Shown piece after piece: positions 1-64,000 of a DNA stretch of 64,000 nucleotides; position 1 is the first letter of the stretch, and every line of letters begins with the position of its first letter. Location: positions 434,001 through 498,000 of the forward strand of contig NZ_CP060010.1 in assembly GCF_017798205.1 (NCBI RefSeq), written 5' to 3'. The notes beneath the pieces were generated by a model. That model saw nothing but the letters and a program-made list of their open reading frames with translations, was not told where the DNA came from and made no database searches. This DNA is from Cognatishimia activa. GTDB taxonomy: Bacteria; Pseudomonadota; Alphaproteobacteria; Rhodobacterales; Rhodobacteraceae. Position numbers and translations under genes: made by a program.

Positions 1-70
1 GCTGGCCCACAAGCACGTTTCGACGGCCCACCGCCGCTTTGAGTCTGGAAAGAAGTTCTGTGTCAGTCAT
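1..70 (-). CDS. FAD-linked oxidase, N-terminal fragment (partial)
   Basis: An ATG at 68-70 on the minus strand opens a frame that runs off the left edge of the window, giving 23 residues beginning MTDTELLSRLKAAVG. This N-terminus resembles FAD-binding (GlcD/D-lactate dehydrogenase type) oxidases, which commonly begin with a short helix ending in a Val-Gly segment before the FAD-binding domain. It starts 11 bp after the stop of the FMN-dependent hydroxyacid dehydrogenase and is the last visible gene of that operon. A second 2-hydroxyacid oxidising enzyme would suit the context. The reading frame is clear but the family call rests on very few residues. Confidence 0.45.
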   Translation of the reverse strand, partial: MTDTELLSRLKAAVGRRNVLVGQ

Positions 71-81
71 AGTGGCGCTTC

Positions 82-1251
82 CTACGCAATCTTTGCTCGT
101 TCTGGCTCAGCAAACCTGAGGTTGCCACGACTTAAGTCAGCAATGCTGCGCGCGCCCATCAGTTTCATATCGCGTTCGATCTCAGCCTTCATCTGCCCAA
201 GTGCGCGCTCCACGCCTGCTTGTCCCGCTGCTGCGAGAGGGAAGAGATAGTAGCGTCCAAGTCCCACAGCTTTCGCGCCGACCGACAAGGCCTTTAAGAC
301 ATGCGTTCCCCGCTGTACTCCGCTATCCATGATGACATCGAGCTTGTCGCCCACGGCATCCACAATTTCGGCCAGTTGATCGAAAGGTGTACGAGACCCG
401 TCGAGCTGTCGTCCACCATGGTTGGACAAGATAATGCCGGTACAGCCGATCTCGACAGCGCGCTTTGCGTCTTCCACAGACATCACGCCCTTTAGACAAA
501 ACTGCCCGTTCCAATCTCGTACCATCTGGGCCACATCGTCCCAACTCATCGACGGGTCCAGCATCTCGGTGAAGTAGCGTCCAATTGAAAGCGCGCCCCC
601 GGCCATGTCGACATGTTCGTCGAGTTGCGGCAGGCGGAACTTTTCGTGGGTCACATAGTTGATGCCCCACATTGGTTTGAGCCCGAATTGGACCATGCCA
701 CCAAGGGTCAGGCGAAATGGGATCGAAAATCCGGTGCGAAGGTCACGTTCGCGATTGCCGCCTGTGATACTATCTACTGTCAACATCATGACTTCGACAC
801 CCGCTTGTTTCGCGCGCTGCATCATGGCCCTGTTCAAGCCCCGGTCTTTATGAAAATAGAATTGATAGACCTGTGGATTGGAGTGGGTCTGGCGCAGTTC
901 CTCAAGAGATACTGTACCCAAAGAAGACACTCCGAACATCGTGCCATACTTTTCAGCCGCTGCCGCCACAGCGCGCTCACCTTTGTGATGAAACAAACGC
1001 TGTAGCGCTGTCGGAGAACAATAGACCGGCATATCCAGCTTTTGCCCCATGACAGTAACAGACATGTCGACATCGTCTACGCCCCGGAGAACTGATGGAA
1101 GAAGATCGCATGCATTGAATGCAGCTGTGTTCTTGGCCATTGTCACTTCGTCGTCAGCACCGCCATCGATATAGTTGAAGATCGGCCCTGGAAGCCTCCG
1201 CCGCGCAAGGCGGCGAAAGTCCTTATAATTATGGCAATCTTTCAGTCGCAT
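82..1251 (-). CDS. lldD: FMN-dependent alpha-hydroxy-acid dehydrogenase (LldD type)
   Basis: This 389-residue protein oxidises a 2-hydroxyacid, probably L-lactate, to the 2-oxoacid using FMN, and is expected at the cytoplasmic face of the membrane. Family hallmarks are visible: the N-terminal FNYIDGGADDE segment, the PVYCSPTALQRLFH region, and the catalytic loop SNHGGRQLDG with active-site His and Arg near residue 280, followed by the phosphate-binding VMDSGVQRG and GRYYL stretches. Length is normal for the family. It starts 3 bp after dctM and lies in one transcript with the TRAP transporter, which suggests that its substrate is what the transporter imports. Lactate, glycolate and mandelate enzymes cannot be told apart reliably by eye, so the symbol is provisional. 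Confidence 0.85.
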   Translation of the reverse strand: MRLKDCHNYKDFRRLARRRLPGPIFNYIDGGADDEVTMAKNTAAFNACDLLPSVLRGVDDVDMSVTVMGQKLDMPVYCSPTALQRLFHHKGERAVAAAAEKYGTMFGVSSLGTVSLEELRQTHSNPQVYQFYFHKDRGLNRAMMQRAKQAGVEVMMLTVDSITGGNRERDLRTGFSIPFRLTLGGMVQFGLKPMWGINYVTHEKFRLPQLDEHVDMAGGALSIGRYFTEMLDPSMSWDDVAQMVRDWNGQFCLKGVMSVEDAKRAVEIGCTGIILSNHGGRQLDGSRTPFDQLAEIVDAVGDKLDVIMDSGVQRGTHVLKALSVGAKAVGLGRYYLFPLAAAGQAGVERALGQMKAEIERDMKLMGARSIADLSRGNLRFAEPERAKIA

Positions 1252-1254
1252 CGC

Positions 1255-2703
1255 CTAGTTCCCATATGCCAGCGCAGGAAGCCAGGTGGTAAGTTCTGGG
1301 AAAACGAAGACAATGCCGAGACCCAAAAGCTGTAGAAGTACAAAGGGGATAACACCTTTGTAGATGTGGCCCAGCGTGACCTCGGGCGGACAAACACCTT
1401 TGAGGTAGAAAAGCGCGAAACCAACCGGCGGCGTCAGGAAGGATGTCTGCAACGTCACCGCTACCAAGATAGCGAACCAAACCACCGATGGGTTGTCCAC
1501 AACGCCGTAGCTTTCGACAGGAAGATTGAGATCCAGGATCACGGGAAGCATCAATGGCATGATGATCAGCGTAATCTCGATCCAATCAAGTAGGAAACCA
1601 AGCAGGAAGATGATGAATAGGATAAAGCCCACAACCATGTAAGGATTTTCGAAAGATCCAAGCACCAGGTTCTCGATGATCTCGTCCCCGCCAAACCGGC
1701 GCAAAACGAACGCAAAGAAGTTTGCGGCGATAAAAATACCCACAATGTAACCAGAGGTATTCAAAGTCTGACGCATTACGTCTTTGAAAACCTTGAAGTT
1801 CAAATTGCGAGAAATCAGAGCAAGCACGGTCGCCCCAGCTGCACCCAATCCAGAAGCCTCTGTCGGAGTGGCTAGACCGAAGAAAATCGAACCTAAAACC
1901 AGCAGGATCAAAAGCAATGGTGGAACCACGGAGAGGCCAACTTCCATCACGATTTTCATCGAAACAGGTTCCCGATTTTCGGGAAGTGGCATCGCTTTGG
2001 GGTTCACCAGCCCGTAGACAATCAAGAAGACGACATAGAGGCCGCCGAGGATCAGCCCTGGGAACAGCGCGCCCATAAACAGGTCACCCAAAGAGATAGC
2101 CAGCTGGTCGGACATAATAACAAGCATGATGGATGGCGGGATCAGAATGCCAAGTGTGCCCGACGCGGCAATCGTTCCTGTGGCAATCGGTTTTGCATAG
2201 TCCTGACCCATCATTGCAGGCAATCCCATGACACCTAGCAGAACCACCGAGGCACCGATGACACCAGTTGATGCAGCCAGGATAATACCGATGAGCATGA
2301 CCGCCAGCGCCAACCCACCTTTGAGAGCACCGAACAGAACCTGCATGGACTTCATCATGCGTTGCGCAACGCCGGACTGATCCAGCATCAAGCCCATAAA
2401 AATGAACATCGGAAGTGCAACAAGAACCGGGTTTTTAATGATGCCACCAAAGAAGCGGCCAGCATTTGCACCCATTTTTTGATAGGTGATGCCAGTGCGA
2501 TCAAACTCGATATACGTATTGATTGACTTTCGGAAAGGGTCGAGGAGGTACTCTCCGAGAACCGCGAACATGAGGGCTACGCCAACAAGCGCGAATGCGA
2601 CTGGGACGCCCCGGAATAGCATCACGATGAAGACGATGAACATCGACAGAACCAACCATTGGTTCAGATCCATCAGCATACCCATGAGAGAAAGGATTTG
2701 CAT
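1255..2703 (-). CDS. dctM: TRAP transporter large permease (DctM family)
   Basis: A 482-residue, very hydrophobic protein with about twelve membrane segments, matching the DctM/SiaM large subunit that drives Na+-coupled import of carboxylates. Typical signs are the N-terminal RGVPVAFALVGVALMF helix, the GxxAASGTLGILIPPSIML re-entrant segment near the middle, and a conserved QTSFLTPPVGFALFYLKG helix near the C-terminus. The start at 2703 is preceded by AAGGA at a 9-nt distance and lies 4 nt after the small-permease stop. A 43-residue loop with charged residues between the first helices (about residues 50-95) is longer than in many DctM proteins and is seen in large TRAP permeases for larger acids. 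Confidence 0.93.
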   Translation of the reverse strand: MQILSLMGMLMDLNQWLVLSMFIVFIVMLFRGVPVAFALVGVALMFAVLGEYLLDPFRKSINTYIEFDRTGITYQKMGANAGRFFGGIIKNPVLVALPMFIFMGLMLDQSGVAQRMMKSMQVLFGALKGGLALAVMLIGIILAASTGVIGASVVLLGVMGLPAMMGQDYAKPIATGTIAASGTLGILIPPSIMLVIMSDQLAISLGDLFMGALFPGLILGGLYVVFLIVYGLVNPKAMPLPENREPVSMKIVMEVGLSVVPPLLLILLVLGSIFFGLATPTEASGLGAAGATVLALISRNLNFKVFKDVMRQTLNTSGYIVGIFIAANFFAFVLRRFGGDEIIENLVLGSFENPYMVVGFILFIIFLLGFLLDWIEITLIIMPLMLPVILDLNLPVESYGVVDNPSVVWFAILVAVTLQTSFLTPPVGFALFYLKGVCPPEVTLGHIYKGVIPFVLLQLLGLGIVFVFPELTTWLPALAYGN

Positions 2704-2707
2704 TGTA

Positions 2708-3487
2708 TCAGTCCTTCTGAGCAGAGCGGCTGCGCAAGAAGGCGACGAGCAGCAAAAGAAGAGTCACGGCAAGTGCAATCATGACCGTATAGTCAAACAC
2801 AGGTTCTCGCGTAATGCGGCGCGGGTTCAGCTCGGAATTTGTCAGGCGATGGAACCACCAAAGCGAATAGTGAACCAAGCGTTGAACTACGAACCAAACA
2901 AATGGGAAAGCTCCAATTATCATTCCCAATAGGCTTGCTCTTCGAAGAACTTTCAGGTGGCGCACCATCGCTGACCAAGAGGCCACGATGGCCGCCATGA
3001 ACAGAATGGGTAGCGAAGACTTAAGCAGGTAGAGCATATGCAGCCCGTTTGGACTGTCGGACCCTTCTCCAGCTTTTATCGACGCGAAGGCATAGTGCAG
3101 AAGTATGTCGGTCATGAGGGCCAGAAACGGCAACAACAACCAACCGTGTGCTAGGACCTCAATTCTCGATTTTTTACGAGGCGAATAGCTTTGATGCAAA
3201 ATATCCACGCGTACGTGGCTTTCTGTCGTGATGGCGTAGCCAAAGCCGCACAGCATCGCAAAGCCGTACATCCACCACTGCGCGTCATCCAGCCAAGCCT
3301 GGTTATAACCGGCTTTACGAATGAACACTTGTGTTACGATACCAACCATCAAGAGAGGAAAGAGCCAGGCGACTACGTTGGAAAGGCCAACCATAAGTCT
3401 ATCGCCCCAGAGGTGGTTTTCCCGGTTCTTTTCGCCCGGATCGGTGATCGACATCACCTCGTCAACATTTGGGATTTCAGCAGACAT
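2708..3487 (-). CDS. dctQ: TRAP transporter small permease (DctQ family), extended form
   Basis: The protein is 259 residues from the chosen ATG at 3487, which has GAGGA eight bases upstream; a longer frame starts at 3529 but has no comparable ribosome site. DctQ subunits are usually 160-190 residues with four helices. The first two thirds here fit that pattern, including a WWMYGFAMLCGFGYAI helix and the ESHVRVDIL segment typical of the family. The C-terminal part adds two or more helices ending in a LLLLLVAFLRSRSAQKD tail, making it a long variant. It lies between dctP and dctM, with a strong stem-loop in the leader just upstream, so it is probably translated at a lower level than dctP. Confidence 0.88.
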   Translation of the reverse strand: MSAEIPNVDEVMSITDPGEKNRENHLWGDRLMVGLSNVVAWLFPLLMVGIVTQVFIRKAGYNQAWLDDAQWWMYGFAMLCGFGYAITTESHVRVDILHQSYSPRKKSRIEVLAHGWLLLPFLALMTDILLHYAFASIKAGEGSDSPNGLHMLYLLKSSLPILFMAAIVASWSAMVRHLKVLRRASLLGMIIGAFPFVWFVVQRLVHYSLWWFHRLTNSELNPRRITREPVFDYTVMIALAVTLLLLLVAFLRSRSAQKD

Positions 3488-3518
3488 GGATTGCGTCCTC
3501 GTTTGGACATTGAATGGT

Positions 3519-3547
3519 GCTGGCGGCAAGGGAGGTACGCCGCCAGC
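3519..3547 (-). promoter_or_regulatory. Intercistronic stem-loop between dctP and dctQ
   Basis: A perfect 9-bp stem (GCTGGCGGC at 3519-3527, GCCGCCAGC at 3539-3547) with an 11-nt loop lies just after the dctP stop and ahead of dctQ. There is no T-run, so it is not a classical terminator. Such hairpins commonly protect the binding-protein mRNA from 3' decay so that binding protein exceeds permease. Confidence 0.7.
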
Positions 3548-3564
3548 CGTCTTAACTGCTTCGC

Positions 3565-4602
3565 TTAGTTGCGGGGCAGATAGATTGCGGACCAGGTTTC
3601 ATAGCCTGCGCGGTATTCCTGCAGGTCAGCCCAAACTTCTTGGAAGAAAGGATCATCCGCAGCCAATTCGGCGACGACCTCGTCCCATGCACCCTCAAAG
3701 GCATTCAGAATTTCATCTGGCCAACGCTTGATGGTCACACCGTTGTTTTCCACATTATCGACCATCGCAGCGTAGTTGGTGGCCTCACCTTCGGCATAGG
3801 TCATAGTGATGGTGGCCAGGCATGCGGTGCGGATCTGGTTCTGTGCAGTTTCTTCCAGTTCATCCCAACGGTCGCGGTTGACCAGCAGTTCAAACAGGGT
3901 TGCCGGCTGGTGCCAGCCTGGGAAGTAGTTGTACTTCGCGATTTTGTGGAAACCCAGTCGAGCATCGATCCGAGGCATCGAGAATTCAGTCGCGTCGATC
4001 GCGCCGCGCTCCAGAGCGGGGAAAATATCTGAGGCACCCAGCAGCGACGTGGAAACGCCCAGTTTCTGCATTGCTTTTGCGCCCAGGCCGAAGAAACGCA
4101 TGTTCAGACCTTCGAGGTCAGCAACAGTGTTAATCTCGTTTTTGAACCAACCAGAGGTTTCTGGTGCGATGATTCCGCAAGGCATTGCAACAACGTTGTA
4201 GCCATTGTCGTCATACATCTGCTGCCAGTACTTCGCACCGTCATCGTACAGGACCCAGCCGAGGAATTCGCCAGCTTCAGGACCGAATGGCACGGCCGCA
4301 AACAAGGAAGCGGCATTGATTTTGCCTTGCCAATAGCCAGACGTTGCATAAGCGGCGTCAACAGAACCGTTTGATACCGCGTCGAGTGCTTCGAGAGTCG
4401 GAACCAGCTTGCCGGGATCGTAATGCTCGAACTCAACGTCGTTAGAGATAGAGTTGATGTTTTTCGTGAAGTCTACGGCGGCCGTTCCGAGGATCGGCAG
4501 GTTTTGACCAAAAGCGGAAGTCATCTCGAGAACTTCCTGAGACTGCGCGTTTCCAGCCATCAATGCGATGCTGGCCGTTGCTGCGGCAACGATATTTTTC
4601 AT
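3565..4602 (-). CDS. dctP: TRAP transporter substrate-binding protein (DctP family)
   Basis: The periplasmic solute receptor of the TRAP system, 345 residues from ATG 4602, which sits behind a strong GGAGGAGT site; a longer in-frame start at 4698 would run through the regulator operator and is not preferred. The first 22 residues form a signal peptide ending in AQSQ. Family features include the GLNMRFFGLGAKAMQKLGVS segment, in which the conserved Arg binds the substrate carboxylate, and the GAIDATEFSMPRIDARLGF stretch. The C-terminal half (VWADLQEYRAGYETW) is typical of the DctP subfamily for 2-oxo- or 2-hydroxyacids. It is the first gene of the operon and is divergent from the FCD regulator. 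Confidence 0.93.
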   Translation of the reverse strand: MKNIVAAATASIALMAGNAQSQEVLEMTSAFGQNLPILGTAAVDFTKNINSISNDVEFEHYDPGKLVPTLEALDAVSNGSVDAAYATSGYWQGKINAASLFAAVPFGPEAGEFLGWVLYDDGAKYWQQMYDDNGYNVVAMPCGIIAPETSGWFKNEINTVADLEGLNMRFFGLGAKAMQKLGVSTSLLGASDIFPALERGAIDATEFSMPRIDARLGFHKIAKYNYFPGWHQPATLFELLVNRDRWDELEETAQNQIRTACLATITMTYAEGEATNYAAMVDNVENNGVTIKRWPDEILNAFEGAWDEVVAELAADDPFFQEVWADLQEYRAGYETWSAIYLPRN

Positions 4603-4662
4603 GGTTACTCCTCCATTGCTTTTCTCGTCCGGCGAAAGCCTCTCGCTCGCCGCTCGATTAAC

Positions 4663-4710
4663 TGGTAAATAAAGTTGACCAGATGAATAGGTCAACAACT
4701 TTATTTACCA
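4663..4710. promoter_or_regulatory. 18-bp dyad, probable operator of the FCD regulator
   Basis: Left arm TGGTAAATAAAGTTGACC (4663-4680) is mirrored by 4690-4710, which is its reverse complement with three extra bases (AAC) inserted; the spacer is 9 bp. It lies in the divergent gap between dctP and the FCD-type GntR regulator, where autoregulated operators of this family usually sit. The inner TTGACC/GGTCAA pair resembles the TGGTC/GACCA core known for FadR/LldR-like proteins. Confidence 0.75.
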
Positions 4711-4902
4711 ATGGTCTAGTTAGCGCTGCTTTTCATCAAAAATGACTCAGGCAAGTTTTTCCTAGCAATTTCTGCGCTTATTATTGTTTTAGCTCGACTT
4801 TTTAACGCTTGGCCTCCAGTGAAATTTCAAACATCTCACCAAATTTACTTGCCAAACCTATTGCAGAGGTTATTTAATTTTACCACCAAGATAGGTGAGA
4901 CG

Positions 4903-5688
4903 ATGGAACAACAGAACACGAACCAATCTCTTTTCGATCGGGTCGGTCACGAATCATTGGCGGACGCGGTCGTTAGGCAGGTTGAAGACCTGATAGCGTC
5001 TGGAATTCTCAAACAAGGCAAGCGATTGCCATCGGAACGAGAGCTTTCTGAAGCTTTGGGAGTGTCTCGGCCAAAGCTCAGGGAAGCCCTGCAAATTCTT
5101 GAAGATCGTGGTCTTGTTGTAACTCGCCATGGCGAGGGTACTTTCGTCTCTGCCCTGACGGGCCAAGCCATGTTGCCGGCCTTGATTTCCCTGTATGGTC
5201 GACATGAACCTGCGTTCATGGACTACCTGGAGTATCGCCGTGAACAGGAGGGGTTCGCTGCACGCCTCGCGGCAGATCGCGCGACCAGTGCGGACAAAGA
5301 GCGCATAACGGACATACTAGAGAAAATGGTCACGGCTTTTGAGGCGGGAGACAATGAGGCCTCTCGTCAAGCAGACTTCGCGTTGCACGCGGCGATCGTC
5401 GACGCCAGCCAAAACGCGACGCTCATTCACATGATGGCTTCGATTTTTGAGCTGACTCAACAAAGTGTTTTCTACAATCGCGATTTTCTGCGCACGATAG
5501 ACGGCACTGGGCAGATCCTGCTAGACCAACACCTTGAACTGGGTAACGCCGTTATAGAAGGTGAACCTGCACGCGCTAAAAGGGCAGCCGAGGAACATAT
5601 CGATTTCGTAGAAAAGTCTTTCAGAGTAGGACTTGAGCGCCAACGCCGCGAGGTGATGTCCAACAAACGGAGGCTGTTGTCCTCTTGA
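4903..5688 (+). CDS. GntR family transcriptional regulator, FCD subfamily (LldR/PdhR-like)
   Basis: A 261-residue regulator. Residues about 18-80 form the winged helix (ADAVVRQVEDLIASG, LPSERELSEALGVSRPKLREAL, GLVVTRHGEGTFVS), and residues about 100-230 form the all-helical FCD ligand domain, with the metal or ligand-binding D and H residues typical of this fold (for example FALHAAIVDAS and a later HIDFVEK). ATG 4903 is chosen over the upstream in-frame ATG 4819 because it follows AGGTGAGACG and gives the normal family length. It is transcribed away from the TRAP operon, with a long dyad between, so it probably represses dctPQM-lldD until a 2-hydroxyacid binds. The exact ligand is inferred from neighbours only. 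Confidence 0.9.
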   Translation: MEQQNTNQSLFDRVGHESLADAVVRQVEDLIASGILKQGKRLPSERELSEALGVSRPKLREALQILEDRGLVVTRHGEGTFVSALTGQAMLPALISLYGRHEPAFMDYLEYRREQEGFAARLAADRATSADKERITDILEKMVTAFEAGDNEASRQADFALHAAIVDASQNATLIHMMASIFELTQQSVFYNRDFLRTIDGTGQILLDQHLELGNAVIEGEPARAKRAAEEHIDFVEKSFRVGLERQRREVMSNKRRLLSS

Positions 5689-5841
5689 GCATCACAAGCT
5701 GAGAGGTTGGTATATCTGTCCTTTTTCTAATAAGCGAAGCCGAGCAACTAAAGCTAATTTCTGGGTTGACGCACCGCAGTGCAGCGTCTGCATGTTTGAG
5801 TAAATTGCGCCCATGAGCCACAAAAACCGAGCAAAACCAAG

Positions 5842-5881
5842 CATCTGAATAAAGAGAACTCTTGGAGGAGATATTCAGATG
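5842..5881 (+). promoter_or_regulatory. 10-bp inverted repeat containing the start codon (copy 1)
   Basis: CATCTGAATA (5842-5851) and TATTCAGATG (5872-5881) are perfect reverse complements; the right arm ends with the ATG of the first small ORF. Between them lie a small AAGAG-AA-CTCTT hairpin and a GGAGGAGA ribosome site. In mRNA this could fold so that the start codon is paired, a translational switch. The structure is kept in the second copy. Confidence 0.6.
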
Positions 5882-6109
5882 TTCAGCTCTTTCACGCTGT
5901 GGTGCGTGTTGGGGGTCAGCTTACGGCTGGCCCTTTTTCTTTTGCTACGATGGAAGTGGGACGTAAGGCCACTCATCCCCAACGGTCTTTCCTACTGCAT
6001 TGTGCTGCTGGCGATAATGCCTTCGTGGATGCAGCCAATACCGCTCCCGGTACCGATGTCTCTGGCACTCGGCTTCGTCCTCCCGGACCTACTTCTGGCG
6101 AGATCATGA
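5879..6109 (+). CDS. Small hydrophobic membrane protein of integrase module (copy 1)
   Basis: This 76-residue protein begins MFSSFTLWCVLGVSL and has two or three hydrophobic stretches with a central RWKWDVRP basic-aromatic segment, so it probably sits in the membrane. I do not recognise a family. The second copy at 22620-22850 differs at five positions, all conservative (L/F, L/I, I/V, I/V, V/L), a pattern that fits purifying selection on a real protein. It has a strong GGAGGAGA site eight bases before the start, and its stop is separated by one base from the next ORF. Copy 1 lies in a broken module, so it may no longer be useful. Confidence 0.55.
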   Translation: MFSSFTLWCVLGVSLRLALFLLLRWKWDVRPLIPNGLSYCIVLLAIMPSWMQPIPLPVPMSLALGFVLPDLLLARS

Positions 6110-6110
6110 C

Positions 6111-6314
6111 ATGGACCTCCATCCCGGAGACCGTGTGGTCATCAGGGCCTTCGACGACATCCCAGAACACCTCTTCCTCGTGGATGAGGTCTATGGCGGC
6201 TGCGTCGGTGGCTACTCTTTAACTGGCCCGCTCGAAGGTGAGTACGGCGAGCCAGACTTCGACATGATCTTGCGAAAGATCACTTCCCCCATTTTTAAAC
6301 CGAAAGGAACCTGA
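6111..6314 (+). CDS. Small acidic protein of integrase module (copy 1)
   Basis: A 67-residue protein (MDLHPGDRVVIRAFDDIPEH...) starting one base after the preceding stop and ending 3 bp before the truncated integrase start. It is acidic in the middle (VDEVY, LEGEYGEPDFDM) and basic at the end. The GDRVVIRAFDD segment looks like a small beta-barrel (SH3-like) strand pair, but no family can be named. It differs from the copy at 22852-23055 at four residues. Its constant place between the membrane ORF and the integrase suggests a role in element regulation or integration. Confidence 0.5.
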   Translation: MDLHPGDRVVIRAFDDIPEHLFLVDEVYGGCVGGYSLTGPLEGEYGEPDFDMILRKITSPIFKPKGT

Positions 6315-6317
6315 CAG

Positions 6318-6404
6318 ATGTCAGCACAGATCCGCTATGCCTATCTGAAAGGTCAGACTTGGCTCTATCGCCGCAACTCCCCGAAGGATGGTGCTGAGCC
6401 CTAA
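6318..6404 (+). pseudogene. Truncated tyrosine integrase (first 26 codons kept)
   Basis: The frame starts MSAQIRYAYLKGQTWLYRRN exactly as the intact integrase at 23059, then diverges after the GGATG of codon 24 and stops at TAA 6402-6404, leaving 28 residues. All catalytic residues are missing, so this is a non-functional remnant. Confidence 0.85.
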
Positions 6405-6460
6405 AAAATTAACGTTTCAAAACAGGCTCATAGATTGAATTCTTGTACAACTCCCTCGTC

Positions 6461-6937
6461 TTACCGCAGCCTTTCAAGTGCTGCGGTGAACCCGACAAGA
6501 GAAAACTCTACTGTAATTTCTTGCGTCGCGAGGTTTTGAAAGCTGGCGACAGCCACTGACCCGGCACGCAGCGACGCACCCAATGTTTCACTCAGGGATT
6601 TACTTGCAAAACACCCATCTGACTCACATGTCGTCAAGGGGATGTTCTGTGCGCTCAGTTCGTCAATTTTCAGAAAAACGCCCTGTTGGATCGACACACC
6701 AAGAGGAAGATTCAGGATAAGGTTGGGGGTTTGCTTGCCGTCTGAAACGACTCTCATACTCGCAAACTGTTGACCCGTCTCTTGCAGCGTGATCGTTTGC
6801 TCCATGACGCAAATTGCAGGCGCATTACGTGCTTCGCTGGTGCAAAATGTCCGCCAAGCACTTTCCTCTTGGGCGGCAAGCCCGTTTCCAAAGGTAAAGG
6901 AAAAGATCGCCGACAAGGCAAACACTACTCGATTCAT
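6461..6937 (-). CDS. Invasion-associated locus B (IalB) family secreted protein
   Basis: This 158-residue protein is counted from ATG 6937, which has GGAG six bases upstream; a GTG at 6949 is in frame but lacks spacing. The first 22 residues form a signal peptide (MNRVVFALSAIFSFTFGNGLAAQ). The mature part has the IalB pattern: W-x-x-x-C near the start, a later AICVMEQT with Cys, an L-G-V-S-x-Q-Q-G core, and a CESDGCFA pair near residue 105, giving four Cys that could form disulfides. IalB proteins are periplasmic or surface proteins of unknown mechanism. It starts 12 bp after the giant autotransporter stop and is probably co-transcribed with it. Confidence 0.85.
   Translation of the reverse strand: MNRVVFALSAIFSFTFGNGLAAQEESAWRTFCTSEARNAPAICVMEQTITLQETGQQFASMRVVSDGKQTPNLILNLPLGVSIQQGVFLKIDELSAQNIPLTTCESDGCFASKSLSETLGASLRAGSVAVASFQNLATQEITVEFSLVGFTAALERLR
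6464..6486 (-). other. Stem-loop overlapping the ialB-like stop
   Basis: CCGCAGC (6464-6470) pairs with GCTGCGG (6480-6486) around a 9-nt loop at the end of the autotransporter-IalB transcript. No T-run follows on the minus strand, so it is at best a 3' stabiliser or weak terminator. Confidence 0.35.
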
Positions 6938-6949
6938 TTTATTCTCCAC

Positions 6950-9900
6950 TCAAAAATCCAGCGAAAACTTTAGGCCTGCGCGGACGTCTCTCGTACGTTC
7001 ACCCAAGCGCGAGCTTGCATCAAGCCTTAACGCGCCGCCATCGCTCCCCAAGAGGTCCACACCAATGGCGACTTTGGCCAGGGTTTTGTCTTCTCCCGAT
7101 CCCGTTTGTAGCCCGGCACCTGCGGATTGGGAGCCAGCAAAACGGGCGCTGAGAGTCGCTTCTTCGCCGAGGATGCGGTGCTGAAGGCCCAACTCACCGT
7201 GAATTCGGATCACTGTTTCACCGCCCGGCAACTGGAATTCACGCCCAGCGCCCAATCCCAGCTCCAGGTCAGCTCGCCAGTCTGTGCGACCGTCGATCGT
7301 CATATTGGAAGCACCTGCGCCGGTTTCTGAGAACCCCTTCTGCTGCATCCCTGTAACAGATACTTCGGCTAATGGTTTAAAGAAGCTTGCTCCGCGCTCG
7401 TAAACTTGGGCGTATTTAAGAGCCGTTGATACAAAACGGAGTGGTTGCTGACTGAAGGCTGTCGATGTCACGCCACCGACTGTCACGGATCGCTGCGCAT
7501 TAAAGTCTGCAGCACCAAGAATGAAGCTGCCGCTGAGCACTCGGTTTTCTTGCTGACGCTTAAGGACTGCGCCAAGCTGATACACTTCGCCCGAGCTTTG
7601 ATAGGCTGTACCTGACGTCACGCCCGCGCTGCCGATCGAGCCGCCAATGCCCCAGAAGTCCCCTGTATCTGCTCGGCGCTGCACCCCAAAGGTCGTCTGC
7701 AACACGCGCGTGTGCGATGCCGCACGTGTTCCGTCCTGCGATACATCAAAATCGCGTTGAGTGCGGGCCATCCAGTTGCAATTGCCTTCAGCAATAAATC
7801 GATTGGGACCTGTTTTCTGGGCACAGCTACGCAGTGAATTTGCGAAATCAGAAACGGTCAATGTGCTCGTGGAAATACCTGTTGATATTGGCTGAGGATC
7901 CAAGGACGCATAGCTGTCCTGCAACACCTGAACCGTTGATCCAGGTTGGGTCAAAGTCGCGATGATCGTCTCAAGACCGCTGCCCCCGCCATTGGCCTGA
8001 GCCTGATTCAAATAGCGGCCAAACGCAAGAGCTGCACCGGTTAAACCGGCTGGTGCATAGTTAATCTCATAGTCCAGGTTGATCGTATTGGATCCGCGAG
8101 ACAGACTGAAAGCTGCCACTGCAGAGTTAGGTGCGTTGAGTGTGGGCATAAACCCCTGAGTCACACCTTGTGCAGCATCTAGAACTGCAACGGAATGGAT
8201 GCCCGGCGGAGCCTGTTGAGCGTTCAACACAGAGACTTGAAGCTCTCCTTCGACCACTGCGCGTCCTGAGATGTCCAATACATCTGTGTCTGCTTGTTGC
8301 GTAGAATGCGGGATATGGCGCAATTCGATGAGCAGCTTACCATCCTGAGAATAACTGCCATTTAGTGCTGTCGTCAGGATATTGTTGCTACCGCCGACGC
8401 TGACAGTTCCCAAGTTGCGAACAGAGGCATTCGTGTTACCTGCGTTCAATACAGTCCCAGAGTTCAAGGTGCCCGTCACATTGTTTCGTATTTGGTTGTT
8501 GCCAGCACCCAAGTCGATGTTTCCGCTTATAACGCCATTGTTCAGAACAGTCTCATTTTGATCTCCGCCCAAGAAGGCGAGTTCCGAGATACCACCCGCA
8601 TTGGATACATTTGCCATGTTAATGACCTGGTTGTTCCGGCCATGCAAAATAGAGATCGCGGCCCCGCCTTTTCCGCCTATGACACTGGTTCCCATTGTCC
8701 AGTTATATACGTCGACATCACCCGTTGGAGTCTGGCCATCGCTTTGCGCCAGAATACCAATGCTGCTGTTACCGCTGGCTGTCACGCTGCCATAGTTGTT
8801 TACAATCACGCGCCCGCCGTCGCCCTGGCCACCCGCTGTGCCAGAAAAATTGAACACGCTGTCGCTGGTCACGGTAGCTGTGACAAATCCACCACCTCCG
8901 CCGATGGACTGGGCAATAATGCCATGCGCAGCGTTTCCTGTGGTGGAGATAGTCCCGCGGTTGAGGACGTCGACAGCGTGGCCGTCCGATCCGGTGGCAC
9001 CAGATCCTGATATCGCGACTCTCCCGTCGGCTCCGCCGCTCGTTCCGCCACCGCCACCCAGTGATTGCGCCAAAACGCCATGAGAGCCAGCACCGGCCGT
9101 GGAAATGTTACCCAGTGTTTCCACGTCGACTTTGCCACCCTTGCCCGAAGTTGAGGTCTTGCCACCAAAAGACAATGCACCTGTTGCGAGGCCTGTCGCT
9201 CCGCCGCCACCTCCCACCGATTGGGCTAGAATACCGAGACTCTTGTCGGCGAAAGTCGTGATGTTGGCCCCTGCTTGATGGGTGACTTTTACTTTTCCAC
9301 CGTCGCCGGAAACGCCATCGCCGCCGCCCACGGCCAAAAGGCTGAATGTATTTCCTCCGATACCACCGCCGCCGCCGATCGACTGCGCAATAATTCCGTA
9401 GCTATGCGCTCCACGGACAAAAATATCGCCCGAGTTGGTCACATCCACTTCACCACCAGAGCCTCCAGCACCTCCAGTGCCGCCGACGGACAACAGGCCA
9501 GGCAGCACGATGGCCTGGGTTTCAGACGGCAAAACAGCGGTGGCCCCAGCTTGACCGCCCCGACCGCCACCGCCGCCAATGCTTTGCGCTTCGATCCCGC
9601 TTGAACGCTCTCCGGCCACATCGATTGCACCGGTGTTTGATACAGTAACTTTGCCGCCATTTCCCTGCGCGCCACCGGTGCCGCCGAAACTGAACGTCGC
9701 AGAGGCGCGTCCGCCTGCAGAACCACCACCGCCACCAACAGATTGCGCGACGATGCCCGTCGCATCGTTTCCTAATGTTCGAATGCTTCCATCATTGCTA
9801 ACAGAGACAACCCCTCCATCACCGCTTGGACCACCACTTCCTGCTATGGCAACTTGTAAATAACTGACCGCAAAGACTTTTGGATTCAGATTGGGTCTTG

Positions 9901-12900
9901 CGTGACCTCCGCCAATAAAGCGCCCGGCCTGACCGCCTCCGCCGATGCCGCCACCGCCACCAACAGATTGCGCGAAGGCTCCGTGGCCGCCAATTCCCGT
10001 TGTGGAGATAACCGAACCGGTTTCTAGGGTTACAGTGACTGCACCACCGTTGCCGGCAGAGCCGCCTTCACCACCAACTGAAAAGGTCCCCGTGCGCCCG
10101 GAATTAGCAAGGCCCCCAACACCGCCACCGCCGCCGATGGATTGGGCCAGCACACCCATCCCATCGTCCCCGGAAACGCTGAGTGTTGCAGAGTTGTTTA
10201 CAGCAACAGTGCCACCGTTGCCTGTTGCGCCGCCTTTCCCTCCGATACTTACTGCATGATTGGCAAGCTCGCCTTGTTTGGACGTGTAGGATATTATAGC
10301 GTTCGTTGGCAACACGGCCCACGTAGGCAAACGAGTAGGAATACCGACTTTTGCGCTGCCAGCCGAGCCTCCACCTGCTCCTATCGACTGCGCCTGGATC
10401 GCATGGGCTGCAGGACCCGTTGTAAAAATCATCCCGTCGTTGTTTACGTCCACATCACCGCCATGGTTGCCAGATCCGCCTGTACCTCCAATGAGCAATT
10501 GAAGATTGATGTTACTGTCTTTGAAGTTGGTAGGCGCTTTGCACGCAAAGTTTAGGTTCACGCGGCAACCTTTAGGTCTGCCTTGAATCAATGAAAGCGA
10601 ACCTGCTCTTGCGCCGGCTCCTCCTCCACCGCCAACGGAAACTGCCCGGATACCCTGAGCATCCGCGCCTGCGGTTCTGATAGTGGCTCGGTTTACGACA
10701 TTGACAGCACCACCAACTTGCCCCGAACCGCCACTGCCGCCAATCGTAACACCCGCATTAATTGTCTTGCCTTCGCGGCCGCCAACCAAGCCAAGCAAGC
10801 CAGTCATTGCACTTCCCCCGTCGCCTCCTCCACCACCGATGGACTGTGCATAGATGCCAATGGCCGCTTCGCTGAGTGTGGTTAGGTTCCCGTCATTCGT
10901 TACGTTTACCACTCCTCCGTTGGACCCATTTCCGCCCGAGCCCCCAACCGTTGTGGATAGATTGATGTTCTTTCCTGCACCTATACCAGTTGCACCACCG
11001 GCGAGTGCCCCAGCAGATCCGCCGGTGCCGCCACCGCCACCTATGGATTGCGCGAAAATCGCAAACGAATTCTCGCCTTCGGTCCGAATGGACCCTGTAT
11101 TTGCAATTGTGACAACGCCGCCGTTTGAGCCCGTCCCTCCTGAACCACCAATCGCGGTCGCCGCGTTTTTCGCATTAACTCCGCCGAGTGCGCCACTCAG
11201 CGCAAGGGCTCCGTTACCACCTCCACCGCCGATGGACTGCGCCAAAATCCCCCACGATGTCCCTCCGGTCGTCAGAATAGACCCATTTTGATTGATGGTG
11301 ACGTCACCGCCATGGTTCCCAGTTCCTCCAGTGCCGCCGATAGACACGGCGATCTGGGCAGAATCCGCGCCTAGACCCGTTGAAAGACCTGCGCCAAAGC
11401 CGCCCATGCCTCCACCCCCACCGACGGATTGGGCTTGAACTGCAGTAGCGTAGTTCCCCCGCGTTTCTATCGCGCCACCTGTCGTGATCGTGACAACACC
11501 CCCGGTGGCACCCGTGCCACCAGTCCCACCGATGGCAACAGTTGCAGACGCAGAATTCATTGCTTTGCCGGCACTGCCGAAACTTACTGCAAATCCGCCA
11601 TAGCCGCCGCCGCCGCCAGTGGATTGCGCCAGAATTCCATTCGCGCCGTCGCCGGTGGTCAAAATGCGATCCTTAGTATCGATGGTGACCTGTCCGCCAG
11701 CACCGCCGTTGCCGCCTGTTCCACCGACGGAGACCGCAGCCGCAAACCGATTTGTGGGACTTCCGATTGAAAGTGCGACAGAGGACGCGATCGCGAAGCC
11801 GCCCATACCACCTCCGCCACCGATCGAATGAGCGTGTATGCCAATCGCGTCAGTCCCCGATGTTTGGATCGTTGCCCCGGCTCCGGAAGGAGCAGCCAGA
11901 TGGTGACTTTTGACCGTAACCGCTCCACCGTTGCTTCCGCTACCACCGGTGCCTCCAATGGACGTGGAAACTCCGGCTGCGCCAGTAACGGTCAAGGCCT
12001 GACCGATCGCGAAACCGCCGTTGCCGCCCCCTCCGCCTATGGATTGGGCAAGCAGAGCCGTGGACCGGTTTCCGCTTGTAAATATACTTCCGGTGTTTTC
12101 CACGACAACAGCGCCGCCATGGTCTCCGCCACCACCTAAACCGCCGATATTCACGGCAAGTGCACCAGCGCCGTCCAGTGTCGCACCGGCACCGATGGCA
12201 AAGCCCGCGGTGCCCCCTGCGCCGCCTACAGATTGCGCTTCGATACCAAATGAGCTGTCTTTAGTGGTCACGAGAGCCGCTTTGTTGATGACGGTGACGT
12301 TGCCACCATGTTTTCCAGCCCCACCACTTCCACCGACATTGACCGACGCGGCCGCTGTCCGGGACAAAGCGACGCCGATCCCAAAGCCTCCCATTCCTCC
12401 GCCACCGCCAACGGATTGTGCAAGAATAGCCTTGGAGTTTTCGCCATTTGTGGTGATTGCCCCCTCGTTCGTGACCGTCAAAGAGCCACCGCTCCCTGCT
12501 GCGCCACCGTTTGCACCAACGTTGACGTTGCCAGCAAAGGTCTGCGCGGCTGCGCCGCTAATCGTGTATCCAGCGTTGCCTCCACCACCGCCAATGGATT
12601 GTGCCAGAATACCCAATGAGCGACTCTCTTTGGTTTGGATATTGGCCCAATTGGTGACAGACACGGTCCCACCGTTTCCGCCCGCCCCACCGGCTTGACC
12701 AACCGCGACGGAAGCGCTTGCCTGACCGGACCCGGCCAGGGCCAAAGCGAAGGATCCATTGCCACCGCCACCGCCAATGGACTGCGCAACAATGCCAGAT
12801 GCGTCCTCGCCCTCAGTTGCAATCGTGCCGCCCATGCGTGCATCAACGGATCCGCCATGCCCCCCTCTGCCCCCGGATCCGCCAACCGCGACAGCTGCAG

Positions 12901-14596
12901 AGGCCGTCGCGGCCAGGCTAAAGCTGCCTGCAAATCCGCCGTTGCCACCGCCACCCCCGATGGACTGCGCCAAAACGCCTGACGAGGCACGCCCTTTTGT
13001 CAAAAGGTCGCTGTTCAAATTATTCGCGGCCATATCCTCGTTAATTCGAACAGTTCCGCCGTGTCCTCCGGCGCCACCAGAGCCACCAATTGCAACACTC
13101 GCAGCGCCGGGACCTACTGCCACTCCGACACCGACTCCACCGTCACCGCCGCCGCCACCAATGGACTGCGCGACGATCGCGGCTGATGATGCACCGCGTG
13201 TTTCAATCTTTCCTGTGTTGAAGACACCCGCAAATCCTCCGTTCCCGGCCGCATTGCCCGAGCCACCGACACTAACAAGACCCACGGAAATACCGCCATT
13301 GCCGCCGCCGCCGCCAATCGATTGTGCTTTTATTCCGCTGGCGCTGTTACCTTTCGTCAGAATACTACCGTCGTTTCTAAGAACGACAGTGCTCCCGTTG
13401 CCACCCGCGTCGCCGCTGCCACCAATTGCGACAAGTCCAACTGAGACACCGGCATCCCCGCCGGCACCCCCTGTGGATTGCCCAAGAATACCTGTAGCCC
13501 CTTCGCCGCTTGTCGTGATGGACCCACCAAGCGTATTGGTGACCCGCACATTGTTGGCTGAACCGCCGTTGCTACCGGTTCCTCCCAGCGCCGTGATTGA
13601 TACAGAAGATCCGCCAGCACCGCCGCCGCCTCCGAGTGATTGCGCGAGAATTCCCGAAGCGGCGCGCCCATGCGTTGTCAAAGTTCCGGAGTTTGTGACG
13701 TTTACATCGCCACCGTCTCCGGCATTGCCAGCATTGCCTCCTTGTGAAAACAGCAGGCCGAAAGCAATTCCCCCGCCTGATCCCGCGCCCCCGAAGGACT
13801 GTGCCAAGATACCGCGCCCCGCCTCACCGGTTGTGGTGATCGAGGAAAGGTTGTTTACGGTGACCGTGCCGCCCCCGGCGGCGGCGCCCCCTGAACCTCC
13901 GACGCTGCCCAGCCCACCAGATGACCCGCCGCTGCCACCGCTGCCGCCGACCGAAGTTGCAAAGACACCGACCGAGTCAGTACCGCTCGTTCTAAGAGAG
14001 CCGTTGTTGGTGACCGAAATATTTCCGCCTGCGCCGCCAGTTCCACCGTTTCCGCCATTGACGCTGTAGCCAATTTTAAGAATTTCGATGCTGAAGCCAC
14101 CACCGCCTAAACCTCCGGTGCCGCCGCGACTGTTGATGGTTACCGCGTGTTGCCCCCGTGAACTGGTCGTGGAACTGGCACCCGCATTGACCGTTACAGA
14201 ATGATTGCCTCCATGACCACCAGTGCCCCCAGCGAACCCGCTCTGAATTGCCAGTCGCAGCCCACCTTTTCCATCGGGTACAAGCCCGATAAAACCCTCG
14301 ACGCCACCACCTCCTCGCCCCCCTAAACCAGAGACTGAAACCCCCGTTTCGTTTCCACCAATGCCCTGGTTAATAGAACTCGGAACGCCGCCGGTTCCCG
14401 GGTTAACCACCACTACGCCCAACACGCTGACACCATCGACACCATTGGCTCCAGTAGACGAGTTGTCTACGGAATATGCCTTCGATGAAAATGGAAAACA
14501 TGCGAGCGAAAAAGAAAGCGAACAGGACACAGAAAATCTGAGCAACTTTTGAAGTTGGTTGCTTAATTTGCCAACGGTGTCCCCGATACTTGACAT
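6950..14596 (-). CDS. Giant glycine-rich repeat autotransporter
   Basis: At 2548 residues this is the largest gene in the window. It has an extended signal region (residues about 1-42: a 20-residue charged extension, then a hydrophobic core FSVSCSLSFSLACFPF ending SSKA). The passenger holds about 29 units of roughly 60-70 residues, each carrying a G-rich turn and an AQSIGGGGGNGG-like box (counted by eye). A linker at about 1990-2260 follows, then a C-terminal beta-barrel of about 280 residues ending in Phe (KFSLDF), the type V secretion signature. The units suggest a long beta-helix adhesin. Start ATG 14596 follows GGGGAGA. It is followed by the IalB-like gene. Substrate or partner cannot be inferred; adhesion or biofilm is the usual role. 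Confidence 0.9.
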   Translation of the reverse strand: MSSIGDTVGKLSNQLQKLLRFSVSCSLSFSLACFPFSSKAYSVDNSSTGANGVDGVSVLGVVVVNPGTGGVPSSINQGIGGNETGVSVSGLGGRGGGGVEGFIGLVPDGKGGLRLAIQSGFAGGTGGHGGNHSVTVNAGASSTTSSRGQHAVTINSRGGTGGLGGGGFSIEILKIGYSVNGGNGGTGGAGGNISVTNNGSLRTSGTDSVGVFATSVGGSGGSGGSSGGLGSVGGSGGAAAGGGTVTVNNLSSITTTGEAGRGILAQSFGGAGSGGGIAFGLLFSQGGNAGNAGDGGDVNVTNSGTLTTHGRAASGILAQSLGGGGGAGGSSVSITALGGTGSNGGSANNVRVTNTLGGSITTSGEGATGILGQSTGGAGGDAGVSVGLVAIGGSGDAGGNGSTVVLRNDGSILTKGNSASGIKAQSIGGGGGNGGISVGLVSVGGSGNAAGNGGFAGVFNTGKIETRGASSAAIVAQSIGGGGGDGGVGVGVAVGPGAASVAIGGSGGAGGHGGTVRINEDMAANNLNSDLLTKGRASSGVLAQSIGGGGGNGGFAGSFSLAATASAAVAVGGSGGRGGHGGSVDARMGGTIATEGEDASGIVAQSIGGGGGNGSFALALAGSGQASASVAVGQAGGAGGNGGTVSVTNWANIQTKESRSLGILAQSIGGGGGNAGYTISGAAAQTFAGNVNVGANGGAAGSGGSLTVTNEGAITTNGENSKAILAQSVGGGGGMGGFGIGVALSRTAAASVNVGGSGGAGKHGGNVTVINKAALVTTKDSSFGIEAQSVGGAGGTAGFAIGAGATLDGAGALAVNIGGLGGGGDHGGAVVVENTGSIFTSGNRSTALLAQSIGGGGGNGGFAIGQALTVTGAAGVSTSIGGTGGSGSNGGAVTVKSHHLAAPSGAGATIQTSGTDAIGIHAHSIGGGGGMGGFAIASSVALSIGSPTNRFAAAVSVGGTGGNGGAGGQVTIDTKDRILTTGDGANGILAQSTGGGGGYGGFAVSFGSAGKAMNSASATVAIGGTGGTGATGGVVTITTGGAIETRGNYATAVQAQSVGGGGGMGGFGAGLSTGLGADSAQIAVSIGGTGGTGNHGGDVTINQNGSILTTGGTSWGILAQSIGGGGGNGALALSGALGGVNAKNAATAIGGSGGTGSNGGVVTIANTGSIRTEGENSFAIFAQSIGGGGGTGGSAGALAGGATGIGAGKNINLSTTVGGSGGNGSNGGVVNVTNDGNLTTLSEAAIGIYAQSIGGGGGDGGSAMTGLLGLVGGREGKTINAGVTIGGSGGSGQVGGAVNVVNRATIRTAGADAQGIRAVSVGGGGGAGARAGSLSLIQGRPKGCRVNLNFACKAPTNFKDSNINLQLLIGGTGGSGNHGGDVDVNNDGMIFTTGPAAHAIQAQSIGAGGGSAGSAKVGIPTRLPTWAVLPTNAIISYTSKQGELANHAVSIGGKGGATGNGGTVAVNNSATLSVSGDDGMGVLAQSIGGGGGVGGLANSGRTGTFSVGGEGGSAGNGGAVTVTLETGSVISTTGIGGHGAFAQSVGGGGGIGGGGQAGRFIGGGHARPNLNPKVFAVSYLQVAIAGSGGPSGDGGVVSVSNDGSIRTLGNDATGIVAQSVGGGGGSAGGRASATFSFGGTGGAQGNGGKVTVSNTGAIDVAGERSSGIEAQSIGGGGGRGGQAGATAVLPSETQAIVLPGLLSVGGTGGAGGSGGEVDVTNSGDIFVRGAHSYGIIAQSIGGGGGIGGNTFSLLAVGGGDGVSGDGGKVKVTHQAGANITTFADKSLGILAQSVGGGGGATGLATGALSFGGKTSTSGKGGKVDVETLGNISTAGAGSHGVLAQSLGGGGGTSGGADGRVAISGSGATGSDGHAVDVLNRGTISTTGNAAHGIIAQSIGGGGGFVTATVTSDSVFNFSGTAGGQGDGGRVIVNNYGSVTASGNSSIGILAQSDGQTPTGDVDVYNWTMGTSVIGGKGGAAISILHGRNNQVINMANVSNAGGISELAFLGGDQNETVLNNGVISGNIDLGAGNNQIRNNVTGTLNSGTVLNAGNTNASVRNLGTVSVGGSNNILTTALNGSYSQDGKLLIELRHIPHSTQQADTDVLDISGRAVVEGELQVSVLNAQQAPPGIHSVAVLDAAQGVTQGFMPTLNAPNSAVAAFSLSRGSNTINLDYEINYAPAGLTGAALAFGRYLNQAQANGGGSGLETIIATLTQPGSTVQVLQDSYASLDPQPISTGISTSTLTVSDFANSLRSCAQKTGPNRFIAEGNCNWMARTQRDFDVSQDGTRAASHTRVLQTTFGVQRRADTGDFWGIGGSIGSAGVTSGTAYQSSGEVYQLGAVLKRQQENRVLSGSFILGAADFNAQRSVTVGGVTSTAFSQQPLRFVSTALKYAQVYERGASFFKPLAEVSVTGMQQKGFSETGAGASNMTIDGRTDWRADLELGLGAGREFQLPGGETVIRIHGELGLQHRILGEEATLSARFAGSQSAGAGLQTGSGEDKTLAKVAIGVDLLGSDGGALRLDASSRLGERTRDVRAGLKFSLDF

Positions 14597-14984
14597 AATT
14601 GTCTCCCCGAAGAGAAACGCTAAGCGTCGCGGCCTGCCGAAGTCACCAATTTATGGCAAAAGTGTGGCGGACACGTGATAAGCGGAAACAATAACCATTT
14701 CCAATGGCTTGTTGTCTCGAAGTCGCGGTCAAATTGTCTCTTACAATGTGCTTGAAAGACACTGATTCGGCTTGACGCTTCAATTTCGAAATCAGCGCGC
14801 CGAAGTTCTCAGGATTGCTATTTTAATTTGCTGCGGATTGTTTCAGGCAAGTTTGGATCGCACCCTCAGCGATAGTCCGACTTCCACCCAAAGCAGTTGA
14901 TTGGCAAGTCCAAATAGAATGGTCTCCCAGAGCGGCACAGTTGCCCGCGGAGACAGCTCTGCCTCTCGTGGACCAAAGGCCGCA
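14597..14984. other. Gene-free stretch upstream of the autotransporter
   Basis: About 390 bp between the autotransporter start and an HNH element remnant. It should hold the autotransporter promoter. AT-rich sequence at 14640-14770 is the likely region, but I see no convincing -35/-10 pair or operator and no coding frame with family resemblance. Confidence 0.4.
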
Positions 14985-15403
14985 CCCGCCACACCCGAAC
15001 AGGGGCATTTTCGGGGGCATTCTGGGCCACTACGGCCGCGCCTCACTCACGAGGTAGCAAGGCGTGATCCACTCCGTAAGCCGCGCTGGTCCAATCGTCA
15101 CGCTTGTTGCCCCGGTGATCCCCCTGCGTGAGGTGGTGTGGGTTGATGCAGGTGCGGTTATGGCACCGATGGCGCACCACGATACTCCACGGTAACGCCA
15201 CGCCTTCCGCCACACAGTAAATGAACCGATAGGCCTCCAGCTGCATCCCTCGGAACCGTACCTTGCGCGGCTCCTGAGTGGGTGTGGGGAGACATCCTGT
15301 TACTGGATCCTGCTCGACCTCGGCAAGGAGTGAGTTGGCCCTCGCAAGGGCCTCCTCGTAGTGTTTATCAAGCACATCCTGCATCCAGGCTTCGTTCTTT
15401 TCC
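14985..15403 (-). mobile_element. HNH element remnant A, with its repeat box inverted
   Basis: Sequence homologous to the HNH genes at 19816, 30756 and 32673. In this copy the 5' end is cut just before codon 7 of the HNH gene (about 15403). The box with GGGGCATTTTC-GGGGGCATT at 15002-15023, which elsewhere runs in the same direction as the HNH gene, is here on the opposite strand. The copy is more diverged from the others, so it is probably an older insertion. Confidence 0.75.
15043..15384 (-). CDS. HNH endonuclease, copy A (5' end lost)
   Basis: A 113-residue frame beginning MQDVLDKHYEEALARANSL. It keeps the complete HNH_3-type motif: RHRCHNRTCINPHHLT near residues 75-90 followed by RGNKRDD, with the paired Cys and His typical of small homing-type nucleases. 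The intact copy at 32673 has nine more N-terminal residues; here an in-frame TAA lies upstream and the normal start has been replaced, so translation would need the internal ATG, which has no good ribosome site. It could be active if expressed, since the catalytic region is whole, but it looks like a stranded gene. No helicase gene accompanies it. Confidence 0.65.
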   Translation of the reverse strand: MQDVLDKHYEEALARANSLLAEVEQDPVTGCLPTPTQEPRKVRFRGMQLEAYRFIYCVAEGVALPWSIVVRHRCHNRTCINPHHLTQGDHRGNKRDDWTSAAYGVDHALLPRE

Positions 15404-15466
15404 CTACGTCCACTCGGTAACTGCGCAAATTAGAGTTCCAGTTCGGGAAAGCTTAAGGATTGGCCG

Positions 15467-17386
15467 TTATGCAACCTCATTCTGAGTTGATACGACGTCC
15501 AAGTTCGCTGCAAACCTAATTTCAAACTTCGCCCCATTTTGGGAGTTATTGACGGCCAGCTTGCCGGACATGTCTTCGATTATCCCATAGCTGATAGACA
15601 ATCCCAAACCAGTACCTTTTCCAGCTTCCTTGGTCGTAAAAAATGGCTCAAAGATCTTTGGCAAGACTTCTTCATCTATCCCGCCTGCGTTGTCTTCGAT
15701 AGAAACAACAATATGCTGGTCCATTCTTGCGGCCTCTACTTTTATCCAGGGGTTCTGGACCTGTCGTTTTTCCAGTTCAAACTTGGCATTTGAAAGTAGG
15801 TTTAGGATGACCTGCTCGAACAAGATTGCATGACCACAAATTAAAAGATTGCTTTCAATCCTCAGACTGAGATCAATCGAAGCAAGCTTTAGTTGGGGCG
15901 CAAGCAAGTTGACTGCGCGATTGATACAAATACCCATTTCAAAAACTTGGACTGGGTCGTCTGCGCGCCTTCCAAAGATGCGCATGTGGTCAATGATGCT
16001 AGACGCTCTTTCTACCTGATTTGCGACTCTCTCGATTAGTGTGCTGGCCTTTTCCGGATTGTACTTGTTAGGTTTAAGAGTGTTCCGAAGAGAGGCTAAC
16101 GTGATGTTCATGGCGTTGAGGGGTTGGTTCAATTCGTGCGCCATCCCGGTTGCCATTTCTCCCAAGTTTGCAAGCTTTGATGCTTGAATCGCTTCAGCTT
16201 GTAACGCATTTCTCTGGGTTAAATCCTGCGCAATACAGAATATCTCGCCTTTGTTCCGGCTCGATTGTAGCTGGCTGGTCAAACTGCAAAGAACTGGGAT
16301 ACGACGTCCGTCTTTTGCCACCAAGTAGCTTTCCCACGCGTCTAAGTCGGCATCTTGCGAAAGCGCAATCAGCCGTGTTTCGAATTCACTCAAACATTCG
16401 TCACACAGAATGTCTTTTAGAAACATTCCCTCGTTCACGCGATCGGTATCTATTTTTGTGAGTTCAATCGCTTTTCTATTCCAAACTGTAATTCGCTGAG
16501 TCATATCGAAGGCGAAAATGGGGCTGTTGGCGCCATCAATGATGTTTTGCACATCATTATTTAGTCGCTCGTACTCCAACTTTGAAAGTTCTAGGGCTCT
16601 CTTTTGGTCTTGAAATTCTATCGCGACCAGCCCCAAATCACTCAATTCGTCCCAGCTTTTAAAAAAGTCTTTGTTGAGGGTTGCAGTCTCGCCCAAGAGA
16701 ACCGAATGCAAGTTCTCGGTTCTAAGACTGAACCTTCTCATAAGTCCCCAGATTGACAGAAACATTAGCAATGAAATTGGAAATGGGACAAAGAGATTCA
16801 AGAAGCTGAATCTAACTTGCGTTGCCTGCAAATCACTAGAATTTTTCAGCATTTTCGTTTCAACTTGAGCCCTGTATTCAGTCGCTAAATCCGCAAGTTG
16901 TTTCGTGCTTTTTTGCAAAGAGTTGCCAACTAGCGTTTTGTCAGCAAACGACGTGCCTGTGATGCCGGAGCCATTTAGTTGCCTAACTTTAGAGGCAAAT
17001 ATTTGTTTTGCTTCCTGTGCGAGTGCCTGGCTCAAACGATTTAAGGCAAGAACGTCGCTGTAGCCGCCTTGGACCGACAGCGTAGCCGTGAGCTTTTCCA
17101 GCTCCTTCACTTCTCGCGTGAACTCTAAATAAAGTGTGTCTAGGTCGCTTTGCTTGTCCGTATATCGCAAGTTTTTCGCAAGGGCGGAAATCCGGTTACT
17201 GGCGTGTTCAAGATCGTGTGCGTTTTCAACCAGTGGCAGCTGAGTTTGGTAGAAATTTTCGGCAAAATCCGAAAAGCGCGAGAAATTCAATTGAACAAGC
17301 AAAGAGGTAGAGATCAGCGCCACGAAGCCGATCGCCACGACAACAATGACGCGTTCTTTCAGCGCAAAGCGTTTGCTGAACGACAC
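15467..17386 (-). CDS. Membrane sensor histidine kinase with PAS domain
   Basis: A 639-residue kinase starting at a GTG directly after the TAA of the binding-protein gene. Layout: TM1 about 13-34, a helical periplasmic domain about 35-192, TM2 about 195-217, a PAS domain about 275-392 ([23 protein letters not shown]), a dimerisation domain with phospho-acceptor His about 417 ([11 protein letters not shown]), then an ATPase domain with an N box ([12 protein letters not shown]) and a DNAGGI...GTGLGLSIS lid. HELNQPLN is typical of the C4-dicarboxylate DctB-type class. Being translationally coupled to a periplasmic binding protein, it probably reads that protein's ligand state, as LuxQ reads LuxP. 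No DNA-binding partner regulator is encoded next to it. Confidence 0.9.
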
Positions 17387-18478
17387 TTATTTAGCCACCC
17401 AGCTGTCGCTGAATAATGCCCTATACCCGTTCGAGGGATCAAAACGCCAATCTACGCCACCGTCCTCTTTGGAATTGACTTTCGTTACCAATTTCGTCGG
17501 AGCCACGAACAGCTGTGTTTTCAAGCCCTGCATCTTCCGGTTAAGCTCATAGGCCAATTGCCAACCCTGAAAGTTTAGTGGTTCCGGAACGGTTGCGGAT
17601 TGAAAAAGATCACTCTCGATACGTTGATAAGCAGATGCACTACCATCGCCTGCCGATACGTTAACCAAATCCCCAATGGCACGGTCCTCGGAAAGACTGA
17701 GCGGTAAGAATGCGCCATCGAAATACAAATCGTTGATGCCCAAGCTGACATTCCAAAGATCCCCATATGTATCTTGCAAGCGTGAAACAACGTCAGGCAT
17801 TACTTCGGAGGTTTGGTCTAGGCGGACATCTACAACTTCCAGAAGTTGACATGTCGCGCATAGGTCAATTATCCGAGCCATCTCATTTGATTTTTCCAGA
17901 GCGATTTCGAAACGGCTGTCCGTGAATATGACCGCACCTGCTCTACGATTGGTGGCGACAATTGCATAACTTGTTGCAACTTGTGCGACTTGCAAAGGAT
18001 TTGTTGTAATGTTGTTGAATACAGGTGTTCCGTGAATTTGACCGGGATAGGCCGAAGCGTGCCATCCTATGATCTTGGTTCCTTCTCCCGAAATCACGTT
18101 CAGGGGGCCCAAGTGGTCTATTGCGTTGAAGCCCCCCAAAACTAACCCATCTGGAGCAAGCCGTGCGATGCGGTCCAACGCCTCTTCGATTTTGGATTGA
18201 TCTCCTCGGGCGTCAATGATTTCCAAAGACCAATCGAGTTTCGAAACAGCTTCCTTCAGCCCCTCCGCAACTGAGAGGATTCCCGAATTTTGCAGGTTCG
18301 CTGCTAGATAAACCACGTGCTTCTTTGACAGAGCCGCTGCGTCTTCTACCGGGAAATTCCAACTCGACGCTGGCCTCAAAGCCTCTGCAACAATTGCCTC
18401 ATGATTAATTGCCTCAGATGCAAGTGATGGCAGTGCAAAGAAACACGCGGCAATACTTGATAAAGTCCTAAAGGGCAT
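17387..18478 (-). CDS. Periplasmic sugar-binding-like sensor protein (Peripla_BP_4 / LuxP-like fold)
   Basis: A 363-residue exported protein with a signal peptide (MPFRTLSSIAACFFALPSLAS). The mature part has the alternating strand-helix pattern of type I periplasmic binding proteins: KHVVYLAANLQNSGILSVAEGLKEA, then LAPDGLVLGGFNAIDHLG and RAGAVIFTDSRFEIALEKSNEMA. A CATC motif near residue 200 could form a disulfide. No ABC permease or ATPase is nearby; instead it lies between two histidine kinase genes, overlapping the upstream one by 11 bp and abutting the downstream one. I infer that it is a ligand-sensing accessory for the membrane kinase rather than a transport receptor. The ligand is unknown. 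Confidence 0.82.
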   Translation of the reverse strand: MPFRTLSSIAACFFALPSLASEAINHEAIVAEALRPASSWNFPVEDAAALSKKHVVYLAANLQNSGILSVAEGLKEAVSKLDWSLEIIDARGDQSKIEEALDRIARLAPDGLVLGGFNAIDHLGPLNVISGEGTKIIGWHASAYPGQIHGTPVFNNITTNPLQVAQVATSYAIVATNRRAGAVIFTDSRFEIALEKSNEMARIIDLCATCQLLEVVDVRLDQTSEVMPDVVSRLQDTYGDLWNVSLGINDLYFDGAFLPLSLSEDRAIGDLVNVSAGDGSASAYQRIESDLFQSATVPEPLNFQGWQLAYELNRKMQGLKTQLFVAPTKLVTKVNSKEDGGVDWRFDPSNGYRALFSDSWVAK

Positions 18479-19649
18479 CTTGCTGGCTCTCCTTCATCAA
18501 AGATTGGGGATTTTCCGGCAACAGCTCGTGCTTTGGTAGTTCTAAGCTGACCGTTGTCCCATTGGCGACACTGGAGGAAACGCGTAAGTTTCCAGACTGT
18601 CTTTCCATACATTTCCTAGCGAATGGCAATCCTAGGCCAAGCCCTTCGGCTACGCCGTTGTTTGACAAGTCCGACTTGGAAAACGGGCGTAAAGCTCTTT
18701 CGATTTGAGCTGGCGACATGCCCGGACCTTCATCTGTAACTCTAATCTCCAAACCATTTTCACGCTCTCTGGCTTCCACAACGATCTTTCCGCCAGGCTC
18801 GGTTACATTAAGGCTATTGAGGATGATTTGCTCTAAAGCGTTCATCGTTGAATATGGGTCAAGACGCCACAACTTGAGACCAATATGATCAATGATTTCA
18901 ATGTGTTTTTGTTTTGCGGCGTCGCGAACCGACTTGCGTTCGGTTACGCTGACCATCATTCTTTCGGCGTGTGCGGCTTTAAGCTCAGGCGGATTTCCTT
19001 CGCTCATGGAAAGGGTTCCAATTGCCAAATTTGTTTTTGACAGTAGTTCGTTTCCAGCTTCGAAAATATACTCTGCCACTGACATGACAGCCTCTCTTTC
19101 GAATTTGATTTGCTCGTCAAGGAGCAACGAAGAGAATCCAATCACTGCATTCAAAGGCGTACGCATTTCATGCGCCACCAATCGCAGAGTATTGGATAGT
19201 TCGTTTCCACTAATCTCGTTCAAATCGCCTTCGTTTTCGGAGGTTGTTGAACCCGATGTGGTGAGCATTTGGCGAAGCAAATCAACGAGATAATCAAGCT
19301 GTATCGGTTTATCTAGAAACTCACTTACACTGAGGCGCAAAGCCTCCTGAACCTCTTTTTTTGTCGCATTCCCAGAAGCGATGATAACGGGTGTCTCGCT
19401 CGTTGGGTTCGGTAGATCCCGAAGCTTCGACACAAGCTGAAGCCCAGACATTTTCGGCATTTTAATGTCAGTGACTAGGGCGGAACAGTCCCCACCTTCT
19501 GAAATGTATTCTAGCGCGTCTTCCGGCCTTGCGAATGGGCGACAAACTAACCCTTCGTCAACAAGTGCATCCGACAGAGCGACTAGTGTGTCTTCGTCAT
19601 CTTCTACAAGTACAATTGTACTCAGTTCGATAGGGAGGGAGTTTTTCAT
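18468..19649 (-). CDS. Hybrid receiver-histidine kinase (REC-HisKA-HATPase), cytosolic
   Basis: A 393-residue protein from ATG 19649; the longer frame to 19868 reads into the HNH remnant and is rejected. The N-terminal receiver domain (STIVLVEDDEDTL... VTDIKMPKMSG, phospho-Asp about residue 58) is followed by a kinase core with acceptor His (VAHEMRTPLNAVIGF) and an ATPase domain (VTDEGPGMSP...GLGLPFARKCME). There are no membrane segments. Such REC-first kinases relay a phosphate from another kinase, here presumably the membrane kinase two genes downstream. It is the first gene of the operon. The sequence before its start has no clear ribosome site, and the promoter zone is only about 160 bp before HNH remnant B. 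Confidence 0.85.
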   Translation of the reverse strand: MKNSLPIELSTIVLVEDDEDTLVALSDALVDEGLVCRPFARPEDALEYISEGGDCSALVTDIKMPKMSGLQLVSKLRDLPNPTSETPVIIASGNATKKEVQEALRLSVSEFLDKPIQLDYLVDLLRQMLTTSGSTTSENEGDLNEISGNELSNTLRLVAHEMRTPLNAVIGFSSLLLDEQIKFEREAVMSVAEYIFEAGNELLSKTNLAIGTLSMSEGNPPELKAAHAERMMVSVTERKSVRDAAKQKHIEIIDHIGLKLWRLDPYSTMNALEQIILNSLNVTEPGGKIVVEARERENGLEIRVTDEGPGMSPAQIERALRPFSKSDLSNNGVAEGLGLGLPFARKCMERQSGNLRVSSSVANGTTVSLELPKHELLPENPQSLMKESQQDAL

Positions 19650-19815
19650 TGGCAGAGATTGTTCGTTGGCGATGTATTCTGGGCGACAAGCACCCCTTTT
19701 TCGAGTGATACGGGATACGAGAACTGAGCACTGCACGCGCTTGGATATCCTCTGGTACAAACGGATAGCCAATAACTCGTTTGAACGCTGCGGACGTGCG
19801 GTGGTTAAACAAACG

Positions 19816-19929
19816 CGCACCTGCATCAACCCACACCACCTCACGCGGGGGGATCGCCGGGACAACAAGCATGACGATTGGACCAGAGCGGCCTACGGAG
19901 TGGATCACGCCTTGCTACCCCGTGAGTGA
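19816..19929 (+). pseudogene. HNH endonuclease fragment, copy B
   Basis: Only the last 37 codons remain, in frame to the TGA at 19927-19929, including CINPHHLTRGDRRDNKHDD and the conserved tail HALLPRE. The first His-Cys part of the motif is gone, so no function is expected. The join lies about 170 bp upstream of the REC-kinase start. Confidence 0.8.
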
Positions 19930-19973
19930 GGCGCGGCCGCATTAGCAAAGAGCACACCCGCCACACCCAAACA

Positions 19974-20133
19974 GGGGCATTTTCGGGGGCATTCTGGGCC
20001 TCCATGGCCCGACTGCACCTAGCAAACACTCAAGAAAGGAAGATGGCTGGGGTGGTAGGATACCTTGCTTCTCGATACTTCCCTTCGGCTTTCCTGCAGC
20101 CCTTAGCAAACTGGGGCACTTTCGGGGGCATTT
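19974..20133 (+). repeat. Repeat boxes 1 and 2 of the HNH element (copy B)
   Basis: Box 1 (19974-19995) and box 2 (20113-20133) share the pattern GGGGCA[T/C]TTTC followed by GGGGGCATT. Each box is itself two near-direct half repeats of GGGGCATT. Box 1 also occurs at 15002-15023 (inverted relative to its HNH), 30690-30711 and 33086-33107; box 2 also at 30552-30572. Paired direct repeats of this kind resemble iterons or recombinase sites. Confidence 0.65.
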
Positions 20134-20288
20134 CTTAGGCTCGGTGACATGGGGCACCTCGAACATCCCAGCCATACCTTAGGAGGCCTTTCTGGCCTTC
20201 TCTGTGGGCTTTTCTCGGGGGGGCTCTCCGAAGGCCTCTCTCTGAGGCGCTGTCTGCAGGTCCCTCCGTACGTGGGTATCCTAATAGG

Positions 20289-20441
20289 TACCAGTAATGG
20301 GAGATAGGGGAGAAGAAAGAAGAAAGAAGAAAGAAGGAGTGGGCAGGAAAGAGCAAGCAGTCAATGGCGCTCTGGGACAGTCCCCCGCTCCGCAGGTGCT
20401 GCGCTACAAATAAGTACCAGTAATGGGAGATGGGGGGGGGG
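20289..20441. repeat. Purine-rich tract, GAAGAAA heptamers and a duplicated 17-mer
   Basis: TACCAGTAATGGGAGAT occurs at 20289-20305 and again at 20415-20431, and once on the other strand at 30362-30378. Between them lie three tandem GAAGAAA heptamers (20312-20332) in a nearly pure purine stretch, and the second copy runs into about ten G. It follows the right end of element remnant B. Such tracts can form triplex or slipped DNA. Confidence 0.6.
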
Positions 20442-20611
20442 AGAAGGATAAAGAAGACAGTTGAGCAGGACGTACTCCTTTCGTCAATCTTCGTTAGCCT
20501 CCGTGGTGTGGTGGGAGGGTACGAAAGAAGTGTTGATGAAAGGAGTGGGTGCAGCGAATGATCGGAGTGAGCCCAAACCTACCAAGTTTCTGCAATGTGG
20601 TGAATGTCGGC

Positions 20612-21547
20612 TTAAGGTGTCCGGGAGGCGCTTACGATCTGCTTCATGTGGCGCATGTCGGTGCCGCAACACCCTCCTAAAACCTGAATTTGAGGAAAGC
20701 GCCGCCTGATATCAGACAACTGCTCACCCAACTCGGTCGGATTGCCGTCGTCCAGTTCTTCAGCTTCGTCCAGTTCGGCATGGCTGCAGCGTGACGCATT
20801 GGCAATGATACCTCCCACGCGCTGCATCCACGGTGCGACTTCGAGGACTCCCGAGAAATGCTCAGGATGCGCACAGTTGATCATGTAGTAGGCTGCATAG
20901 TTATCAGTCGCACCGTCGACCTCTGATATTGCATCCTCAAGCGACGCGCCGGTTGGCAACCGTCCGTCTGTTTCCACAGTGAAAGAAATGACCACCGGAA
21001 GCTCAAACCTGCGTGCCGCCCTGACGATACCAATCGCCTCAGATGGGTACGCCAAAGTGTATCCGCTGATCACATCCACATCTGTGTCTGCCAGTACGGC
21101 TATTTGCTCCGAATGATAGCGTTCCGCCTCATCCGCGCTCATTTGCGCTTCAGGCGCGTATGCATCGTCGCGTGGTCCGATATTCGCACTGATGATTGTC
21201 GGAGCATGGTCGCTTGCTGCACGAACTGCCGCCATCATGGCGATTGCGTCTTGATTAAGCTGCTTGAGTTCGCCGAAGTCATACCCAATTGCAGCTCCGC
21301 GGTCCCGGTTTGCCACCCATGTCGGGCTTTCAAGGATGACACCAGAATGCGTTTCCTTGCCCAGAGCGATCAGGTCTTTCAGATATCCCTCGAGAAGCTT
21401 TCGACCCTCCGTGGTTTTCAAAAGCGGGTATGAAGCAAAGCCGGGCAAATCGACGCCCTGATTGAATATTAGGTCGGTTTCCATCCCGACGTAGGCCAAA
21501 AAAAGATCGGCATTGCTGGGAAGGAAAGTATCTCGGTAGATTGACAT
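20612..21547 (-). CDS. Homocysteine S-methyltransferase family protein
   Basis: This 311-residue protein (from ATG 21547; an in-frame ATG at 21601 is possible, neither has a strong ribosome site) should methylate homocysteine or a related thiol in the cytosol. The fold signature GMETDLIFNQGVDLPGFASYPLL is at the N-terminus. Zinc ligands are a Cys in YMINCAHPEHF and the Cys pair of LGGCCGTDMRH near the C-terminus. The extreme C-terminus (SASRTP) may have been replaced, because foreign repeat sequence begins directly after the stop. A SAM-dependent methyltransferase lies 120 bp upstream on the same strand, hinting at a shared methyl-transfer role, possibly S-methylmethionine or dimethylsulfonio compounds. 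Confidence 0.88.
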   Translation of the reverse strand: MSIYRDTFLPSNADLFLAYVGMETDLIFNQGVDLPGFASYPLLKTTEGRKLLEGYLKDLIALGKETHSGVILESPTWVANRDRGAAIGYDFGELKQLNQDAIAMMAAVRAASDHAPTIISANIGPRDDAYAPEAQMSADEAERYHSEQIAVLADTDVDVISGYTLAYPSEAIGIVRAARRFELPVVISFTVETDGRLPTGASLEDAISEVDGATDNYAAYYMINCAHPEHFSGVLEVAPWMQRVGGIIANASRCSHAELDEAEELDDGNPTELGEQLSDIRRRFPQIQVLGGCCGTDMRHMKQIVSASRTP

Positions 21548-21670
21548 CGTAATGAACCAGTCGCGTGAAGTGTCCTTAGACCATAACAGCCGGCGCATCA
21601 TGTGTCACTGATCCACACGTAAGAAGCGGCCATTGACGCAGCCGCAGCGAATTGGCGCTTTGTCCCGCAA

Positions 21671-22471
21671 TTATCCTCTTCGGCCGATAAGAGTTGCGAA
21701 GACCTGATAGCCATACAAAGTACCATTGCGCGCGCGTCGACGGTATTCTGAAACCAGCCCATCATGCAGTTCCTGGCTGATTTCCCCTCGCTCCATCAGC
21801 ACTTTGCCCGTTTCTACCACCCAGGGGAGCATTTGGTCGTTGTCAAGCACGCTGCGGCTCTGAAAGCTGAAGTCCTCGACGTTGAATCCAGCATCGGAAA
21901 CGAGCTTCTGAAGTTTGGCCACCGCATGCGGGTCTGTGACGAATTCCCGAACAAATATCTTTGCGCATGCATCGAGCGGGTCATATGGGAAATTTCCAAG
22001 AGACGCTTTCGAAAAATCAGCATCGCAAACGACTAGTACCCCGCCGGTCTTCAATACGCGCGAGGCCTCTATCAATAGTGGAGTCGGGTCTTCTACATGC
22101 GTCAGAACAGTATGCATGATTAGGTTGTCGACGCTTTCATCCTTCAGCGGCAGTGACGCACCATCTGCGACTTCAAACGTGACGTTGCCGTGGCCTGTGA
22201 CCCGCGCCTTGGCCTCTTTGACGAAGCCATGCGATGGCTCGAAACCAATAACGCGAGCTGGGTTTGCTCTTTCTGCTACGCGGCGGGTGACAGCCCCCGC
22301 ACCGCATCCAACCTCAACAGTCAAGCTGTCCTCTGGAAACGTGAGCTTGCTCAAGTAGCTCGCAACTATCAATTCCATTGTAGGATCGGACTGGCGTTCA
22401 TCCATTGAGTCCGCGAAAGACGAAATAAACTCTTCGCCTGCTGCATCAACATCTTGAAACGGGTCTGGCAT
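21671..22471 (-). CDS. Class I SAM-dependent methyltransferase
   Basis: A 266-residue cytosolic enzyme with the Rossmann SAM-binding motif I (VEVGCGAGAVTRRVAE, residues about 56-72), motif II (VIGFEPSHGFVKEAKARV), and motif IV region (DGASLPLKDESVDNLIMHTVLTHVEDP), typical of the Methyltransf_11/25 group. The start at 22471 has AGGAGA nine bases before it. Substrate cannot be assigned; in this family small metabolites are common. It precedes the homocysteine methyltransferase gene. The intact integrase module begins only about 90 bp upstream, so its native promoter may be partly replaced. Confidence 0.85.
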   Translation of the reverse strand: MPDPFQDVDAAGEEFISSFADSMDERQSDPTMELIVASYLSKLTFPEDSLTVEVGCGAGAVTRRVAERANPARVIGFEPSHGFVKEAKARVTGHGNVTFEVADGASLPLKDESVDNLIMHTVLTHVEDPTPLLIEASRVLKTGGVLVVCDADFSKASLGNFPYDPLDACAKIFVREFVTDPHAVAKLQKLVSDAGFNVEDFSFQSRSVLDNDQMLPWVVETGKVLMERGEISQELHDGLVSEYRRRARNGTLYGYQVFATLIGRRG

Positions 22472-22582
22472 CTCGATCGATCTCCTAAAAGAACACGAAG
22501 CGATTGAAGCACAATTGAAGCCTATATCGTTAGAGCTTTTCTCCTTTTAGTTATGAATTCGACAAAACCGAGCAAAACCAAG

Positions 22583-22622
22583 CATCTGAATAAAGAGAAC
22601 TCTTAGAGGAGATATTCAGATG
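22583..22622 (+). promoter_or_regulatory. 10-bp inverted repeat containing the start codon (copy 2)
   Basis: CATCTGAATA (22583-22592) and TATTCAGATG (22613-22622), the latter ending in the ATG of the first ORF. The only change inside the interval from copy 1 is G to A in the ribosome site (AGAGGAGA instead of GGAGGAGA). Conservation of both arms supports a structural role. Confidence 0.6.
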
Positions 22623-22850
22623 TTCAGCTCTTTCACGCTGTGGTGCGTGTTGGGGGTCAGCTTGCGGCTGGCCCTTTTTCTTTTCCTACGATGGAAGTGG
22701 GACGTGAGGCCGATAATACCCAACGGCCTGTCCTACTGCATTGTCCTGCTGGCCGTGATGCCTTCGTGGATGCAGCCAGTGCCTCTCCCGCTACCGATGT
22801 CTCTGGCACTCGGCTTCGTCCTCCCGGACCTCTTGCTGGCGAGATCATGA
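22620..22850 (+). CDS. Small hydrophobic membrane protein of integrase module (copy 2)
   Basis: A 76-residue protein with hydrophobic segments at about 4-24 and 37-72 separated by the basic RWKWDVRPIIPNG segment; likely two to three membrane passes. No family recognised. It opens the integrase operon and its start codon lies in an inverted repeat. Small membrane proteins ahead of integrases could be superinfection-exclusion or toxin-like products, but nothing in the sequence proves either. It differs from copy 1 only by conservative changes. Confidence 0.6.
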   Translation: MFSSFTLWCVLGVSLRLALFLFLRWKWDVRPIIPNGLSYCIVLLAVMPSWMQPVPLPLPMSLALGFVLPDLLLARS

Positions 22851-22851
22851 C

Positions 22852-23055
22852 ATGGACCTCCATCCCGGAGACCATGTGGTCATCAGGGCCTTCGACGACA
22901 TCCCAGAACACCTCTTCCTCGTGGATGAGGTCTATGACGATTGCGTTGGTGGCTACTCTTTAACTGGCCCGCTCGAAGGTGAGTACGGCGAGCCAGACTT
23001 CGACATGATCTTGCGAAAGATCACTTCCCGCATTTTTAAACCGAAAGGAACCTGA
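22852..23055 (+). CDS. Small acidic protein of integrase module (copy 2)
   Basis: A 67-residue soluble protein starting one base after the preceding TGA and ending 3 bp before the integrase ATG. It has a likely beta-rich N-terminal half (GDHVVIRAFDD, LFLVDEVY) and a basic tail (RKITSRIFKPKG). No family recognised. Its position suggests a directionality or regulatory factor for the recombinase, though it has no evident helix-turn-helix. Confidence 0.55.
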   Translation: MDLHPGDHVVIRAFDDIPEHLFLVDEVYDDCVGGYSLTGPLEGEYGEPDFDMILRKITSRIFKPKGT

Positions 23056-23058
23056 CAG

Positions 23059-24318
23059 ATGTCAGCACAGATCCGCTATGCCTATCTGAAAGGTCAGACT
23101 TGGCTCTATCGCCGCAACTACCCAAAGGATGTTGCTGCCCTCCTGGGCCAGAAGGCCCTCAAACAATCCCTGAAGACCGGAGACCTCAAGCTTGCTCGGA
23201 AAAGGGCGGCAGAGGTCAACACCCAGTACGAGAAGACTGTCGAGGAGGCCCTCTCTGGCGCTCTCTTGCTGCCTTCCTCCTCTGGATGGTCCCGCCACTC
23301 GGAAGAGGCTCTCGCTCGTCTACGTGACAGTCTGCAGCACTCTGAGCAAGCCGGCTTCGTGAAGAAGATCGCAAAGGACACGACTGTGGAGAGTGCCTCT
23401 CGCCGTTATTTGCACCGACGTATCCGCGAACTCCGGCCCGGTGGCTTTAAGAGTGTTCGTTACTCCGTGGAGCTCTTTGCCTCCAACCACGGAGAGAAGA
23501 AGCTCTCGGAACTGATGAAGGAGGACGGGAAGGAGTTCCTGTCCCTCATCTCGAAGCTCAGTGCCAACATCGGGAAGTCCCAGACAACGCGGGGCCTCTC
23601 GCTCGATGCAGCAGTCACGTGGTCGATGGGTCGAAGAGATCACATCACGGGGCGCACCCAGAGACGTATCTGGGCACAGGTGAACCAGTGGCTCACGTGG
23701 TGTGTCTATGAGGACTTACTGGAGGCCAATCCCTTTGCGCATGTTCGCTTCGAAGCCAAGATCCGTCCTCAGCCCTATGCTGTGCCAACGGATGACGAGG
23801 TGAAGAAGCTCCTTGGTGCGAGAGAGCATATCATTGCTGATGTGATGAAGCTCTGTCTCTTCTCTGGGATGCGAGCGGGTGAAGCAGCAGGGCTCCTAGC
23901 GGAGGACATCGTGGACAAGGGCCCAGCAGGGCTCTTCTTCCATCTTCGTCCCAACCACCTGCGTCTTCTAAAGACCGAGGCGGCAGAACGGTGGGTTCCG
24001 GTGCATCCTGAGCTACTGGCATTGTTGAAAAATACACAAGGACCGCTCTTTCCGGACCTCACGGTGAACGACATCACCAAGCGCTTTGCTTTACTTCGGA
24101 AAAGGCTGAAGATCGAGAGACCTGGTCTGGTGTTCCACAGCGCCCGCAAGTGGTTCATAACTCAGTGCGAAAGAACTGGAGCTCCAGAGCACTTCACTGC
24201 CAGTATTGTAGGACACTCAGCGGCTCGTTCTGAGAACGGGATCACCTACTCGCTCTACTCAGCAGGCATCTCGGATCAGCAGAAGCGCGACTTAGTGGAC
24301 AGGGTCGCTGCACCATGA
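23059..24318 (+). CDS. Tyrosine recombinase / site-specific integrase
   Basis: A 419-residue phage-type integrase. The N-terminus (MSAQIRYAYLKGQTWLYRRN) looks like the DUF6538 or arm-binding type found in alphaproteobacterial integrases, followed by a core-binding region at about 95-230 and the catalytic domain at about 240-415. Catalytic residues are visible: Arg in LFSGMRAGEAAGL, the His-x-x-Arg box in HSARKWFITQCERTG, the second His in SIVGHSAARS, and the nucleophile Tyr in the YSLYSAG segment. AAGGA lies upstream of the start. All key residues are present, so it is probably active. The first 26 codons are duplicated at 6318. Confidence 0.93.
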   Translation: MSAQIRYAYLKGQTWLYRRNYPKDVAALLGQKALKQSLKTGDLKLARKRAAEVNTQYEKTVEEALSGALLLPSSSGWSRHSEEALARLRDSLQHSEQAGFVKKIAKDTTVESASRRYLHRRIRELRPGGFKSVRYSVELFASNHGEKKLSELMKEDGKEFLSLISKLSANIGKSQTTRGLSLDAAVTWSMGRRDHITGRTQRRIWAQVNQWLTWCVYEDLLEANPFAHVRFEAKIRPQPYAVPTDDEVKKLLGAREHIIADVMKLCLFSGMRAGEAAGLLAEDIVDKGPAGLFFHLRPNHLRLLKTEAAERWVPVHPELLALLKNTQGPLFPDLTVNDITKRFALLRKRLKIERPGLVFHSARKWFITQCERTGAPEHFTASIVGHSAARSENGITYSLYSAGISDQQKRDLVDRVAAP

Positions 24319-24488
24319 TCCCTGATATCGAAGCCTTCGAGGAACGCGCTGCCATTGCTGAGTACGATGGCGGGCTTACCAGAAAGCGCGCTGAGGATGT
24401 CGCGGCTCAGGGACAGGGCTTTCCAACACGGCAGGACTACTGGGCTTGGCTGGCAGAGTATGTGCTCAACGAGAGGCTACCACCGTGA
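24315..24488 (+). CDS. 57-residue protein coupled to the integrase
   Basis: An ATGA overlap joins this frame to the integrase stop. The product begins MIPDIEAFEERAAIAEYDGG and continues with LTRKRAEDVAAQGQGF and a WAWLAEYVLNERLPP end. It is acidic and helical. The EERAAIAEYDGGLTR pattern is familiar from small ORFs next to integrases in alphaproteobacteria, but its function is not known. It ends nine bases before a strong terminator, so it closes the operon. Confidence 0.65.
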   Translation: MIPDIEAFEERAAIAEYDGGLTRKRAEDVAAQGQGFPTRQDYWAWLAEYVLNERLPP

Positions 24489-24496
24489 TCACATCT

Positions 24497-24540
24497 CCGT
24501 CCGGGCGAAAGCTCGGGCGGCGAGCTTCTTTGTTTTTTTG
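24497..24540 (+). terminator. Rho-independent terminator after the integrase operon
   Basis: A 10-bp stem (CCGTCCGGGC at 24497-24506 with GCTCGGGCGG at 24511-24520, two G-U pairs) closed by a GAAA tetraloop, followed by a T-rich tract TTCTTTGTTTTTTT at 24526-24539. Confidence 0.88.
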
Positions 24541-24881
24541 CGGAAGGCGGCTTAGCGGACGAAGCCGCCATTCGCAGCGACTGCGCCAACGGCAGCTTTC
24601 TGCGCATTGCGTCTGCAGCGAAAAGCACCATGGCGGGGTTCCTAACTTTCGGTACGTGTGCGATGGGATCGTGCCGGGAAGGCAAGAGCAGACGTTCTGA
24701 ACGGCTGGAAACGAGCATATCGCCGCACGATCGCAAGGCAGCTCTGAGCCCCGACTGAGCCTTGGTGAAGCCCACAGATTCGGTTTTCAAGACCGGCTAG
24801 TGCTCCTCAGCTGAGGGGCGCAAAGATGTCGGCTAACTGCACAAGCACTCAATAATCTCGGCAGCAACGCTTGTCCGATCG
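24541..24881. other. Gene-free stretch between integrase operon and frcK
   Basis: About 340 bp with no credible frame. It contains GC-rich sequence with GCAGC/CTGCG-type short repeats (24565-24615), similar in style to 30040-30220. A tRNA anticodon-arm-like hairpin CGGT-TTTCAAG-ACCG lies at 24781-24795, and a palindrome GCTCCTCA-GC-TGAGGGGC at 24802-24819. No full tRNA can be folded. This may be an old attachment site. Confidence 0.4.
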
Positions 24882-25526
24882 CTATTGGAGCTCAGCGTTG
24901 CCCGAAACTGCAACGTCGGAGCTGAGCCTCCGGCGGGCTATAGTGTCCGCGTTATATAAATCATTCCCTATCGCCCTTACTTCTGCCTCTTCCTGGGAAA
25001 GACCTTGTTCCAGCCAGCGTTCGACGAGGCGTCGTTTCAAGGCTTCATTCCCCACGTTTAGCCAAACAGAGAAGTCCCAATGGGGTTTCAACTCGCGCCA
25101 AGCGGGTGCGTCAAACAACAAGTAGTTACCTTCGACAAGCACAGTATCACAGTCCGGCCCGACAGACCCCGTTCCGCCAATCGCGATATCCCGATCACGG
25201 TCAAAGGTCGGAAAGTAGACCTGTTCTTCGTTGGTCAACGCAGCAACCATTCGCAGGAACCCGTTGGCATCAAACGTCTCTGGTGCGCCTTTCCGTTCCA
25301 ACAGTCCAAGCTCTGACAATACGCTGTTATCGAGGTGAAAGCCGTCCATCGGGACGACCTGGGTTGGACAACCGGCTTCGCACATCGCGCGAGCAAGGGC
25401 TTCGGAGATCGTTGATTTGCCGGAAGCAGGCGGACCGGCGATGGCAACAAGCCTTCGCCTTCCTTTGCGCGGCGCTGCCAGTGCGGGAGCCAGCAGCGCC
25501 TCGGCGATGTTATGAGGCGTATTCAC
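24882..25526 (-). CDS. frcK: Fructose operon kinase-like P-loop protein (FrcK, uridine kinase-like)
   Basis: A 214-residue P-loop nucleoside/sugar kinase-like protein. Walker A is GPPASGKSTIS at about residues 31-41; the MDGFHLDNSVL segment holds the acidic and His residues of the PRK/Udk fold, and VEGNYLLFDAPAW is the typical following strand. It overlaps the ABC ATPase gene by 4 bp (ATGA). This gene order (binding protein, permease, ATPase, kinase) matches frcBCAK of Sinorhizobium meliloti, where the transporter takes up fructose, ribose and mannose. The kinase substrate is not proven here. Confidence 0.85.
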   Translation of the reverse strand: MNTPHNIAEALLAPALAAPRKGRRRLVAIAGPPASGKSTISEALARAMCEAGCPTQVVPMDGFHLDNSVLSELGLLERKGAPETFDANGFLRMVAALTNEEQVYFPTFDRDRDIAIGGTGSVGPDCDTVLVEGNYLLFDAPAWRELKPHWDFSVWLNVGNEALKRRLVERWLEQGLSQEEAEVRAIGNDLYNADTIARRRLSSDVAVSGNAELQ

Positions 25527-26299
25527 GCCGCGTCCTGAGCGGGAGGTTCCTTGGCACCGGTCATAAAGGCCACAGCGTCCGACATGGTGTAGTCTTTCGG
25601 GTCAATCGTGCAAAGACGTTTACCCAGGCGATGGACGTGAATGCGATCTGCAACCTCGAAGACGTGAGGCATGTTGTGGCTGATCAGGATGATCGAGATT
25701 CCACGGGCTCGCACGTCCTTTATCAGTTCCAACACCCGGCGGCTTTCCTTGACACCGAGCGCGGCTGTCGGCTCGTCCATAATGATGAACTTCGAGGCGA
25801 AGGCTGCGGCGCGCGCGACAGCGACACCTTGGCGTTGTCCGCCGGAAAGAGTCTCGACCGGTTGCTTAATCGACTGCACGGTCATAAGCCCGAGTTCAGT
25901 CAGTTTCTCACGGGCGAAAGTCTCCATAGCTGGTTTGTCCAGCATCCGAAGCCAATCACCGAGAGGGCCTTTCTTACGGATCTCACGTCCGGTGAACATG
26001 TTGTCCGCGATGGACAGGGCCGGAGACAAAGCCAGGTTTTGGTAGACGATTTCGATCCCCATTTCACGTGCCTCGATAGGCGAGGTGAAGTGAACCGGTT
26101 TTCCGTCGATGAGAATTTCACCCTCATCAGGGACGGTTGCGCCGCAGATCGCTTTCACAATTGACGACTTACCGGCGCCGTTGTCTCCGATCACGGCCAG
26201 GATTTCGCCTTGGCGTAGTTCGAAGTCCGAGTGGTCGATTGCGGTCACGTGGCCATAGCGCTTCACGATTCCGCGGGCTTGTACGACTGGAGTAGACAT
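25523..26299 (-). CDS. frcA: Sugar ABC transporter ATP-binding protein (FrcA)
   Basis: A 258-residue single-domain ATPase from ATG 26299, which overlaps the permease stop (TAATG); a longer frame from 26377 is just read-through of the permease end. Walker A GDNGAGKSSIVK is at about residues 37-48, signature LSGGQRQGVAVARA at about 140, Walker B FIIMDEPTAALG at about 160, and the His switch LISHNMPHVFEVAD. Sugar ABC ATPases of the RbsA/MglA class are usually double; a single domain of this length is the hallmark of the FrcA type, which works as a homodimer. Confidence 0.93.
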   Translation of the reverse strand: MSTPVVQARGIVKRYGHVTAIDHSDFELRQGEILAVIGDNGAGKSSIVKAICGATVPDEGEILIDGKPVHFTSPIEAREMGIEIVYQNLALSPALSIADNMFTGREIRKKGPLGDWLRMLDKPAMETFAREKLTELGLMTVQSIKQPVETLSGGQRQGVAVARAAAFASKFIIMDEPTAALGVKESRRVLELIKDVRARGISIILISHNMPHVFEVADRIHVHRLGKRLCTIDPKDYTMSDAVAFMTGAKEPPAQDAA

Positions 26300-27369
26300 T
26301 ATGCCGATACCCTTCTGATCCATTGGTCGATTGCGACCGCGATGATGATGAGCCAACCGATAGCGAAGACCTGCCACAGCACGTCGACACCGGCCATGCG
26401 AAGACCCGATTGGAAGACGCCCACAATCAGGGCTCCGAAGAGCGCTCCCATGATCGAGCCACGTCCACCAAAGAGTGAGATGCCTCCGATAACTACGGCC
26501 GTGATCGACTGAAGATTGCCCTCATAGAATGACTGTGGCGAGATTGAACCGACACGACCGATGGATGCCCAACCAGCCAGCGCACAGACAAAACCTGCCA
26601 GCAAATAGACAGAGACCAGCGTGCGTTCGGTGCGGATACCAGCTAATTCGGCAGCTTCCATGTCGTCGCCGATGGCATAGACGTGGCGGCCCCATGCGGT
26701 CTTGTTCAGCATGTACCAAAGCACGACAAAGACGACGATCATCAGGATTACGCCAAATGTGATCCGTGCGCCGCCAAGATTGATGGCATTGCCGAAGAAC
26801 TTCAGGAACGGCGCGTTTGCGTCGATATCCTGCGAACGGATCGACTGCGCACCAGAGAGCCAGAGGTTCAGAGCAAAGAATATCGACCAAGTGCCCAGAG
26901 TGGTGATGAAGGGCGGCAGCTTGATCTTGGTGATTAATAGGCCGTTCATCATGCCCGCCCCTGTGCCGCCGAGGAAACCGACCAGTATGGCAAGCGGGGC
27001 GGGAACGCCCATGGTAACTGCCAGGTTGCCCATGATGACGGACATCAGGACCATAATTGCAGCGACTGACAAATCGATGCCCGCTGTGATGATAATCATG
27101 CTCTGGGCGGCTGCCAGAATGCCGATGATCGAAACTTGCTGCATGATCAAAGACAGGTTAAAGGCTGAGAAAAAGCGTTCGCCGGCAATGATGCCAAAGG
27201 CCAGAAGGCTGATGAGAAGAACAATAACCGGAACCAGTGTCGGGTTATTGTGCAAGACGTGCTGAATGCGTTCCAAAAGCGTGTGGCTTTTCTTGAACTC
27301 GGCGACTTTACTGTCGCTACCATCCAGAACACGCTCAAACTCTTGCGAGGGTTGGGATGTGTTCGTCAT
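26299..27369 (-). CDS. frcC: Sugar ABC transporter permease (FrcC)
   Basis: A 356-residue inner-membrane permease of the BPD_transp_2 (RbsC-like) family with about nine to ten helices. ATG 27369 is chosen, with GGAGG eight bases upstream, rather than 27417. The conserved cytoplasmic coupling segment reads GRHVYAIGDDMEAAELAGIRTERTL, close to the family EAA-like loop. AAQSMIIITAGIDLSVAAIMVL is the typical second-helix signature. It is preceded by a stem-loop after frcB and overlaps frcA at its end. Confidence 0.93.
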   Translation of the reverse strand: MTNTSQPSQEFERVLDGSDSKVAEFKKSHTLLERIQHVLHNNPTLVPVIVLLISLLAFGIIAGERFFSAFNLSLIMQQVSIIGILAAAQSMIIITAGIDLSVAAIMVLMSVIMGNLAVTMGVPAPLAILVGFLGGTGAGMMNGLLITKIKLPPFITTLGTWSIFFALNLWLSGAQSIRSQDIDANAPFLKFFGNAINLGGARITFGVILMIVVFVVLWYMLNKTAWGRHVYAIGDDMEAAELAGIRTERTLVSVYLLAGFVCALAGWASIGRVGSISPQSFYEGNLQSITAVVIGGISLFGGRGSIMGALFGALIVGVFQSGLRMAGVDVLWQVFAIGWLIIIAVAIDQWIRRVSA

Positions 27370-27441
27370 GTCGGTATCCTCCGCCTTCAGCATGGCCAAG
27401 GCGTTCGACTGTGTCAAAGATTAGGTGGGGAGAGAGTTGAA

Positions 27442-27460
27442 GGGGGCGACACGCGCCCCC
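27442..27460 (-). promoter_or_regulatory. Intercistronic stem-loop between frcB and frcC
   Basis: GGGGGCG (27442-27448) pairs with CGCCCCC (27454-27460) around a 5-nt loop, just past the frcB stop. As with the dctP hairpin, it has no T-run and probably raises frcB mRNA over the downstream genes. Confidence 0.7.
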
Positions 27461-27484
27461 TCCGAGGGGAGAGAAGTTAGGCGA

Positions 27485-28501
27485 TTAGCCCCAGCACTTC
27501 GCCAGACCTTCGGCCGAGGTCAGCGAGTCGATGCCGGCAACAGGCTGGTCGGTGATCAGCTCAACACCAGTGTTGAAGAAGTCGAGACCTGGGGTGTTCT
27601 CAGGCTTGGTGCCGTTGTTGGCCCAGTCGACAATCGCATCGATGCCTTTGGATGCCATCAGCAATGGGAACTGCATCGAGGTCGCGCCGATCACGCCTTC
27701 CGCGATATTCTGGACACCCGGGCAGCCACCATCGACCGATACGATCAGAACGTCGTCCTGACGACCAAAGGCTTTCAACGCTTCATATGCACCGGCAGCG
27801 GCAGGTTCGTTGATGGTGTAAACAAGGTTCACTCCTGGGTCGATCTGGAGAAGGTTCTCCATCGCGGTGCGGCCGCCTTCTTCATTGCCGTTGGTAACGT
27901 CGTTGCCGACAATACGCGCATCGTCTTCGTCACCGATGTCGGTTGGGTCTTTGATGTCGATGCCAAAGCCCTGCAGGAAGCCGTTGTTACGCAGGTAGTC
28001 AACCGAGATTTCCGATGGATTCAGGTCGAGCAGCGCGATTTTCGCATTCGCTGCGTCATCGCCCATTTTGGCTTTCGCCCACTCACCGATCAGAACGCCC
28101 GCTTTGAAGTTGTCAGTTGCGAAGGTCGCATCAGCCACATTTGCAGGCTCAAACGGAGTGTCGAGTGCGATGACCAGAGCGCCAGCTTCACGTGCTTGCG
28201 TGATAACAGGGGTCAGTGCGCGGCTGTCGGTTGGTGTGATCAGGATGCCCTGTGCGCCCGATGCGATGCAGCTTTCAACCGCGGCGATCTGGCTTTCAAC
28301 GTCGCCGTCGATTTTACCAGCATAAGTCGAAAGGCTTACACCGTTCGCTTCGGCCCCTGCCAACGCACCTTCCTTCATTTTAACGAAGAACGGGTTGGTG
28401 TCGGTTTTGGTGATCAGGCAGGCGCTGATGTCAGCCGATGCTGCCGACGCGAATGCCGAGGCGGTCAGGGCCAGTGCGGATGCAGTTACGAGTTTTTTCA
28501 T
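27485..28501 (-). CDS. frcB: Sugar ABC transporter periplasmic binding protein (FrcB)
   Basis: A 338-residue secreted receptor with a clear signal peptide (first 23 residues, ending ASAASA). The mature protein has the Peripla_BP_4 sugar-binding pattern: [22 protein letters not shown], then [22 protein letters not shown] and [21 protein letters not shown], the last carrying the Asn-Glu hinge motif of ribose/fructose receptors. GGGAGG lies six bases before the ATG. First gene of the frc operon, divergent from the ROK regulator. Fructose is the expected main ligand by analogy with the rhizobial operon. Confidence 0.92.
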
Positions 28502-28603
28502 GATGTCCTCCCAGACAATTCAACAAGGCCCAAGTGGGGCCAATCCTCCAAGTGATCGCTGTGATCGACACTAGGCATAAACGCGATTCGAGGCAGCCGT
28601 CAA

Positions 28604-28632
28604 TAAATAAATAAAGTTGATTTATTAATTCG
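28604..28632. promoter_or_regulatory. AT-rich dyad in the frcB-frcR divergent promoter
   Basis: AATAAA (28610-28615) and TTTATT (28621-28626) flank GTTGA, in the gap between frcB and the ROK gene. ROK repressors bind AT-rich dyads of this kind. The 13-mer TAAATAAAGTTGA at 28608-28620 also forms part of the FCD operator arm at 4666-4678. Confidence 0.5.
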
Positions 28633-28666
28633 AGATCCCTTATTTTCTTTTCCAGGGAGGACGTCT

Positions 28667-29878
28667 ATGGTTCGGGCAATGGATGGAAGCAAAGTAAGAG
28701 AGATCACGGGAGGCGTGAATCAAAGTGGTGTTCGGGACCATAACGAACGCCTCATCCTCTCTATGCTTCAGCGCCATGGCCCGATGCCAGGAAGCGATGT
28801 TGCCCGGCAATCCGGACTGTCACCCCAGACGGTTTCGATCATTCTGAGGAAGCTGGAAAAGGACGGCATTCTCCGCCGCGGCGATCCGGTGCGGGGAAAG
28901 GTTGGCAAACCGTCGATCCCGATGGAGCTGAACCCGGATGGGGTCTTTTCGGTTGGGCTGAAAATCGGGCGCAGGAGCGCAGACCTGGTGCTGATGGATT
29001 TCTGCGGCGAAGTCCGCAACCAGCTTCACACGACATACGATTACGCGCTACCGGATGCCGTCTTCGGGTTCCTCGAAGCGGGGTTAGAGGAAATCAAATC
29101 GGGCTTGACCGCCGCCCAAAAAACACGCCTTTGCGGAATCGGCATCGGGACACCTTTTGAGCTTTGGAAGTGGCATGACCTCGAAGGAATTGCCGCAGAA
29201 CGGTTTCGCTCGTGGAAAGATGTAGACTTTTCCAAGACTGTCGCTGCGTTCTCCAAGCTGCCAGTGTTTGTCGTCAACGATGCAACCGCCGCTTGCCATG
29301 CCGAACACCTCTACGGACGCGGTAAGGAATTCAGGGATTATGCCTACTTCTTCATTGGATCGTTCATCGGGGGTGGTGTCGCCCTGAACGGCACCGTGTT
29401 CGAAGGCAATCAGGGGAACGCAGGGGCACTGGGATCGATGCGGACGACTGGGCCCTTGGGTGAAAGCCAGCAACTTATCGACACCGCGTCGCTGCACCTT
29501 TTGGAGGCGCGGCTAGTTGAGGCCGGTGTTGATCCTTCAATCCTTTGGAACAAGCCCCAAGACTGGACCGGGATCGAACGGTACGTCGAGCCCTGGATCG
29601 GCGAAACCGCACAAGAATTGGCAAAGGCGTCGCTCTCTATATGTTCGGTGATCGACTTCGAAGCGGTTCTGATCGATGGCGCCATGCCAAAAGAAATTCG
29701 GGACGAGTTGGTGGCCCGCGTCGAGCGCTACATCGTCAACCAGGACAAACGCGGGCTCATCGCGCCCGAGATAGAGGCCGGTTCAGTTGGCGAAAATTCA
29801 CGGGCCGTGGGCGCGGCAAGCAATCCGATCTTTCGACAGTTCCTGCTGAACACGAATGCAGGGTTATCCGCAGGTTAG
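28667..29878 (+). CDS. frcR: ROK family transcriptional regulator (FrcR)
   Basis: A 403-residue regulator with an N-terminal winged helix (NERLILSMLQRHGPMPGSDVARQSGLSPQTVSIILRKLEKDGIL, residues about 25-70) and a C-terminal ROK sugar-kinase-like domain (residues about 88-395) that includes an FIGSFIGGGVALNGTVFEGNQGNAGALG segment. The kinase zinc cluster (CxCGxxGC) is not evident, which is common in regulatory ROKs of this group. Start ATG 28667 follows GGGAGG. It is divergent from frcBCAK, the arrangement of FrcR in rhizobia, so it probably represses that operon until a sugar or sugar phosphate binds. Confidence 0.88.
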   Translation: MVRAMDGSKVREITGGVNQSGVRDHNERLILSMLQRHGPMPGSDVARQSGLSPQTVSIILRKLEKDGILRRGDPVRGKVGKPSIPMELNPDGVFSVGLKIGRRSADLVLMDFCGEVRNQLHTTYDYALPDAVFGFLEAGLEEIKSGLTAAQKTRLCGIGIGTPFELWKWHDLEGIAAERFRSWKDVDFSKTVAAFSKLPVFVVNDATAACHAEHLYGRGKEFRDYAYFFIGSFIGGGVALNGTVFEGNQGNAGALGSMRTTGPLGESQQLIDTASLHLLEARLVEAGVDPSILWNKPQDWTGIERYVEPWIGETAQELAKASLSICSVIDFEAVLIDGAMPKEIRDELVARVERYIVNQDKRGLIAPEIEAGSVGENSRAVGAASNPIFRQFLLNTNAGLSAG

Positions 29879-30353
29879 GAGCGTTCGCTGGTGACGACCC
29901 CGGCAACCTGGATCAGAAAGCGGACGCAGGCGGGCGGGAACGAAAGGAAACGTGATTGGGCGAAAATGGCCAGTTCCCGCCAGCCGCGCAAAGGTCAGAA
30001 AAGTCCCGCAGACTGTGAGTTTGGCCGCCCACCGATTTCACAAACGCAGCGAATGGCAGGTTCGACGGGCCGCACCGCAGCGATCAGAGCCCTCGGCTGA
30101 CGGCAGGTTTGGGCCGCTCTTCGCCGCTAAATGGCAGCAATGCGCGGTTCGCTCCCGTTCAAGCGTAGTACAGAATCCGTCACATTGGGCTCATTCCGGT
30201 CATTCGCTGCCAGAATCACTTCGTTAGCACTTCTTTCCTACGCTCCAACACCACACTAAGGAGTCTAACCATGTTGAAAGAACAAGATGAACTCATGAAC
30301 ATCCTTCTCTAATACGTTCTAAGCTACGGGATTACGGATAGAGCTTCTTCCTT
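29879..30353. other. Gene-free stretch after frcR, with a 13-codon ORF
   Basis: 29941-30235 holds GC-rich intergenic sequence (GAATGGCAGGTT, CATTCGCTGCC and similar short inverted pieces) with no credible gene. At 30271-30312 a 13-codon frame (MLKEQDELMNILL) follows an AAGGAG site eleven bases upstream; it may be a leader peptide or chance. No terminator for frcR is seen. Confidence 0.4.
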
Positions 30354-30635
30354 CTTCCCCTATCTCCCATTACTGGTACCTATTAGGATACCCACGTACG
30401 AAGGGACCCATAGACAGCGCCTCAGAGAGAGGCCTTCGGAGAGCCCCCAGAGATGGTCACAGAGAGCTCCAGGGAGGCCTCCTAAGGTATGGCTGGGATG
30501 TCTGAGTGCCCCTATCGCGAGCTCCCTAGAACAGCCTGTAACCAGCCTGAGAAATGCCCCCGAAAGTGCCCCAGTTTGCTAGGTGCTTGGGTAAAGCCGA
30601 AGAATGCTATCGAGAAGCAAGGTATCCTACCACCC

Positions 30636-31000
30636 CAGCCATCTTCCTTTCTTGAGTGTTTGCTAGGTGCGGTCAGGCCGTAGAGACCCAGAATGCCCCC
30701 GAAAATGCCCCTGTTCGGGTGTGGCGGGTATCCCCACCAGAACACCCAGCGCGCCTCACTCACGAGGTAGCAAGGCGTGATCCACTCCGTAGGCCGCTCT
30801 GATCCAATCGTCGTGCTTGTTGTCCCGGCGATCCCCCCGCGTGAGGTGGTGTGGGTTGATGCAGGTGCGGTTATGGCACCGATGGCGCACCACGATACTC
30901 CACGGTAACGCCACGCCTTCCGCGACACAGTAAATGAACCGATAGGCCTCCAGCTGCACCCCTCGGAACCGTGCTTTGCGCGGCTCCTGAGTGGGTGTGG
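30636..31000 (-). repeat. Left arm of a 365-bp inverted repeat
   Basis: This 365-bp segment is, base by base as far as I can compare by eye, the exact reverse complement of 32797-33161. Both arms contain the HNH 3' part and box 1. They flank 1796 bp holding most of the helicase gene and the 5' part of the HNH gene. Confidence 0.85.
30756..31000 (-). pseudogene. HNH endonuclease fragment, copy C
   Basis: It keeps the last 81 codons, including the full RHRCHNRTCINPHHLTRGD motif and the HALLPRE end, but lacks the first 41 codons. A start at ATG 30959 inside the frame (MQLEAYRF in the sibling copies) would give 67 residues with a whole HNH motif, so residual activity cannot be excluded. It is identical to the same part of copy D on the opposite strand. 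Confidence 0.75.
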
Positions 31001-31067
31001 CGAGCGGCCAATAATCGCTGCTTTTTTCGCCTCATAAGTTACTGTTTTTGAATATCTTTTACAGGCG

Positions 31068-31130
31068 ACCCTTTAGGTGCTCTCTAAAAAGGGTCTGCCA
31101 CCTGTGAATTTCGAACCATTTTTCGGTTCG
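31068..31130 (+). other. Two stem-loops upstream of the helicase gene
   Basis: ACCCTTT (31068-31074) pairs with AAAGGGT (31088-31094), and CGAACC (31112-31117) with GGTTCG (31125-31130). They lie 100-160 bp before the helicase start in an otherwise gene-free 227-bp stretch unique to this copy. They could be a leader structure, a single-strand origin or an antisense RNA site. Confidence 0.4.
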
Positions 31131-31227
31131 GAGCAGCTCCATTCTTCAAGTCCACTCAATCAAAAAACTGCACGGCCTGCATGCACTCCGCATGTGGGTT
31201 AGCGAGCTATTATAAGAAAGACATTTA

Positions 31228-32673
31228 ATGCAAAATCATAACATTCAGATCAATGATCGACGGGCCAATGCCGCCATTAACGAAGAAGACGTCCACAGGC
31301 TCGCCCGAGCAATGTCGGGCTGGTACGTTCGGATGGATGGCAAGTACTACGACGCCAGTGATCCCAAGAACAAGTATTCTCGGGACGATGTGCAGGCAGC
31401 ATCGACCTTCCGCTTCCAGGAAGACTTTCCAGAGATCCCACTTTCGGACGAACTCCTTCGAGAGGTCTTCGAGACTGCGCTGACGAAGAAGACCTTCGAC
31501 CGATCGCTCGCAGTCCCTACTTGGAATGGAAAGGTCCAGTGCCTTCCAGGACAACAGGATCGGTTCAGCTGGAAGCACGGTATGGTGACCATCAACACCT
31601 GGACCGAGCCAGCCTACCGGAGCGTTGAAGTTGCTGAGGGTTCCCTCGGGACGATCGGTGACTTCCTCGACTTCATCTTCGACACCGAGCGAGAAAAGGA
31701 TATCTTCCTGAACTGGCTTGCATGGTGCCTTCAGAATGAGGATCAGAAGCCAACGTGGGGTCCGTTGCTTTACTCGAAAAGCAAAGGTACCGGCAAAAGT
31801 ACACTGTGCGACATCGCTCGAGCGCTGTTCGGCAAGGGCAACTCCATCCGCCAGAACAACGTCGATAAGCTGACCGGGCAATTCAACCTTCAGGTCTTGC
31901 TGTCGAAGTTGGTGATCTCGGAAGAGCTCGACATCCGACCCGGCACTAAGGCAGCAAACGCGCTGAAGACCTTCATGACCGAGACCGATGCGAGTGCCGA
32001 GGCTAAGGGACGCGAACTGCAACGGATCGAGCAGTGCTTCGCTGCTATTTTCACCTCCAACCACTTGCCGCTCTGGATCGAAGAAAACGACCGTCGGTAT
32101 TGGGTTGTTGGGATCGAACATGACGGGCGTGCGGGTGGCGCGAGGGCGGCAGAGTTCGGAGAGCTCGTAGGAAACCTCTACGCCTACCTGGGGCACGATG
32201 CCCATCTTGCAGAGGCCTACGCCTATCTGATGCAGCGAGAGCTCCCAGTGGGCTTCTCAGGGAAGGCGTTCAATGTTGCTGAGTTGATGACCCCGGCCAT
32301 GGAGTTGATCTTCGGCAATGGCGCTCGCACCTCCAACGAGATCCTTCAGGAGTATCTGGACGAGAAGGGACTGAACTGGATCCTTCAGACGCAGCTGAGT
32401 GAGTATATCACCGGCGAGTTGCGCGGGAACGTGAATGCGCTCCGGTACCCAATGACTGAGTTGGGCTGGAAGAAAGCTGAAGTGAAGTTCGGTGGTCGAG
32501 ACTACCGCCGATCTGTCTGGGTGCGTCCAGGGTTCACCGCTGCTGGTGGGAGGTTGATCCATCCCGATGGTAAGAGTGAGCTTCTTATCGACGACGGTGA
32601 ACGGATCCAAGATCAGATTACGGGTCGCAACCAAGTCTTCGAAGACACCATCTCGGAGGAGGACATTTACTGA
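31228..32673 (+). CDS. D5-type SF3 helicase / phage-plasmid primase C-terminal (DUF5906-like)
   Basis: A 481-residue replication protein. A central superfamily 3 ATPase is seen: Walker A SKGTGKSTLC at about residues 187-196, Walker B LVISEELD at about 228-235, and the sensor strand FTSNHLPLWIEENDRRYWVVG at about 270-290, typical of P4/D5 family helicases from phages, satellites and plasmids. The first 150 residues do not show a primase polymerase active site, so this is a helicase-only form or has an unrecognised N-domain. The C-terminal 130 residues resemble a winged-helix region. It overlaps the HNH gene (TGATG), so the two are co-translated. This is the likely replication initiator of the element. 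Confidence 0.88.
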   Translation: MQNHNIQINDRRANAAINEEDVHRLARAMSGWYVRMDGKYYDASDPKNKYSRDDVQAASTFRFQEDFPEIPLSDELLREVFETALTKKTFDRSLAVPTWNGKVQCLPGQQDRFSWKHGMVTINTWTEPAYRSVEVAEGSLGTIGDFLDFIFDTEREKDIFLNWLAWCLQNEDQKPTWGPLLYSKSKGTGKSTLCDIARALFGKGNSIRQNNVDKLTGQFNLQVLLSKLVISEELDIRPGTKAANALKTFMTETDASAEAKGRELQRIEQCFAAIFTSNHLPLWIEENDRRYWVVGIEHDGRAGGARAAEFGELVGNLYAYLGHDAHLAEAYAYLMQRELPVGFSGKAFNVAELMTPAMELIFGNGARTSNEILQEYLDEKGLNWILQTQLSEYITGELRGNVNALRYPMTELGWKKAEVKFGGRDYRRSVWVRPGFTAAGGRLIHPDGKSELLIDDGERIQDQITGRNQVFEDTISEEDIY

Positions 32674-33041
32674 TGTATCGAGAAAAGAACGAAGCCTGGA
32701 TGCAGGACGTGCTTGATAACCACTACGAGGAGGCCCTTGCGAGGGCCAACTCACTCCTTGCCGAGGTGGAACAGGATCCAATAACAGGATGTCTCCCCAC
32801 ACCCACTCAGGAGCCGCGCAAAGCACGGTTCCGAGGGGTGCAGCTGGAGGCCTATCGGTTCATTTACTGTGTCGCGGAAGGCGTGGCGTTACCGTGGAGT
32901 ATCGTGGTGCGCCATCGGTGCCATAACCGCACCTGCATCAACCCACACCACCTCACGCGGGGGGATCGCCGGGACAACAAGCACGACGATTGGATCAGAG
33001 CGGCCTACGGAGTGGATCACGCCTTGCTACCTCGTGAGTGA
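32673..33041 (+). CDS. HNH endonuclease, copy D (intact)
   Basis: The only complete copy, 122 residues, starting MYREKNEAWMQDVLDNHYEE. An N-terminal helical part (1-40) is followed by a variable bridge and the HNH_3 motif RHRCHNRTCINPHHLTRGDRRDNKHDD at residues about 83-109, with the Cys pair and His residues of small phage and homing nucleases. It overlaps the helicase stop by one base. Three further partial copies lie in the window. Coupling of a nicking nuclease to a replicative helicase could start rolling or strand-displacement replication, or serve in DNA packaging; both are inferences. Confidence 0.85.
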   Translation: MYREKNEAWMQDVLDNHYEEALARANSLLAEVEQDPITGCLPTPTQEPRKARFRGVQLEAYRFIYCVAEGVALPWSIVVRHRCHNRTCINPHHLTRGDRRDNKHDDWIRAAYGVDHALLPRE

Positions 33042-33161
33042 GGCGCGCTGGGTGTTCTGGTGGGGATACCCGCCACACCCGAACAGGGGCATTTTCGGGG
33101 GCATTCTGGGTCTCTACGGCCTGACCGCACCTAGCAAACACTCAAGAAAGGAAGATGGCTG
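32797..33161 (+). repeat. Right arm of the 365-bp inverted repeat
   Basis: Mirror of 30636-31000. It ends at 33161 inside GGAAGATGGCTG, where the homology to remnants B and C stops abruptly and phage-like AT-rich DNA begins. Confidence 0.85.
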
Positions 33162-33532
33162 TGCATACAGTCTTGAGCTAACTAGTCTCGGCAGAAATTC
33201 CCTGCTTTCTGGGAATTCAGCAGGGATTTCTATAAAATGTGCGCTTAATTCTCACATTAGGCGTCATTTCCAAGAACAAATTCAGACATTTAGAAATTAA
33301 ATTCCCTATTCACCCTAGTAGGGAAATCAGATGTATTTACAGGGAAGACCAAGCTTCTTTTGGCAGAATGCAATTGAAGGAAGTTAGCTTTAGTTAAGTT
33401 GACTTTGATTTTGCTTTCGCGCCTTATTTGGGCAATTGATCAGGTATGCGGCCGACGATGCCCGTAAATCAATGAAAGGGCTGAACTCCCAAACGCTTCT
33501 GAAGTGCCTTTCGGCAAGATTGAGCAATAGAA
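33162..33532. promoter_or_regulatory. AT-rich control region with repeated TTCCCT/AGGGAA boxes
   Basis: This is gene-free. An 11-bp imperfect dyad AAATTCCCTGCT/AGCAGGGATTT lies at 33195-33229, and a second dyad TTCCCTA/TAGGGAA at about 33301-33325, with further GGGAATTC and CAGGGAA boxes at 33211 and 33340. The repeated half site with varied spacing looks like phage repressor operators ahead of the cassette that starts at 33533. Confidence 0.5.
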
Positions 33533-34306
33533 ATGGTGGTTATCAGAATGAGCAGAAAAGATGCCGAGGGCGAGGATTGTTTGATCGCCGCTGAACAGAT
33601 TCAACGAAAGCTCATGGCGATCAAGAGGAAGGTAGAAAGAGAGCAAGACGCTACAGTTGGCCCCAACAATCCATTACCAGTCGACGTCTTTTTGGACGCA
33701 ATGGTCAAGCGAGTGAACGCACCTCGCATTATCTTTCAACCAAAACGTCTGAATGATTTACTTTGGACCGAAAGCCTCCCTGCATATGTTTACGCCTGCA
33801 TTGAAAGAGCTTTCGTCAAAGCCGGCCTTCTTCCCGGTGGGAAACGAGCAGGTCACAAGGCTGAGTTACAGAAACTGAAAAGATGGGTGCAGCGCCAAAA
33901 GAAAAACCCTGATCGAAAGGTTCCGAACCACTTCGTGGAGAACACAGTGCGTTTATTTGCTCCCGGCATCTTAAAAGATCGACGTTCTGAGCGCTTGTCT
34001 TTGCTTTGGAAAATAAGAGAGAGAGCGCCAACAAAACTGACTGACTTGAACCAACTCGATGCTTGGATTGATGAAGATCTTTCGAGTAGCCACCTCAGTT
34101 CCAAAGGTCGATCAAAGAACCAGCAGAAGATCGCCTTTGCGAACGAAATAGCAAAACTTTGGCAAAGGCTGACAGGGCAACCCGCGGCCAAAGGCCCAAA
34201 TACCAATTTTGGCAGGTTTGTAGTGGCCTGTTGGGAAAGTGGTTTTGTAGAGATGGAAGTAAACTCGAACTTCAAGAGAACTCTTCGCGACCACGTCGAG
34301 CCATAG
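33533..34306 (+). CDS. Phage-associated hypothetical protein
   Basis: A 257-residue basic, soluble protein that I do not recognise as a named family. Residues 1-60 are charged and helical (EQIQRKLMAIKRKVEREQD), the middle is Lys/Arg-rich (GKRAGHKAELQKLKRWVQRQKKNPD), and the end (KIAFANEIAKLWQRLTGQPAAKGPNTNFGRFVVACWES) resembles the tail of small phage-region proteins in rhizobia and roseobacters. An in-frame ATG at 33548 is an alternative start; neither has a clear ribosome site. It leads the cassette with the methyltransferase and terminase and may be a DNA-binding regulator. Confidence 0.5.
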   Translation: MVVIRMSRKDAEGEDCLIAAEQIQRKLMAIKRKVEREQDATVGPNNPLPVDVFLDAMVKRVNAPRIIFQPKRLNDLLWTESLPAYVYACIERAFVKAGLLPGGKRAGHKAELQKLKRWVQRQKKNPDRKVPNHFVENTVRLFAPGILKDRRSERLSLLWKIRERAPTKLTDLNQLDAWIDEDLSSSHLSSKGRSKNQQKIAFANEIAKLWQRLTGQPAAKGPNTNFGRFVVACWESGFVEMEVNSNFKRTLRDHVEP

Positions 34307-34450
34307 GATCACCGTTTTTCTCAGAGCACGAATTTGTCACATATTGAGAAGCCTCAATAAAAAACGTGATCGAATCCGGCATTTCGGGACTCTCCTTTGT
34401 AGACCCGTAAGCAGCTAAGTCTTGATTCATAACCATTTAGGACTTGGATC
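34307..34450. other. Intergenic dyad before the methyltransferase gene
   Basis: GATCACCGTTTTT at 34307 is mirrored by AAAAAACGTGATC near 34362, with one extra base in the left arm, and an inner hairpin TTGAG-AAGC-CTCAA lies at about 34344-34357. It could be an operator or weak bidirectional terminator ahead of the GTG-started methyltransferase. Confidence 0.35.
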
Positions 34451-35878
34451 GTGACTTCGAAAACCTCGCAAAACAAGACGCCAAAAGGCATACCTCGCAA
34501 CCTAAGCACTCGGTTACCGGCACCGGAGAAGCTCGAGCTTGTCGAGACAGATAAGCTAAGTCCCAATCCTCGCAACGCGCGCACCCATTCAAAAAAACAG
34601 ATCAATCAAATCGCAGAAAGCATTCGGGCGTTTGGGTTTACCAATCCAATTCTGATCGATGATGATTGTGTTGTCATCGCCGGGCATGGCCGTTTGCAGG
34701 CTGCAAAGAAATTAGAACTTACTCGTGTTCCCGTGATGCGTCTCAGCCATTTGAGTGATGCTGAAAGGCGTGCTTACGTCCTTGCAGACAACAAGATTGC
34801 TCTCAACGCTGGTTGGGATAGCGAACTTCTCTCAATCGAGCTCGGCGATCTGGCCGACTTGTTACCAGCGATAGACATCGATCTAGAGATCACCGGCTTT
34901 GCCACCGGCGAGATCGACATTCTGTTGTCCGACCACGAGGCCCCTACCCCATCTCAGACCGAAGAAGACAAATTGCCCGAGCCTGCCTCGGTATTGGTCT
35001 CTAAACCCGGAGACATATGGCAACTTGGCGAGCACCAAGTTCTATGTGGGGATGCTCGCGACGCAGAAGCAATTTCTGAGTTTTTTGCCGGGCGAAGCGC
35101 GAGCTTGGTCATCACGGACCCGCCATACAACGTTCGGATCCAAGGGCACGTTGGTGGAAGGGGCAAAACCAAACACGAAGAGTTCGCTTTTGCATCTGGA
35201 GAGATGTCAGATCATGAATTCACAGAGTTTTTGAGCAAGAGCCTTTCTGCCATGCTGCTCCAAGTGGATGACGGTACACTGCTTTACGTATTCATGGACT
35301 GGCGCCACATCGAGACTTTGCTTTCAGTCGGCCGAGATCTAGGCCTAAGTCTCAAAAATATCTGCATCTGGAACAAAACCACTCCAGGACAAGGATCATT
35401 CTATCGTTCAGCACATGAACTCGTTGCAGTGTTTGCAAAATCAGGAAATGCATGCACCAACAACGTGCAGCTTGGGCGGTACGGTCGTAACCGAAGCAAT
35501 GTTTGGACCTATCCTGGAGTAAACACGTTCCAAACCGCGGAAGGTGACGATCTTGCGCTACATCCAACGGTTAAGCCCGTCGCAATGATTGCCGAAGCCA
35601 TCAAGGATGCATCACCCAGAGGGGCTGTCGTATTTGATCCCTTTCTCGGTTCGGGAACGACCTTACTGGCAGCAGACAAGGTAGGCCGTCGATGTTACGG
35701 CGTTGAATATGAACCAGAATATATCGATACAGCAATCAGGCGGTGGCAGCTTTTAACAGGCAAAGACGCAATTCTACGCCGTCGTTTGGAAGAGGCTTGC
35801 GATCTTTATGCCGCCGAAGAACTGACCTTCGATGAGGTGTCCAGTCGAGCGCCAACTACCGTTGGACAAAACCCATGA
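34451..35878 (+). CDS. ParB-domain DNA methyltransferase (N4/N6, beta class)
   Basis: A 475-residue fusion starting at GTG 34451 behind TTTAGGA. Residues about 28-125 are a ParB/Srx-like nuclease-fold domain (LVETDKLSPNPRNARTHSKKQINQIAESIRAFGFTNPILID... VVIAGHGRLQAAKKL). Residues about 190-445 are an adenine/cytosine methyltransferase with the catalytic TDPPYNV motif near residue 221 before the SAM-binding FDPFLGSGTTLLAAD motif near 395, the beta-class order. No restriction enzyme lies nearby, so it is a solitary phage-type methylase. It overlaps the DUF5681 gene by 4 bp (ATGA). ParB-methylases often accompany terminases and may mark phage DNA or protect packaged DNA. Confidence 0.92.
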   Translation: MTSKTSQNKTPKGIPRNLSTRLPAPEKLELVETDKLSPNPRNARTHSKKQINQIAESIRAFGFTNPILIDDDCVVIAGHGRLQAAKKLELTRVPVMRLSHLSDAERRAYVLADNKIALNAGWDSELLSIELGDLADLLPAIDIDLEITGFATGEIDILLSDHEAPTPSQTEEDKLPEPASVLVSKPGDIWQLGEHQVLCGDARDAEAISEFFAGRSASLVITDPPYNVRIQGHVGGRGKTKHEEFAFASGEMSDHEFTEFLSKSLSAMLLQVDDGTLLYVFMDWRHIETLLSVGRDLGLSLKNICIWNKTTPGQGSFYRSAHELVAVFAKSGNACTNNVQLGRYGRNRSNVWTYPGVNTFQTAEGDDLALHPTVKPVAMIAEAIKDASPRGAVVFDPFLGSGTTLLAADKVGRRCYGVEYEPEYIDTAIRRWQLLTGKDAILRRRLEEACDLYAAEELTFDEVSSRAPTTVGQNP

Positions 35879-36369
35879 GCGAGGACATTCCAGAAAATGA
35901 ACACTCTGAGCCACAAGATTACAAGGTAGGCTATGGTCGGCCGCCGAAAGCGACACAGTTCAAACCTGGGCAGAGCGGCAATCCAAATGGGCGGAAAGCA
36001 AAACACAAAAGCGTTCAAGAACAAATGCGCATGGTGCTTTCCAAGAAAGTTGAAATCTCGGAAGGCGGGAAAACAAAGCGCCTTACCCTTCAAGAGGTCA
36101 TGCTACGCAACATTGCAAACAAGGCCGCCAAAGGCGACCTCAGAGCCGCAAATTTTGTGCTGGGGCTGCTAAACTCCGACGCAGCTTCAGAAAGCGACAC
36201 AATCGACCAGAACAAACTCTCAAACGAAGACTTGGCGTTGTTTGAGCAAATGATGGCTGAGTTGAGCCCACCTTTAGATTTGCCAGCACCAAACGAAGGT
36301 ATTGAACATCCGATCGAAACCTTGAGCGCTGACTTGAACGAGCAAAAGGAAAACCCCAATGACGCATAA
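35875..36369 (+). CDS. DUF5681 protein, candidate small terminase-like partner
   Basis: A 164-residue protein with the diagnostic DUF5681 N-terminal segment YKVGYGRPPKATQFKPGQSGNPNGR at residues 16-40, followed by a helical region (VQEQMRMVLSKKVEIS, VMLRNIANKAAKGDLRAANFVLGLL) and an acidic tail. DUF5681 proteins are repeatedly found just ahead of large terminase genes and probably bind DNA for packaging, like a small terminase, but this has not been shown to my knowledge. It overlaps both neighbours (4 bp and 11 bp), so stoichiometric expression with TerL is likely. Confidence 0.85.
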   Translation: MSEDIPENEHSEPQDYKVGYGRPPKATQFKPGQSGNPNGRKAKHKSVQEQMRMVLSKKVEISEGGKTKRLTLQEVMLRNIANKAAKGDLRAANFVLGLLNSDAASESDTIDQNKLSNEDLALFEQMMAELSPPLDLPAPNEGIEHPIETLSADLNEQKENPNDA

Positions 36370-37858
36370 GCCGACTTTGAGCGTTGAAATGCAGGACATG
36401 ATCCGCAAGCACCCTGAGCTGCTTTTGAAACTGAAACTTCGCACACAACTAAAGTGGTTCATCGCAAAGTGCTTTGGCACGCTCAATCCTGGTAGCGATT
36501 ATCTTCCCAACTGGCACATAGAGGCAATAGCCTGGAAGCTGGAGCAAGTCAGGTTAGGCCATATTAAGCGCCTCATCATCACAATGCCACCGAGGTCAGC
36601 AAAGTCGATATCAGCGTCCGTGGCTTTTCCAGCCTACATACATGGACATGATCCGTCTAAGGAGATCATCACAGTCTCCTACGCGCAAAGCCTCGCGTCA
36701 AAGCTCCACAACGATTACCGAACAATCTTAACATCGGAATGGTTCAAGGAATTGTTCCCAGATGCGCGGATAGATCCAAAGAAAGAAACTGAGCAGGAAG
36801 TACGACTAACACGACGAGGAGTGCGCTTGGCAACGTCTGTAGGCGGCGTGCTCACAGGGCGTGGTGCAGACATAATTATCATCGATGACCCTTTGAAGGC
36901 GGACGATGCTCATTCGGAGGCACTGAGGAACAAGGTCAACGAATGGTATAGTTCCGCCTTAGTGTCTCGCATCAATCACAAGACCACCGGGGCAATTGTG
37001 ATTGTCACTCAGCGCTTGCATGTAGATGACCTCGTTGGGCACGTTACTGAGTTTGATGACAGCTGGACAGTTTTGAATCTACCAGCCATCGCACAAGAAG
37101 ATCAGCAGATCTCGGTGGGACCAAAGAAGTATCATAAACGCAGCAAAGGTACGCTCTTACATCCCGCCCGTGAAACACAGTCTGTCTTAGACGAACTCAA
37201 GCTCAATATTGGCTCCGCCGCATTTGAAGCTCAGTATCAGCAATCGCCCGTTCCACCGGGCGGCCATTTGTTCAAACGAGAATGGCTCAAGTACTATCCG
37301 TTTCTGCCAGAAATCACCGACGACGACACCGTTTTCCAAAGCTGGGACACTGCTTCCAAAACCGGACTTCAGAACGATTGGTCAGTTGGTACAACATGGC
37401 TGTATAAAAATGGACACTACTATTTAATGGATGTCGTTCGTGACAAGCTGAACTACCCTGACCTAAAAGCTCGCATGATAGCCGCTGTAGAAAAGCACAA
37501 ACCGTGGCTTATTCTAATCGAAGATACAGGCGTTGGAACAGGCCTGATTGAGGACCTGCGTTCACAAGGTTTTGACGTCATTGACATCTCAGCGACCCAA
37601 GCCAAAGAAGCCCGGGCCAACATTCAAACTCCTAAGTTTGAGTCAGGGCGTGTTTGGCTTCCTGAAAAGGCACCTTGGTTGTCAGAGTTAGAGACTGAGC
37701 TTCTTGCATTTCCTGCTGGCCGGCACGACGATCAAGTGGACTCAATCGTGCAAGCGCTTGCCTACGATGGCGTCGAAAAGGGCACCGTTACCTACATTAA
37801 CATAAATCGGCCGAACCGTGATTGGAGGGACCCGTGGTCGTATGGCCGCTGGTATTGA
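36359..37858 (+). CDS. Phage terminase large subunit (TerL)
   Basis: A 499-residue packaging motor. The N-terminal ATPase has a modified Walker A, MPPRSAKSISAS near residue 78, and Walker B IIIIDDPLK near residue 178, with a coupling segment KTTGAIVIVTQRLHVDD. The C-terminal RNase H-like nuclease starts at FQSWDTASKTG near residue 333 and has further acidic residues in IEDTGVGTG and HDDQVDSIVQAL near 460. Length and motifs are complete, so it could be functional. No portal, protease, capsid or tail genes follow; the next 634 bp are gene-free. TerL alone with a methylase and DUF5681 is an incomplete phage packaging set. Confidence 0.93.
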   Translation: MTHKPTLSVEMQDMIRKHPELLLKLKLRTQLKWFIAKCFGTLNPGSDYLPNWHIEAIAWKLEQVRLGHIKRLIITMPPRSAKSISASVAFPAYIHGHDPSKEIITVSYAQSLASKLHNDYRTILTSEWFKELFPDARIDPKKETEQEVRLTRRGVRLATSVGGVLTGRGADIIIIDDPLKADDAHSEALRNKVNEWYSSALVSRINHKTTGAIVIVTQRLHVDDLVGHVTEFDDSWTVLNLPAIAQEDQQISVGPKKYHKRSKGTLLHPARETQSVLDELKLNIGSAAFEAQYQQSPVPPGGHLFKREWLKYYPFLPEITDDDTVFQSWDTASKTGLQNDWSVGTTWLYKNGHYYLMDVVRDKLNYPDLKARMIAAVEKHKPWLILIEDTGVGTGLIEDLRSQGFDVIDISATQAKEARANIQTPKFESGRVWLPEKAPWLSELETELLAFPAGRHDDQVDSIVQALAYDGVEKGTVTYININRPNRDWRDPWSYGRWY

Positions 37859-38492
37859 GGCACTCCACTTTGTTCGCCAGTTCGTTTAAACACTGTCCAT
37901 TTGCAGAAATTGGGAACTTATGAAATCTACAAATTCAAATGCTGAACCTGTTCAAATTTCCCAAAGTTTGTTCTGCTGCCAACAATCGAACATCCGAAGA
38001 AGAGGCAAGACGCATTGGAGAAGGAACCAGACTTCAGTGCAATACCACTCGTCAATGGTCTCCTAGGCAACGCTGACGGTTGCGATTGTTATCGTCCATT
38101 TACTCAGTTGCCCCAATACCGGCGGTCGCCAAACTAAACTAGGTCCGTATTGGTGCGTACTTGCGCAACATAGAGGAACAATAAACGAAGGTTACTTGAA
38201 GAACACGGAAGCAGCCAAAAGCGCACATCAATAACCCGGATGTCTCAGCATTCTAGGTCTCAATGCTAACGGTGGTCTTTTTCACTTGAAAAACGCACCA
38301 TTCTACGAGGCGAGAGGAGTGTCCCTCCAACCTCCGCCACAAGAGGCTAATTCCTGAATTACAACTTCTGGTGTGGACTTGCAGAGTATGTTCAAGCACT
38401 TCAATCCACTATTGAGCTGAAGGTGCAGTTTTAAGATATTTGCACTGCGAAATGCGACGCAAGAATTTGAAATTTGACTGCTTAACCGACCC
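37859..38492. other. Gene-free stretch after the terminase
   Basis: 634 bp with no supported gene. A 45-codon frame at 37939-38076 begins MLNLFKFPK, which recalls the starts of HK97-type portal proteins, but it ends early and lacks further resemblance. It may be the decayed edge of the phage region; the metal/redox block begins after it on the minus strand. Confidence 0.35.
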
Positions 38493-39191
38493 CTAAAAAG
38501 CTGCGACCGTCAAACCCCATAAAACTAGTGAAACGCCCATTGGCTTAGTAAGCCATCGTCCAATACTCTCGAGTTTCTCGAGAGTCATCATGAGCGTTGC
38601 GCCTCCCATCCACAGTAGGTCCATTGTTCCGCCGACAAAACCAATAACCATCAATCCCCAACAGCACGCGACGCAATACGCGCCGTGATGAAGCCCCATT
38701 TGTAGACCACCGCTGAATCCCGGCCGCCAGTGGGCTATGAATTGTACTATTGGCGAACGACAATGCTTGAGGCAACTTTGTTTCAATGCCGTGAACTGAT
38801 AGAGTCCAGCGGCAATCAATAGACCAGATGACAGAGCTGTAGAAACAGAAGCGCCCATCGCGTTTAGCAGTCCAATTTCAGCCAATGTGTTCTGTGCAAA
38901 AGCGATGATCGCCGCAAACCCAACCCAAACTGCAAAAAAACCAAGCACGACACCCAGTGATCCCGAACGGGACCCATCTGCCGAAGTGATAAGATCCTCG
39001 TAAGCTCTCATCGTCGGAACAAAGGTTGGCCCCATCATCGCAGCCATCATTATCGACCACATAAGAAACAAGCTCACAAATTTTGAAGGCATCATCATCG
39101 GGCTAGTTGCCATAGAGAACATGACCCACCATGCCCAAAGCACAATGCCGAAGAAAGCCAGCCAGAAGAGTGAACGTAAGTTGAGAACCAT
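38493..39191 (-). CDS. DUF2182 metal-binding integral membrane protein
   Basis: A 232-residue protein with five to six membrane segments. The family marks are all seen: WSIMMAAMMGPTFVPTMRAY near residue 45, LKQSCLKHCRSPIVQF near 135 with the Cys-x-x-x-His-Cys cluster, GLHHGAYCVACCWGLM near 165, and LLWMGGATLMMTLEK near 190. Met, His and Cys in the membrane suggest a soft metal ligand set. The function is unknown; family members occur with copper and heme genes. It starts 6 bp after dsbB and forms an operon with it. Confidence 0.88.
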   Translation of the reverse strand: MVLNLRSLFWLAFFGIVLWAWWVMFSMATSPMMMPSKFVSLFLMWSIMMAAMMGPTFVPTMRAYEDLITSADGSRSGSLGVVLGFFAVWVGFAAIIAFAQNTLAEIGLLNAMGASVSTALSSGLLIAAGLYQFTALKQSCLKHCRSPIVQFIAHWRPGFSGGLQMGLHHGAYCVACCWGLMVIGFVGGTMDLLWMGGATLMMTLEKLESIGRWLTKPMGVSLVLWGLTVAAF

Positions 39192-39197
39192 GGCGCT

Positions 39198-39731
39198 TTA
39201 TGAACCGTCCGCAGCGGTGATTTGCGCGCGACCCGGCCTCATTGCGCGAGCATTTGTAATCCATGCGTGGAACCACAGAGCAGCCAAGAGAGCGCTTAAC
39301 AGTGCATTCCAACTAGCCATGGAAAGAGTCAAAAACTGCCACACGACTTCATCACACATGACAAGATTGCTTGGTTCGTTGGACGCCCCTGGTAGGAGGT
39401 CTGCGATAGCCATGCTCGAAAGATCCACGCCCGACCCTGTGCAAGAACTTGGGCCTTCCCACCAGCCATTTTCAACGCCCGTATGAAAAACGCCAATTGC
39501 TGACGTAGTCGCAGTAGAAGCTACGCCAACAGGAACAGATATTACTAGAGGTGCCCCAGCCAAAAGAGCCAACCCTGCTACGATCGCTATCACGTGCGGA
39601 TAACGCTGCCAGATACACATCGTGCAAGGGGAATAGTCGAGCGCTTGAAAAATGAACGCTCCTCCGAGCAGGAGAGCCGAGCCAAATGCGGCAGTCAGAG
39701 CCATGTTCCGAGGGTTGTCAAAAAAAGACAT
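39198..39731 (-). CDS. dsbB: Disulfide bond formation protein B (DsbB)
   Basis: A 177-residue inner-membrane quinone reductase that reoxidises DsbA. Four helices are seen; the first periplasmic loop has CTMCIWQRYPH (redox Cys pair with the conserved Trp-Gln-Arg), and the second loop has SSCTGSG and VMCDEV as the second Cys pair. The loop is short, as in alphaproteobacterial DsbB. It is followed by the DUF2182 gene. A DsbA-type protein is encoded at 56735-57472, about 17 kb away, a plausible partner. Confidence 0.92.
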   Translation of the reverse strand: MSFFDNPRNMALTAAFGSALLLGGAFIFQALDYSPCTMCIWQRYPHVIAIVAGLALLAGAPLVISVPVGVASTATTSAIGVFHTGVENGWWEGPSSCTGSGVDLSSMAIADLLPGASNEPSNLVMCDEVVWQFLTLSMASWNALLSALLAALWFHAWITNARAMRPGRAQITAADGS

Positions 39732-40010
39732 AGGAGGTTCCTTCCAACGTTAGAGCCAGGGCTTAGTCTAGTTTCTGAGTGACTGCCATGTCGGAAAATG
39801 TAGTTTTTTGTAACAGTTTCGCAGCAACAAAAATATTCATGATAAGGAATAATACTAACTGTCGCAATCAGTTAGGCTTTGGTCTCAAGTGTACAACATG
39901 CCTCGGTCGAGAATCATACGCCCAAGCAGCGGTATTCAAAGCATGACCAATCCCTGATACAAGTCAGAGACATCCGGGTTGGTAGATTGAAAGCTTACTT
40001 CTCACTTCAC

Positions 40011-40625
40011 ATGTCTGGGTTTCGGTTTCTTCGAAACGTCTTGCTGGTAAGTATCGCAGGACTGATTCCTCCGCTGGCGCTCTTCGTTGTCTTATCACCA
40101 GGCCTATCGACCGCATTGGGCCAGGGTGGGCCGGCTCTGCTGAGGTTCTTGCGTCAAGTTCTGACCAATGGCCTCCCGGTTGTGTTCGTGATCAACTACG
40201 TCAGTCTTTTTTTATACGCACTATCCATAAATCAGATGCGGGGGCGTGACCTTATTGTGTTTGCCGCAACAGACGTTGTTGCTAGGCTTGCCCTGTTTTT
40301 CGGTCTGCATACTTTGGTCTATGTTTTGTCCGCGGACTGGTACGATTCTTTTGGTGGCGACAGACTGATCGCGATTTCAGTCGTGGCACCAACCTTGGCT
40401 CGGTCTGCTTATTTCGAGAATGTTTCTGGGGTCTATTTCTATGCAACCTTCGTCAGTGCGATGCCACTGTACGTGACAGCAATCAGACAGTCGAATGTGC
40501 TTCGAAAGGCGGTTGAACCCCTACCTTTTGTTGTGGGCCCGTTTTTCCTCGCTGCTGCCATTTTCGTTGCAACAGCATTTTTGATCACCATCCTCGCGGA
40601 GGCGATACTTCGTATTCAGGGCTGA
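40011..40625 (+). CDS. Multi-pass membrane protein of unknown function
   Basis: From ATG 40011 the product is 204 residues with about five hydrophobic helices (FLRNVLLVSIAGLIPPLALFVV, LPVVFVINYVSLFLYALSI, VVARLALFFGLHTLVYVL, GVYFYATFVSAMPLYV, FFLAAAIFVATAFLITILAEAIL). A TTG-started extension to 39879 adds 44 polar residues but has no ribosome site and runs back toward the dsbB promoter region. No family is recognised. It stands alone and converges with the DUF3047 gene 5 bp downstream. Confidence 0.6.
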   Translation: MSGFRFLRNVLLVSIAGLIPPLALFVVLSPGLSTALGQGGPALLRFLRQVLTNGLPVVFVINYVSLFLYALSINQMRGRDLIVFAATDVVARLALFFGLHTLVYVLSADWYDSFGGDRLIAISVVAPTLARSAYFENVSGVYFYATFVSAMPLYVTAIRQSNVLRKAVEPLPFVVGPFFLAAAIFVATAFLITILAEAILRIQG

Positions 40626-40630
40626 TTGGG

Positions 40631-41275
40631 CTAGTTCGTCAGAATAAGGTTGGAAATCGACGCCACGATCTTGCCTTCCGTATCGTCGCTGTCGGCCGAA
40701 ACCGCAAGCCCGACCAAGGTACCCGGAGAGCCTCCAAACGCTGCTCGATAATCCGCAACCAGATCAACTGTCTCCTGATGCGCGCCAGCGCCGCTTCCCC
40801 GTAGAACCTTTGTGCGCAATTGGCTGGAATACGGGCTAAGCAAGATTGCCCCGCGATTGTGTTGGCCACCCCAAACATAGATCAAAGCCCGCGCAGACCC
40901 TTCTCGCAGTATGCGACGCGCACTGCCACCTGCCAGCGCTTCGGCGCGATCCGGATCTACAAAGACGAAATAGACCGCCAGATTCCGATCGTCGCCGCCT
41001 TTGAACGTAAGGTCAGTCGGGGTAACACCTTCCTGCACACGCCACGCCCAACTCGCCGCCTGTGCAGACCGTTGAGACCGATCTAATGGGCGCCAAAGCA
41101 AAGAGACCGTGCCATCAGAGACCACATCCAATTGCCCTCCGCGCTGGAAGTAGTCATTTGAAAAAAGACGTAAAAACCCTTGCTCTTTCCAACTCCCATC
41201 AAAGGGAACAATTTCAGCGGCCGCCCCAAGTGAAGGTAGGGCGGCGATTAGCGCGGCAAAAGCTAAGTTTGTCAT
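40631..41275 (-). CDS. DUF3047 secreted protein
   Basis: A 214-residue exported protein with a signal peptide (MTNLAFAALIAALPSLGAAA). It matches DUF3047 by the segments SWAWRVQEGVTPTDLTFKGGDDRNLAVYFVF, ALIYVWGGQHNRGAILLSPY and the end part VADYRAAFGGSPGTLVGLAVSADSDDTEGKIVASI. The role is unknown; the fold is probably a beta sandwich that binds a carbohydrate or lipid. It converges with the membrane protein gene and lies 100 bp from cueR. Confidence 0.82.
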   Translation of the reverse strand: MTNLAFAALIAALPSLGAAAEIVPFDGSWKEQGFLRLFSNDYFQRGGQLDVVSDGTVSLLWRPLDRSQRSAQAASWAWRVQEGVTPTDLTFKGGDDRNLAVYFVFVDPDRAEALAGGSARRILREGSARALIYVWGGQHNRGAILLSPYSSQLRTKVLRGSGAGAHQETVDLVADYRAAFGGSPGTLVGLAVSADSDDTEGKIVASISNLILTN

Positions 41276-41375
41276 CTAAAACGTTCCCTAGTAATATTCA
41301 TCATAACAACTGAATCTTTGAGCAATCATGGCAGCAAGAAGTCGTGCTAGCATCAGTGCCCGACAGCTGCCTGTA

Positions 41376-41768
41376 TCATGATTTGTCGCCCGCCAGATCG
41401 CTGAGGATCGGACAGTTCGGGCGGGCGTCGCCATGACAGGATTTGACCAGATGCGAAAGCGTCTCTCGCATTGTTTGAAGCTGCGCGATCTTTTCATCAA
41501 TGGCGGTCAGGTGTTCCTCGGCGACCGCCTTGACCTGCGCGCTTTCTCGGTTCTCGTCTTCATAGAGTCCGAGAAGATTGCGGCAATCCTCAATCGAGAA
41601 CCCGAGCGCCCGCGCGCGGCCAAGAAAGGCAAGCTTATGCAGATCGGTTTCCCGAAAGGCCCGATAGCCGTTGCCGCTGCGTTGCGGGCGCACCAGCCCG
41701 ATATCCTCGTAATAGCGGATAGTCTTTGGTGGTATGCCGGAACGTTCCGCAACTTCTCCGATGTTCAT
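41376..41768 (-). CDS. cueR: Cu(I)-responsive MerR family regulator (CueR)
   Basis: A 130-residue activator. The N-terminal helix-turn-helix reads MNIGEVAERSGIPPKTIRYYEDIGLVRPQRSGNGYRAF; a long dimerisation helix follows; and the metal loop has Cys-x7-Cys (CHGDARPNC near residues 112-120), which fits Cu(I) sensors. It is encoded 13 bp after copA on the same transcript, so CueR amount rises with copper. Two promoters with matching dyads and 19-bp spacers lie at 44322-44352 (copA) and 46029-46059 (copZ), the expected targets. Confidence 0.93.
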   Translation of the reverse strand: MNIGEVAERSGIPPKTIRYYEDIGLVRPQRSGNGYRAFRETDLHKLAFLGRARALGFSIEDCRNLLGLYEDENRESAQVKAVAEEHLTAIDEKIAQLQTMRETLSHLVKSCHGDARPNCPILSDLAGDKS

Positions 41769-41781
41769 GACGTGAATCCCC

Positions 41782-44292
41782 CTACTCCGCCGGCTGTGAT
41801 CGGGCGGTTGTGACTGCCGGTTCGATCGGTCGCTTCTCGTTCATGGCAGGTTTGATGCCGCGCAAACGCAGCGCGTTGGTCAAGACGGATACTGATGAAA
41901 GCGCCATCGCCCCTGCCGCAAGAACCGGTGACAGAAGCAGGCCAAACACCGGGTAGAGCACACCAGCGGCTACCGGAATCAAGGCGACGTTATACCCGAA
42001 AGCCCAAACGAGGTTCTGCCGGATGTTCTCCATCGTCCGCCTGGACACCTCGACCGCATTCACGACGCCGCGCAGGTCGCCTGACATCAGAACCACATCA
42101 GCGGACTCAATGGCCACATCCGTCCCGGTCCCGATGGCGATGCCCACATCAGCATGCGCCAGCGCCGGTGCGTCGTTGATCCCGTCCCCGACAAACGCAA
42201 CCCTTTGCCCCCCTGCCCTCAATTCATCCAAGGCAGCGACTTTGCCGTCCGGCAACACACCGGCGATCACATGGTCGATCCCGGTCTCGCGCGCGATGGC
42301 CTCCGCGGTCTCCTGCTTGTCCCCGGTGATCATCGCGACCTTGAAACCGCGATCATGCAAGGCAGAGACTGCCGCGCGGCTGGCGGATTTCACCGGGTCG
42401 GCGACGGCAATTAGGGCGGCAAGTTTGCCGTCAACCGCGGCGTAGAGCGCGGTGCGACCGCGATTGGCAAGGTCTTTTTCCATCTCAATGAGAGCCCCGA
42501 TATCAACATTCTCGCGGGTCATGTAACGATCCGCGCCGACCATCACTTCCTGCTCTTCCACCATGGCCGCAACGCCATAGCCCGTCACAGATCGAAACCC
42601 GGAGGCGGGCGGGACTGCGATGCCCTCGCTCCGAGCGCCACGGACAATTGCTTCTGCAATTGGGTGCTCGGATTGATCTTCCACCGCTGCAATCAACGCA
42701 AGAACGGTTGCACGGTCGAAGCCTTCGGCCATCACGACATCGGTTAAGGTCGGCTTTCCTTCTGTAACCGTGCCGGTTTTGTCGAGTGCCACAACATCGA
42801 CGTTAGATAGCTCCTGCAGCGCATCCCCTTTGCGAAAGAGCACCCCCATCTCGGCGGCACGGCCCGTTCCGACCATGATCGAGGTGGGCGTCGCCAGCCC
42901 CATAGCGCAGGGGCATGCAATGATCAGTACAGATACCCCTGCCACCAACGCGAAGGTCAAAGCGGGATCCGGACCAACGATGAGCCAGACAGCAACAGTA
43001 AGTGCGGCAAGAAACATGACTGCGGGCACAAACCAAAGCGTCACGCGGTCCACCAGGCCCTGGATCGGCAGCTTAGCACCCTGCGCCTCTTCAACCATGC
43101 GGATGATTTGGGCCAGTGTCGTGTCAGATCCCACACGTCCAGCTTTGAAGGTCAGGCTGCCGGTGCCATTGACCGTGCCACCGGTCACGACCGCGCCGGC
43201 GGCTTTTGAGACCGGCACGGGTTCTCCGGTGATCATGCTTTCGTCAACATTGCTGCTGCCATCGATCACGTCGCCGTCGACCGGGATCCGTTCGCCCGGG
43301 CGCACTAGAATGGTATCTCCGACCGCAAGAGCATCAACGTCTACCTCGACAGTCACACCATCCTTCAATACGTTCGCAGTTCTCACCTGAAGCCCAAGCA
43401 ATGCCTGAATCGCCGCGCCGGTGCGCCCCTTGGCGCGTGCCTCAAGCCAGCGACCTATCAAGATCAGAACAACAATGACCGCTGCAGCCTCAAAATAGAC
43501 CGCGCGCACGCCATCTGGCAGGAGGCCCGGCATAAACGTAGCGACCACAGAGTAACTCCACGCTGCCCCCGTTCCAACTGCCACGAGGCTGTTCATGTCG
43601 GGTGCGCCGCGCAGCAGCGCCGAGATGCCTTTCGTGAAGAAGTGCCGCCCCGGGGCAAACAGTACGAAGGACGCAAGAACAAACTGGATGATCCAGGACG
43701 CCTGTGTTCCGATGCTGTTTTCCACTGCCATATGAAAGGCCGGGATGAGATGCGATCCCATTTCGAGCACAAAAACCGGCAGGGTCATGACAGCTGCTAC
43801 GATGACGTTGCGACGCAGCGCCTCGGATTCCTCTGCCTTGCGCTCTGCGCGCGACTGACTGGTATTTTCCTCAGAGACTTCGGCCGGATAGCCGATCGCT
43901 GCACTTGCTGCCATCAGGTCCGCAGGCGTCGCTGCACCTTCAAGATATTCAACCACCGCGGTTTCAGCCGCGAGGTTCACGGTGACAAAAAAAACTCCCG
44001 GAACATCTGCAAGCGCCTTGTCGACCCTTCCAACACAGGACGCACAAGACATTGACGCAATGCTCAGGGTGATCCGCGCTTTTCGCGCTGGGTACCCCAA
44101 TTCTTCGAGCGCCTGAGCTGCGTCCTGTAAGCGAACAGGTTCATTAACAGATATATGAGCCGACTCGGATGCGAGGTTGACCGAGACGCCACTAACTCCA
44201 TCCAGCGCTGCCAAAGTCTTTTCCACACGACCGACGCAAGACGCACAGGACATACCTTCGATTTTCAAAGTCTTTTGCATGGTATGCGGCAT
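41782..44292 (-). CDS. copA: Copper-exporting P1B-type ATPase (CopA)
   Basis: An 836-residue inner-membrane Cu(I) pump. Two N-terminal heavy-metal domains each carry the MSCASC motif (residues about 13-20 and 79-85). The transmembrane Cu site is IACPCAMG near residue 460; the phosphorylation motif is [11 protein letters not shown] near 503; and TGES-like [10 protein letters not shown] (SEHPIAEA) and [20 protein letters not shown] motifs complete the P-type core. Length is normal. Start at 44292 follows AAGGA. It is the first gene of copA-cueR and has a CueR-type promoter 30 bp upstream. Confidence 0.96.
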
Positions 44293-44321
44293 AACGGTTT
44301 TCCTTTTGCGATTTCCTGGAT

Positions 44322-44352
44322 GATATAGGGCTTCCAGTCACTGGAAGCTCAA
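44322..44352 (-). promoter_or_regulatory. CueR-type promoter of copA
   Basis: On the minus strand, -35 TTGAGC (44352-44347) and -10 TATATC (44327-44322) are separated by 19 bp, the stretched spacer that MerR-family activators correct. A perfect 9-bp dyad GCTTCCAGT-C-ACTGGAAGC (44330-44348) fills the spacer. Confidence 0.88.
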
Positions 44353-44371
44353 GAGGCAATACAAAAAATAA

Positions 44372-45238
44372 TTAACCAATGATCAGTCGAGACAGGCTAA
44401 TGGTCAAAACGGACACGCCCGCACATAGATAAAGTACGCCTGTCGAAATCGACATCTTGTCGCTATTACCCAAATGTATCAGAGTCCGCGCGAATACACC
44501 CGAGACCGCAATTCCGGAATTGAAAACAGCTGTACCTACACCCATCGCCAACGTGGCAATAGCGCCCTGCCAGAACACATCGAGCTGACCTGCTATCACC
44601 AAAAGAAACAACGCTCCAGTGCAGGGCCGGACAGCAATGCTAGCGGTCAACAACAATGAGTCGCGCAAAGACGTTAAGGCATCGATTTCTGCCAGATTCG
44701 GGCCGTGTTTGTGGTTGCAATGCACTCCAAGTGAAAGCGCCGTTTTGCGGTATTGACTTACTATTTTTGTGCCACGCGCTAAAAGGACTCCGCCGAAGGC
44801 TGCAAACAGGACAAAGCTAATCGGGCTCAGCCAATCCTCCGTTATTTGGACAGCATCGCTGCCACCCATCCAACGCAGGGCAACTACAATCAAACCGATC
44901 AAAAGGATTGCGGAAATCGCCTGCGCTATCGCTGTAAAAAAACACAGGAAGACCATCCGCAGCATCCCTGCTCTCGATGCCACAGCACTTGCCCCTAGAA
45001 CAATTTTTCCATGTCCTGGCCCAGCTGCATGAACCAAACCATAAAGGAATGTAGCCGCACACAATGTAAGTACAGCAAAGGAGTCACCACTTTGGACCGC
45101 GCGCAAACTTGACGCCATCGCGTTTTGAAACCCGCGTTGATTGTCTGATGTCCAGGCAAGTATGGACGGCCATTGATTATAAAGACCCCAAGCCAATGCC
45201 AAGAAAACTGCTAGTATGACTGTCGGTCTCAGAAACAT
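44372..45238 (-). CDS. NicO-family nickel/cobalt exporter-type transporter (RcnA/NicO-like)
   Basis: A 288-residue membrane protein with about seven helices. The NicO signature LYGLVHAAGPGHGKIVLGA is at about residues 66-84, with the conserved His-x5-Gly-His. A cytoplasmic loop LGVHCNHKHGP near residue 170 has Cys and His metal ligands, shorter than the poly-His loop of RcnA. A later segment IAVRPCTGALFLLVIAGQ is typical of the family. It overlaps the DUF1007 gene by 10 bp, a known pairing for metal (Ni, Co or Zn) transport in alphaproteobacteria. The direction of transport and the metal cannot be decided from sequence. Confidence 0.85.
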   Translation of the reverse strand: MFLRPTVILAVFLALAWGLYNQWPSILAWTSDNQRGFQNAMASSLRAVQSGDSFAVLTLCAATFLYGLVHAAGPGHGKIVLGASAVASRAGMLRMVFLCFFTAIAQAISAILLIGLIVVALRWMGGSDAVQITEDWLSPISFVLFAAFGGVLLARGTKIVSQYRKTALSLGVHCNHKHGPNLAEIDALTSLRDSLLLTASIAVRPCTGALFLLVIAGQLDVFWQGAIATLAMGVGTAVFNSGIAVSGVFARTLIHLGNSDKMSISTGVLYLCAGVSVLTISLSRLIIG

Positions 45239-45912
45239 GACACAACCATCCGGTCGGCAAGCGTAGCCCCGATATTGCTGTCTTCTGGAGTTTCCTCACG
45301 TCCTAGCTTTTGCAGTTCTTGCAACACTTCATCGGATTGCGCCGAAGTATCGTACGGCGTCACCTGATACGAACAATGATCTGCGGCGCGACCAAAATCC
45401 GGGATATCGGATAGGCTGAACGCAAAGAAATAGGTACGTTCGTAGAATCCAATGTTAAATTTTTGCCCACGCAAACCCACGGGGACTTTCAAGTCACGCA
45501 GAAAAGTAATCTCCAAACGGTCGCCTATCATCCGCGCTGTTAAATTCCGCGGGTCTTGTAACGCAACGGGAGAGCCGTCCAAGCTGATGTGGACTGAGCC
45601 ATCAAAATCGGGAGGAAAGCTGCTGAGAGTTGCTTCCACTAACTCGCGCTCCGAATCACTAAGTTCTAAGCTTGGAGCCAGGGACACATTCATCTCGGAC
45701 AACATATAGAGCGTTTCAAAAGCGTCATACCGCCAGGTAACGCGGATTGCTGTGAACTGTTTGGCTTCCGAAACAACGAAATCGAAGCCACCATCAACGA
45801 ATACATGCGGGTGGGCTCGCACCGTATAAGAGCCTGCTAGTATCGTTGCTGCCGCTAAAAAAGAACGAAATAAAGACTTCTTTCGCACTTGCACGCTGAT
45901 CGACATTTTCAT
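45229..45912 (-). CDS. DUF1007 periplasmic protein (partner of NicO transporter)
   Basis: A 227-residue exported protein with a signal region to about residue 33 (ending SYTVRA). The mature N-terminus HPHVFVDGGFDFVV gives the HPH metal motif used by DUF1007 proteins, followed by RVTWRYDAFETLYMLSE and the FYERTYFFAFSL segment typical of the family. It probably captures metal in the periplasm for the NicO transporter encoded directly downstream. The two genes overlap, so expression is coupled. No metal sensor of the Nur, Zur or RcnR type lies nearby. Confidence 0.85.
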   Translation of the reverse strand: MKMSISVQVRKKSLFRSFLAAATILAGSYTVRAHPHVFVDGGFDFVVSEAKQFTAIRVTWRYDAFETLYMLSEMNVSLAPSLELSDSERELVEATLSSFPPDFDGSVHISLDGSPVALQDPRNLTARMIGDRLEITFLRDLKVPVGLRGQKFNIGFYERTYFFAFSLSDIPDFGRAADHCSYQVTPYDTSAQSDEVLQELQKLGREETPEDSNIGATLADRMVVSCF

Positions 45913-46028
45913 GTCGACCGTATAGGAGCATTCTGCAGCATGCGTAAATCCACCGAAATGTCATAAATTGTAACCAATGGCCGACTATTGCGACTTCGTC
46001 AGAGCCGCAATCTTTTGAACTCTCTGGG

Positions 46029-46059
46029 TTGACCTTCCACCATGTGGAATCTGTAGATT
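46029..46059 (+). promoter_or_regulatory. CueR-type promoter of copZ
   Basis: -35 TTGACC (46029-46034) and -10 TAGATT (46054-46059) are 19 bp apart, with the dyad TTCCAC-CAT-GTGGAA at 46035-46049. The layout is the same as the copA promoter; the transcription start would fall about 20 bp before the copZ ATG. Confidence 0.85.
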
Positions 46060-46085
46060 TCCCTGAGCTAAAGGAGATTCCCTGA

Positions 46086-46280
46086 ATGAAATTGCATATC
46101 CCCGACATGAGCTGTGGCCATTGCGTTGCGACCATCGAAAAGGCGGTGAAGGCGAGTGACCCTTCGGCAATTCTAAGGCCAGACCTGGCCTCGCATACCG
46201 CGGAGATCGAGACTTCGATCTCTACTGTCGCCGTCATTGAGGTTTTGGAAGGCGCAGGCTATCCGTCAACTGCAGTTTGA
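46086..46280 (+). CDS. copZ: Heavy-metal-associated domain copper chaperone (CopZ)
   Basis: A 64-residue single HMA domain with the MSCGHC motif at residues 8-13, binding Cu(I) in the cytosol and passing it to CopA or CueR. The fold pattern (strand, helix CVATIEKAVKAS, strand, strand AEIETSISTVAV, helix EVLEGAGY) is complete. AAGGAG precedes the start. Its own CueR-type promoter lies directly upstream, divergent from the metal transporter genes. Confidence 0.92.
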   Translation: MKLHIPDMSCGHCVATIEKAVKASDPSAILRPDLASHTAEIETSISTVAVIEVLEGAGYPSTAV

Positions 46281-46306
46281 ATGAAGGGAAACGCGTGCAT
46301 AGTTCC

Positions 46307-46570
46307 ATGAGTCCAAAGATCGTCATTCTAATTGCTGGAGCTCTGGCCCTCACAGGATGCGCAACAACGCCACCTCTCGATGCTGATGGCGCTTATAGGG
46401 AGCTACCAGAGCCGCTTCTGGCCTTGGCGGCGCCCTACCAAAATCTCAGTAAGGTGCGACTGGATCAGATCGACAATTGTTTCTGGTATCTGCATGATGG
46501 CGCGGTTGAGCAAACCTGGCTGCCGCTGAGGACTGCCAACGGCAACCCGATTTGTCAGGCACAAAGCTAG
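46307..46570 (+). CDS. Small lipoprotein, hypothetical
   Basis: An 87-residue protein from ATG 46307 (a TTG-started form from 46277 is less likely). It has a lipoprotein signal: IVILIAGALALTGC, with the lipid-bearing Cys at about residue 17. The mature part has two more Cys (DNCFWYLH and PICQAQS) and a TWLPLRTANGNPIC end. No family is recognised. It follows copZ and may share its copper-induced transcript. It converges with the L,D-transpeptidase gene 2 bp away. Confidence 0.65.
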   Translation: MSPKIVILIAGALALTGCATTPPLDADGAYRELPEPLLALAAPYQNLSKVRLDQIDNCFWYLHDGAVEQTWLPLRTANGNPICQAQS

Positions 46571-46572
46571 GA

Positions 46573-47241
46573 TCAGCCCCCGATCACGTCCTCCGGCGGG
46601 TAGAGGTGCGCAGTCTTGCCGGGCTCCACATTGGGATAGAGATCATTAATGTGTGCCATGATCATCCGCACGCACCCTGAGCTTGCACGACCGCCGATTG
46701 AGCGCGGTTCGGGCGATCCGTGAATCCTGAGATAGGTGTCGCGATTCCCGACAAATAGATAAAGGGCGCGTGAGCCAAGGGGGTTCTTTGGACCTGCATC
46801 CATACCATCCGCATGCTGCGCATATAGCCCGGGATCACGTTCGATCATCGCCGGCGTCGGGGTCCAGGTCGGCCATTTTCTCTTGAAGCGCATCGAGTAG
46901 ACGCCCGGCTCGTAGAGTGACCCTCTTGCGATAGCTACCCCGTACCGCATCGCGGTGCGGCCATCCGGTTCGATATGATAAAGGTACCGTGCAACGGCAT
47001 CGACATGGATGTCACCGGGCACGAGGCCTGACTTGGCCTCGACACGAACCGGCAGAAATCGTGGATGAACGCCCCATGGATTTGAAGACGCCGGATCGTA
47101 GTCAGCAGGTGTGACTTGCTGGTCCCAGACATCCCACATCTCTCGCGGCGATGACGGAGCCGCAATGCCTAGCCCTGCCAATGGTGCTGAAAACAGCGCT
47201 GCACCACCTGCAACAAAGTGTCGACGTGTTAACCCTGCCAT
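46573..47241 (-). CDS. L,D-transpeptidase (YkuD family), first of two
   Basis: A 222-residue exported enzyme with a twin-arginine signal (TRRHFVAGGAALFSAPLAG). The YkuD catalytic motif is RIHGSPEPRSIGGRASSGCVRM near residues 170-192, with the active Cys and preceding Ser-x-Gly. The protein also has the LYHIEPDGRTAMRYGVAIAR and MRFKRKWPTWTPTPAMIERDP segments of the ErfK/YbiS group. It links peptidoglycan stems (3-3 crosslinks) or anchors a protein. SD AAGGAGA is 7 bases before the ATG. Copper is known to inhibit L,D-transpeptidases, so its place among copper genes is interesting. Confidence 0.9.
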   Translation of the reverse strand: MAGLTRRHFVAGGAALFSAPLAGLGIAAPSSPREMWDVWDQQVTPADYDPASSNPWGVHPRFLPVRVEAKSGLVPGDIHVDAVARYLYHIEPDGRTAMRYGVAIARGSLYEPGVYSMRFKRKWPTWTPTPAMIERDPGLYAQHADGMDAGPKNPLGSRALYLFVGNRDTYLRIHGSPEPRSIGGRASSGCVRMIMAHINDLYPNVEPGKTAHLYPPEDVIGG

Positions 47242-47383
47242 TCAAAGGTCTCCTTCAGATCCAGACCGTCTTAATCAATCTGCGCGCAGGATTGAAAGAC
47301 AAACGCGTCAAATGTCTCGAAATGTATCCTTGACCTGACAGTGCGGGAAGGGGCCATAAACCTGCAAACCAACGGAGAAGCTC

Positions 47384-47686
47384 ATGTCGGATACCAACGA
47401 AAACAACGGCAAAAAAGGCTTTGGCTTAATGCACGCAGGCATGGCGGTCTGCTGCACGGTCATGCTGATACCCGTCGCCGGGTTTTTCATCGCGGGTGGC
47501 ACGCTGGCAGGCCTGACAAGCAATCTTGCCGTCTTCGCCCCCATCGCTCTGTGCGTCGGCGTTCACGTGGCAATGTTTGCCTTGATGGGAAAGTCCTGCC
47601 ACGGAGAAAAGAAAACCAAGAAACCCGCCGTGCAGGATGCACCGATTGAGCCGTCCCGGATGCCGGCGTTTGTGCGCAGCAGGTAG
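47384..47686 (+). CDS. Small membrane protein, hypothetical
   Basis: A 100-residue protein (MSDTNENNGKKGFGLMHAGMAVCC...) with two membrane helices (about 17-40 and 45-68) and a charged, Lys-rich tail (GEKKTKKPAVQDAPIEPSR). Met-His-Cys residues (LMHAGMAVCC, GVHVAMFALMGKSCHG) in and near the helices suggest soft-metal contacts, a pattern seen in small proteins linked to copper islands (DUF2933-like). GGAGAAGCTC precedes the ATG. Followed by a lipoprotein gene and scsB on the same strand. Confidence 0.6.
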   Translation: MSDTNENNGKKGFGLMHAGMAVCCTVMLIPVAGFFIAGGTLAGLTSNLAVFAPIALCVGVHVAMFALMGKSCHGEKKTKKPAVQDAPIEPSRMPAFVRSR

Positions 47687-47703
47687 GTTTGCTTGCGAGC
47701 CGC

Positions 47704-47895
47704 ATGATGCTGTTTCTGTTCCTCGGGGGCTGCGCCTGCATACCGGAGGATCGACAACCGACGCTGTCCAGCAGGTCTGCGCCAAAAGAATTGAAGGAAA
47801 TAGCTGGATGTCGCATTGCGGATGAGCAAAGCGCGTCTGTTCAGACGGTTGTTTGCGACGACGGGCGTACCGGTTTCCGTGTCTCGGGCAAGTGA
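47704..47895 (+). CDS. Small lipoprotein ahead of scsB
   Basis: A 63-residue frame starting MMLFLFLGGC, where LGGC fits a lipobox with Cys at residue 10. The mature part (CACIPEDRQPTLSSRSAPK...) has a Cys-x-Cys at its N-terminus and two more Cys (AGCRIADEQ, TVVCDDGRTGF). The start could be either of two adjacent ATGs; the ribosome site is weak. The stop TGA is one base before the scsB ATG, so the genes are coupled, and the rigid arrangement supports that this ORF is real. No known family. Confidence 0.55.
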   Translation: MMLFLFLGGCACIPEDRQPTLSSRSAPKELKEIAGCRIADEQSASVQTVVCDDGRTGFRVSGK

Positions 47896-47896
47896 G

Positions 47897-50035
47897 ATGA
47901 AAGCACCACGATACATCCTTTGGGCAATTGGCATCCTCGCGTTTCTCAACGTAGCATTTGGGCTTGTTGCGTCACCTGCTTCCGCGGCGCAAAGCACCAC
48001 TGTTGAGACACCGGCGACCAAAGCAACGCTTGTATTTGCGCAAGACGGCATCGCACCTGGCGCAAAAACCGTTTCTGGTGCTCTGGTATTGGAGCTCGAG
48101 CCAGGGTGGAAAACCTATTGGCGGTCGCCCGGCGAAGTCGGCATTCCCCCTCAATTCGACTGGGACGGATCGGAGAACCTGAAAGAAGCACGCCATCTTT
48201 GGCCTGCGCCAGATCGGTTCACCGCATTTGGGATAGAGAATTTTGGCTATGAGACCCGTGTTGTCTTTCCAATCGAGTTCTCTCTGGACACGCCGGGGGA
48301 ACCCGTTCGGATCGCACTGAACCTCAATCTGCTTATTTGCTCCGATGTCTGTGTTCCCGAGAAGCTGTCGCTAGATCACGAACTTCCTTTGGGAAGTGAG
48401 TTGGACCCAGCCTCTGCCGAGGTCATATCGGCAGCGCTCGCCACAATTCCATTAGAAGAGATGCCGTCAACAGTCTCCTCAGTGCAGGCTTTTGTTGACG
48501 TGGATCAGACCGAATTGATCGTTTCCCTGACTGGAACGCAGCCGTTCGGTAAAGTTGGTTTGTTTCCGGAGTTCGGAGAAGGGACTGCGTTTGGAAAGCC
48601 TGACCTCAGATTGAACCAAGACGGAACAGCGCTCTGGGCACGATTCCCGATCAACACGGTTGGCGAAATCGCAGCACCATTGTCGTTGACGGTGACCGAC
48701 GAGAACCATGGCGCTTTTACCTTGCGTCCTTCGACGCTTGCGGCCGCTCCTGAGCCACCGTTCAATCCAGCGGGCGAAGCCAATGGTTTGAGCAAGGTTG
48801 TCTGGTTTGCACTTGTGGCTGTCCTTGGCGGCCTCATCCTCAACGTGATGCCCTGCGTGCTGCCTGTGCTGGCGATAAAGGTATCTTCCCTGGTGTCCAG
48901 CGGCGGCAAAGATCGCGCGCAGATCCGAACCGGTTTGATTGCCACGACGTTCGGGATCATGCTCTTCATGTGGCTGCTCGCAGGAGTGCTGATGGCTTTG
49001 AAAGTTTTCGGCATATCGGTTGGCTGGGGCATCCAGTTTCAGAACCCGCTTTTTTTGATCCTACTCATTACGCTTTTGATAGCCTTCGTGGGCAATCTCT
49101 TCGGTTTATTCGAGATATCGTTGCCGGCGACACTGCAAACCTCCATGAGCCGCGCGGGCGGGCAGTCGCATCTTGGTGATGTGTTCACGGGTTTTTTTGC
49201 GGCAATGCTGGCGACACCGTGTTCCGCGCCGTTTCTGGGAACTGCAGTTGCATTTGCGCTGGCAGGAAGCAACGCCGACATCGGGGTTATCTTCACAGCA
49301 CTGGGGTTCGGCCTAGCCCTGCCCTACCTTGCGCTTGCGCTGAAGCCCGGCCTTGCGTCTGAGCTGCCCAAGCCCGGTCCCTGGATGGTCTGGGTACGCA
49401 TCGCGATGGGCGTTCTGCTCTTGGGAACCGTTGCCTGGCTTGCCTGGGTCATGATCGGCGTTGCCGGCCAGATGGCCACTGTTGCAACCCTGGTCATCGC
49501 AGCAGTGATTGTTGGTCTTTTGTCCAGCGCAGGAAGCTACGGGCGCATTCCGGTTTTGCTGACAATCCCGGTTCTTGCCTTTGGTCTATTCTGGGCGCCC
49601 AGCCTTGCGCCGTCTGAACCAACTCCGATTGACCAAGATGTCACAACCTCAATCTGGGCACCGTTCGAGCGTTCCGCCATCGCCCGCCACGTTTCGCGCG
49701 GCCATGTTGTCGTTGTGGATGTGACTGCAGATTGGTGCGTGACCTGCAAAGCCAACAAGGCTCTCGTGTTAAATCGAGAGCCGGTGGTCTCTGCGCTACG
49801 GGCGGATGGGATCATTGCGATGCAGGCGGATTGGACACGGCCCAGTGACGTCATTGCCCGCTATTTGAAGGCGAACAATCGCTTTGGAATTCCTTTCAAT
49901 GCCATTTATGGTCCGGGCGCGCCGGAGGGAATTATTCTCCCAGAAGTTCTGAGCACGCAATCGGTGCTTGACGCAATTGAGGCGGCCAAACCTATCGACT
50001 TAAGAGCACGTCTCAAGGATCTGGCGGAACTCTGA
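47897..50035 (+). CDS. scsB: ScsB/DsbD-like protein-disulfide reductase
   Basis: A 712-residue membrane protein that carries electrons from cytosolic thioredoxin to the periplasm. ATG 47897 is chosen because a signal peptide (MKAPRYILWAIGILAFLNVAFG) follows. Residues about 30-300 form the N-terminal periplasmic DsbD domain type used by ScsB, with Cys pair LICSDVCVPEKLS. Residues about 320-585 contain eight helices with the two transfer Cys (NVMPCVLPVLAIK and ATPCSAPFLGTA). Residues about 590-712 are a thioredoxin domain with TADWCVTCKANK. ScsB proteins support copper tolerance by reducing ScsC-type partners. Genes before it (small lipoprotein) fit this. Confidence 0.9.
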   Translation: MKAPRYILWAIGILAFLNVAFGLVASPASAAQSTTVETPATKATLVFAQDGIAPGAKTVSGALVLELEPGWKTYWRSPGEVGIPPQFDWDGSENLKEARHLWPAPDRFTAFGIENFGYETRVVFPIEFSLDTPGEPVRIALNLNLLICSDVCVPEKLSLDHELPLGSELDPASAEVISAALATIPLEEMPSTVSSVQAFVDVDQTELIVSLTGTQPFGKVGLFPEFGEGTAFGKPDLRLNQDGTALWARFPINTVGEIAAPLSLTVTDENHGAFTLRPSTLAAAPEPPFNPAGEANGLSKVVWFALVAVLGGLILNVMPCVLPVLAIKVSSLVSSGGKDRAQIRTGLIATTFGIMLFMWLLAGVLMALKVFGISVGWGIQFQNPLFLILLITLLIAFVGNLFGLFEISLPATLQTSMSRAGGQSHLGDVFTGFFAAMLATPCSAPFLGTAVAFALAGSNADIGVIFTALGFGLALPYLALALKPGLASELPKPGPWMVWVRIAMGVLLLGTVAWLAWVMIGVAGQMATVATLVIAAVIVGLLSSAGSYGRIPVLLTIPVLAFGLFWAPSLAPSEPTPIDQDVTTSIWAPFERSAIARHVSRGHVVVVDVTADWCVTCKANKALVLNREPVVSALRADGIIAMQADWTRPSDVIARYLKANNRFGIPFNAIYGPGAPEGIILPEVLSTQSVLDAIEAAKPIDLRARLKDLAEL

Positions 50036-50038
50036 GAA

Positions 50039-51193
50039 TTACTGCGACAACGATTCAAGCGCTTGGGCGGCGATTGCTTTTCTCGGGTCGGTCTGCGGTA
50101 GATCAGCCGACAAAGCTGCCGCATTCTTGTATGCGTCCTTTGCCCCTTCCGCGTTGCCGAGAACAGAATACGCGCGTCCCAACTGGAGCCACCCGTCCAG
50201 ATCGTCAGGTTCGTCTTTCAAGCGGTCGGCCAACCCCTGAACCATGGATTGAATAAAGGCCGCCCGATCTTCCTGGCTCATTTCCTGAGCGGCTGTAACA
50301 TCCTCAGCACTTGGCCCGCGACCTGCCAGCATCGGCGCAAACCGCGCCAGAGAGATCGGATCACGGCCAATGCCATCCCCGATCCGGTTGGCCTGCGCGA
50401 CCAGGGTATCCATCCAGGGGTAGTATCCATCCGCCGCATCAAGGCGTGCCATGACCAGATCGTGTGCCGCAGCCGACCGGCCCGCTTGCTGCAACGCCAA
50501 AGCCCGATAATAGGTCACCGCAGGATTCGACGGGTCCCGGGCAGCAGCCTCGTTGATCGCGGCCTCCGCTGCCGACGTCATGATGCCATTCTCTTGCGCG
50601 ACCAGAGCTTCTGTCAGCATGGAAAAGACCGCTGAGGTCGCCTCTTCGCGCTTTGACACGATTTGGAAGGCGGCGGCGGCATCACCGAAACGCCCCAAGC
50701 GCATATAGGTCTGGCCCAGAAGCATCCAGCCGTCACTCGGCCCGCCTTCAGCGTCGGTCTCTAGACGGGTTTTCAGCTGCTCGGTCAGCGCGACAATACG
50801 TGCGTTCTCTTCTCGGGCCTGTCGTTGCTCGGCAACGGCGACGCGGGACAAAGCAGGATTGCCAAATTGCGAATAATATCCGACTGCGGCAACGGGAACG
50901 AAAGTTATAGCAATCCAGAGCGCGATCCGGCTGCCGCGTGTCGACACAAGCGGCCCACTTTGATCTTTTTGGGCCTGTCGCAGAATATTTTTCTTGATCT
51001 CGATCCGCGCGGCGTCGGCATCGGTAGCCGAAACAACGCCGCGCGCGACATCCCGGTCAAGCTCTGCCAACTGGTCCGCAAAAATGGCCGGAGAGCTGTC
51101 CGCTTGATTGTTCAGCTCAGTCTTGGCGCGTAGCGACAGCGCCAAAATGCCCATTGACCCGAGTGCTAGTACGGCGATTACAGACCAGATCAT
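50039..51193 (-). CDS. ccmI: Cytochrome c biogenesis protein CcmI
   Basis: A 384-residue protein with an N-terminal membrane anchor, a short cytoplasmic loop (ADQLAELDRDVARGVVSATDADAARIEIKKNILRQ, typical of CcmI), a second helix about residues 95-115 (RIALWIAITFVPVAAVGYY), and a C-terminal TPR-like domain (about 135-384: SDGWMLLGQTYMRLGRFGDAAAAFQ, LDGWLQLGRAYSVLGNAEGAKDAYK). It holds apocytochrome c for heme attachment. It overlaps ccmH by 4 bp. It is last in the ccmF-G-H-I operon. Confidence 0.9.
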   Translation of the reverse strand: MIWSVIAVLALGSMGILALSLRAKTELNNQADSSPAIFADQLAELDRDVARGVVSATDADAARIEIKKNILRQAQKDQSGPLVSTRGSRIALWIAITFVPVAAVGYYSQFGNPALSRVAVAEQRQAREENARIVALTEQLKTRLETDAEGGPSDGWMLLGQTYMRLGRFGDAAAAFQIVSKREEATSAVFSMLTEALVAQENGIMTSAAEAAINEAAARDPSNPAVTYYRALALQQAGRSAAAHDLVMARLDAADGYYPWMDTLVAQANRIGDGIGRDPISLARFAPMLAGRGPSAEDVTAAQEMSQEDRAAFIQSMVQGLADRLKDEPDDLDGWLQLGRAYSVLGNAEGAKDAYKNAAALSADLPQTDPRKAIAAQALESLSQ

Positions 51194-51666
51194 TTCGCTA
51201 CACCTTGATCCGTCTTCTTGAGATACGACGCGATCCGCTCTTCCTCAACCGGCGTTAACGTCTTTTCCAGCGGCGCGTTTCGCCGTCGGCGCGTGACCAC
51301 CACGAATGCAATTAGGGAAAACCCCGCCAGAACAACCGGTGTGAACCAAAGCGCATAGGTGGCAGGTGTCAGCGGTGGGGACATCAGAACGTAGTCACCA
51401 TAGCGGGCCCGCACGTAGGCCATGACTTCTTCATTAGTGTCACCCGCAACAAGGCGCTCGCGCACAAGAAGCCTCAGGTCACGTGCCACTCCGGCGTTGG
51501 AGCTGTCGATGTCCTGGTTCTGACAAACGACGCAGCGCAATCCCTTTGAGATGTCCCGCGCGCGGTCTTCAAGCACCGGGTCCGCAAGAATTTCATCGGG
51601 TTCAACCGCATGCACCGGCGCGGCCAGAACAACGCTAAGCGCGATGTAGGACAAAAAGCGCCTCAT
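51190..51666 (-). CDS. ccmH: Cytochrome c biogenesis protein CcmH/CcmL
   Basis: A 158-residue periplasmic thiol oxidoreductase with a signal peptide (MRRFLSYIALSVVLAAPVHA) and the active site LRCVVCQNQDIDSSNAGVARDLR at about residues 43-65. A membrane anchor (YALWFTPVVLAGFSLIAFVVVTRRRR, about 104-130) follows. It reduces apocytochrome c cysteines with CcmG before heme ligation. It overlaps both neighbours by 4 bp. Confidence 0.93.
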   Translation of the reverse strand: MRRFLSYIALSVVLAAPVHAVEPDEILADPVLEDRARDISKGLRCVVCQNQDIDSSNAGVARDLRLLVRERLVAGDTNEEVMAYVRARYGDYVLMSPPLTPATYALWFTPVVLAGFSLIAFVVVTRRRRNAPLEKTLTPVEEERIASYLKKTDQGVAK

Positions 51667-52229
51667 GATCCGGCCCCCGCTGACAGCGCGCCTGCGGCCT
51701 TGAGGGCGGCCCGAAATGTGGCGACCGCCTCATCGCCCACGACCGGACCGACATAGCGGTAGAGCACAATGCCACCTGCCCCAACGATAAAGGTTTCCGG
51801 CACACCGGAGATCCCCCACTCGATCCCGGCGCGGCCCGTCAAGTCTGATCCGATGCGCGTGTATGGATTGCCAAGATCACTCAGCCAGCGCACCGCGTCC
51901 TTGGGTTTGTCCTTGTAGTTGATCCCGTAGAGCGTCTGGCCTTCGTCCTCGGCGAGTGCAGTCAGGACCGCATGTTCAGCGCGGCACGGCACGCACCAGG
52001 ACGCAAAGACATTTACGATCACCGGGCGATCAGCAACTATCAAGTCTGCACGTGCAAGACCGGGCACCTCCAGCCCCTCGACCGGCTCCAGCGCGAATTC
52101 GGGCGCTGGCTGAGTGATCAGAACTGACGGGATTGCATTTGGGTCTCTGTCAGGGTCCAACCCCCACAGAAAGAAGGCTCCGAACACGACCGCGATCAGA
52201 AGCGGCGAGAATGCCAGAATACGAACCAT
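51663..52229 (-). CDS. ccmG: Thiol:disulfide interchange protein CcmG (DsbE)
   Basis: A 188-residue membrane-anchored thioredoxin. The anchor is ILAFSPLLIAVVFGAFFLWGL; the redox motif is FASWCVPCRAEH near residue 75; and NYKDKPKDAVRWLSDLGNPYTRIGSDLTGRAGIEWGISGVPETFIVG carries the conserved Glu and cis-Pro of DsbE. It keeps apocytochrome c or CcmH reduced. It starts 3 bp after the ccmF stop. Confidence 0.93.
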   Translation of the reverse strand: MVRILAFSPLLIAVVFGAFFLWGLDPDRDPNAIPSVLITQPAPEFALEPVEGLEVPGLARADLIVADRPVIVNVFASWCVPCRAEHAVLTALAEDEGQTLYGINYKDKPKDAVRWLSDLGNPYTRIGSDLTGRAGIEWGISGVPETFIVGAGGIVLYRYVGPVVGDEAVATFRAALKAAGALSAGAGS

Positions 52230-52232
52230 GGC

Positions 52233-54233
52233 TTACTCCGCAGGCAAGGCCGGCGCGGCAGCCGCGCGCCGTCTCGGTGCCCCCACCCGCAACCGCCGGT
52301 CGCTGAGGGAAACCAACCCGCCCAGGACCAGCATGGCCGAACCGACCCAGATGAAATTCACCAGTGGCTCATAGAGGATGCGCAGCGTCCAGGCCCCCTG
52401 AGCCCCGGCCTGATCTGAGGCAGGTTCGGCAAGCGATGCATAGAGATCGCCCGCCATCGTCGAGCGAATTGCGCTTTCAGTCGTGGTGCTTTGTGCCACA
52501 GGATAGAACCGTCGCTCAGGATAGAGCGTCGTGATGCGCGCGCCATCCCGGCTGACCAGTAACGTGCCACGGTCAGCGATGTAATTTGGCCCTCTGACCT
52601 TTTCAGCCCCCGCAAAGGTCACATCAAAACCAGCGATCTGGATTACCTTGCCCGGTGTGACAAACAGGATTTCTTCGGATTTCCAGACGCTCGACCCGAC
52701 AAAACCGAAAATCGCAACGGCCAACCCGGCATGTGCCAAAGTCATGCCGTGGGCCGCCCGGGGCAGCCCGCGGGCACGCCGCACGGCCTCATCCATGGGT
52801 ACATCGAAAAGCCGGATGCGAAATGCCCACTCGCGCAGCGTCGCCAGCAAAAGCCAGGCTGCGAGTCCCAGTGACAGATAGCCAAGCACGGGCCCGCCCT
52901 GGAAAGCATACCAGGCCACAAGGCCAAACCCGATCGCAAGCAGGCCCACAATCTTGACTAGCGCAACAACGTCGCCAACTGTTGCGCGCTTCCATGAAAG
53001 AAACGGTCCCAACCCCATTACGAACACCAGCGGCACCATCATCGGAATGAATGATGCATTAAAAAACGGAGGTCCGACCGAGAGTTTCTCTCCGCCAGTC
53101 AGGGCCTCGTAGAACAGCGGGTACAGGGTTCCGAACAAAACGGTGCCAGTTGAGGCCGCAAGGATCAGGTTGTTGACCAACAAACCGCCTTCACGGCTGA
53201 CCGGTTTGAACAGGCCGCCGCCTTCCATGGAAGGTGCCCGCCACGCGTAAAGCGCGAAAGACCCGCCAATTGATACAGCGAGAAGCCCCAGAATATACAG
53301 CCCACGTTCCGGATCGACGGCGAACGCGTGCACGGATGTTAGCAGACCGGAGCGCACAATGAACGTGCCCAACAACGAGAGAGAGAATGTCAGGATCGCC
53401 AGCAGGATCGTCCAGCTTTTAAACGCCCCACGCTTCTCAGTCACGATGGCGGAATGCAGCAGGGCTGTCCCCATGAGCCACGGCATGAAGCTGACGTTTT
53501 CGACCGGGTCCCAGAACCACCAGCCGCCCCAACCCAGCTCATAATAGGCCCACCAGGATCCCAGGGCGATACCTGCGGTCAGGAATACCCAGGCCGCCAG
53601 CGTCCAAGGCCGCACCCACCGGGCCCAGGCAGCGTCAACCCGGCCTTCGATTAGCGCAGCAACGGCAAATGAGAACACAATCGAAAAGCCGACGTACCCG
53701 AGATAGAGAAGCGGCGGATGCATCGCTAGCCCCACATCCTGCAAAAGCGGATTAAGGTCCTGCCCGTCCAGTGGCGCGGGATAGATCCTGTCGAACGGGT
53801 TCGACGTAAACAGCATGAATGTCAGAAAACCAACGCTGATCCATGCCTGAACCGAAAGTGTCCGCGCTTTCGTGCGCATTGCCACGTTATTGGCGGTCAC
53901 GGCCACCATGGCCCCAAACACAGTCAGGATGAGTACCCACAACAGCAAAGACCCTTCATGACTGCCCCAGGTGCCCGAAACCTTGTAAAGCAGCGGTTTG
54001 AGCGAGTGAGAGTTCTCTACGACGTTAACCACTGTGAAGTCGCTTTGCACGAAGCTGGTCATAAGAGCGGCAAAAGCGATCGCGGTGAAGAAGACCTGTC
54101 CAAGCGACGACCAAGTCGCGCTTTTCATCCAGATCAGATCACTCCGTGCGGCCCCCCAGATCGGCAGGACTGATTGAACCAGAGCCAGCGCAAGCGTCAA
54201 CACCAGCGCAAAATGTCCAATCTCTGGAATCAT
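52233..54233 (-). CDS. ccmF: Cytochrome c heme lyase subunit CcmF
   Basis: A 666-residue membrane protein with about fifteen helices. The WWD heme-handling domain GWGGWWFWDPVENVSFMPWL is at about residues 230-250. Conserved His residues of CcmF are visible in WGSHEGSLLLWVL, AMHPPLLYLGYVG and in LLHSAIVTEKRGAFKSW. The C-terminal periplasmic part (FLFVTP-like segment, about 500-620) precedes a last helix. AAGGA lies before the start. It opens the ccmFGHI operon; ccmA-E are not in this window. Confidence 0.95.
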   Translation of the reverse strand: MIPEIGHFALVLTLALALVQSVLPIWGAARSDLIWMKSATWSSLGQVFFTAIAFAALMTSFVQSDFTVVNVVENSHSLKPLLYKVSGTWGSHEGSLLLWVLILTVFGAMVAVTANNVAMRTKARTLSVQAWISVGFLTFMLFTSNPFDRIYPAPLDGQDLNPLLQDVGLAMHPPLLYLGYVGFSIVFSFAVAALIEGRVDAAWARWVRPWTLAAWVFLTAGIALGSWWAYYELGWGGWWFWDPVENVSFMPWLMGTALLHSAIVTEKRGAFKSWTILLAILTFSLSLLGTFIVRSGLLTSVHAFAVDPERGLYILGLLAVSIGGSFALYAWRAPSMEGGGLFKPVSREGGLLVNNLILAASTGTVLFGTLYPLFYEALTGGEKLSVGPPFFNASFIPMMVPLVFVMGLGPFLSWKRATVGDVVALVKIVGLLAIGFGLVAWYAFQGGPVLGYLSLGLAAWLLLATLREWAFRIRLFDVPMDEAVRRARGLPRAAHGMTLAHAGLAVAIFGFVGSSVWKSEEILFVTPGKVIQIAGFDVTFAGAEKVRGPNYIADRGTLLVSRDGARITTLYPERRFYPVAQSTTTESAIRSTMAGDLYASLAEPASDQAGAQGAWTLRILYEPLVNFIWVGSAMLVLGGLVSLSDRRLRVGAPRRRAAAAPALPAE

Positions 54234-54414
54234 TCGGATTTTCCTTCACCGTTTCACCCTTGTGGTTTAGCAGATGACAAGGTGGTCTATGATCTGGAAT
54301 TTGTATGTTTTTGTAATCACTTGCGCGGACAAATCATTACGTCTTCGGGCGCGTAAAATCTTGGTGGCGTAAATATATAGTTCTCATCACGTATGATTGC
54401 CAAAGGAAGAAATT

Positions 54415-54966
54415 ATGGCCCGCTCAAACAAGATCGCCGTTCTCACACTCATTTCGATTTTGACGTCTCCTGCAACGGCAAATCCGGATCATCATGACGG
54501 TGAAGACCAAACACAGAAGGGCGATACTCCTTTTGTTGATCAATCCGGCATGCAGGGAATGTCGGGTAAGGGGATGCTAGGCATGTCCGGTATCGGGGAA
54601 ATGGATGGCTATCATATGCAAGTGGTGCAGATGATGATGCAAATGCATATGTCAATGATGGGTCAGATGCACGGTCGCGCATCAGACGCGCTAGCTGGCT
54701 TGTTTGCGGGTGGTTTAACCAACGAAGACATCATGCTCCGCTTCGATGCAAACGGCAATGGAGCGCTTGATCTTTCCGAATTCCAAAGCTGGAATACACA
54801 CGTGCAACACGCCGTGTTGGTGGATCGTTTTCAAGCTATCGACTCGGATGGGGCCGATGCGATTTCGATGGACGAACTTGCCGCGGCTCGGAATGGCGTA
54901 AGCATGGCTGCGCACAAGGCAGGTGCCATGATGAACAGCGGAATGACAGATGACGAAAAAAACTAA
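54415..54966 (+). CDS. Methionine-rich periplasmic EF-hand protein
   Basis: A 183-residue exported protein from ATG 54415, behind AAGGAAG; the TTG-started form from 54397 merely contains that site. A signal peptide (residues 1-22, ending SPATA) is followed by His/Asp-rich residues (NPDHHDGED). Residues about 44-80 are unusually rich in Met (MQGMSGKGMLGMSGIGEMDGYHMQVVQMMM), about one in three, which suits Cu(I) binding. Two EF-hand loops follow: FDANGNGALDLSEF near 109 and IDSDGADAISMDEL near 142. Calcium and copper binding are inferred. It overlaps the rhodanese gene by 17 bp. Confidence 0.75.
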   Translation: MARSNKIAVLTLISILTSPATANPDHHDGEDQTQKGDTPFVDQSGMQGMSGKGMLGMSGIGEMDGYHMQVVQMMMQMHMSMMGQMHGRASDALAGLFAGGLTNEDIMLRFDANGNGALDLSEFQSWNTHVQHAVLVDRFQAIDSDGADAISMDELAAARNGVSMAAHKAGAMMNSGMTDDEKN

Positions 54967-55438
54967 TTTGCGTGACGCTATCGGAAGGCGCGTTTTCATC
55001 GTCGGTGCGACTGCGATGGGAACCTTGCCCGGCCAAGGCGTATGGGCGCAGCAAGCTGAAATATGGTCTGCCAAGGATGCACATGATGCCTTGAAAGACG
55101 ACCTGATCCGGCTTGTCGACGTCCGCTCGCGTCAAGAATGGGCTGAAACAGGCGTGGCACTCGGAGCATGGCCAATCAGCCTGCACGAAGACCGCTTTCC
55201 AGAGCGCCTGTTCGCCGCCAAGACACTTGCGGATGGTCGGCCAGTGGCGTTGATCTGCGCAACCGGAGGACGGTCAGGATACGTCATGCGCAGTTTGCGC
55301 GAGGCTGGATACAGCGGCTTCATCGATGTGTCGGAAGGGATGATGGGTTCCCCGCGTGGACCGGGTTGGATCGCTTCAGCCTTTCCCACGGTGAGCGCCG
55401 AGGCCGCGTTAAGTGGACTTCCAACGGAACTGGCCTGA
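54950..55438 (+). CDS. Secreted rhodanese-domain protein
   Basis: A 162-residue exported rhodanese. The signal resembles a Tat type (GRRVFIVGATAMGTLPGQGVWA). The mature part follows the rhodanese fold: LIRLVDVRSRQEWAETG, then the active loop LICATGGRSGYVMRSL with Cys at about residue 101. It may handle sulfur or cysteine persulfides, or simply bind metal, in the periplasm. It is translationally coupled to the Met-rich EF-hand protein and converges with the multicopper oxidase gene 9 bp away. Confidence 0.82.
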   Translation: MTKKTNLRDAIGRRVFIVGATAMGTLPGQGVWAQQAEIWSAKDAHDALKDDLIRLVDVRSRQEWAETGVALGAWPISLHEDRFPERLFAAKTLADGRPVALICATGGRSGYVMRSLREAGYSGFIDVSEGMMGSPRGPGWIASAFPTVSAEAALSGLPTELA

Positions 55439-55447
55439 CAAAGGGTG

Positions 55448-56734
55448 TCATGCAACGCGGATCCATGTCGCCATCCCATCCGCTTGATGGCTGAGCATGT
55501 GACAGTGAAGCATCCAGTTGCCCGGGTTGTCCAGGACACACAGAATGTCGCGCGCCTCGCCTGCACGCACGAAGGTTCCGTCTCTGTAATCCCCCGGTTG
55601 GCCTGTCTCCGAATTTTCCCAGAAGTGATGGCCGTGCAAATGCATGACATGGTCGAAGGCCGTGGCGTTGTATAACGAAATCCGGGCGGTTGTTCCCCGC
55701 CGCACATTGAGTAGCGGCTCACGCGGCAGCCCGGACACATCATTCAGCGCCCAAGTCCCGAAACCGTCATGCTTTCCACCTCCGGCACCACCTTGCATGA
55801 CAAGCCGCGCTTTGACTTCGCGGCCCTTTGGCTGGGGCATCGGGTTTGGAGGAAGTGCAGGAATGGCAGTTGTCCTGCGCTGCCGTTGGCCTTGCGCTGC
55901 GATCTGCCCCAAGGTTTGTCCGATGTCGTCATCGGCAAACGCAATCGCGTCTGAAACGTCACCAATCACGTCGCAGCGCTGCCCCGGCGCCAGAATGATA
56001 TCCTCGAACGGTTGCGGCTGTTCGAGAGGCATACCATCAAGGGCAACAATCTTGCCTTCGATACCATTGATGCGCAGGCTATAGACGCGGTCAATTGACG
56101 GATTTATCAGCCGCAACCGCACCCGATCACCACGCTGGACCGTTTCCCGGCTGACAATTGCCGTCATCACATTTCCGATTCTGCCAGTTGCCGCAAACTG
56201 TTCGGCACCTGTATCCTCGTCGTACACTCCGCTGTCGTCGGTCAACATATCAAATAACTGGACCGTTATGTCATGATCGACATCCGGTGGCTGCTGTTCA
56301 TCAATGATGAGCGGACCAAAAAGGCCGCGGCTGACCTGATCGTACGACACGTAGTGCGAATGGTACCAAAACGTGCCCGCATCCGGCACGGGGAAACGAT
56401 AGTCGTGGCTCGCATCCGGCGGGATCACATCTTGCGTCAGCACGCTTACGCCATCCATTCGGTTTGGTAACCGGAGCCCATGCCAATGCACCAGAACACC
56501 ATCCTGCAGGCCGTTCTCAACGCGGACGCGCATGTGGTCGCCCTGCCCCGCACGCAGCTCCGGACCTGGCCAAGACCCGTTGAATCCCAGCAGTTCCTGC
56601 CGCATCCCACCCACAGAAGCCATGATCGGTTCCGGGCGCAGAGTGTAACTACGTGTCGCCGCAAACGTGGGCATGCCTGCGGCCGACAGCGCCGCCAGAC
56701 CGCCACCTAGCGTTTCTCGCCGGGTCCATTTCAT
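55448..56734 (-). CDS. Multicopper oxidase, first (operon-distal)
   Basis: A 428-residue periplasmic oxidase with an N-terminal signal (RRETLGGGLAALSAAGMPTFA, Tat-like). All four copper-ligand motifs are present: LVHWHGLRLPN, FWYHSHYVSYDQ, HVMHLHGHHFWE, and [14 protein letters not shown], the last with the type 1 Cys, His and Met. Length suits a small three-domain oxidase of the CueO/SufI class. It could oxidise Cu(I), phenols or a metal. Last gene of the operon starting with the two-component system; no gap after dsbA. Confidence 0.92.
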   Translation of the reverse strand: MKWTRRETLGGGLAALSAAGMPTFAATRSYTLRPEPIMASVGGMRQELLGFNGSWPGPELRAGQGDHMRVRVENGLQDGVLVHWHGLRLPNRMDGVSVLTQDVIPPDASHDYRFPVPDAGTFWYHSHYVSYDQVSRGLFGPLIIDEQQPPDVDHDITVQLFDMLTDDSGVYDEDTGAEQFAATGRIGNVMTAIVSRETVQRGDRVRLRLINPSIDRVYSLRINGIEGKIVALDGMPLEQPQPFEDIILAPGQRCDVIGDVSDAIAFADDDIGQTLGQIAAQGQRQRRTTAIPALPPNPMPQPKGREVKARLVMQGGAGGGKHDGFGTWALNDVSGLPREPLLNVRRGTTARISLYNATAFDHVMHLHGHHFWENSETGQPGDYRDGTFVRAGEARDILCVLDNPGNWMLHCHMLSHQADGMATWIRVA

Positions 56735-57472
56735 CTACTGGTTCTTGGCCTCCCGGACCGCTGCAACCTGCTCGATCAAAACGTCTGCCTCAACAAACCC
56801 CGGGATCAGGGCATCTCCGATGACAAAGGAGGGCGTTCCGTTAAAGCCCAACGCGCGAGTCAACTCCATCGAGGTCTGGATATGTTCATCCACCTCAGGG
56901 GCGTCCATGTCACGGCGTAACTGGTCAATATCGAGCCCGACGTCGCGCGCGATCCGCAGCACGCTGGCCTCTTCGGCCCGGCCCTGCATTCTCATCATTG
57001 CGACGTGAAATTCTTCATATTTTCCCTGTTCACGGGCGGCCAAAGCCGCGCGCGCAGCAAATACGCTACCCTCCCCCAGAATGGGCCATTCACGATAGAC
57101 CAGACGCACGTTTGCGTCCTGTTCAACAAGCGCATCGACCTGCGGCATGACGCGGCGGCAATAGGGACAGTTATAGTCAAAGAATTCTACCACCGTGACA
57201 TCGCCGTCAGGGTTGGCCAGCACGATGGCATTGGGGTCTTGTTCCAACCTATCTCGTTCAGCCTTCAGAACAGTGGCAGCGGCGGCGGCCTGATCCTGTT
57301 GCTGGCGCTCTTCCAGTAAGCGCACTGCCTCCATGATGATCTGCGGATTTTCGAGGATGGCTTCATAGACCAGTTCCTTGATCCGTTCGTCTGACTTGTC
57401 ATCAGCATATGCTGATAGAGGAATCAGCGCGGCTGCGTAGATTGCGAAAGGGGCGAGTTTGGCAAGCTTCAT
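56735..57472 (-). CDS. DsbA-family periplasmic disulfide oxidoreductase
   Basis: A 245-residue exported protein from ATG 57472 (SD AGGA), with a signal peptide (KLAPFAIYAAALIPLSAYA). Residues about 25-80 are a helical arm (ELVYEAILENPQIIMEAVRLLEERQ) typical of the BdbD/ScsC-like DsbA group, followed by the thioredoxin fold with active site FDYNCPYCRRVMPQ near residue 110 and the cis-Pro loop NGTPSFVIGD. It is next to scsB-like and multicopper oxidase genes, so it may be a copper-tolerance oxidase of ScsC type or a general DsbA reoxidised by DsbB. Confidence 0.9.
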   Translation of the reverse strand: MKLAKLAPFAIYAAALIPLSAYADDKSDERIKELVYEAILENPQIIMEAVRLLEERQQQDQAAAAATVLKAERDRLEQDPNAIVLANPDGDVTVVEFFDYNCPYCRRVMPQVDALVEQDANVRLVYREWPILGEGSVFAARAALAAREQGKYEEFHVAMMRMQGRAEEASVLRIARDVGLDIDQLRRDMDAPEVDEHIQTSMELTRALGFNGTPSFVIGDALIPGFVEADVLIEQVAAVREAKNQ

Positions 57473-57474
57473 TG

Positions 57475-57945
57475 TCAATCCTGTTGTTCTTCGGCCTCTG
57501 AGCGTTCGGCCTGAATTTTCTGAATGCGCTCCGGCCACGTCGATTTGATGTAGGCCAGAACGTTGTGAATTTCGGCGTCTGTCAGCTGGTCGGCAAAGCC
57601 GGGCATTCCGCTATCGAACTCAATGCCCTTCGTCGCCATCAAAGCTTTGCCGCCGAGTTTAGTATAGTCAAAGAGCAGACTGTCCGGATGGTGCCAAGTG
57701 TGACCGGTCTCATCATGCGGTGGCGCAGGCAATCGTCCATCCGCGCCGGAGCTACGCCAATTCTCCTGTCCTTCAAGGTTTGCGCCATGACAGGCAGCGC
57801 AATACTCAGCATAAATCTGTTCACCCGCAACGATATCCCCTGCACCGCTACCTGCCGCACGTGCTGAAAGTTGTTCTGGTCCGGACCAGAACCAAGCACC
57901 GCCCGCTGCGACGGCCATTATGAAAATGACCACCGAGTAGCGCAT
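57475..57945 (-). CDS. Mono-heme cytochrome c
   Basis: A 156-residue protein with an N-terminal signal or anchor ([20 protein letters not shown]) and a single heme site [12 protein letters not shown] near residue 54. The [19 protein letters not shown] segment is the last helix of the class I fold, with an axial Met probably from MPGFADQ. It starts in a TGATG overlap with the multicopper oxidase upstream and stops 2 bp before dsbA. It probably carries electrons for or from the oxidases. Confidence 0.88.
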
Positions 57946-59327
57946 CAGGCAACCTCGATACGGGTCATCATGCCGGACGCTGCATGCGACAACATATGAC
58001 AATGCAAAAGCCACTGGCCCGGATTGTCTGCGACAAAGGCGATCTCCCGCGTCTGGTCTCCAAACAACAAGGTCGTGTCTCGCAACGGGCCCAAACGACC
58101 GTCCTCGGTGACCTCATGGAAATGCATGCCGTGCAGATGCATTGCATGAGGAAAAGCTGTGTCGTTGTGAATCCGCAGTCGAACGTTTTCTCCCTGACTG
58201 AGCTTGGCAAGCGGCGGATTGTTCATTGTCCCAATGGCACCGTTGAATGCCCAAAACTGGCCTTCCCGAACCAACTGGCGGAAATTCAGTCGCTCGCCGT
58301 TAAACGTTGCGGCTCTAAGACTTCCCATTGCGCCGCCTTCCATGTTCAAGGAAAGCGACGTGGCCCCTTCAAGTTTCACCCTCTGATGCGAATTTTCCGG
58401 GAGCGGTTTGGGCATATTTCGTTTGGCCTTGGCCGATTGACCGGTCACATCATAGCGAACTTGCGGCCATGCTTCCCCATCCAGAATTGCAAGAAGGTAT
58501 GCAGATGATCCCACATCAGCGGTCACATCCACAAAAACATCTGCGCGTTGTGCAGGGCCCAGAATAAAGGACTTTCCAATTTTCTTGGGTTGGGACAGGG
58601 GCATCCCGTCTAGCGCGACGACCCAACCATCAAGTCCTTCCAACCGCAATTGAAAGAGCCGGGCATTTGCCGCATTGATAATCCTCAGACGCCGACGCTC
58701 GTTTTTGCGTGCAGTCTTCGCGAGACCTGACACCCCGTTGGTTGCAATGAAGTTTCCGTTTCGACCTGCATGGCTGCGGTCATGCGGCGATTCAAAGGCG
58801 CTATCAATCTGGCCAGTGGCCGGATCGACCAGCCAGTCGTCCAGCACAAGCACGTCTTCTGCATCTACATCGGGCGGGGAAGGTTCTTCTACGATCAAAG
58901 CGCCGTACAGGCCACGCGCCACTTGCTCAAATGACCGATTGTGCGCGTGATACCAGTAGGTGCCAGCATCTGGCGCGATGAAGTCGTAATCAAAGGCGGC
59001 ACCCGGTTCAACGGCGTCCTGTGTCAATCCGCTGGCCCCGTCCATCGCGTTGTCGATGCGAATTCCGTGCCAGTGGATCGACGTTGCCTGCGGCAAGTCA
59101 TTGATCAAATGTCGCTGTACCCGGCTGCCTTGCGCGACACGGATTTCAGGGCCGGGCATGGTGCCGCCAAATCCCCAAATCGTCGTCCGCCCGTACTCTT
59201 GGGGCAAAAGCTGCATATCCGCAACCTGCGCTGTCAGAGCGGTTGTGCCCACTGCCCGAGCAGGCAACGCGAGAACGGCGCTGCTCGCGGCCAATCCGCC
59301 AAGCACCTGTCTCCGTGTCGGGTTCAT
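57945..59327 (-). CDS. Multicopper oxidase, second (operon-middle)
   Basis: A 460-residue Tat-exported oxidase ([25 protein letters not shown]). Copper motifs are [35 protein letters not shown] and [17 protein letters not shown] is seen in [20 protein letters not shown], normal for CueO types. A long stretch [31 protein letters not shown] marks domain 2. It differs clearly from the first oxidase (about one third longer loops), so the two are not a recent duplication. SD AGGAG precedes the ATG. Confidence 0.93.
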
Positions 59328-59343
59328 CCAAAGTCTCCTATCA

Positions 59344-60237
59344 TCACGGTTGGTCCATTAGATATTCGGCCATAGCGTCCAGATCTTCGGTTGACAGGAA
59401 TTGAGTTCCAAAAAGAACAACCTCCCCCATCGCGTTGCCGAATGCGTCGCCAGACGGTGTAATACCGGTCTTCAGAGCGTATGCCAGACTTCCGGCGTCC
59501 CAGCCCTCTTGTACAAGCGACGTGGTGTCAATCGGAGGTGCCTTTCCCCCACCGGGCAGCATATCAGACCCTGCAAACTTTGCTGTTGCGACCTTTCGTC
59601 CGCCCAGCAGATTGCGGGTGGTGTGGCACGCAGCACAGTGCGTCGCTCCCTCGACCAACCATTTGCCCCGATTCCAGCTGTCGCTTTTGCCTTCAACTGG
59701 TTCTGTTAGCGGGTCGAATTGAAACAGCGCACGCCACAACTTCAAACCCGCACGTTGATTGAACGGAAACGCCATCTCCGGCGCGCGCGATGGGGTTTCA
59801 ACAGCAGGAAGTGTCTGAAACGCAGCCCAGAGATCGGCAACCTCTTGATCAGTGAAATCCGCGTAAAAGGAATAAGTAAATGCGGGATAATAAGGCTCTC
59901 CCGCGGGCGAAATACCTTGCCGCACCGCAACGGCGAACTGCTCAATCGTCCAGTTGCCGATGCCTTGCTCAGGATCGGTGGTCAGGTTTGGCGAATAGAC
60001 CGTGCCAAATGGTGTATCGAGTTCAACACCACCAGCCAGCGGCGCGCCACCCTCCGGATTTGTATGGCAGGCGATGCAACCGGAGGCCCGGGCGAGGTAG
60101 GCTCCCCTGTTCACATCGCCTGTCAGATTGGCGAGCTCAGGTGACGGTGTGGCTCCTATAGGCCAGACGGTCAGCACCACGAAACCGATTGCCGCCGAGA
60201 CGGCAATCGCTCCGGTGCCCAAAAACAGGCGACGCAT
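59344..60237 (-). CDS. Di-heme cytochrome c
   Basis: A 297-residue protein from ATG 60237, one base after the previous stop. An N-terminal anchor (RLFLGTGAIAVSAAIGFVVLTVW) is followed by two class I domains with heme sites ASGCIACHTNPEGG near residue 50 and ATHCAACHTTRNLLG near 190. The pattern with RGAYLARASGCIACH and FYADFTDQEVADLWAAFQTLP resembles the cytochrome c subunits of membrane alcohol and gluconate dehydrogenases. Electron acceptor is unknown. Confidence 0.88.
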   Translation of the reverse strand: MRRLFLGTGAIAVSAAIGFVVLTVWPIGATPSPELANLTGDVNRGAYLARASGCIACHTNPEGGAPLAGGVELDTPFGTVYSPNLTTDPEQGIGNWTIEQFAVAVRQGISPAGEPYYPAFTYSFYADFTDQEVADLWAAFQTLPAVETPSRAPEMAFPFNQRAGLKLWRALFQFDPLTEPVEGKSDSWNRGKWLVEGATHCAACHTTRNLLGGRKVATAKFAGSDMLPGGGKAPPIDTTSLVQEGWDAGSLAYALKTGITPSGDAFGNAMGEVVLFGTQFLSTEDLDAMAEYLMDQP

Positions 60238-60238
60238 G

Positions 60239-60841
60239 TCAGTTCGACTCCAGCCGGTACTTGGAATGGCAGGCTGAACAGGTCTGGCTAATCCGGGTGA
60301 AAAGCATATCAGCGGGCATGGAGGCCAACATGTCGGCATCCATCATGCCGTCACTTGATTGACCCATCATGCCGCCCATTGCCGAGTTCCCTCCCATCAT
60401 GGTTCCCGAACCCATCATGTTTCCCGTTCCCATCATGGACCCGCTGGTTCCGCCGGACGCCTGTACGGCCAATCCGTTGTTCGCAGCCTCCGACAGAGTT
60501 TTGCCGAGGGTTTCGAGGTTCATTGCCAGAGACTCAAATTCTTCCCAATCGGACCAGACTTGATCTTTGGCCTCCGAGGGTTTGCCCCCGGTTCCCTCCG
60601 GAAACAGCTTGGTCATGGCTTCGCCTGAGTGCATTTCTACCGCAGCAGCAAAAGAGCGCACCGCATCCGCATCATATTCGACTTGCCCGCGCATGATCGG
60701 TGTCACGGCTTTCACAGCTTTCTGCATGGCCGCCATACCGTCCATTCTCTCCTTTACGACGCCAGTCGCACCGCTGTGTGCCAGTGCTACACCGGCAGTT
60801 ATACTGGCCAACAGGACCAGAGTTACGTTTGTCGTTTTCAT
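60239..60841 (-). CDS. Cytochrome c'-type protein with Met-rich insert
   Basis: A 200-residue exported protein with signal peptide (NVTLVLLASITAGVALA). It has four helices of the class II (cytochrome c') fold and a C-terminal heme site QTCSACHSKYRLE near residue 188. Between the third and last helix, at residues about 130-168, there is an unusual insert rich in Met and Gly (SMMGTGNMMGSG, MMGGNSAMGGMMG, SDGMMDADM). Class II cytochromes usually have a short turn here. I infer that the insert binds Cu(I). SD GGAG precedes the start. Confidence 0.85.
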   Translation of the reverse strand: MKTTNVTLVLLASITAGVALAHSGATGVVKERMDGMAAMQKAVKAVTPIMRGQVEYDADAVRSFAAAVEMHSGEAMTKLFPEGTGGKPSEAKDQVWSDWEEFESLAMNLETLGKTLSEAANNGLAVQASGGTSGSMMGTGNMMGSGTMMGGNSAMGGMMGQSSDGMMDADMLASMPADMLFTRISQTCSACHSKYRLESN

Positions 60842-60879
60842 CTTTTTCTCCGTTTTTGATGTTCAGATCTATTCAGTCA

Positions 60880-61200
60880 TCAAAATCCGATCGGTATCGG
60901 CGGATCGCGTCCCAGCTTGACCCCAACCAAATTTGTGCCCGCTGGAGTGTTTGGTTTAGATAAAGGCGTGTCGGCTGGTGTATGTTCAAACGTCTCTTGT
61001 AAGTAAAAGGTTACGACGCATTCAATTGCACGATGGCAATGCGCGTCGCCATCTGGACCATCCAAATAAACGTCTGCGACCAGGTCAGGAGAGAGCGATG
61101 AATGTGCCGCTGCATCGGTCGGCGAAAGAACAAAAATCAGCGCCGCAATGGCCGTTAGCAGCAGGAAACGAATATACGAGGCGCTTCGGTTCACCTTCAA
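60880..61200 (-). CDS. Small exported protein, hypothetical
   Basis: A 106-residue protein with a signal or anchor (YIRFLLLTAIAALIFVLSPTDAAA). The mature part has a His-Ser-Ser N-terminus (AHSSLSPDLVADVYLDGPDGDAHCHRAIECVVTFYL) with two Cys and several His that could bind metal. I do not recognise a family. It overlaps the upstream cytochrome c stop by 4 bp (ATGA) and lies 38 bp before the cytochrome c' gene, so it is part of the operon. Confidence 0.55.
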   Translation of the reverse strand: MKVNRSASYIRFLLLTAIAALIFVLSPTDAAAHSSLSPDLVADVYLDGPDGDAHCHRAIECVVTFYLQETFEHTPADTPLSKPNTPAGTNLVGVKLGRDPPIPIGF

Positions 61201-61655
61201 TTGATCCCATTCTCGCGCTGCAATTCGCGAACGTATATGGCCACAAGCTTCACTTCACCATCTGTGATGCCCTCGATCTGAGGCATGTTTCCAAAATCCC
61301 AATGATGCGCTCGTACTCCGTTCTTCGCCGCCATTATGAATGCCATGTCGGAATGATGCGAAGGCTCGTAAATCTTGTGAACCAAGGGAGGTGCGACACC
61401 CTTTTGACCTGCGGCGTTGGCACCATGGCAGTCGGCGCATTTTGCCTCAAAAATACGTTGTCCAATAACAGCATTCTCCGAAAAGCTCACTGGAATGGCG
61501 ACCGTGGCAATAGGCGCACCATCTTCTATTCCACTTAGATCCGGAGGCGTCATCGAATGCCCCGCCGGCTGCGACGGGTTCATCAGTTGGTAGCCAAACA
61601 CCGCGATACCCGCCACCAAGACGGAGCCCACGAACAATCCTGCTTTGCTCATCAA
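61197..61655 (-). CDS. Cytochrome c (single heme)
   Basis: A 152-residue membrane-anchored protein (AGLFVGSVLVAGIAVFGYQLM). The heme site is AKCADCHGANAAGQKGVAPPLV near residue 69, and axial Met probably comes from FGNMPQIEGITDGEV near 128. HHSDMAFIMAAKNGVRAHHW adds a cluster of His. Overlaps the L,D-transpeptidase stop by 4 bp and the next gene by 4 bp. Confidence 0.88.
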   Translation of the reverse strand: MMSKAGLFVGSVLVAGIAVFGYQLMNPSQPAGHSMTPPDLSGIEDGAPIATVAIPVSFSENAVIGQRIFEAKCADCHGANAAGQKGVAPPLVHKIYEPSHHSDMAFIMAAKNGVRAHHWDFGNMPQIEGITDGEVKLVAIYVRELQRENGIN

Positions 61656-62224
61656 ATCAATTTCACCTGCGTGCCAATAGGAGTCCGTTCATATACTTCC
61701 TCAATCTGTTCGTTAAAGAGCCCAATACACCCGTTTGACGACCGGCGCCCGATCTTGCGGGTGTCCTGTGTTCCGTGGATACGGTAATAGGTCCAGGACA
61801 AGTAAAGCGCTCGCGTGCCCAAGGGGTTTTCGGGCGCTCCGCCCTCTATTACCAAGGGCCACTCCGGGTTTCGTTCGCGCATCGATGGTGTAGGACGCCA
61901 ACTGGGATTTTTCCGCTTCTCGACGACAGTTGTATAGCCCCGTTTGGTCAGTTCATCTGTCAATGGCACCGACGTTGGGTATACTCTCATTTTGCCATCC
62001 GCAGTCCAGTGCTGCAAAACTCTCGTATTTGTATCTGAGAGCAAGATTCCCTTGCCGATGCTTTCAAAATGGTCCTGCCAATCGTGCAAAACAAAAGACG
62101 ACACGTTGCGCCGCACCCCACCATTTCCACTAGACTGTGCCAGAACCACCGAAGGCGCAGCGAGCGCCGTTGCCGTCGCAACGAGTAGACTTCGTCGGCT
62201 GATAGATTTGGGCGGTTCGGTCAT
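61652..62224 (-). CDS. L,D-transpeptidase (YkuD family), second of two
   Basis: A 190-residue exported enzyme with a Tat-type signal (SRRSLLVATATALAAPSVVLA). Active-site motif YRIHGTQDTRKIGRRSSNGCIGL near residues 145-170, with the catalytic Cys; NPSWRPTPSMRERNPEWPLVIEGG is the segment before it. It is distinct from the copy at 46573. Ribosome site GGAGG lies upstream. Third gene of the operon after the two-component system, so it is probably under the same stress control as the oxidases. Confidence 0.9.
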   Translation of the reverse strand: MTEPPKSISRRSLLVATATALAAPSVVLAQSSGNGGVRRNVSSFVLHDWQDHFESIGKGILLSDTNTRVLQHWTADGKMRVYPTSVPLTDELTKRGYTTVVEKRKNPSWRPTPSMRERNPEWPLVIEGGAPENPLGTRALYLSWTYYRIHGTQDTRKIGRRSSNGCIGLFNEQIEEVYERTPIGTQVKLI

Positions 62225-62239
62225 TGCCTGCCTCCGTAT

Positions 62240-63688
62240 TCATCGAGGATGGCTTAACACTTCGGCTTCGTGGTGTTGCGTATCATTTTGTAACGACAGC
62301 GATAGCTCGCTAGTTTGTTGCGACACCACAGCGCCCGGAAGCGTTGCACACGCACAGAGTCCACCAGCCTGCCGATTTGACAAAGCAAGTGTGCCACCGT
62401 GCGCTAGGAAAACGCTTCGTGCGATGGAAAGACCGAGCCCCGCCCCACCTGTTTCACGAGAACGGCTTTGCTCTAGTCGCACATAGGGCTCAAGCACCTG
62501 TTCGATCTGCTCTTCTGGAATTCCCGGACCATTGTCCTTCACACAGATTGCGAGGTCGCTGCCCGTGACAGACCAGTGTACTTCGGCGACACTGCCGTAT
62601 CGCTGAGCATTCTCAATCAGATTGCGCAGCGCGCGAATAACAGCCGTTTTGCGTGCTGCGACCACTAATCCGTTGGGCCAGTCTTCTGGTCGCGCGCCTG
62701 CGCGTTCCATTATTTCAGAAAGCAATACGTCCTCCACGGCCTCTTCGGTTCCAACCCCACGCGCGTAAGCAAGTGTCGACTCGACCATTTCGGACATTTC
62801 TTCTGTCGAACGCACAATACTTGCCTGAGTCTCGACGTCATCGACCATAGCAGATTGGACCCGCATCGCCGTAAGCGGAGATCGCAAATCATGCGCCAGG
62901 GCCGCCAGCATCATGGTTCGATCCGCAACAAACTTATGCAACCGATCCTGCATCACATTGAAAGCTTGCGTCAGCGCCTTCACCTCTGGTGGCCCGGCAG
63001 GGGTGAGCGGCACAACCTGGCCTCCACGTCCTAACGCTTCCGTCGCCTGCTTCAAGGCCGTCAGTGGTCGTGTCAACCGAGCGATGACAAACCAAAATAC
63101 AGCAAGTGCGCCCAGCCCGGCAGACAGCAGAACCGATAAAAACGTGGCAGACGATAGCTGCCATGGCGGCCTTTCAAAACGCGTTGCCACATTCAACCAA
63201 TTTCCACCGGAAAGGGCGATGGAGATTTCGAGCTCAAGCGCCGCAAGTGTACCGCGCATCATATCGGCGTGCATCTCCGCCAATTCCGGAGTTAGATTTG
63301 GAACTGGCAGGACGATCCCATCAATTTCATGAACTTCCACCCTTATGGCTCGGCTGAAACTGTCGTTCAATAATGCGCGAATACGGGCCTCAACCGCCGC
63401 ATCCTCATGATGTTCTCCATCCATCACCTGTGCAACTGGCCCAATTTCGAAACGCACCAACGGGGAACTCGCGGCCATGACAATTTGCTGATGTAATTCA
63501 GATGGCGCGCTCTCTATCAGGAGAGCAACATTTGCGGCACGACTCGCTGCCTCTGCTCCCAACGCAGCTTGCACCGCTGAAGATCGTTCGTCTGCGAAGA
63601 ACACAAGGCTTAGTGCTTGGCCAACCAGAAAAGCTGCCCCAACTAGAAGCACAAGTTGAACGCGCAAAGAGAGACTGAACTGCTTCAT
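62240..63688 (-). CDS. Sensor histidine kinase of a two-component system
   Basis: A 482-residue membrane kinase: TM1 about 11-31, periplasmic domain about 32-178 containing HH and Met-His groups (EHHEDAAVE; EMHADMMRG) that could bind metal, TM2 about 180-202, HAMP about 203-254, HisKA with acceptor His near 266 (LAALAHDLRSPLTAM), and an ATPase domain with LRNLIENAQRYG and VKDNGPGIPEEQ...GGAGLGLSIA. It overlaps the response regulator by 4 bp. Copper or redox sensing is inferred from the periplasmic residues and operon content. Confidence 0.9.
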   Translation of the reverse strand: MKQFSLSLRVQLVLLVGAAFLVGQALSLVFFADERSSAVQAALGAEAASRAANVALLIESAPSELHQQIVMAASSPLVRFEIGPVAQVMDGEHHEDAAVEARIRALLNDSFSRAIRVEVHEIDGIVLPVPNLTPELAEMHADMMRGTLAALELEISIALSGGNWLNVATRFERPPWQLSSATFLSVLLSAGLGALAVFWFVIARLTRPLTALKQATEALGRGGQVVPLTPAGPPEVKALTQAFNVMQDRLHKFVADRTMMLAALAHDLRSPLTAMRVQSAMVDDVETQASIVRSTEEMSEMVESTLAYARGVGTEEAVEDVLLSEIMERAGARPEDWPNGLVVAARKTAVIRALRNLIENAQRYGSVAEVHWSVTGSDLAICVKDNGPGIPEEQIEQVLEPYVRLEQSRSRETGGAGLGLSIARSVFLAHGGTLALSNRQAGGLCACATLPGAVVSQQTSELSLSLQNDTQHHEAEVLSHPR

Positions 63689-64000
63689 GGAAGTATCTCG
63701 ACATCACAGGACAATACGTAGCCTCCGTTTCGGACTGTTGCGATCAACCGCGGACGTAGAACGTCAGGTTCGATCTTCTTGCGCAATCGACTGACCTGAT
63801 TGTCAATGGTGCGATCGAAAGGGCCCGGTAATCTGCCTGTCGTTTTGAGCAACAAGTCGTCACGGCTCAAGGTAACTCTCGCATTTTCGATCAATGCGAG
63901 AAGCAGCATCGCTTCACCAGAGGTCAATACTTCCATGCGACCGTCCTCTCGCTCAATCACGCGTGCGTCAACATCATATGTGGCTCCGCCTAGGAGCACC
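63685..64000 (-). CDS. OmpR-type response regulator, C-terminal part (partial)
   Basis: The frame runs off the right edge; 104 residues are visible. They form an OmpR/PhoB winged helix: the wing start LGGATYDVDARVIE, then LTSGEAMLLLALIENARVTLSRDDLLLKTTG, the recognition region RTIDNQVSRLRKKIEPD and the end RLIATVRNGGYVLS. The receiver domain is outside the window. It overlaps the kinase start (ATGA) and should control the downstream 10 genes and itself. Confidence 0.88.
   Translation of the reverse strand, partial: VLLGGATYDVDARVIEREDGRMEVLTSGEAMLLLALIENARVTLSRDDLLLKTTGRLPGPFDRTIDNQVSRLRKKIEPDVLRPRLIATVRNGGYVLSCDVEILP

Follow-up and report, generated by a model that had tools for sequence, protein, structure and literature searches.

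The window analysed here, 64,000 nucleotides covering positions 434001-498000 of the single-contig 3.25-Mb assembly of Cognatishimia activa, contains two long inverted arms on either side of a helicase gene. The locus raises the question of what such a mirrored pair is, and why its two members are so alike. A sequence-only reading of this DNA had described the arms as exact reverse complements with the 3' end of an HNH gene and a repeat box in each and a helicase between them, and had proposed that recombination between them flips the segment. The description has held up. The stretches 30636-31000 and 32797-33161 are reverse complements at 365/365 bases, an identity for which chance is far too weak an explanation; both carry the 3' part of the HNH gene and a TGCCCC-type box, and the helicase does lie between them (Table 1). 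Alignment with blastn extends the pair to 369 bp (30636-31004 and 32793-33161) with one mismatch rather than many, in agreement with a repeat search, and leaves a gap of 1788 nt. Assembly collapse is an unlikely source of the arms, because the layout recurs in other genera and a second pair, described below, differs at 13 positions.

The proposed consequence of a flip is another matter. The HNH 3' end is present in both arms and the gene would be whole either way, so the suggestion that a flip meaningfully changes what lies downstream of HNH is not supported. An isolated invertible switch was also discarded as a full account, since the arms appear to be attachment-site halves of a larger element.

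Probable attachment sites at the arms and a tRNA-Gln target

The left arm begins 11 bases into the 17-bp sequence TCCTACCACCCCAGCCA (30625-30641). All 17 bases agree with the 3' end of tRNA-Gln(TTG) of the host, whose gene is located at 516 kb. A genome search for this 17-mer allowing up to 2 mismatches returned six copies, 6/6 of them exact and all between 431 and 516 kb, and repeats related to the arms occur at further genome places, again all within 431-516 kb. In a complete site the core stands between two box-bearing arms, P with TGCCCC boxes on one side and P' with boxes like them on the other; the P and P' names are given by analogy with attachment sites, and the binding roles are putative. 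Each arm appears to be one half of an attachment site, the inner half (P'), in an element that uses a tyrosine recombinase and whose target would be the 3' end of tRNA-Gln(TTG). An Rfam search of the window and of the loci L009 and L010 gave a single match, the tRNA-Gln itself, and no other RNA element.

The element, here called E2, appears to be integrative and to span ~13 kb (about 20044-33161), with P-core-P' at 20060 (minus strand), P-core-P' at 30625 (plus) and CAGCCA-P' at 33161 (minus). The helicase and HNH half lies between the P' arms (sites 2 and 1), which are 99.7% identical, and the cargo and integrase half between the P arms (sites 3 and 2), which are 82% identical. The Phage_integrase match of the DUF6538 gene lies above the curated cut-off, identifying the product as a tyrosine recombinase. 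The cargo half also holds methyltransferase-like genes, a sugar ABC operon and a ROK gene, several of these names being read from open reading frames, with Pfam used for integrase and ROK only. An unsystematic look recognised no transfer or rolling-circle gene in E2. Boxes resembling AATGCCCCCGAAAGTGCCCCAGTTT adjoin the cores of other elements, and an arm-binding role is presumed for this box. The helicase gene is single-copy in the genome (there is, besides, one very weak partial match, E 0.013); its match to TIGR01613, the P4 primase C-terminal family, is at E 2.5e-5, below that family's cut-off, and Pfam and NCBIfam scans found no primase domain in it. The HNH gene matches Pfam HNH_3 at E 0.0009, below the cut-off, and a PHROG endonuclease at E 1.7e-11.

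Table 1. Coordinates, within the window, of the putative element E2 and its right flank.
Feature	Position	Strand	Basis or remark
E2 site 3: core TCCTACCACCCCAGCCA	20044..20060	-	exact core match; P arm to the right, P' of an older neighbouring element to the left
E2 cargo and integrase half	20061..30624	.	lies between inverted P arms (303 bp, 82%)
DUF6538 tyrosine recombinase, 419 aa, open frame	23059..24318	+	Pfam DUF6538 E 1.3e-12; Phage_integrase E 9.2e-7
P-arm box AATGCCCCCGAAAGTGCCCCAGTTT, presumed arm-type recombinase sites	30553..30577	+	repeats the P' box in direct orientation
E2 site 2: core intact, opposite in orientation to sites 1 and 3	30625..30641	+	core matches
Left inverted arm	30636..31004	+	contains the core end, the P' box (30692-30715) and the HNH 3' end in antisense
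DUF5906 / P4-type helicase, 481 aa	31228..32673	+	Pfam E 9.3e-17; PHROG primase E 5.2e-24
HNH endonuclease-like gene, 122 aa	32673..33041	+	last part inside right arm; open reading frame, Pfam, PHROG
Right inverted arm (site 1, P' half)	32793..33161	-	arm alignment and repeat search
E2 site 1: CAGCCA as sole core remnant	33156..33161	-	preceded by flank X, no tRNA
Flank X, GAGACTAGTTAGCTCAAGACTGTATGCA on the minus strand	33162..33189	-	pattern in 20/394 family genomes
ParB-MTase, DUF5681, TerL cassette beside X	34451-37858	.	Pfam

A version of the region without E2 is found in another genome of the genus, G006, where bases 2-663 of contig C232 correspond to window 19389-20049 and bases 426-727 to 32925-33226; an insertion of E2 in G000 would explain this as well as a loss of E2 from G006. 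Homologues of the sugar ABC and ROK genes of E2 (window 24882-29878) lie just outside site 3 of L218 (L218 1-3895), in another genus, and the methyltransferase-like gene at 20612-21601 has a homologue near a site in L102 (2-352). Elsewhere in the window, an older HNH/P' copy (14974-15402) contains a 54-bp P' piece inverted in place relative to HNH, and a 2548-aa open reading frame with Gly-rich repeats (6950-14596), autotransporter-like by eye, sits between two attachment sites at genome positions 431674 and 454044.

Flank X, beyond site 1, ends in GACTGTATGCA just before CAGCCA and is common to G006, L101 and L095; a control with the reversed pattern gave 0 hits in the 394 family genomes. ParB-MTase homologues occur near X in several genomes, and DUF5681 and TerL homologues in fewer: MTase matches were obtained at 5/20 X loci with short flanks and in 4/6 longer stretches, TerL matches in 2/6, and a tRNA beside X in 0/6 of the longer stretches. 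After CAGCCA, L240 and L245 continue into what looks, by eye, like the native region downstream of tRNA-Gln; E2, L249 (from the genome of L095) and L251 continue into box-bearing P'-like sequence. X and its ParB-MTase/DUF5681/TerL genes, read earlier as a phage cassette that a flip would offer as an alternative partner, are probably the end of another tRNA-Gln-targeting element, presumed to have inserted between the tRNA and E2. E2 would then be stranded, having lost the tRNA side of its site 1 core upon that insertion. Simple decay of the half core at 33161 was considered as well; the presence of X in other genomes makes the insertion of another element likelier.

The three-site layout in other elements

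A clean case is provided by E1 in the same genome (505776-516287), which begins at tRNA-Gln and runs in the order P'-polymerase-P', inverted complete site at 513829, cargo, two-frame integrase, P-core and then AAACACTTCC. The empty site is seen in G006, where AAACACTTCC directly follows the tRNA core, and therefore E1 inserted site-specifically at the tRNA end. The insertion leaves the tRNA whole in E1; site 1 of E2 has no tRNA. The inverted P' pair around the polymerase-like gene of E1 measures 403 bp and is 96.8% identical, with 13 differing positions. The polymerase module of E1 and its relatives has a family-A palm/fingers fold, and sequence comparison of the polymerase with solved structures gave no meaningful match.

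The integrase segments of E2 (window 22564-24540) and E1 (L009 1636-3611) are 99.6% identical over 1977 bp, the E1 copy (at 508 kb) being split into two frames, unlike the open copy of E2. The replication halves of the two elements are unrelated, a polymerase in E1 versus a helicase in E2. This combination is consistent with cassette exchange, in which inverted sites let halves swap between elements that share a recombinase, as is the recurrence of E2 cargo genes beside sites in L218 and L102. However, the stretch shared by E1 and E2 is the integrase segment and not a whole half, and their P' arms differ; we consider exchange of this kind quite improbable as the explanation for the layout.

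A search with a polymerase alignment found 196 relatives, the best 80 of which gave 79 fetched loci. Among these best 80 of 196, the polymerase lies between inverted repeats (minimum length 60 bp, minimum identity 85%) in 20/79 loci, tRNA-Gln(TTG) is present in 17/79, and the enclosing repeat is found in 12/17 loci with the tRNA against 8/62 without it. The five tRNA-Gln loci that lack the repeat are L097, which has direct cores only, L153, which has a polymerase fragment, and L113, L119 and L136, in which the locus ends inside the polymerase or within about 4 kb. When related genomes were searched for the arrangement, as the earlier reading had suggested, the full three-site plan (tRNA-core-P' / inverted P'-core-P / P-core) was found in 11 elements besides E2: E1, G001, L094/G044, L096, L098, L100, L106, L108, L116, L144 and L218. 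The P' arms of these 11 are 245-527 bp long and 88-100% identical, and their P arms range from 24 bp (L116) to 332 bp; in L094, L096, L098 and L218 both the P and the P' sides are 99-100% identical. In G001 and L108 the third site runs into another P', that of a tandem neighbour. An integrase match lies between sites 2 and 3 in 10/11, L218 having IS-like open reading frames instead. The module between the P' arms is either the helicase with HNH or the unrelated family-A-type polymerase; two unrelated replication modules thus occupy the same mirrored frame.

The helicase is found at E 1e-25 or better in 9/394 family genomes, its own included. Nine loci were fetched around other helicases, and five of them (L216-L220) adjoin tRNA-Gln(TTG). 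Their P' arms measure 335 bp in L216 (340 by whole-locus comparison), 527 in L218 and 307 in L220, with 99.7-100% identity; L217 and L219 reach contig ends and show one site. The remaining loci, L221-L224, have neither tRNA-Gln nor core. L221 (G177:C3) is a 12.6-kb contig with homologues of both helicase and polymerase and several recombinase-like genes, and carries a 64-bp direct repeat (95%) near its two ends.

The tRNA-Gln site is present in 9/9 genomes of the genus. The core of site 2 equals the tRNA core in 15/15 elements with the tRNA at site 1, a count biased to intact cores, as sites were found via core similarity and decayed inverted sites would be missed; it also tracks the tRNA where the latter differs (L106; L116, L218 and L220). 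Single-site relatives exist, namely L097 and L233, and therefore the second site is not indispensable. L233, on Paracoccus versutus pBEN, carries polymerase and integrase with two direct cores and no inverted site, and is possibly the ancestral single-attP form. L102 has three sites, and its two integrase copies are contained in a 2071-bp inverted repeat (96.8%) outside the polymerase half.

The repeat region had no match in the phage collection; the polymerase matched 154 phage records, 0 of them covering 80% of the query, and four plasmid records, one of which (Paracoccus pBEN) covers at least 80%. The helicase gave partial matches only against phages and plasmids. In IMG/VR, single proteins found no match and alignment A1 found six distant loci.

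Arm identity, orientation and the possible use of inverted sites

The earlier claim that identical arms reflect duplication or gene conversion finds support in comparisons across elements: the best match of a P' arm is its own partner for 34/34 arms in 17 elements. The P' arms thus evolve in concert, being homogenised within each element. For P arms the figure is 20/24; the pairs in E2 and L116 make up the four exceptions.

We give about even chances to the explanation that E2 has two attachment sites in inverted orientation, with the arms as their P' halves, and that the excised element is a circle with inverted sites that undergoes inversion in the manner of the yeast 2-micron plasmid. If site 1 recombined with site 3, the excised circle would contain attP twice, complete in both cases and in inverted orientation, and the recombinase or homologous recombination acting between these copies could invert one half against the other. 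An inversion during replication could convert two converging forks into two chasing forks, a double rolling circle, and thereby raise copy number; replication would be the likeliest use of the arrangement. The complete strategy, namely tRNA-Gln circles with inverted attP in which recombinase inversion, during replication by the element's own polymerase or helicase, drives double rolling circle amplification and keeps the arms identical, is proposed by analogy and only tentatively. The E2 P arms, only 82% alike and among the 4/24 P-arm exceptions, weigh against the 2-micron-like explanation, as do the single-site relatives. Recombinases of the lambda type, to our knowledge, do not normally join one attP to another, which also counts against the model.

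The sites might instead have no programmed function, having arisen by an ancestral inverted duplication of attP and remaining alike through ordinary gene conversion. The existence of single-site relatives agrees with this, and so does the fact that the arms end at arbitrary points in the neighbouring gene (at 16 loci the arm contains the polymerase 3' end in 7, the 5' end in 7, both in 1 and neither in 1). On the other hand, the inverted core is intact in 15/15, in a search that favours intact cores, and one plan serves two unrelated replication modules, both of which suggest selection; an arrangement without function is possible but doubtful.

Orientation bears on the proposed inversion and on a further alternative. 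In a polymerase tree of 72 rows made by a quick method (10/79 loci, L104, L123, L132, L136, L152, L157, L160, L164, L165 and L172, are off the tree, and E1, G001 and L233 were added), the polymerase half points away from the tRNA in 10 rows and towards it in 9, 2/19 of these labelled rows (L097 and L233) being elements with direct cores only and no inverted site found. This occurrence of both orientations is in line with the earlier idea of a flip. The tree calls for at least 5 changes of orientation, and well-supported branches force 3 of them; shuffles average 6.6 changes, 89 and 78 of the 500 being as low, and orientation is barely clustered on the tree. Many of the genomes are draft assemblies, where a segment flanked by identical arms may be misplaced and its orientation is unsure. 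The helicase halves with a visible site 1 point towards it in 6/6 cases, which counts against free flipping of the helicase half. The earlier view of the E2 segment as a stand-alone switch is not supported, given this uniform orientation and its being one half of a ~13-kb element. Among 12 elements (E1, E2, G001, L094, L096, L098, L100, L106, L108, L116, L144 and L220), the recombinase gene faces site 2 in 10 and site 3 in the other 2.

The two orientations of the polymerase halves would be expected if recombination of sites 1 and 2 in the integrated element flipped the replication gene, which could then be read from the tRNA-Gln promoter in one orientation only. However, the helicase halves face the tRNA in 6/6, and a promoter within the arms could not act as a switch because the arms are identical, which makes control of expression rather unlikely. 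Another role for complete attachment sites in inverted orientation is known from CTXphi, where fold-back of a single strand gives a double-stranded attP. The inverted copies might pair similarly in a single-stranded transfer or replication form, but the loop would be ~1.8 kb in E2 and longer in others, and the unsystematic look at E2 turned up neither a transfer nor a rolling-circle gene; fold-back is very improbable here.

Inversion-coupled amplification by a tyrosine recombinase is known to us from yeast plasmids. If the 2-micron-like model is true, bacteria use it too, through a family of integrative elements that recurs in marine genomes; the persistent identity of the arms would be explained, and the unannotated family-A-type polymerase (phrog_4756) would gain a function. 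A conserved third attP in inverted orientation is unusual even if no amplification takes place, and element finders built on direct repeats would misdescribe such a layout.

Comparison with known systems

Tycheposons, as described in the available portion of PMC10872708, share with these elements the targeting of a tRNA 3' end, a tyrosine recombinase and variable cargo. The difference lies in the third attP, inverted, which the elements here have around their replication module; that portion of PMC10872708 describes none. In the retrieved sections of the open-licence PMC literature, no description of the mirrored-site layout was recognised. Invertons likewise have inverted repeats around a gene, and E2 has a tyrosine recombinase; however, the arms here are hundreds of bases long, and the halves hold replication genes, cargo and recombinase rather than a promoter switch. 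P4-type satellites resemble E2 in the helicase, which is related to the P4 primase C-terminal family and DUF5906, but the E2 helicase has 481 aa with no primase domain found, and packaging genes were not recognised in E2.

A further close parallel is the yeast 2-micron plasmid (Flp/FRT), in which two inverted sites within long near-identical repeats split the circle into halves, and inversion while replication is under way leads to amplification by double rolling circle. E2 and the 11 further elements are similarly divided into two parts by two inverted sites, and the type of enzyme, a tyrosine recombinase, is shared. Repeats that are nearly identical on both sides of the core, as in the plasmid, are seen in L094, L096, L098 and L218, but in E2 on the P' side only. 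Unlike the plasmid, they are integrated at a bacterial tRNA gene, have an attP-type site with box-bearing arms and carry their own polymerase or helicase, and for them the circle, its inversion and its amplification are predictions. Double rolling circle replication has been linked to frequent inversion of repeats (PMC3147054). As to isomers, both orientations are found for polymerase halves across species, and one for helicase halves.
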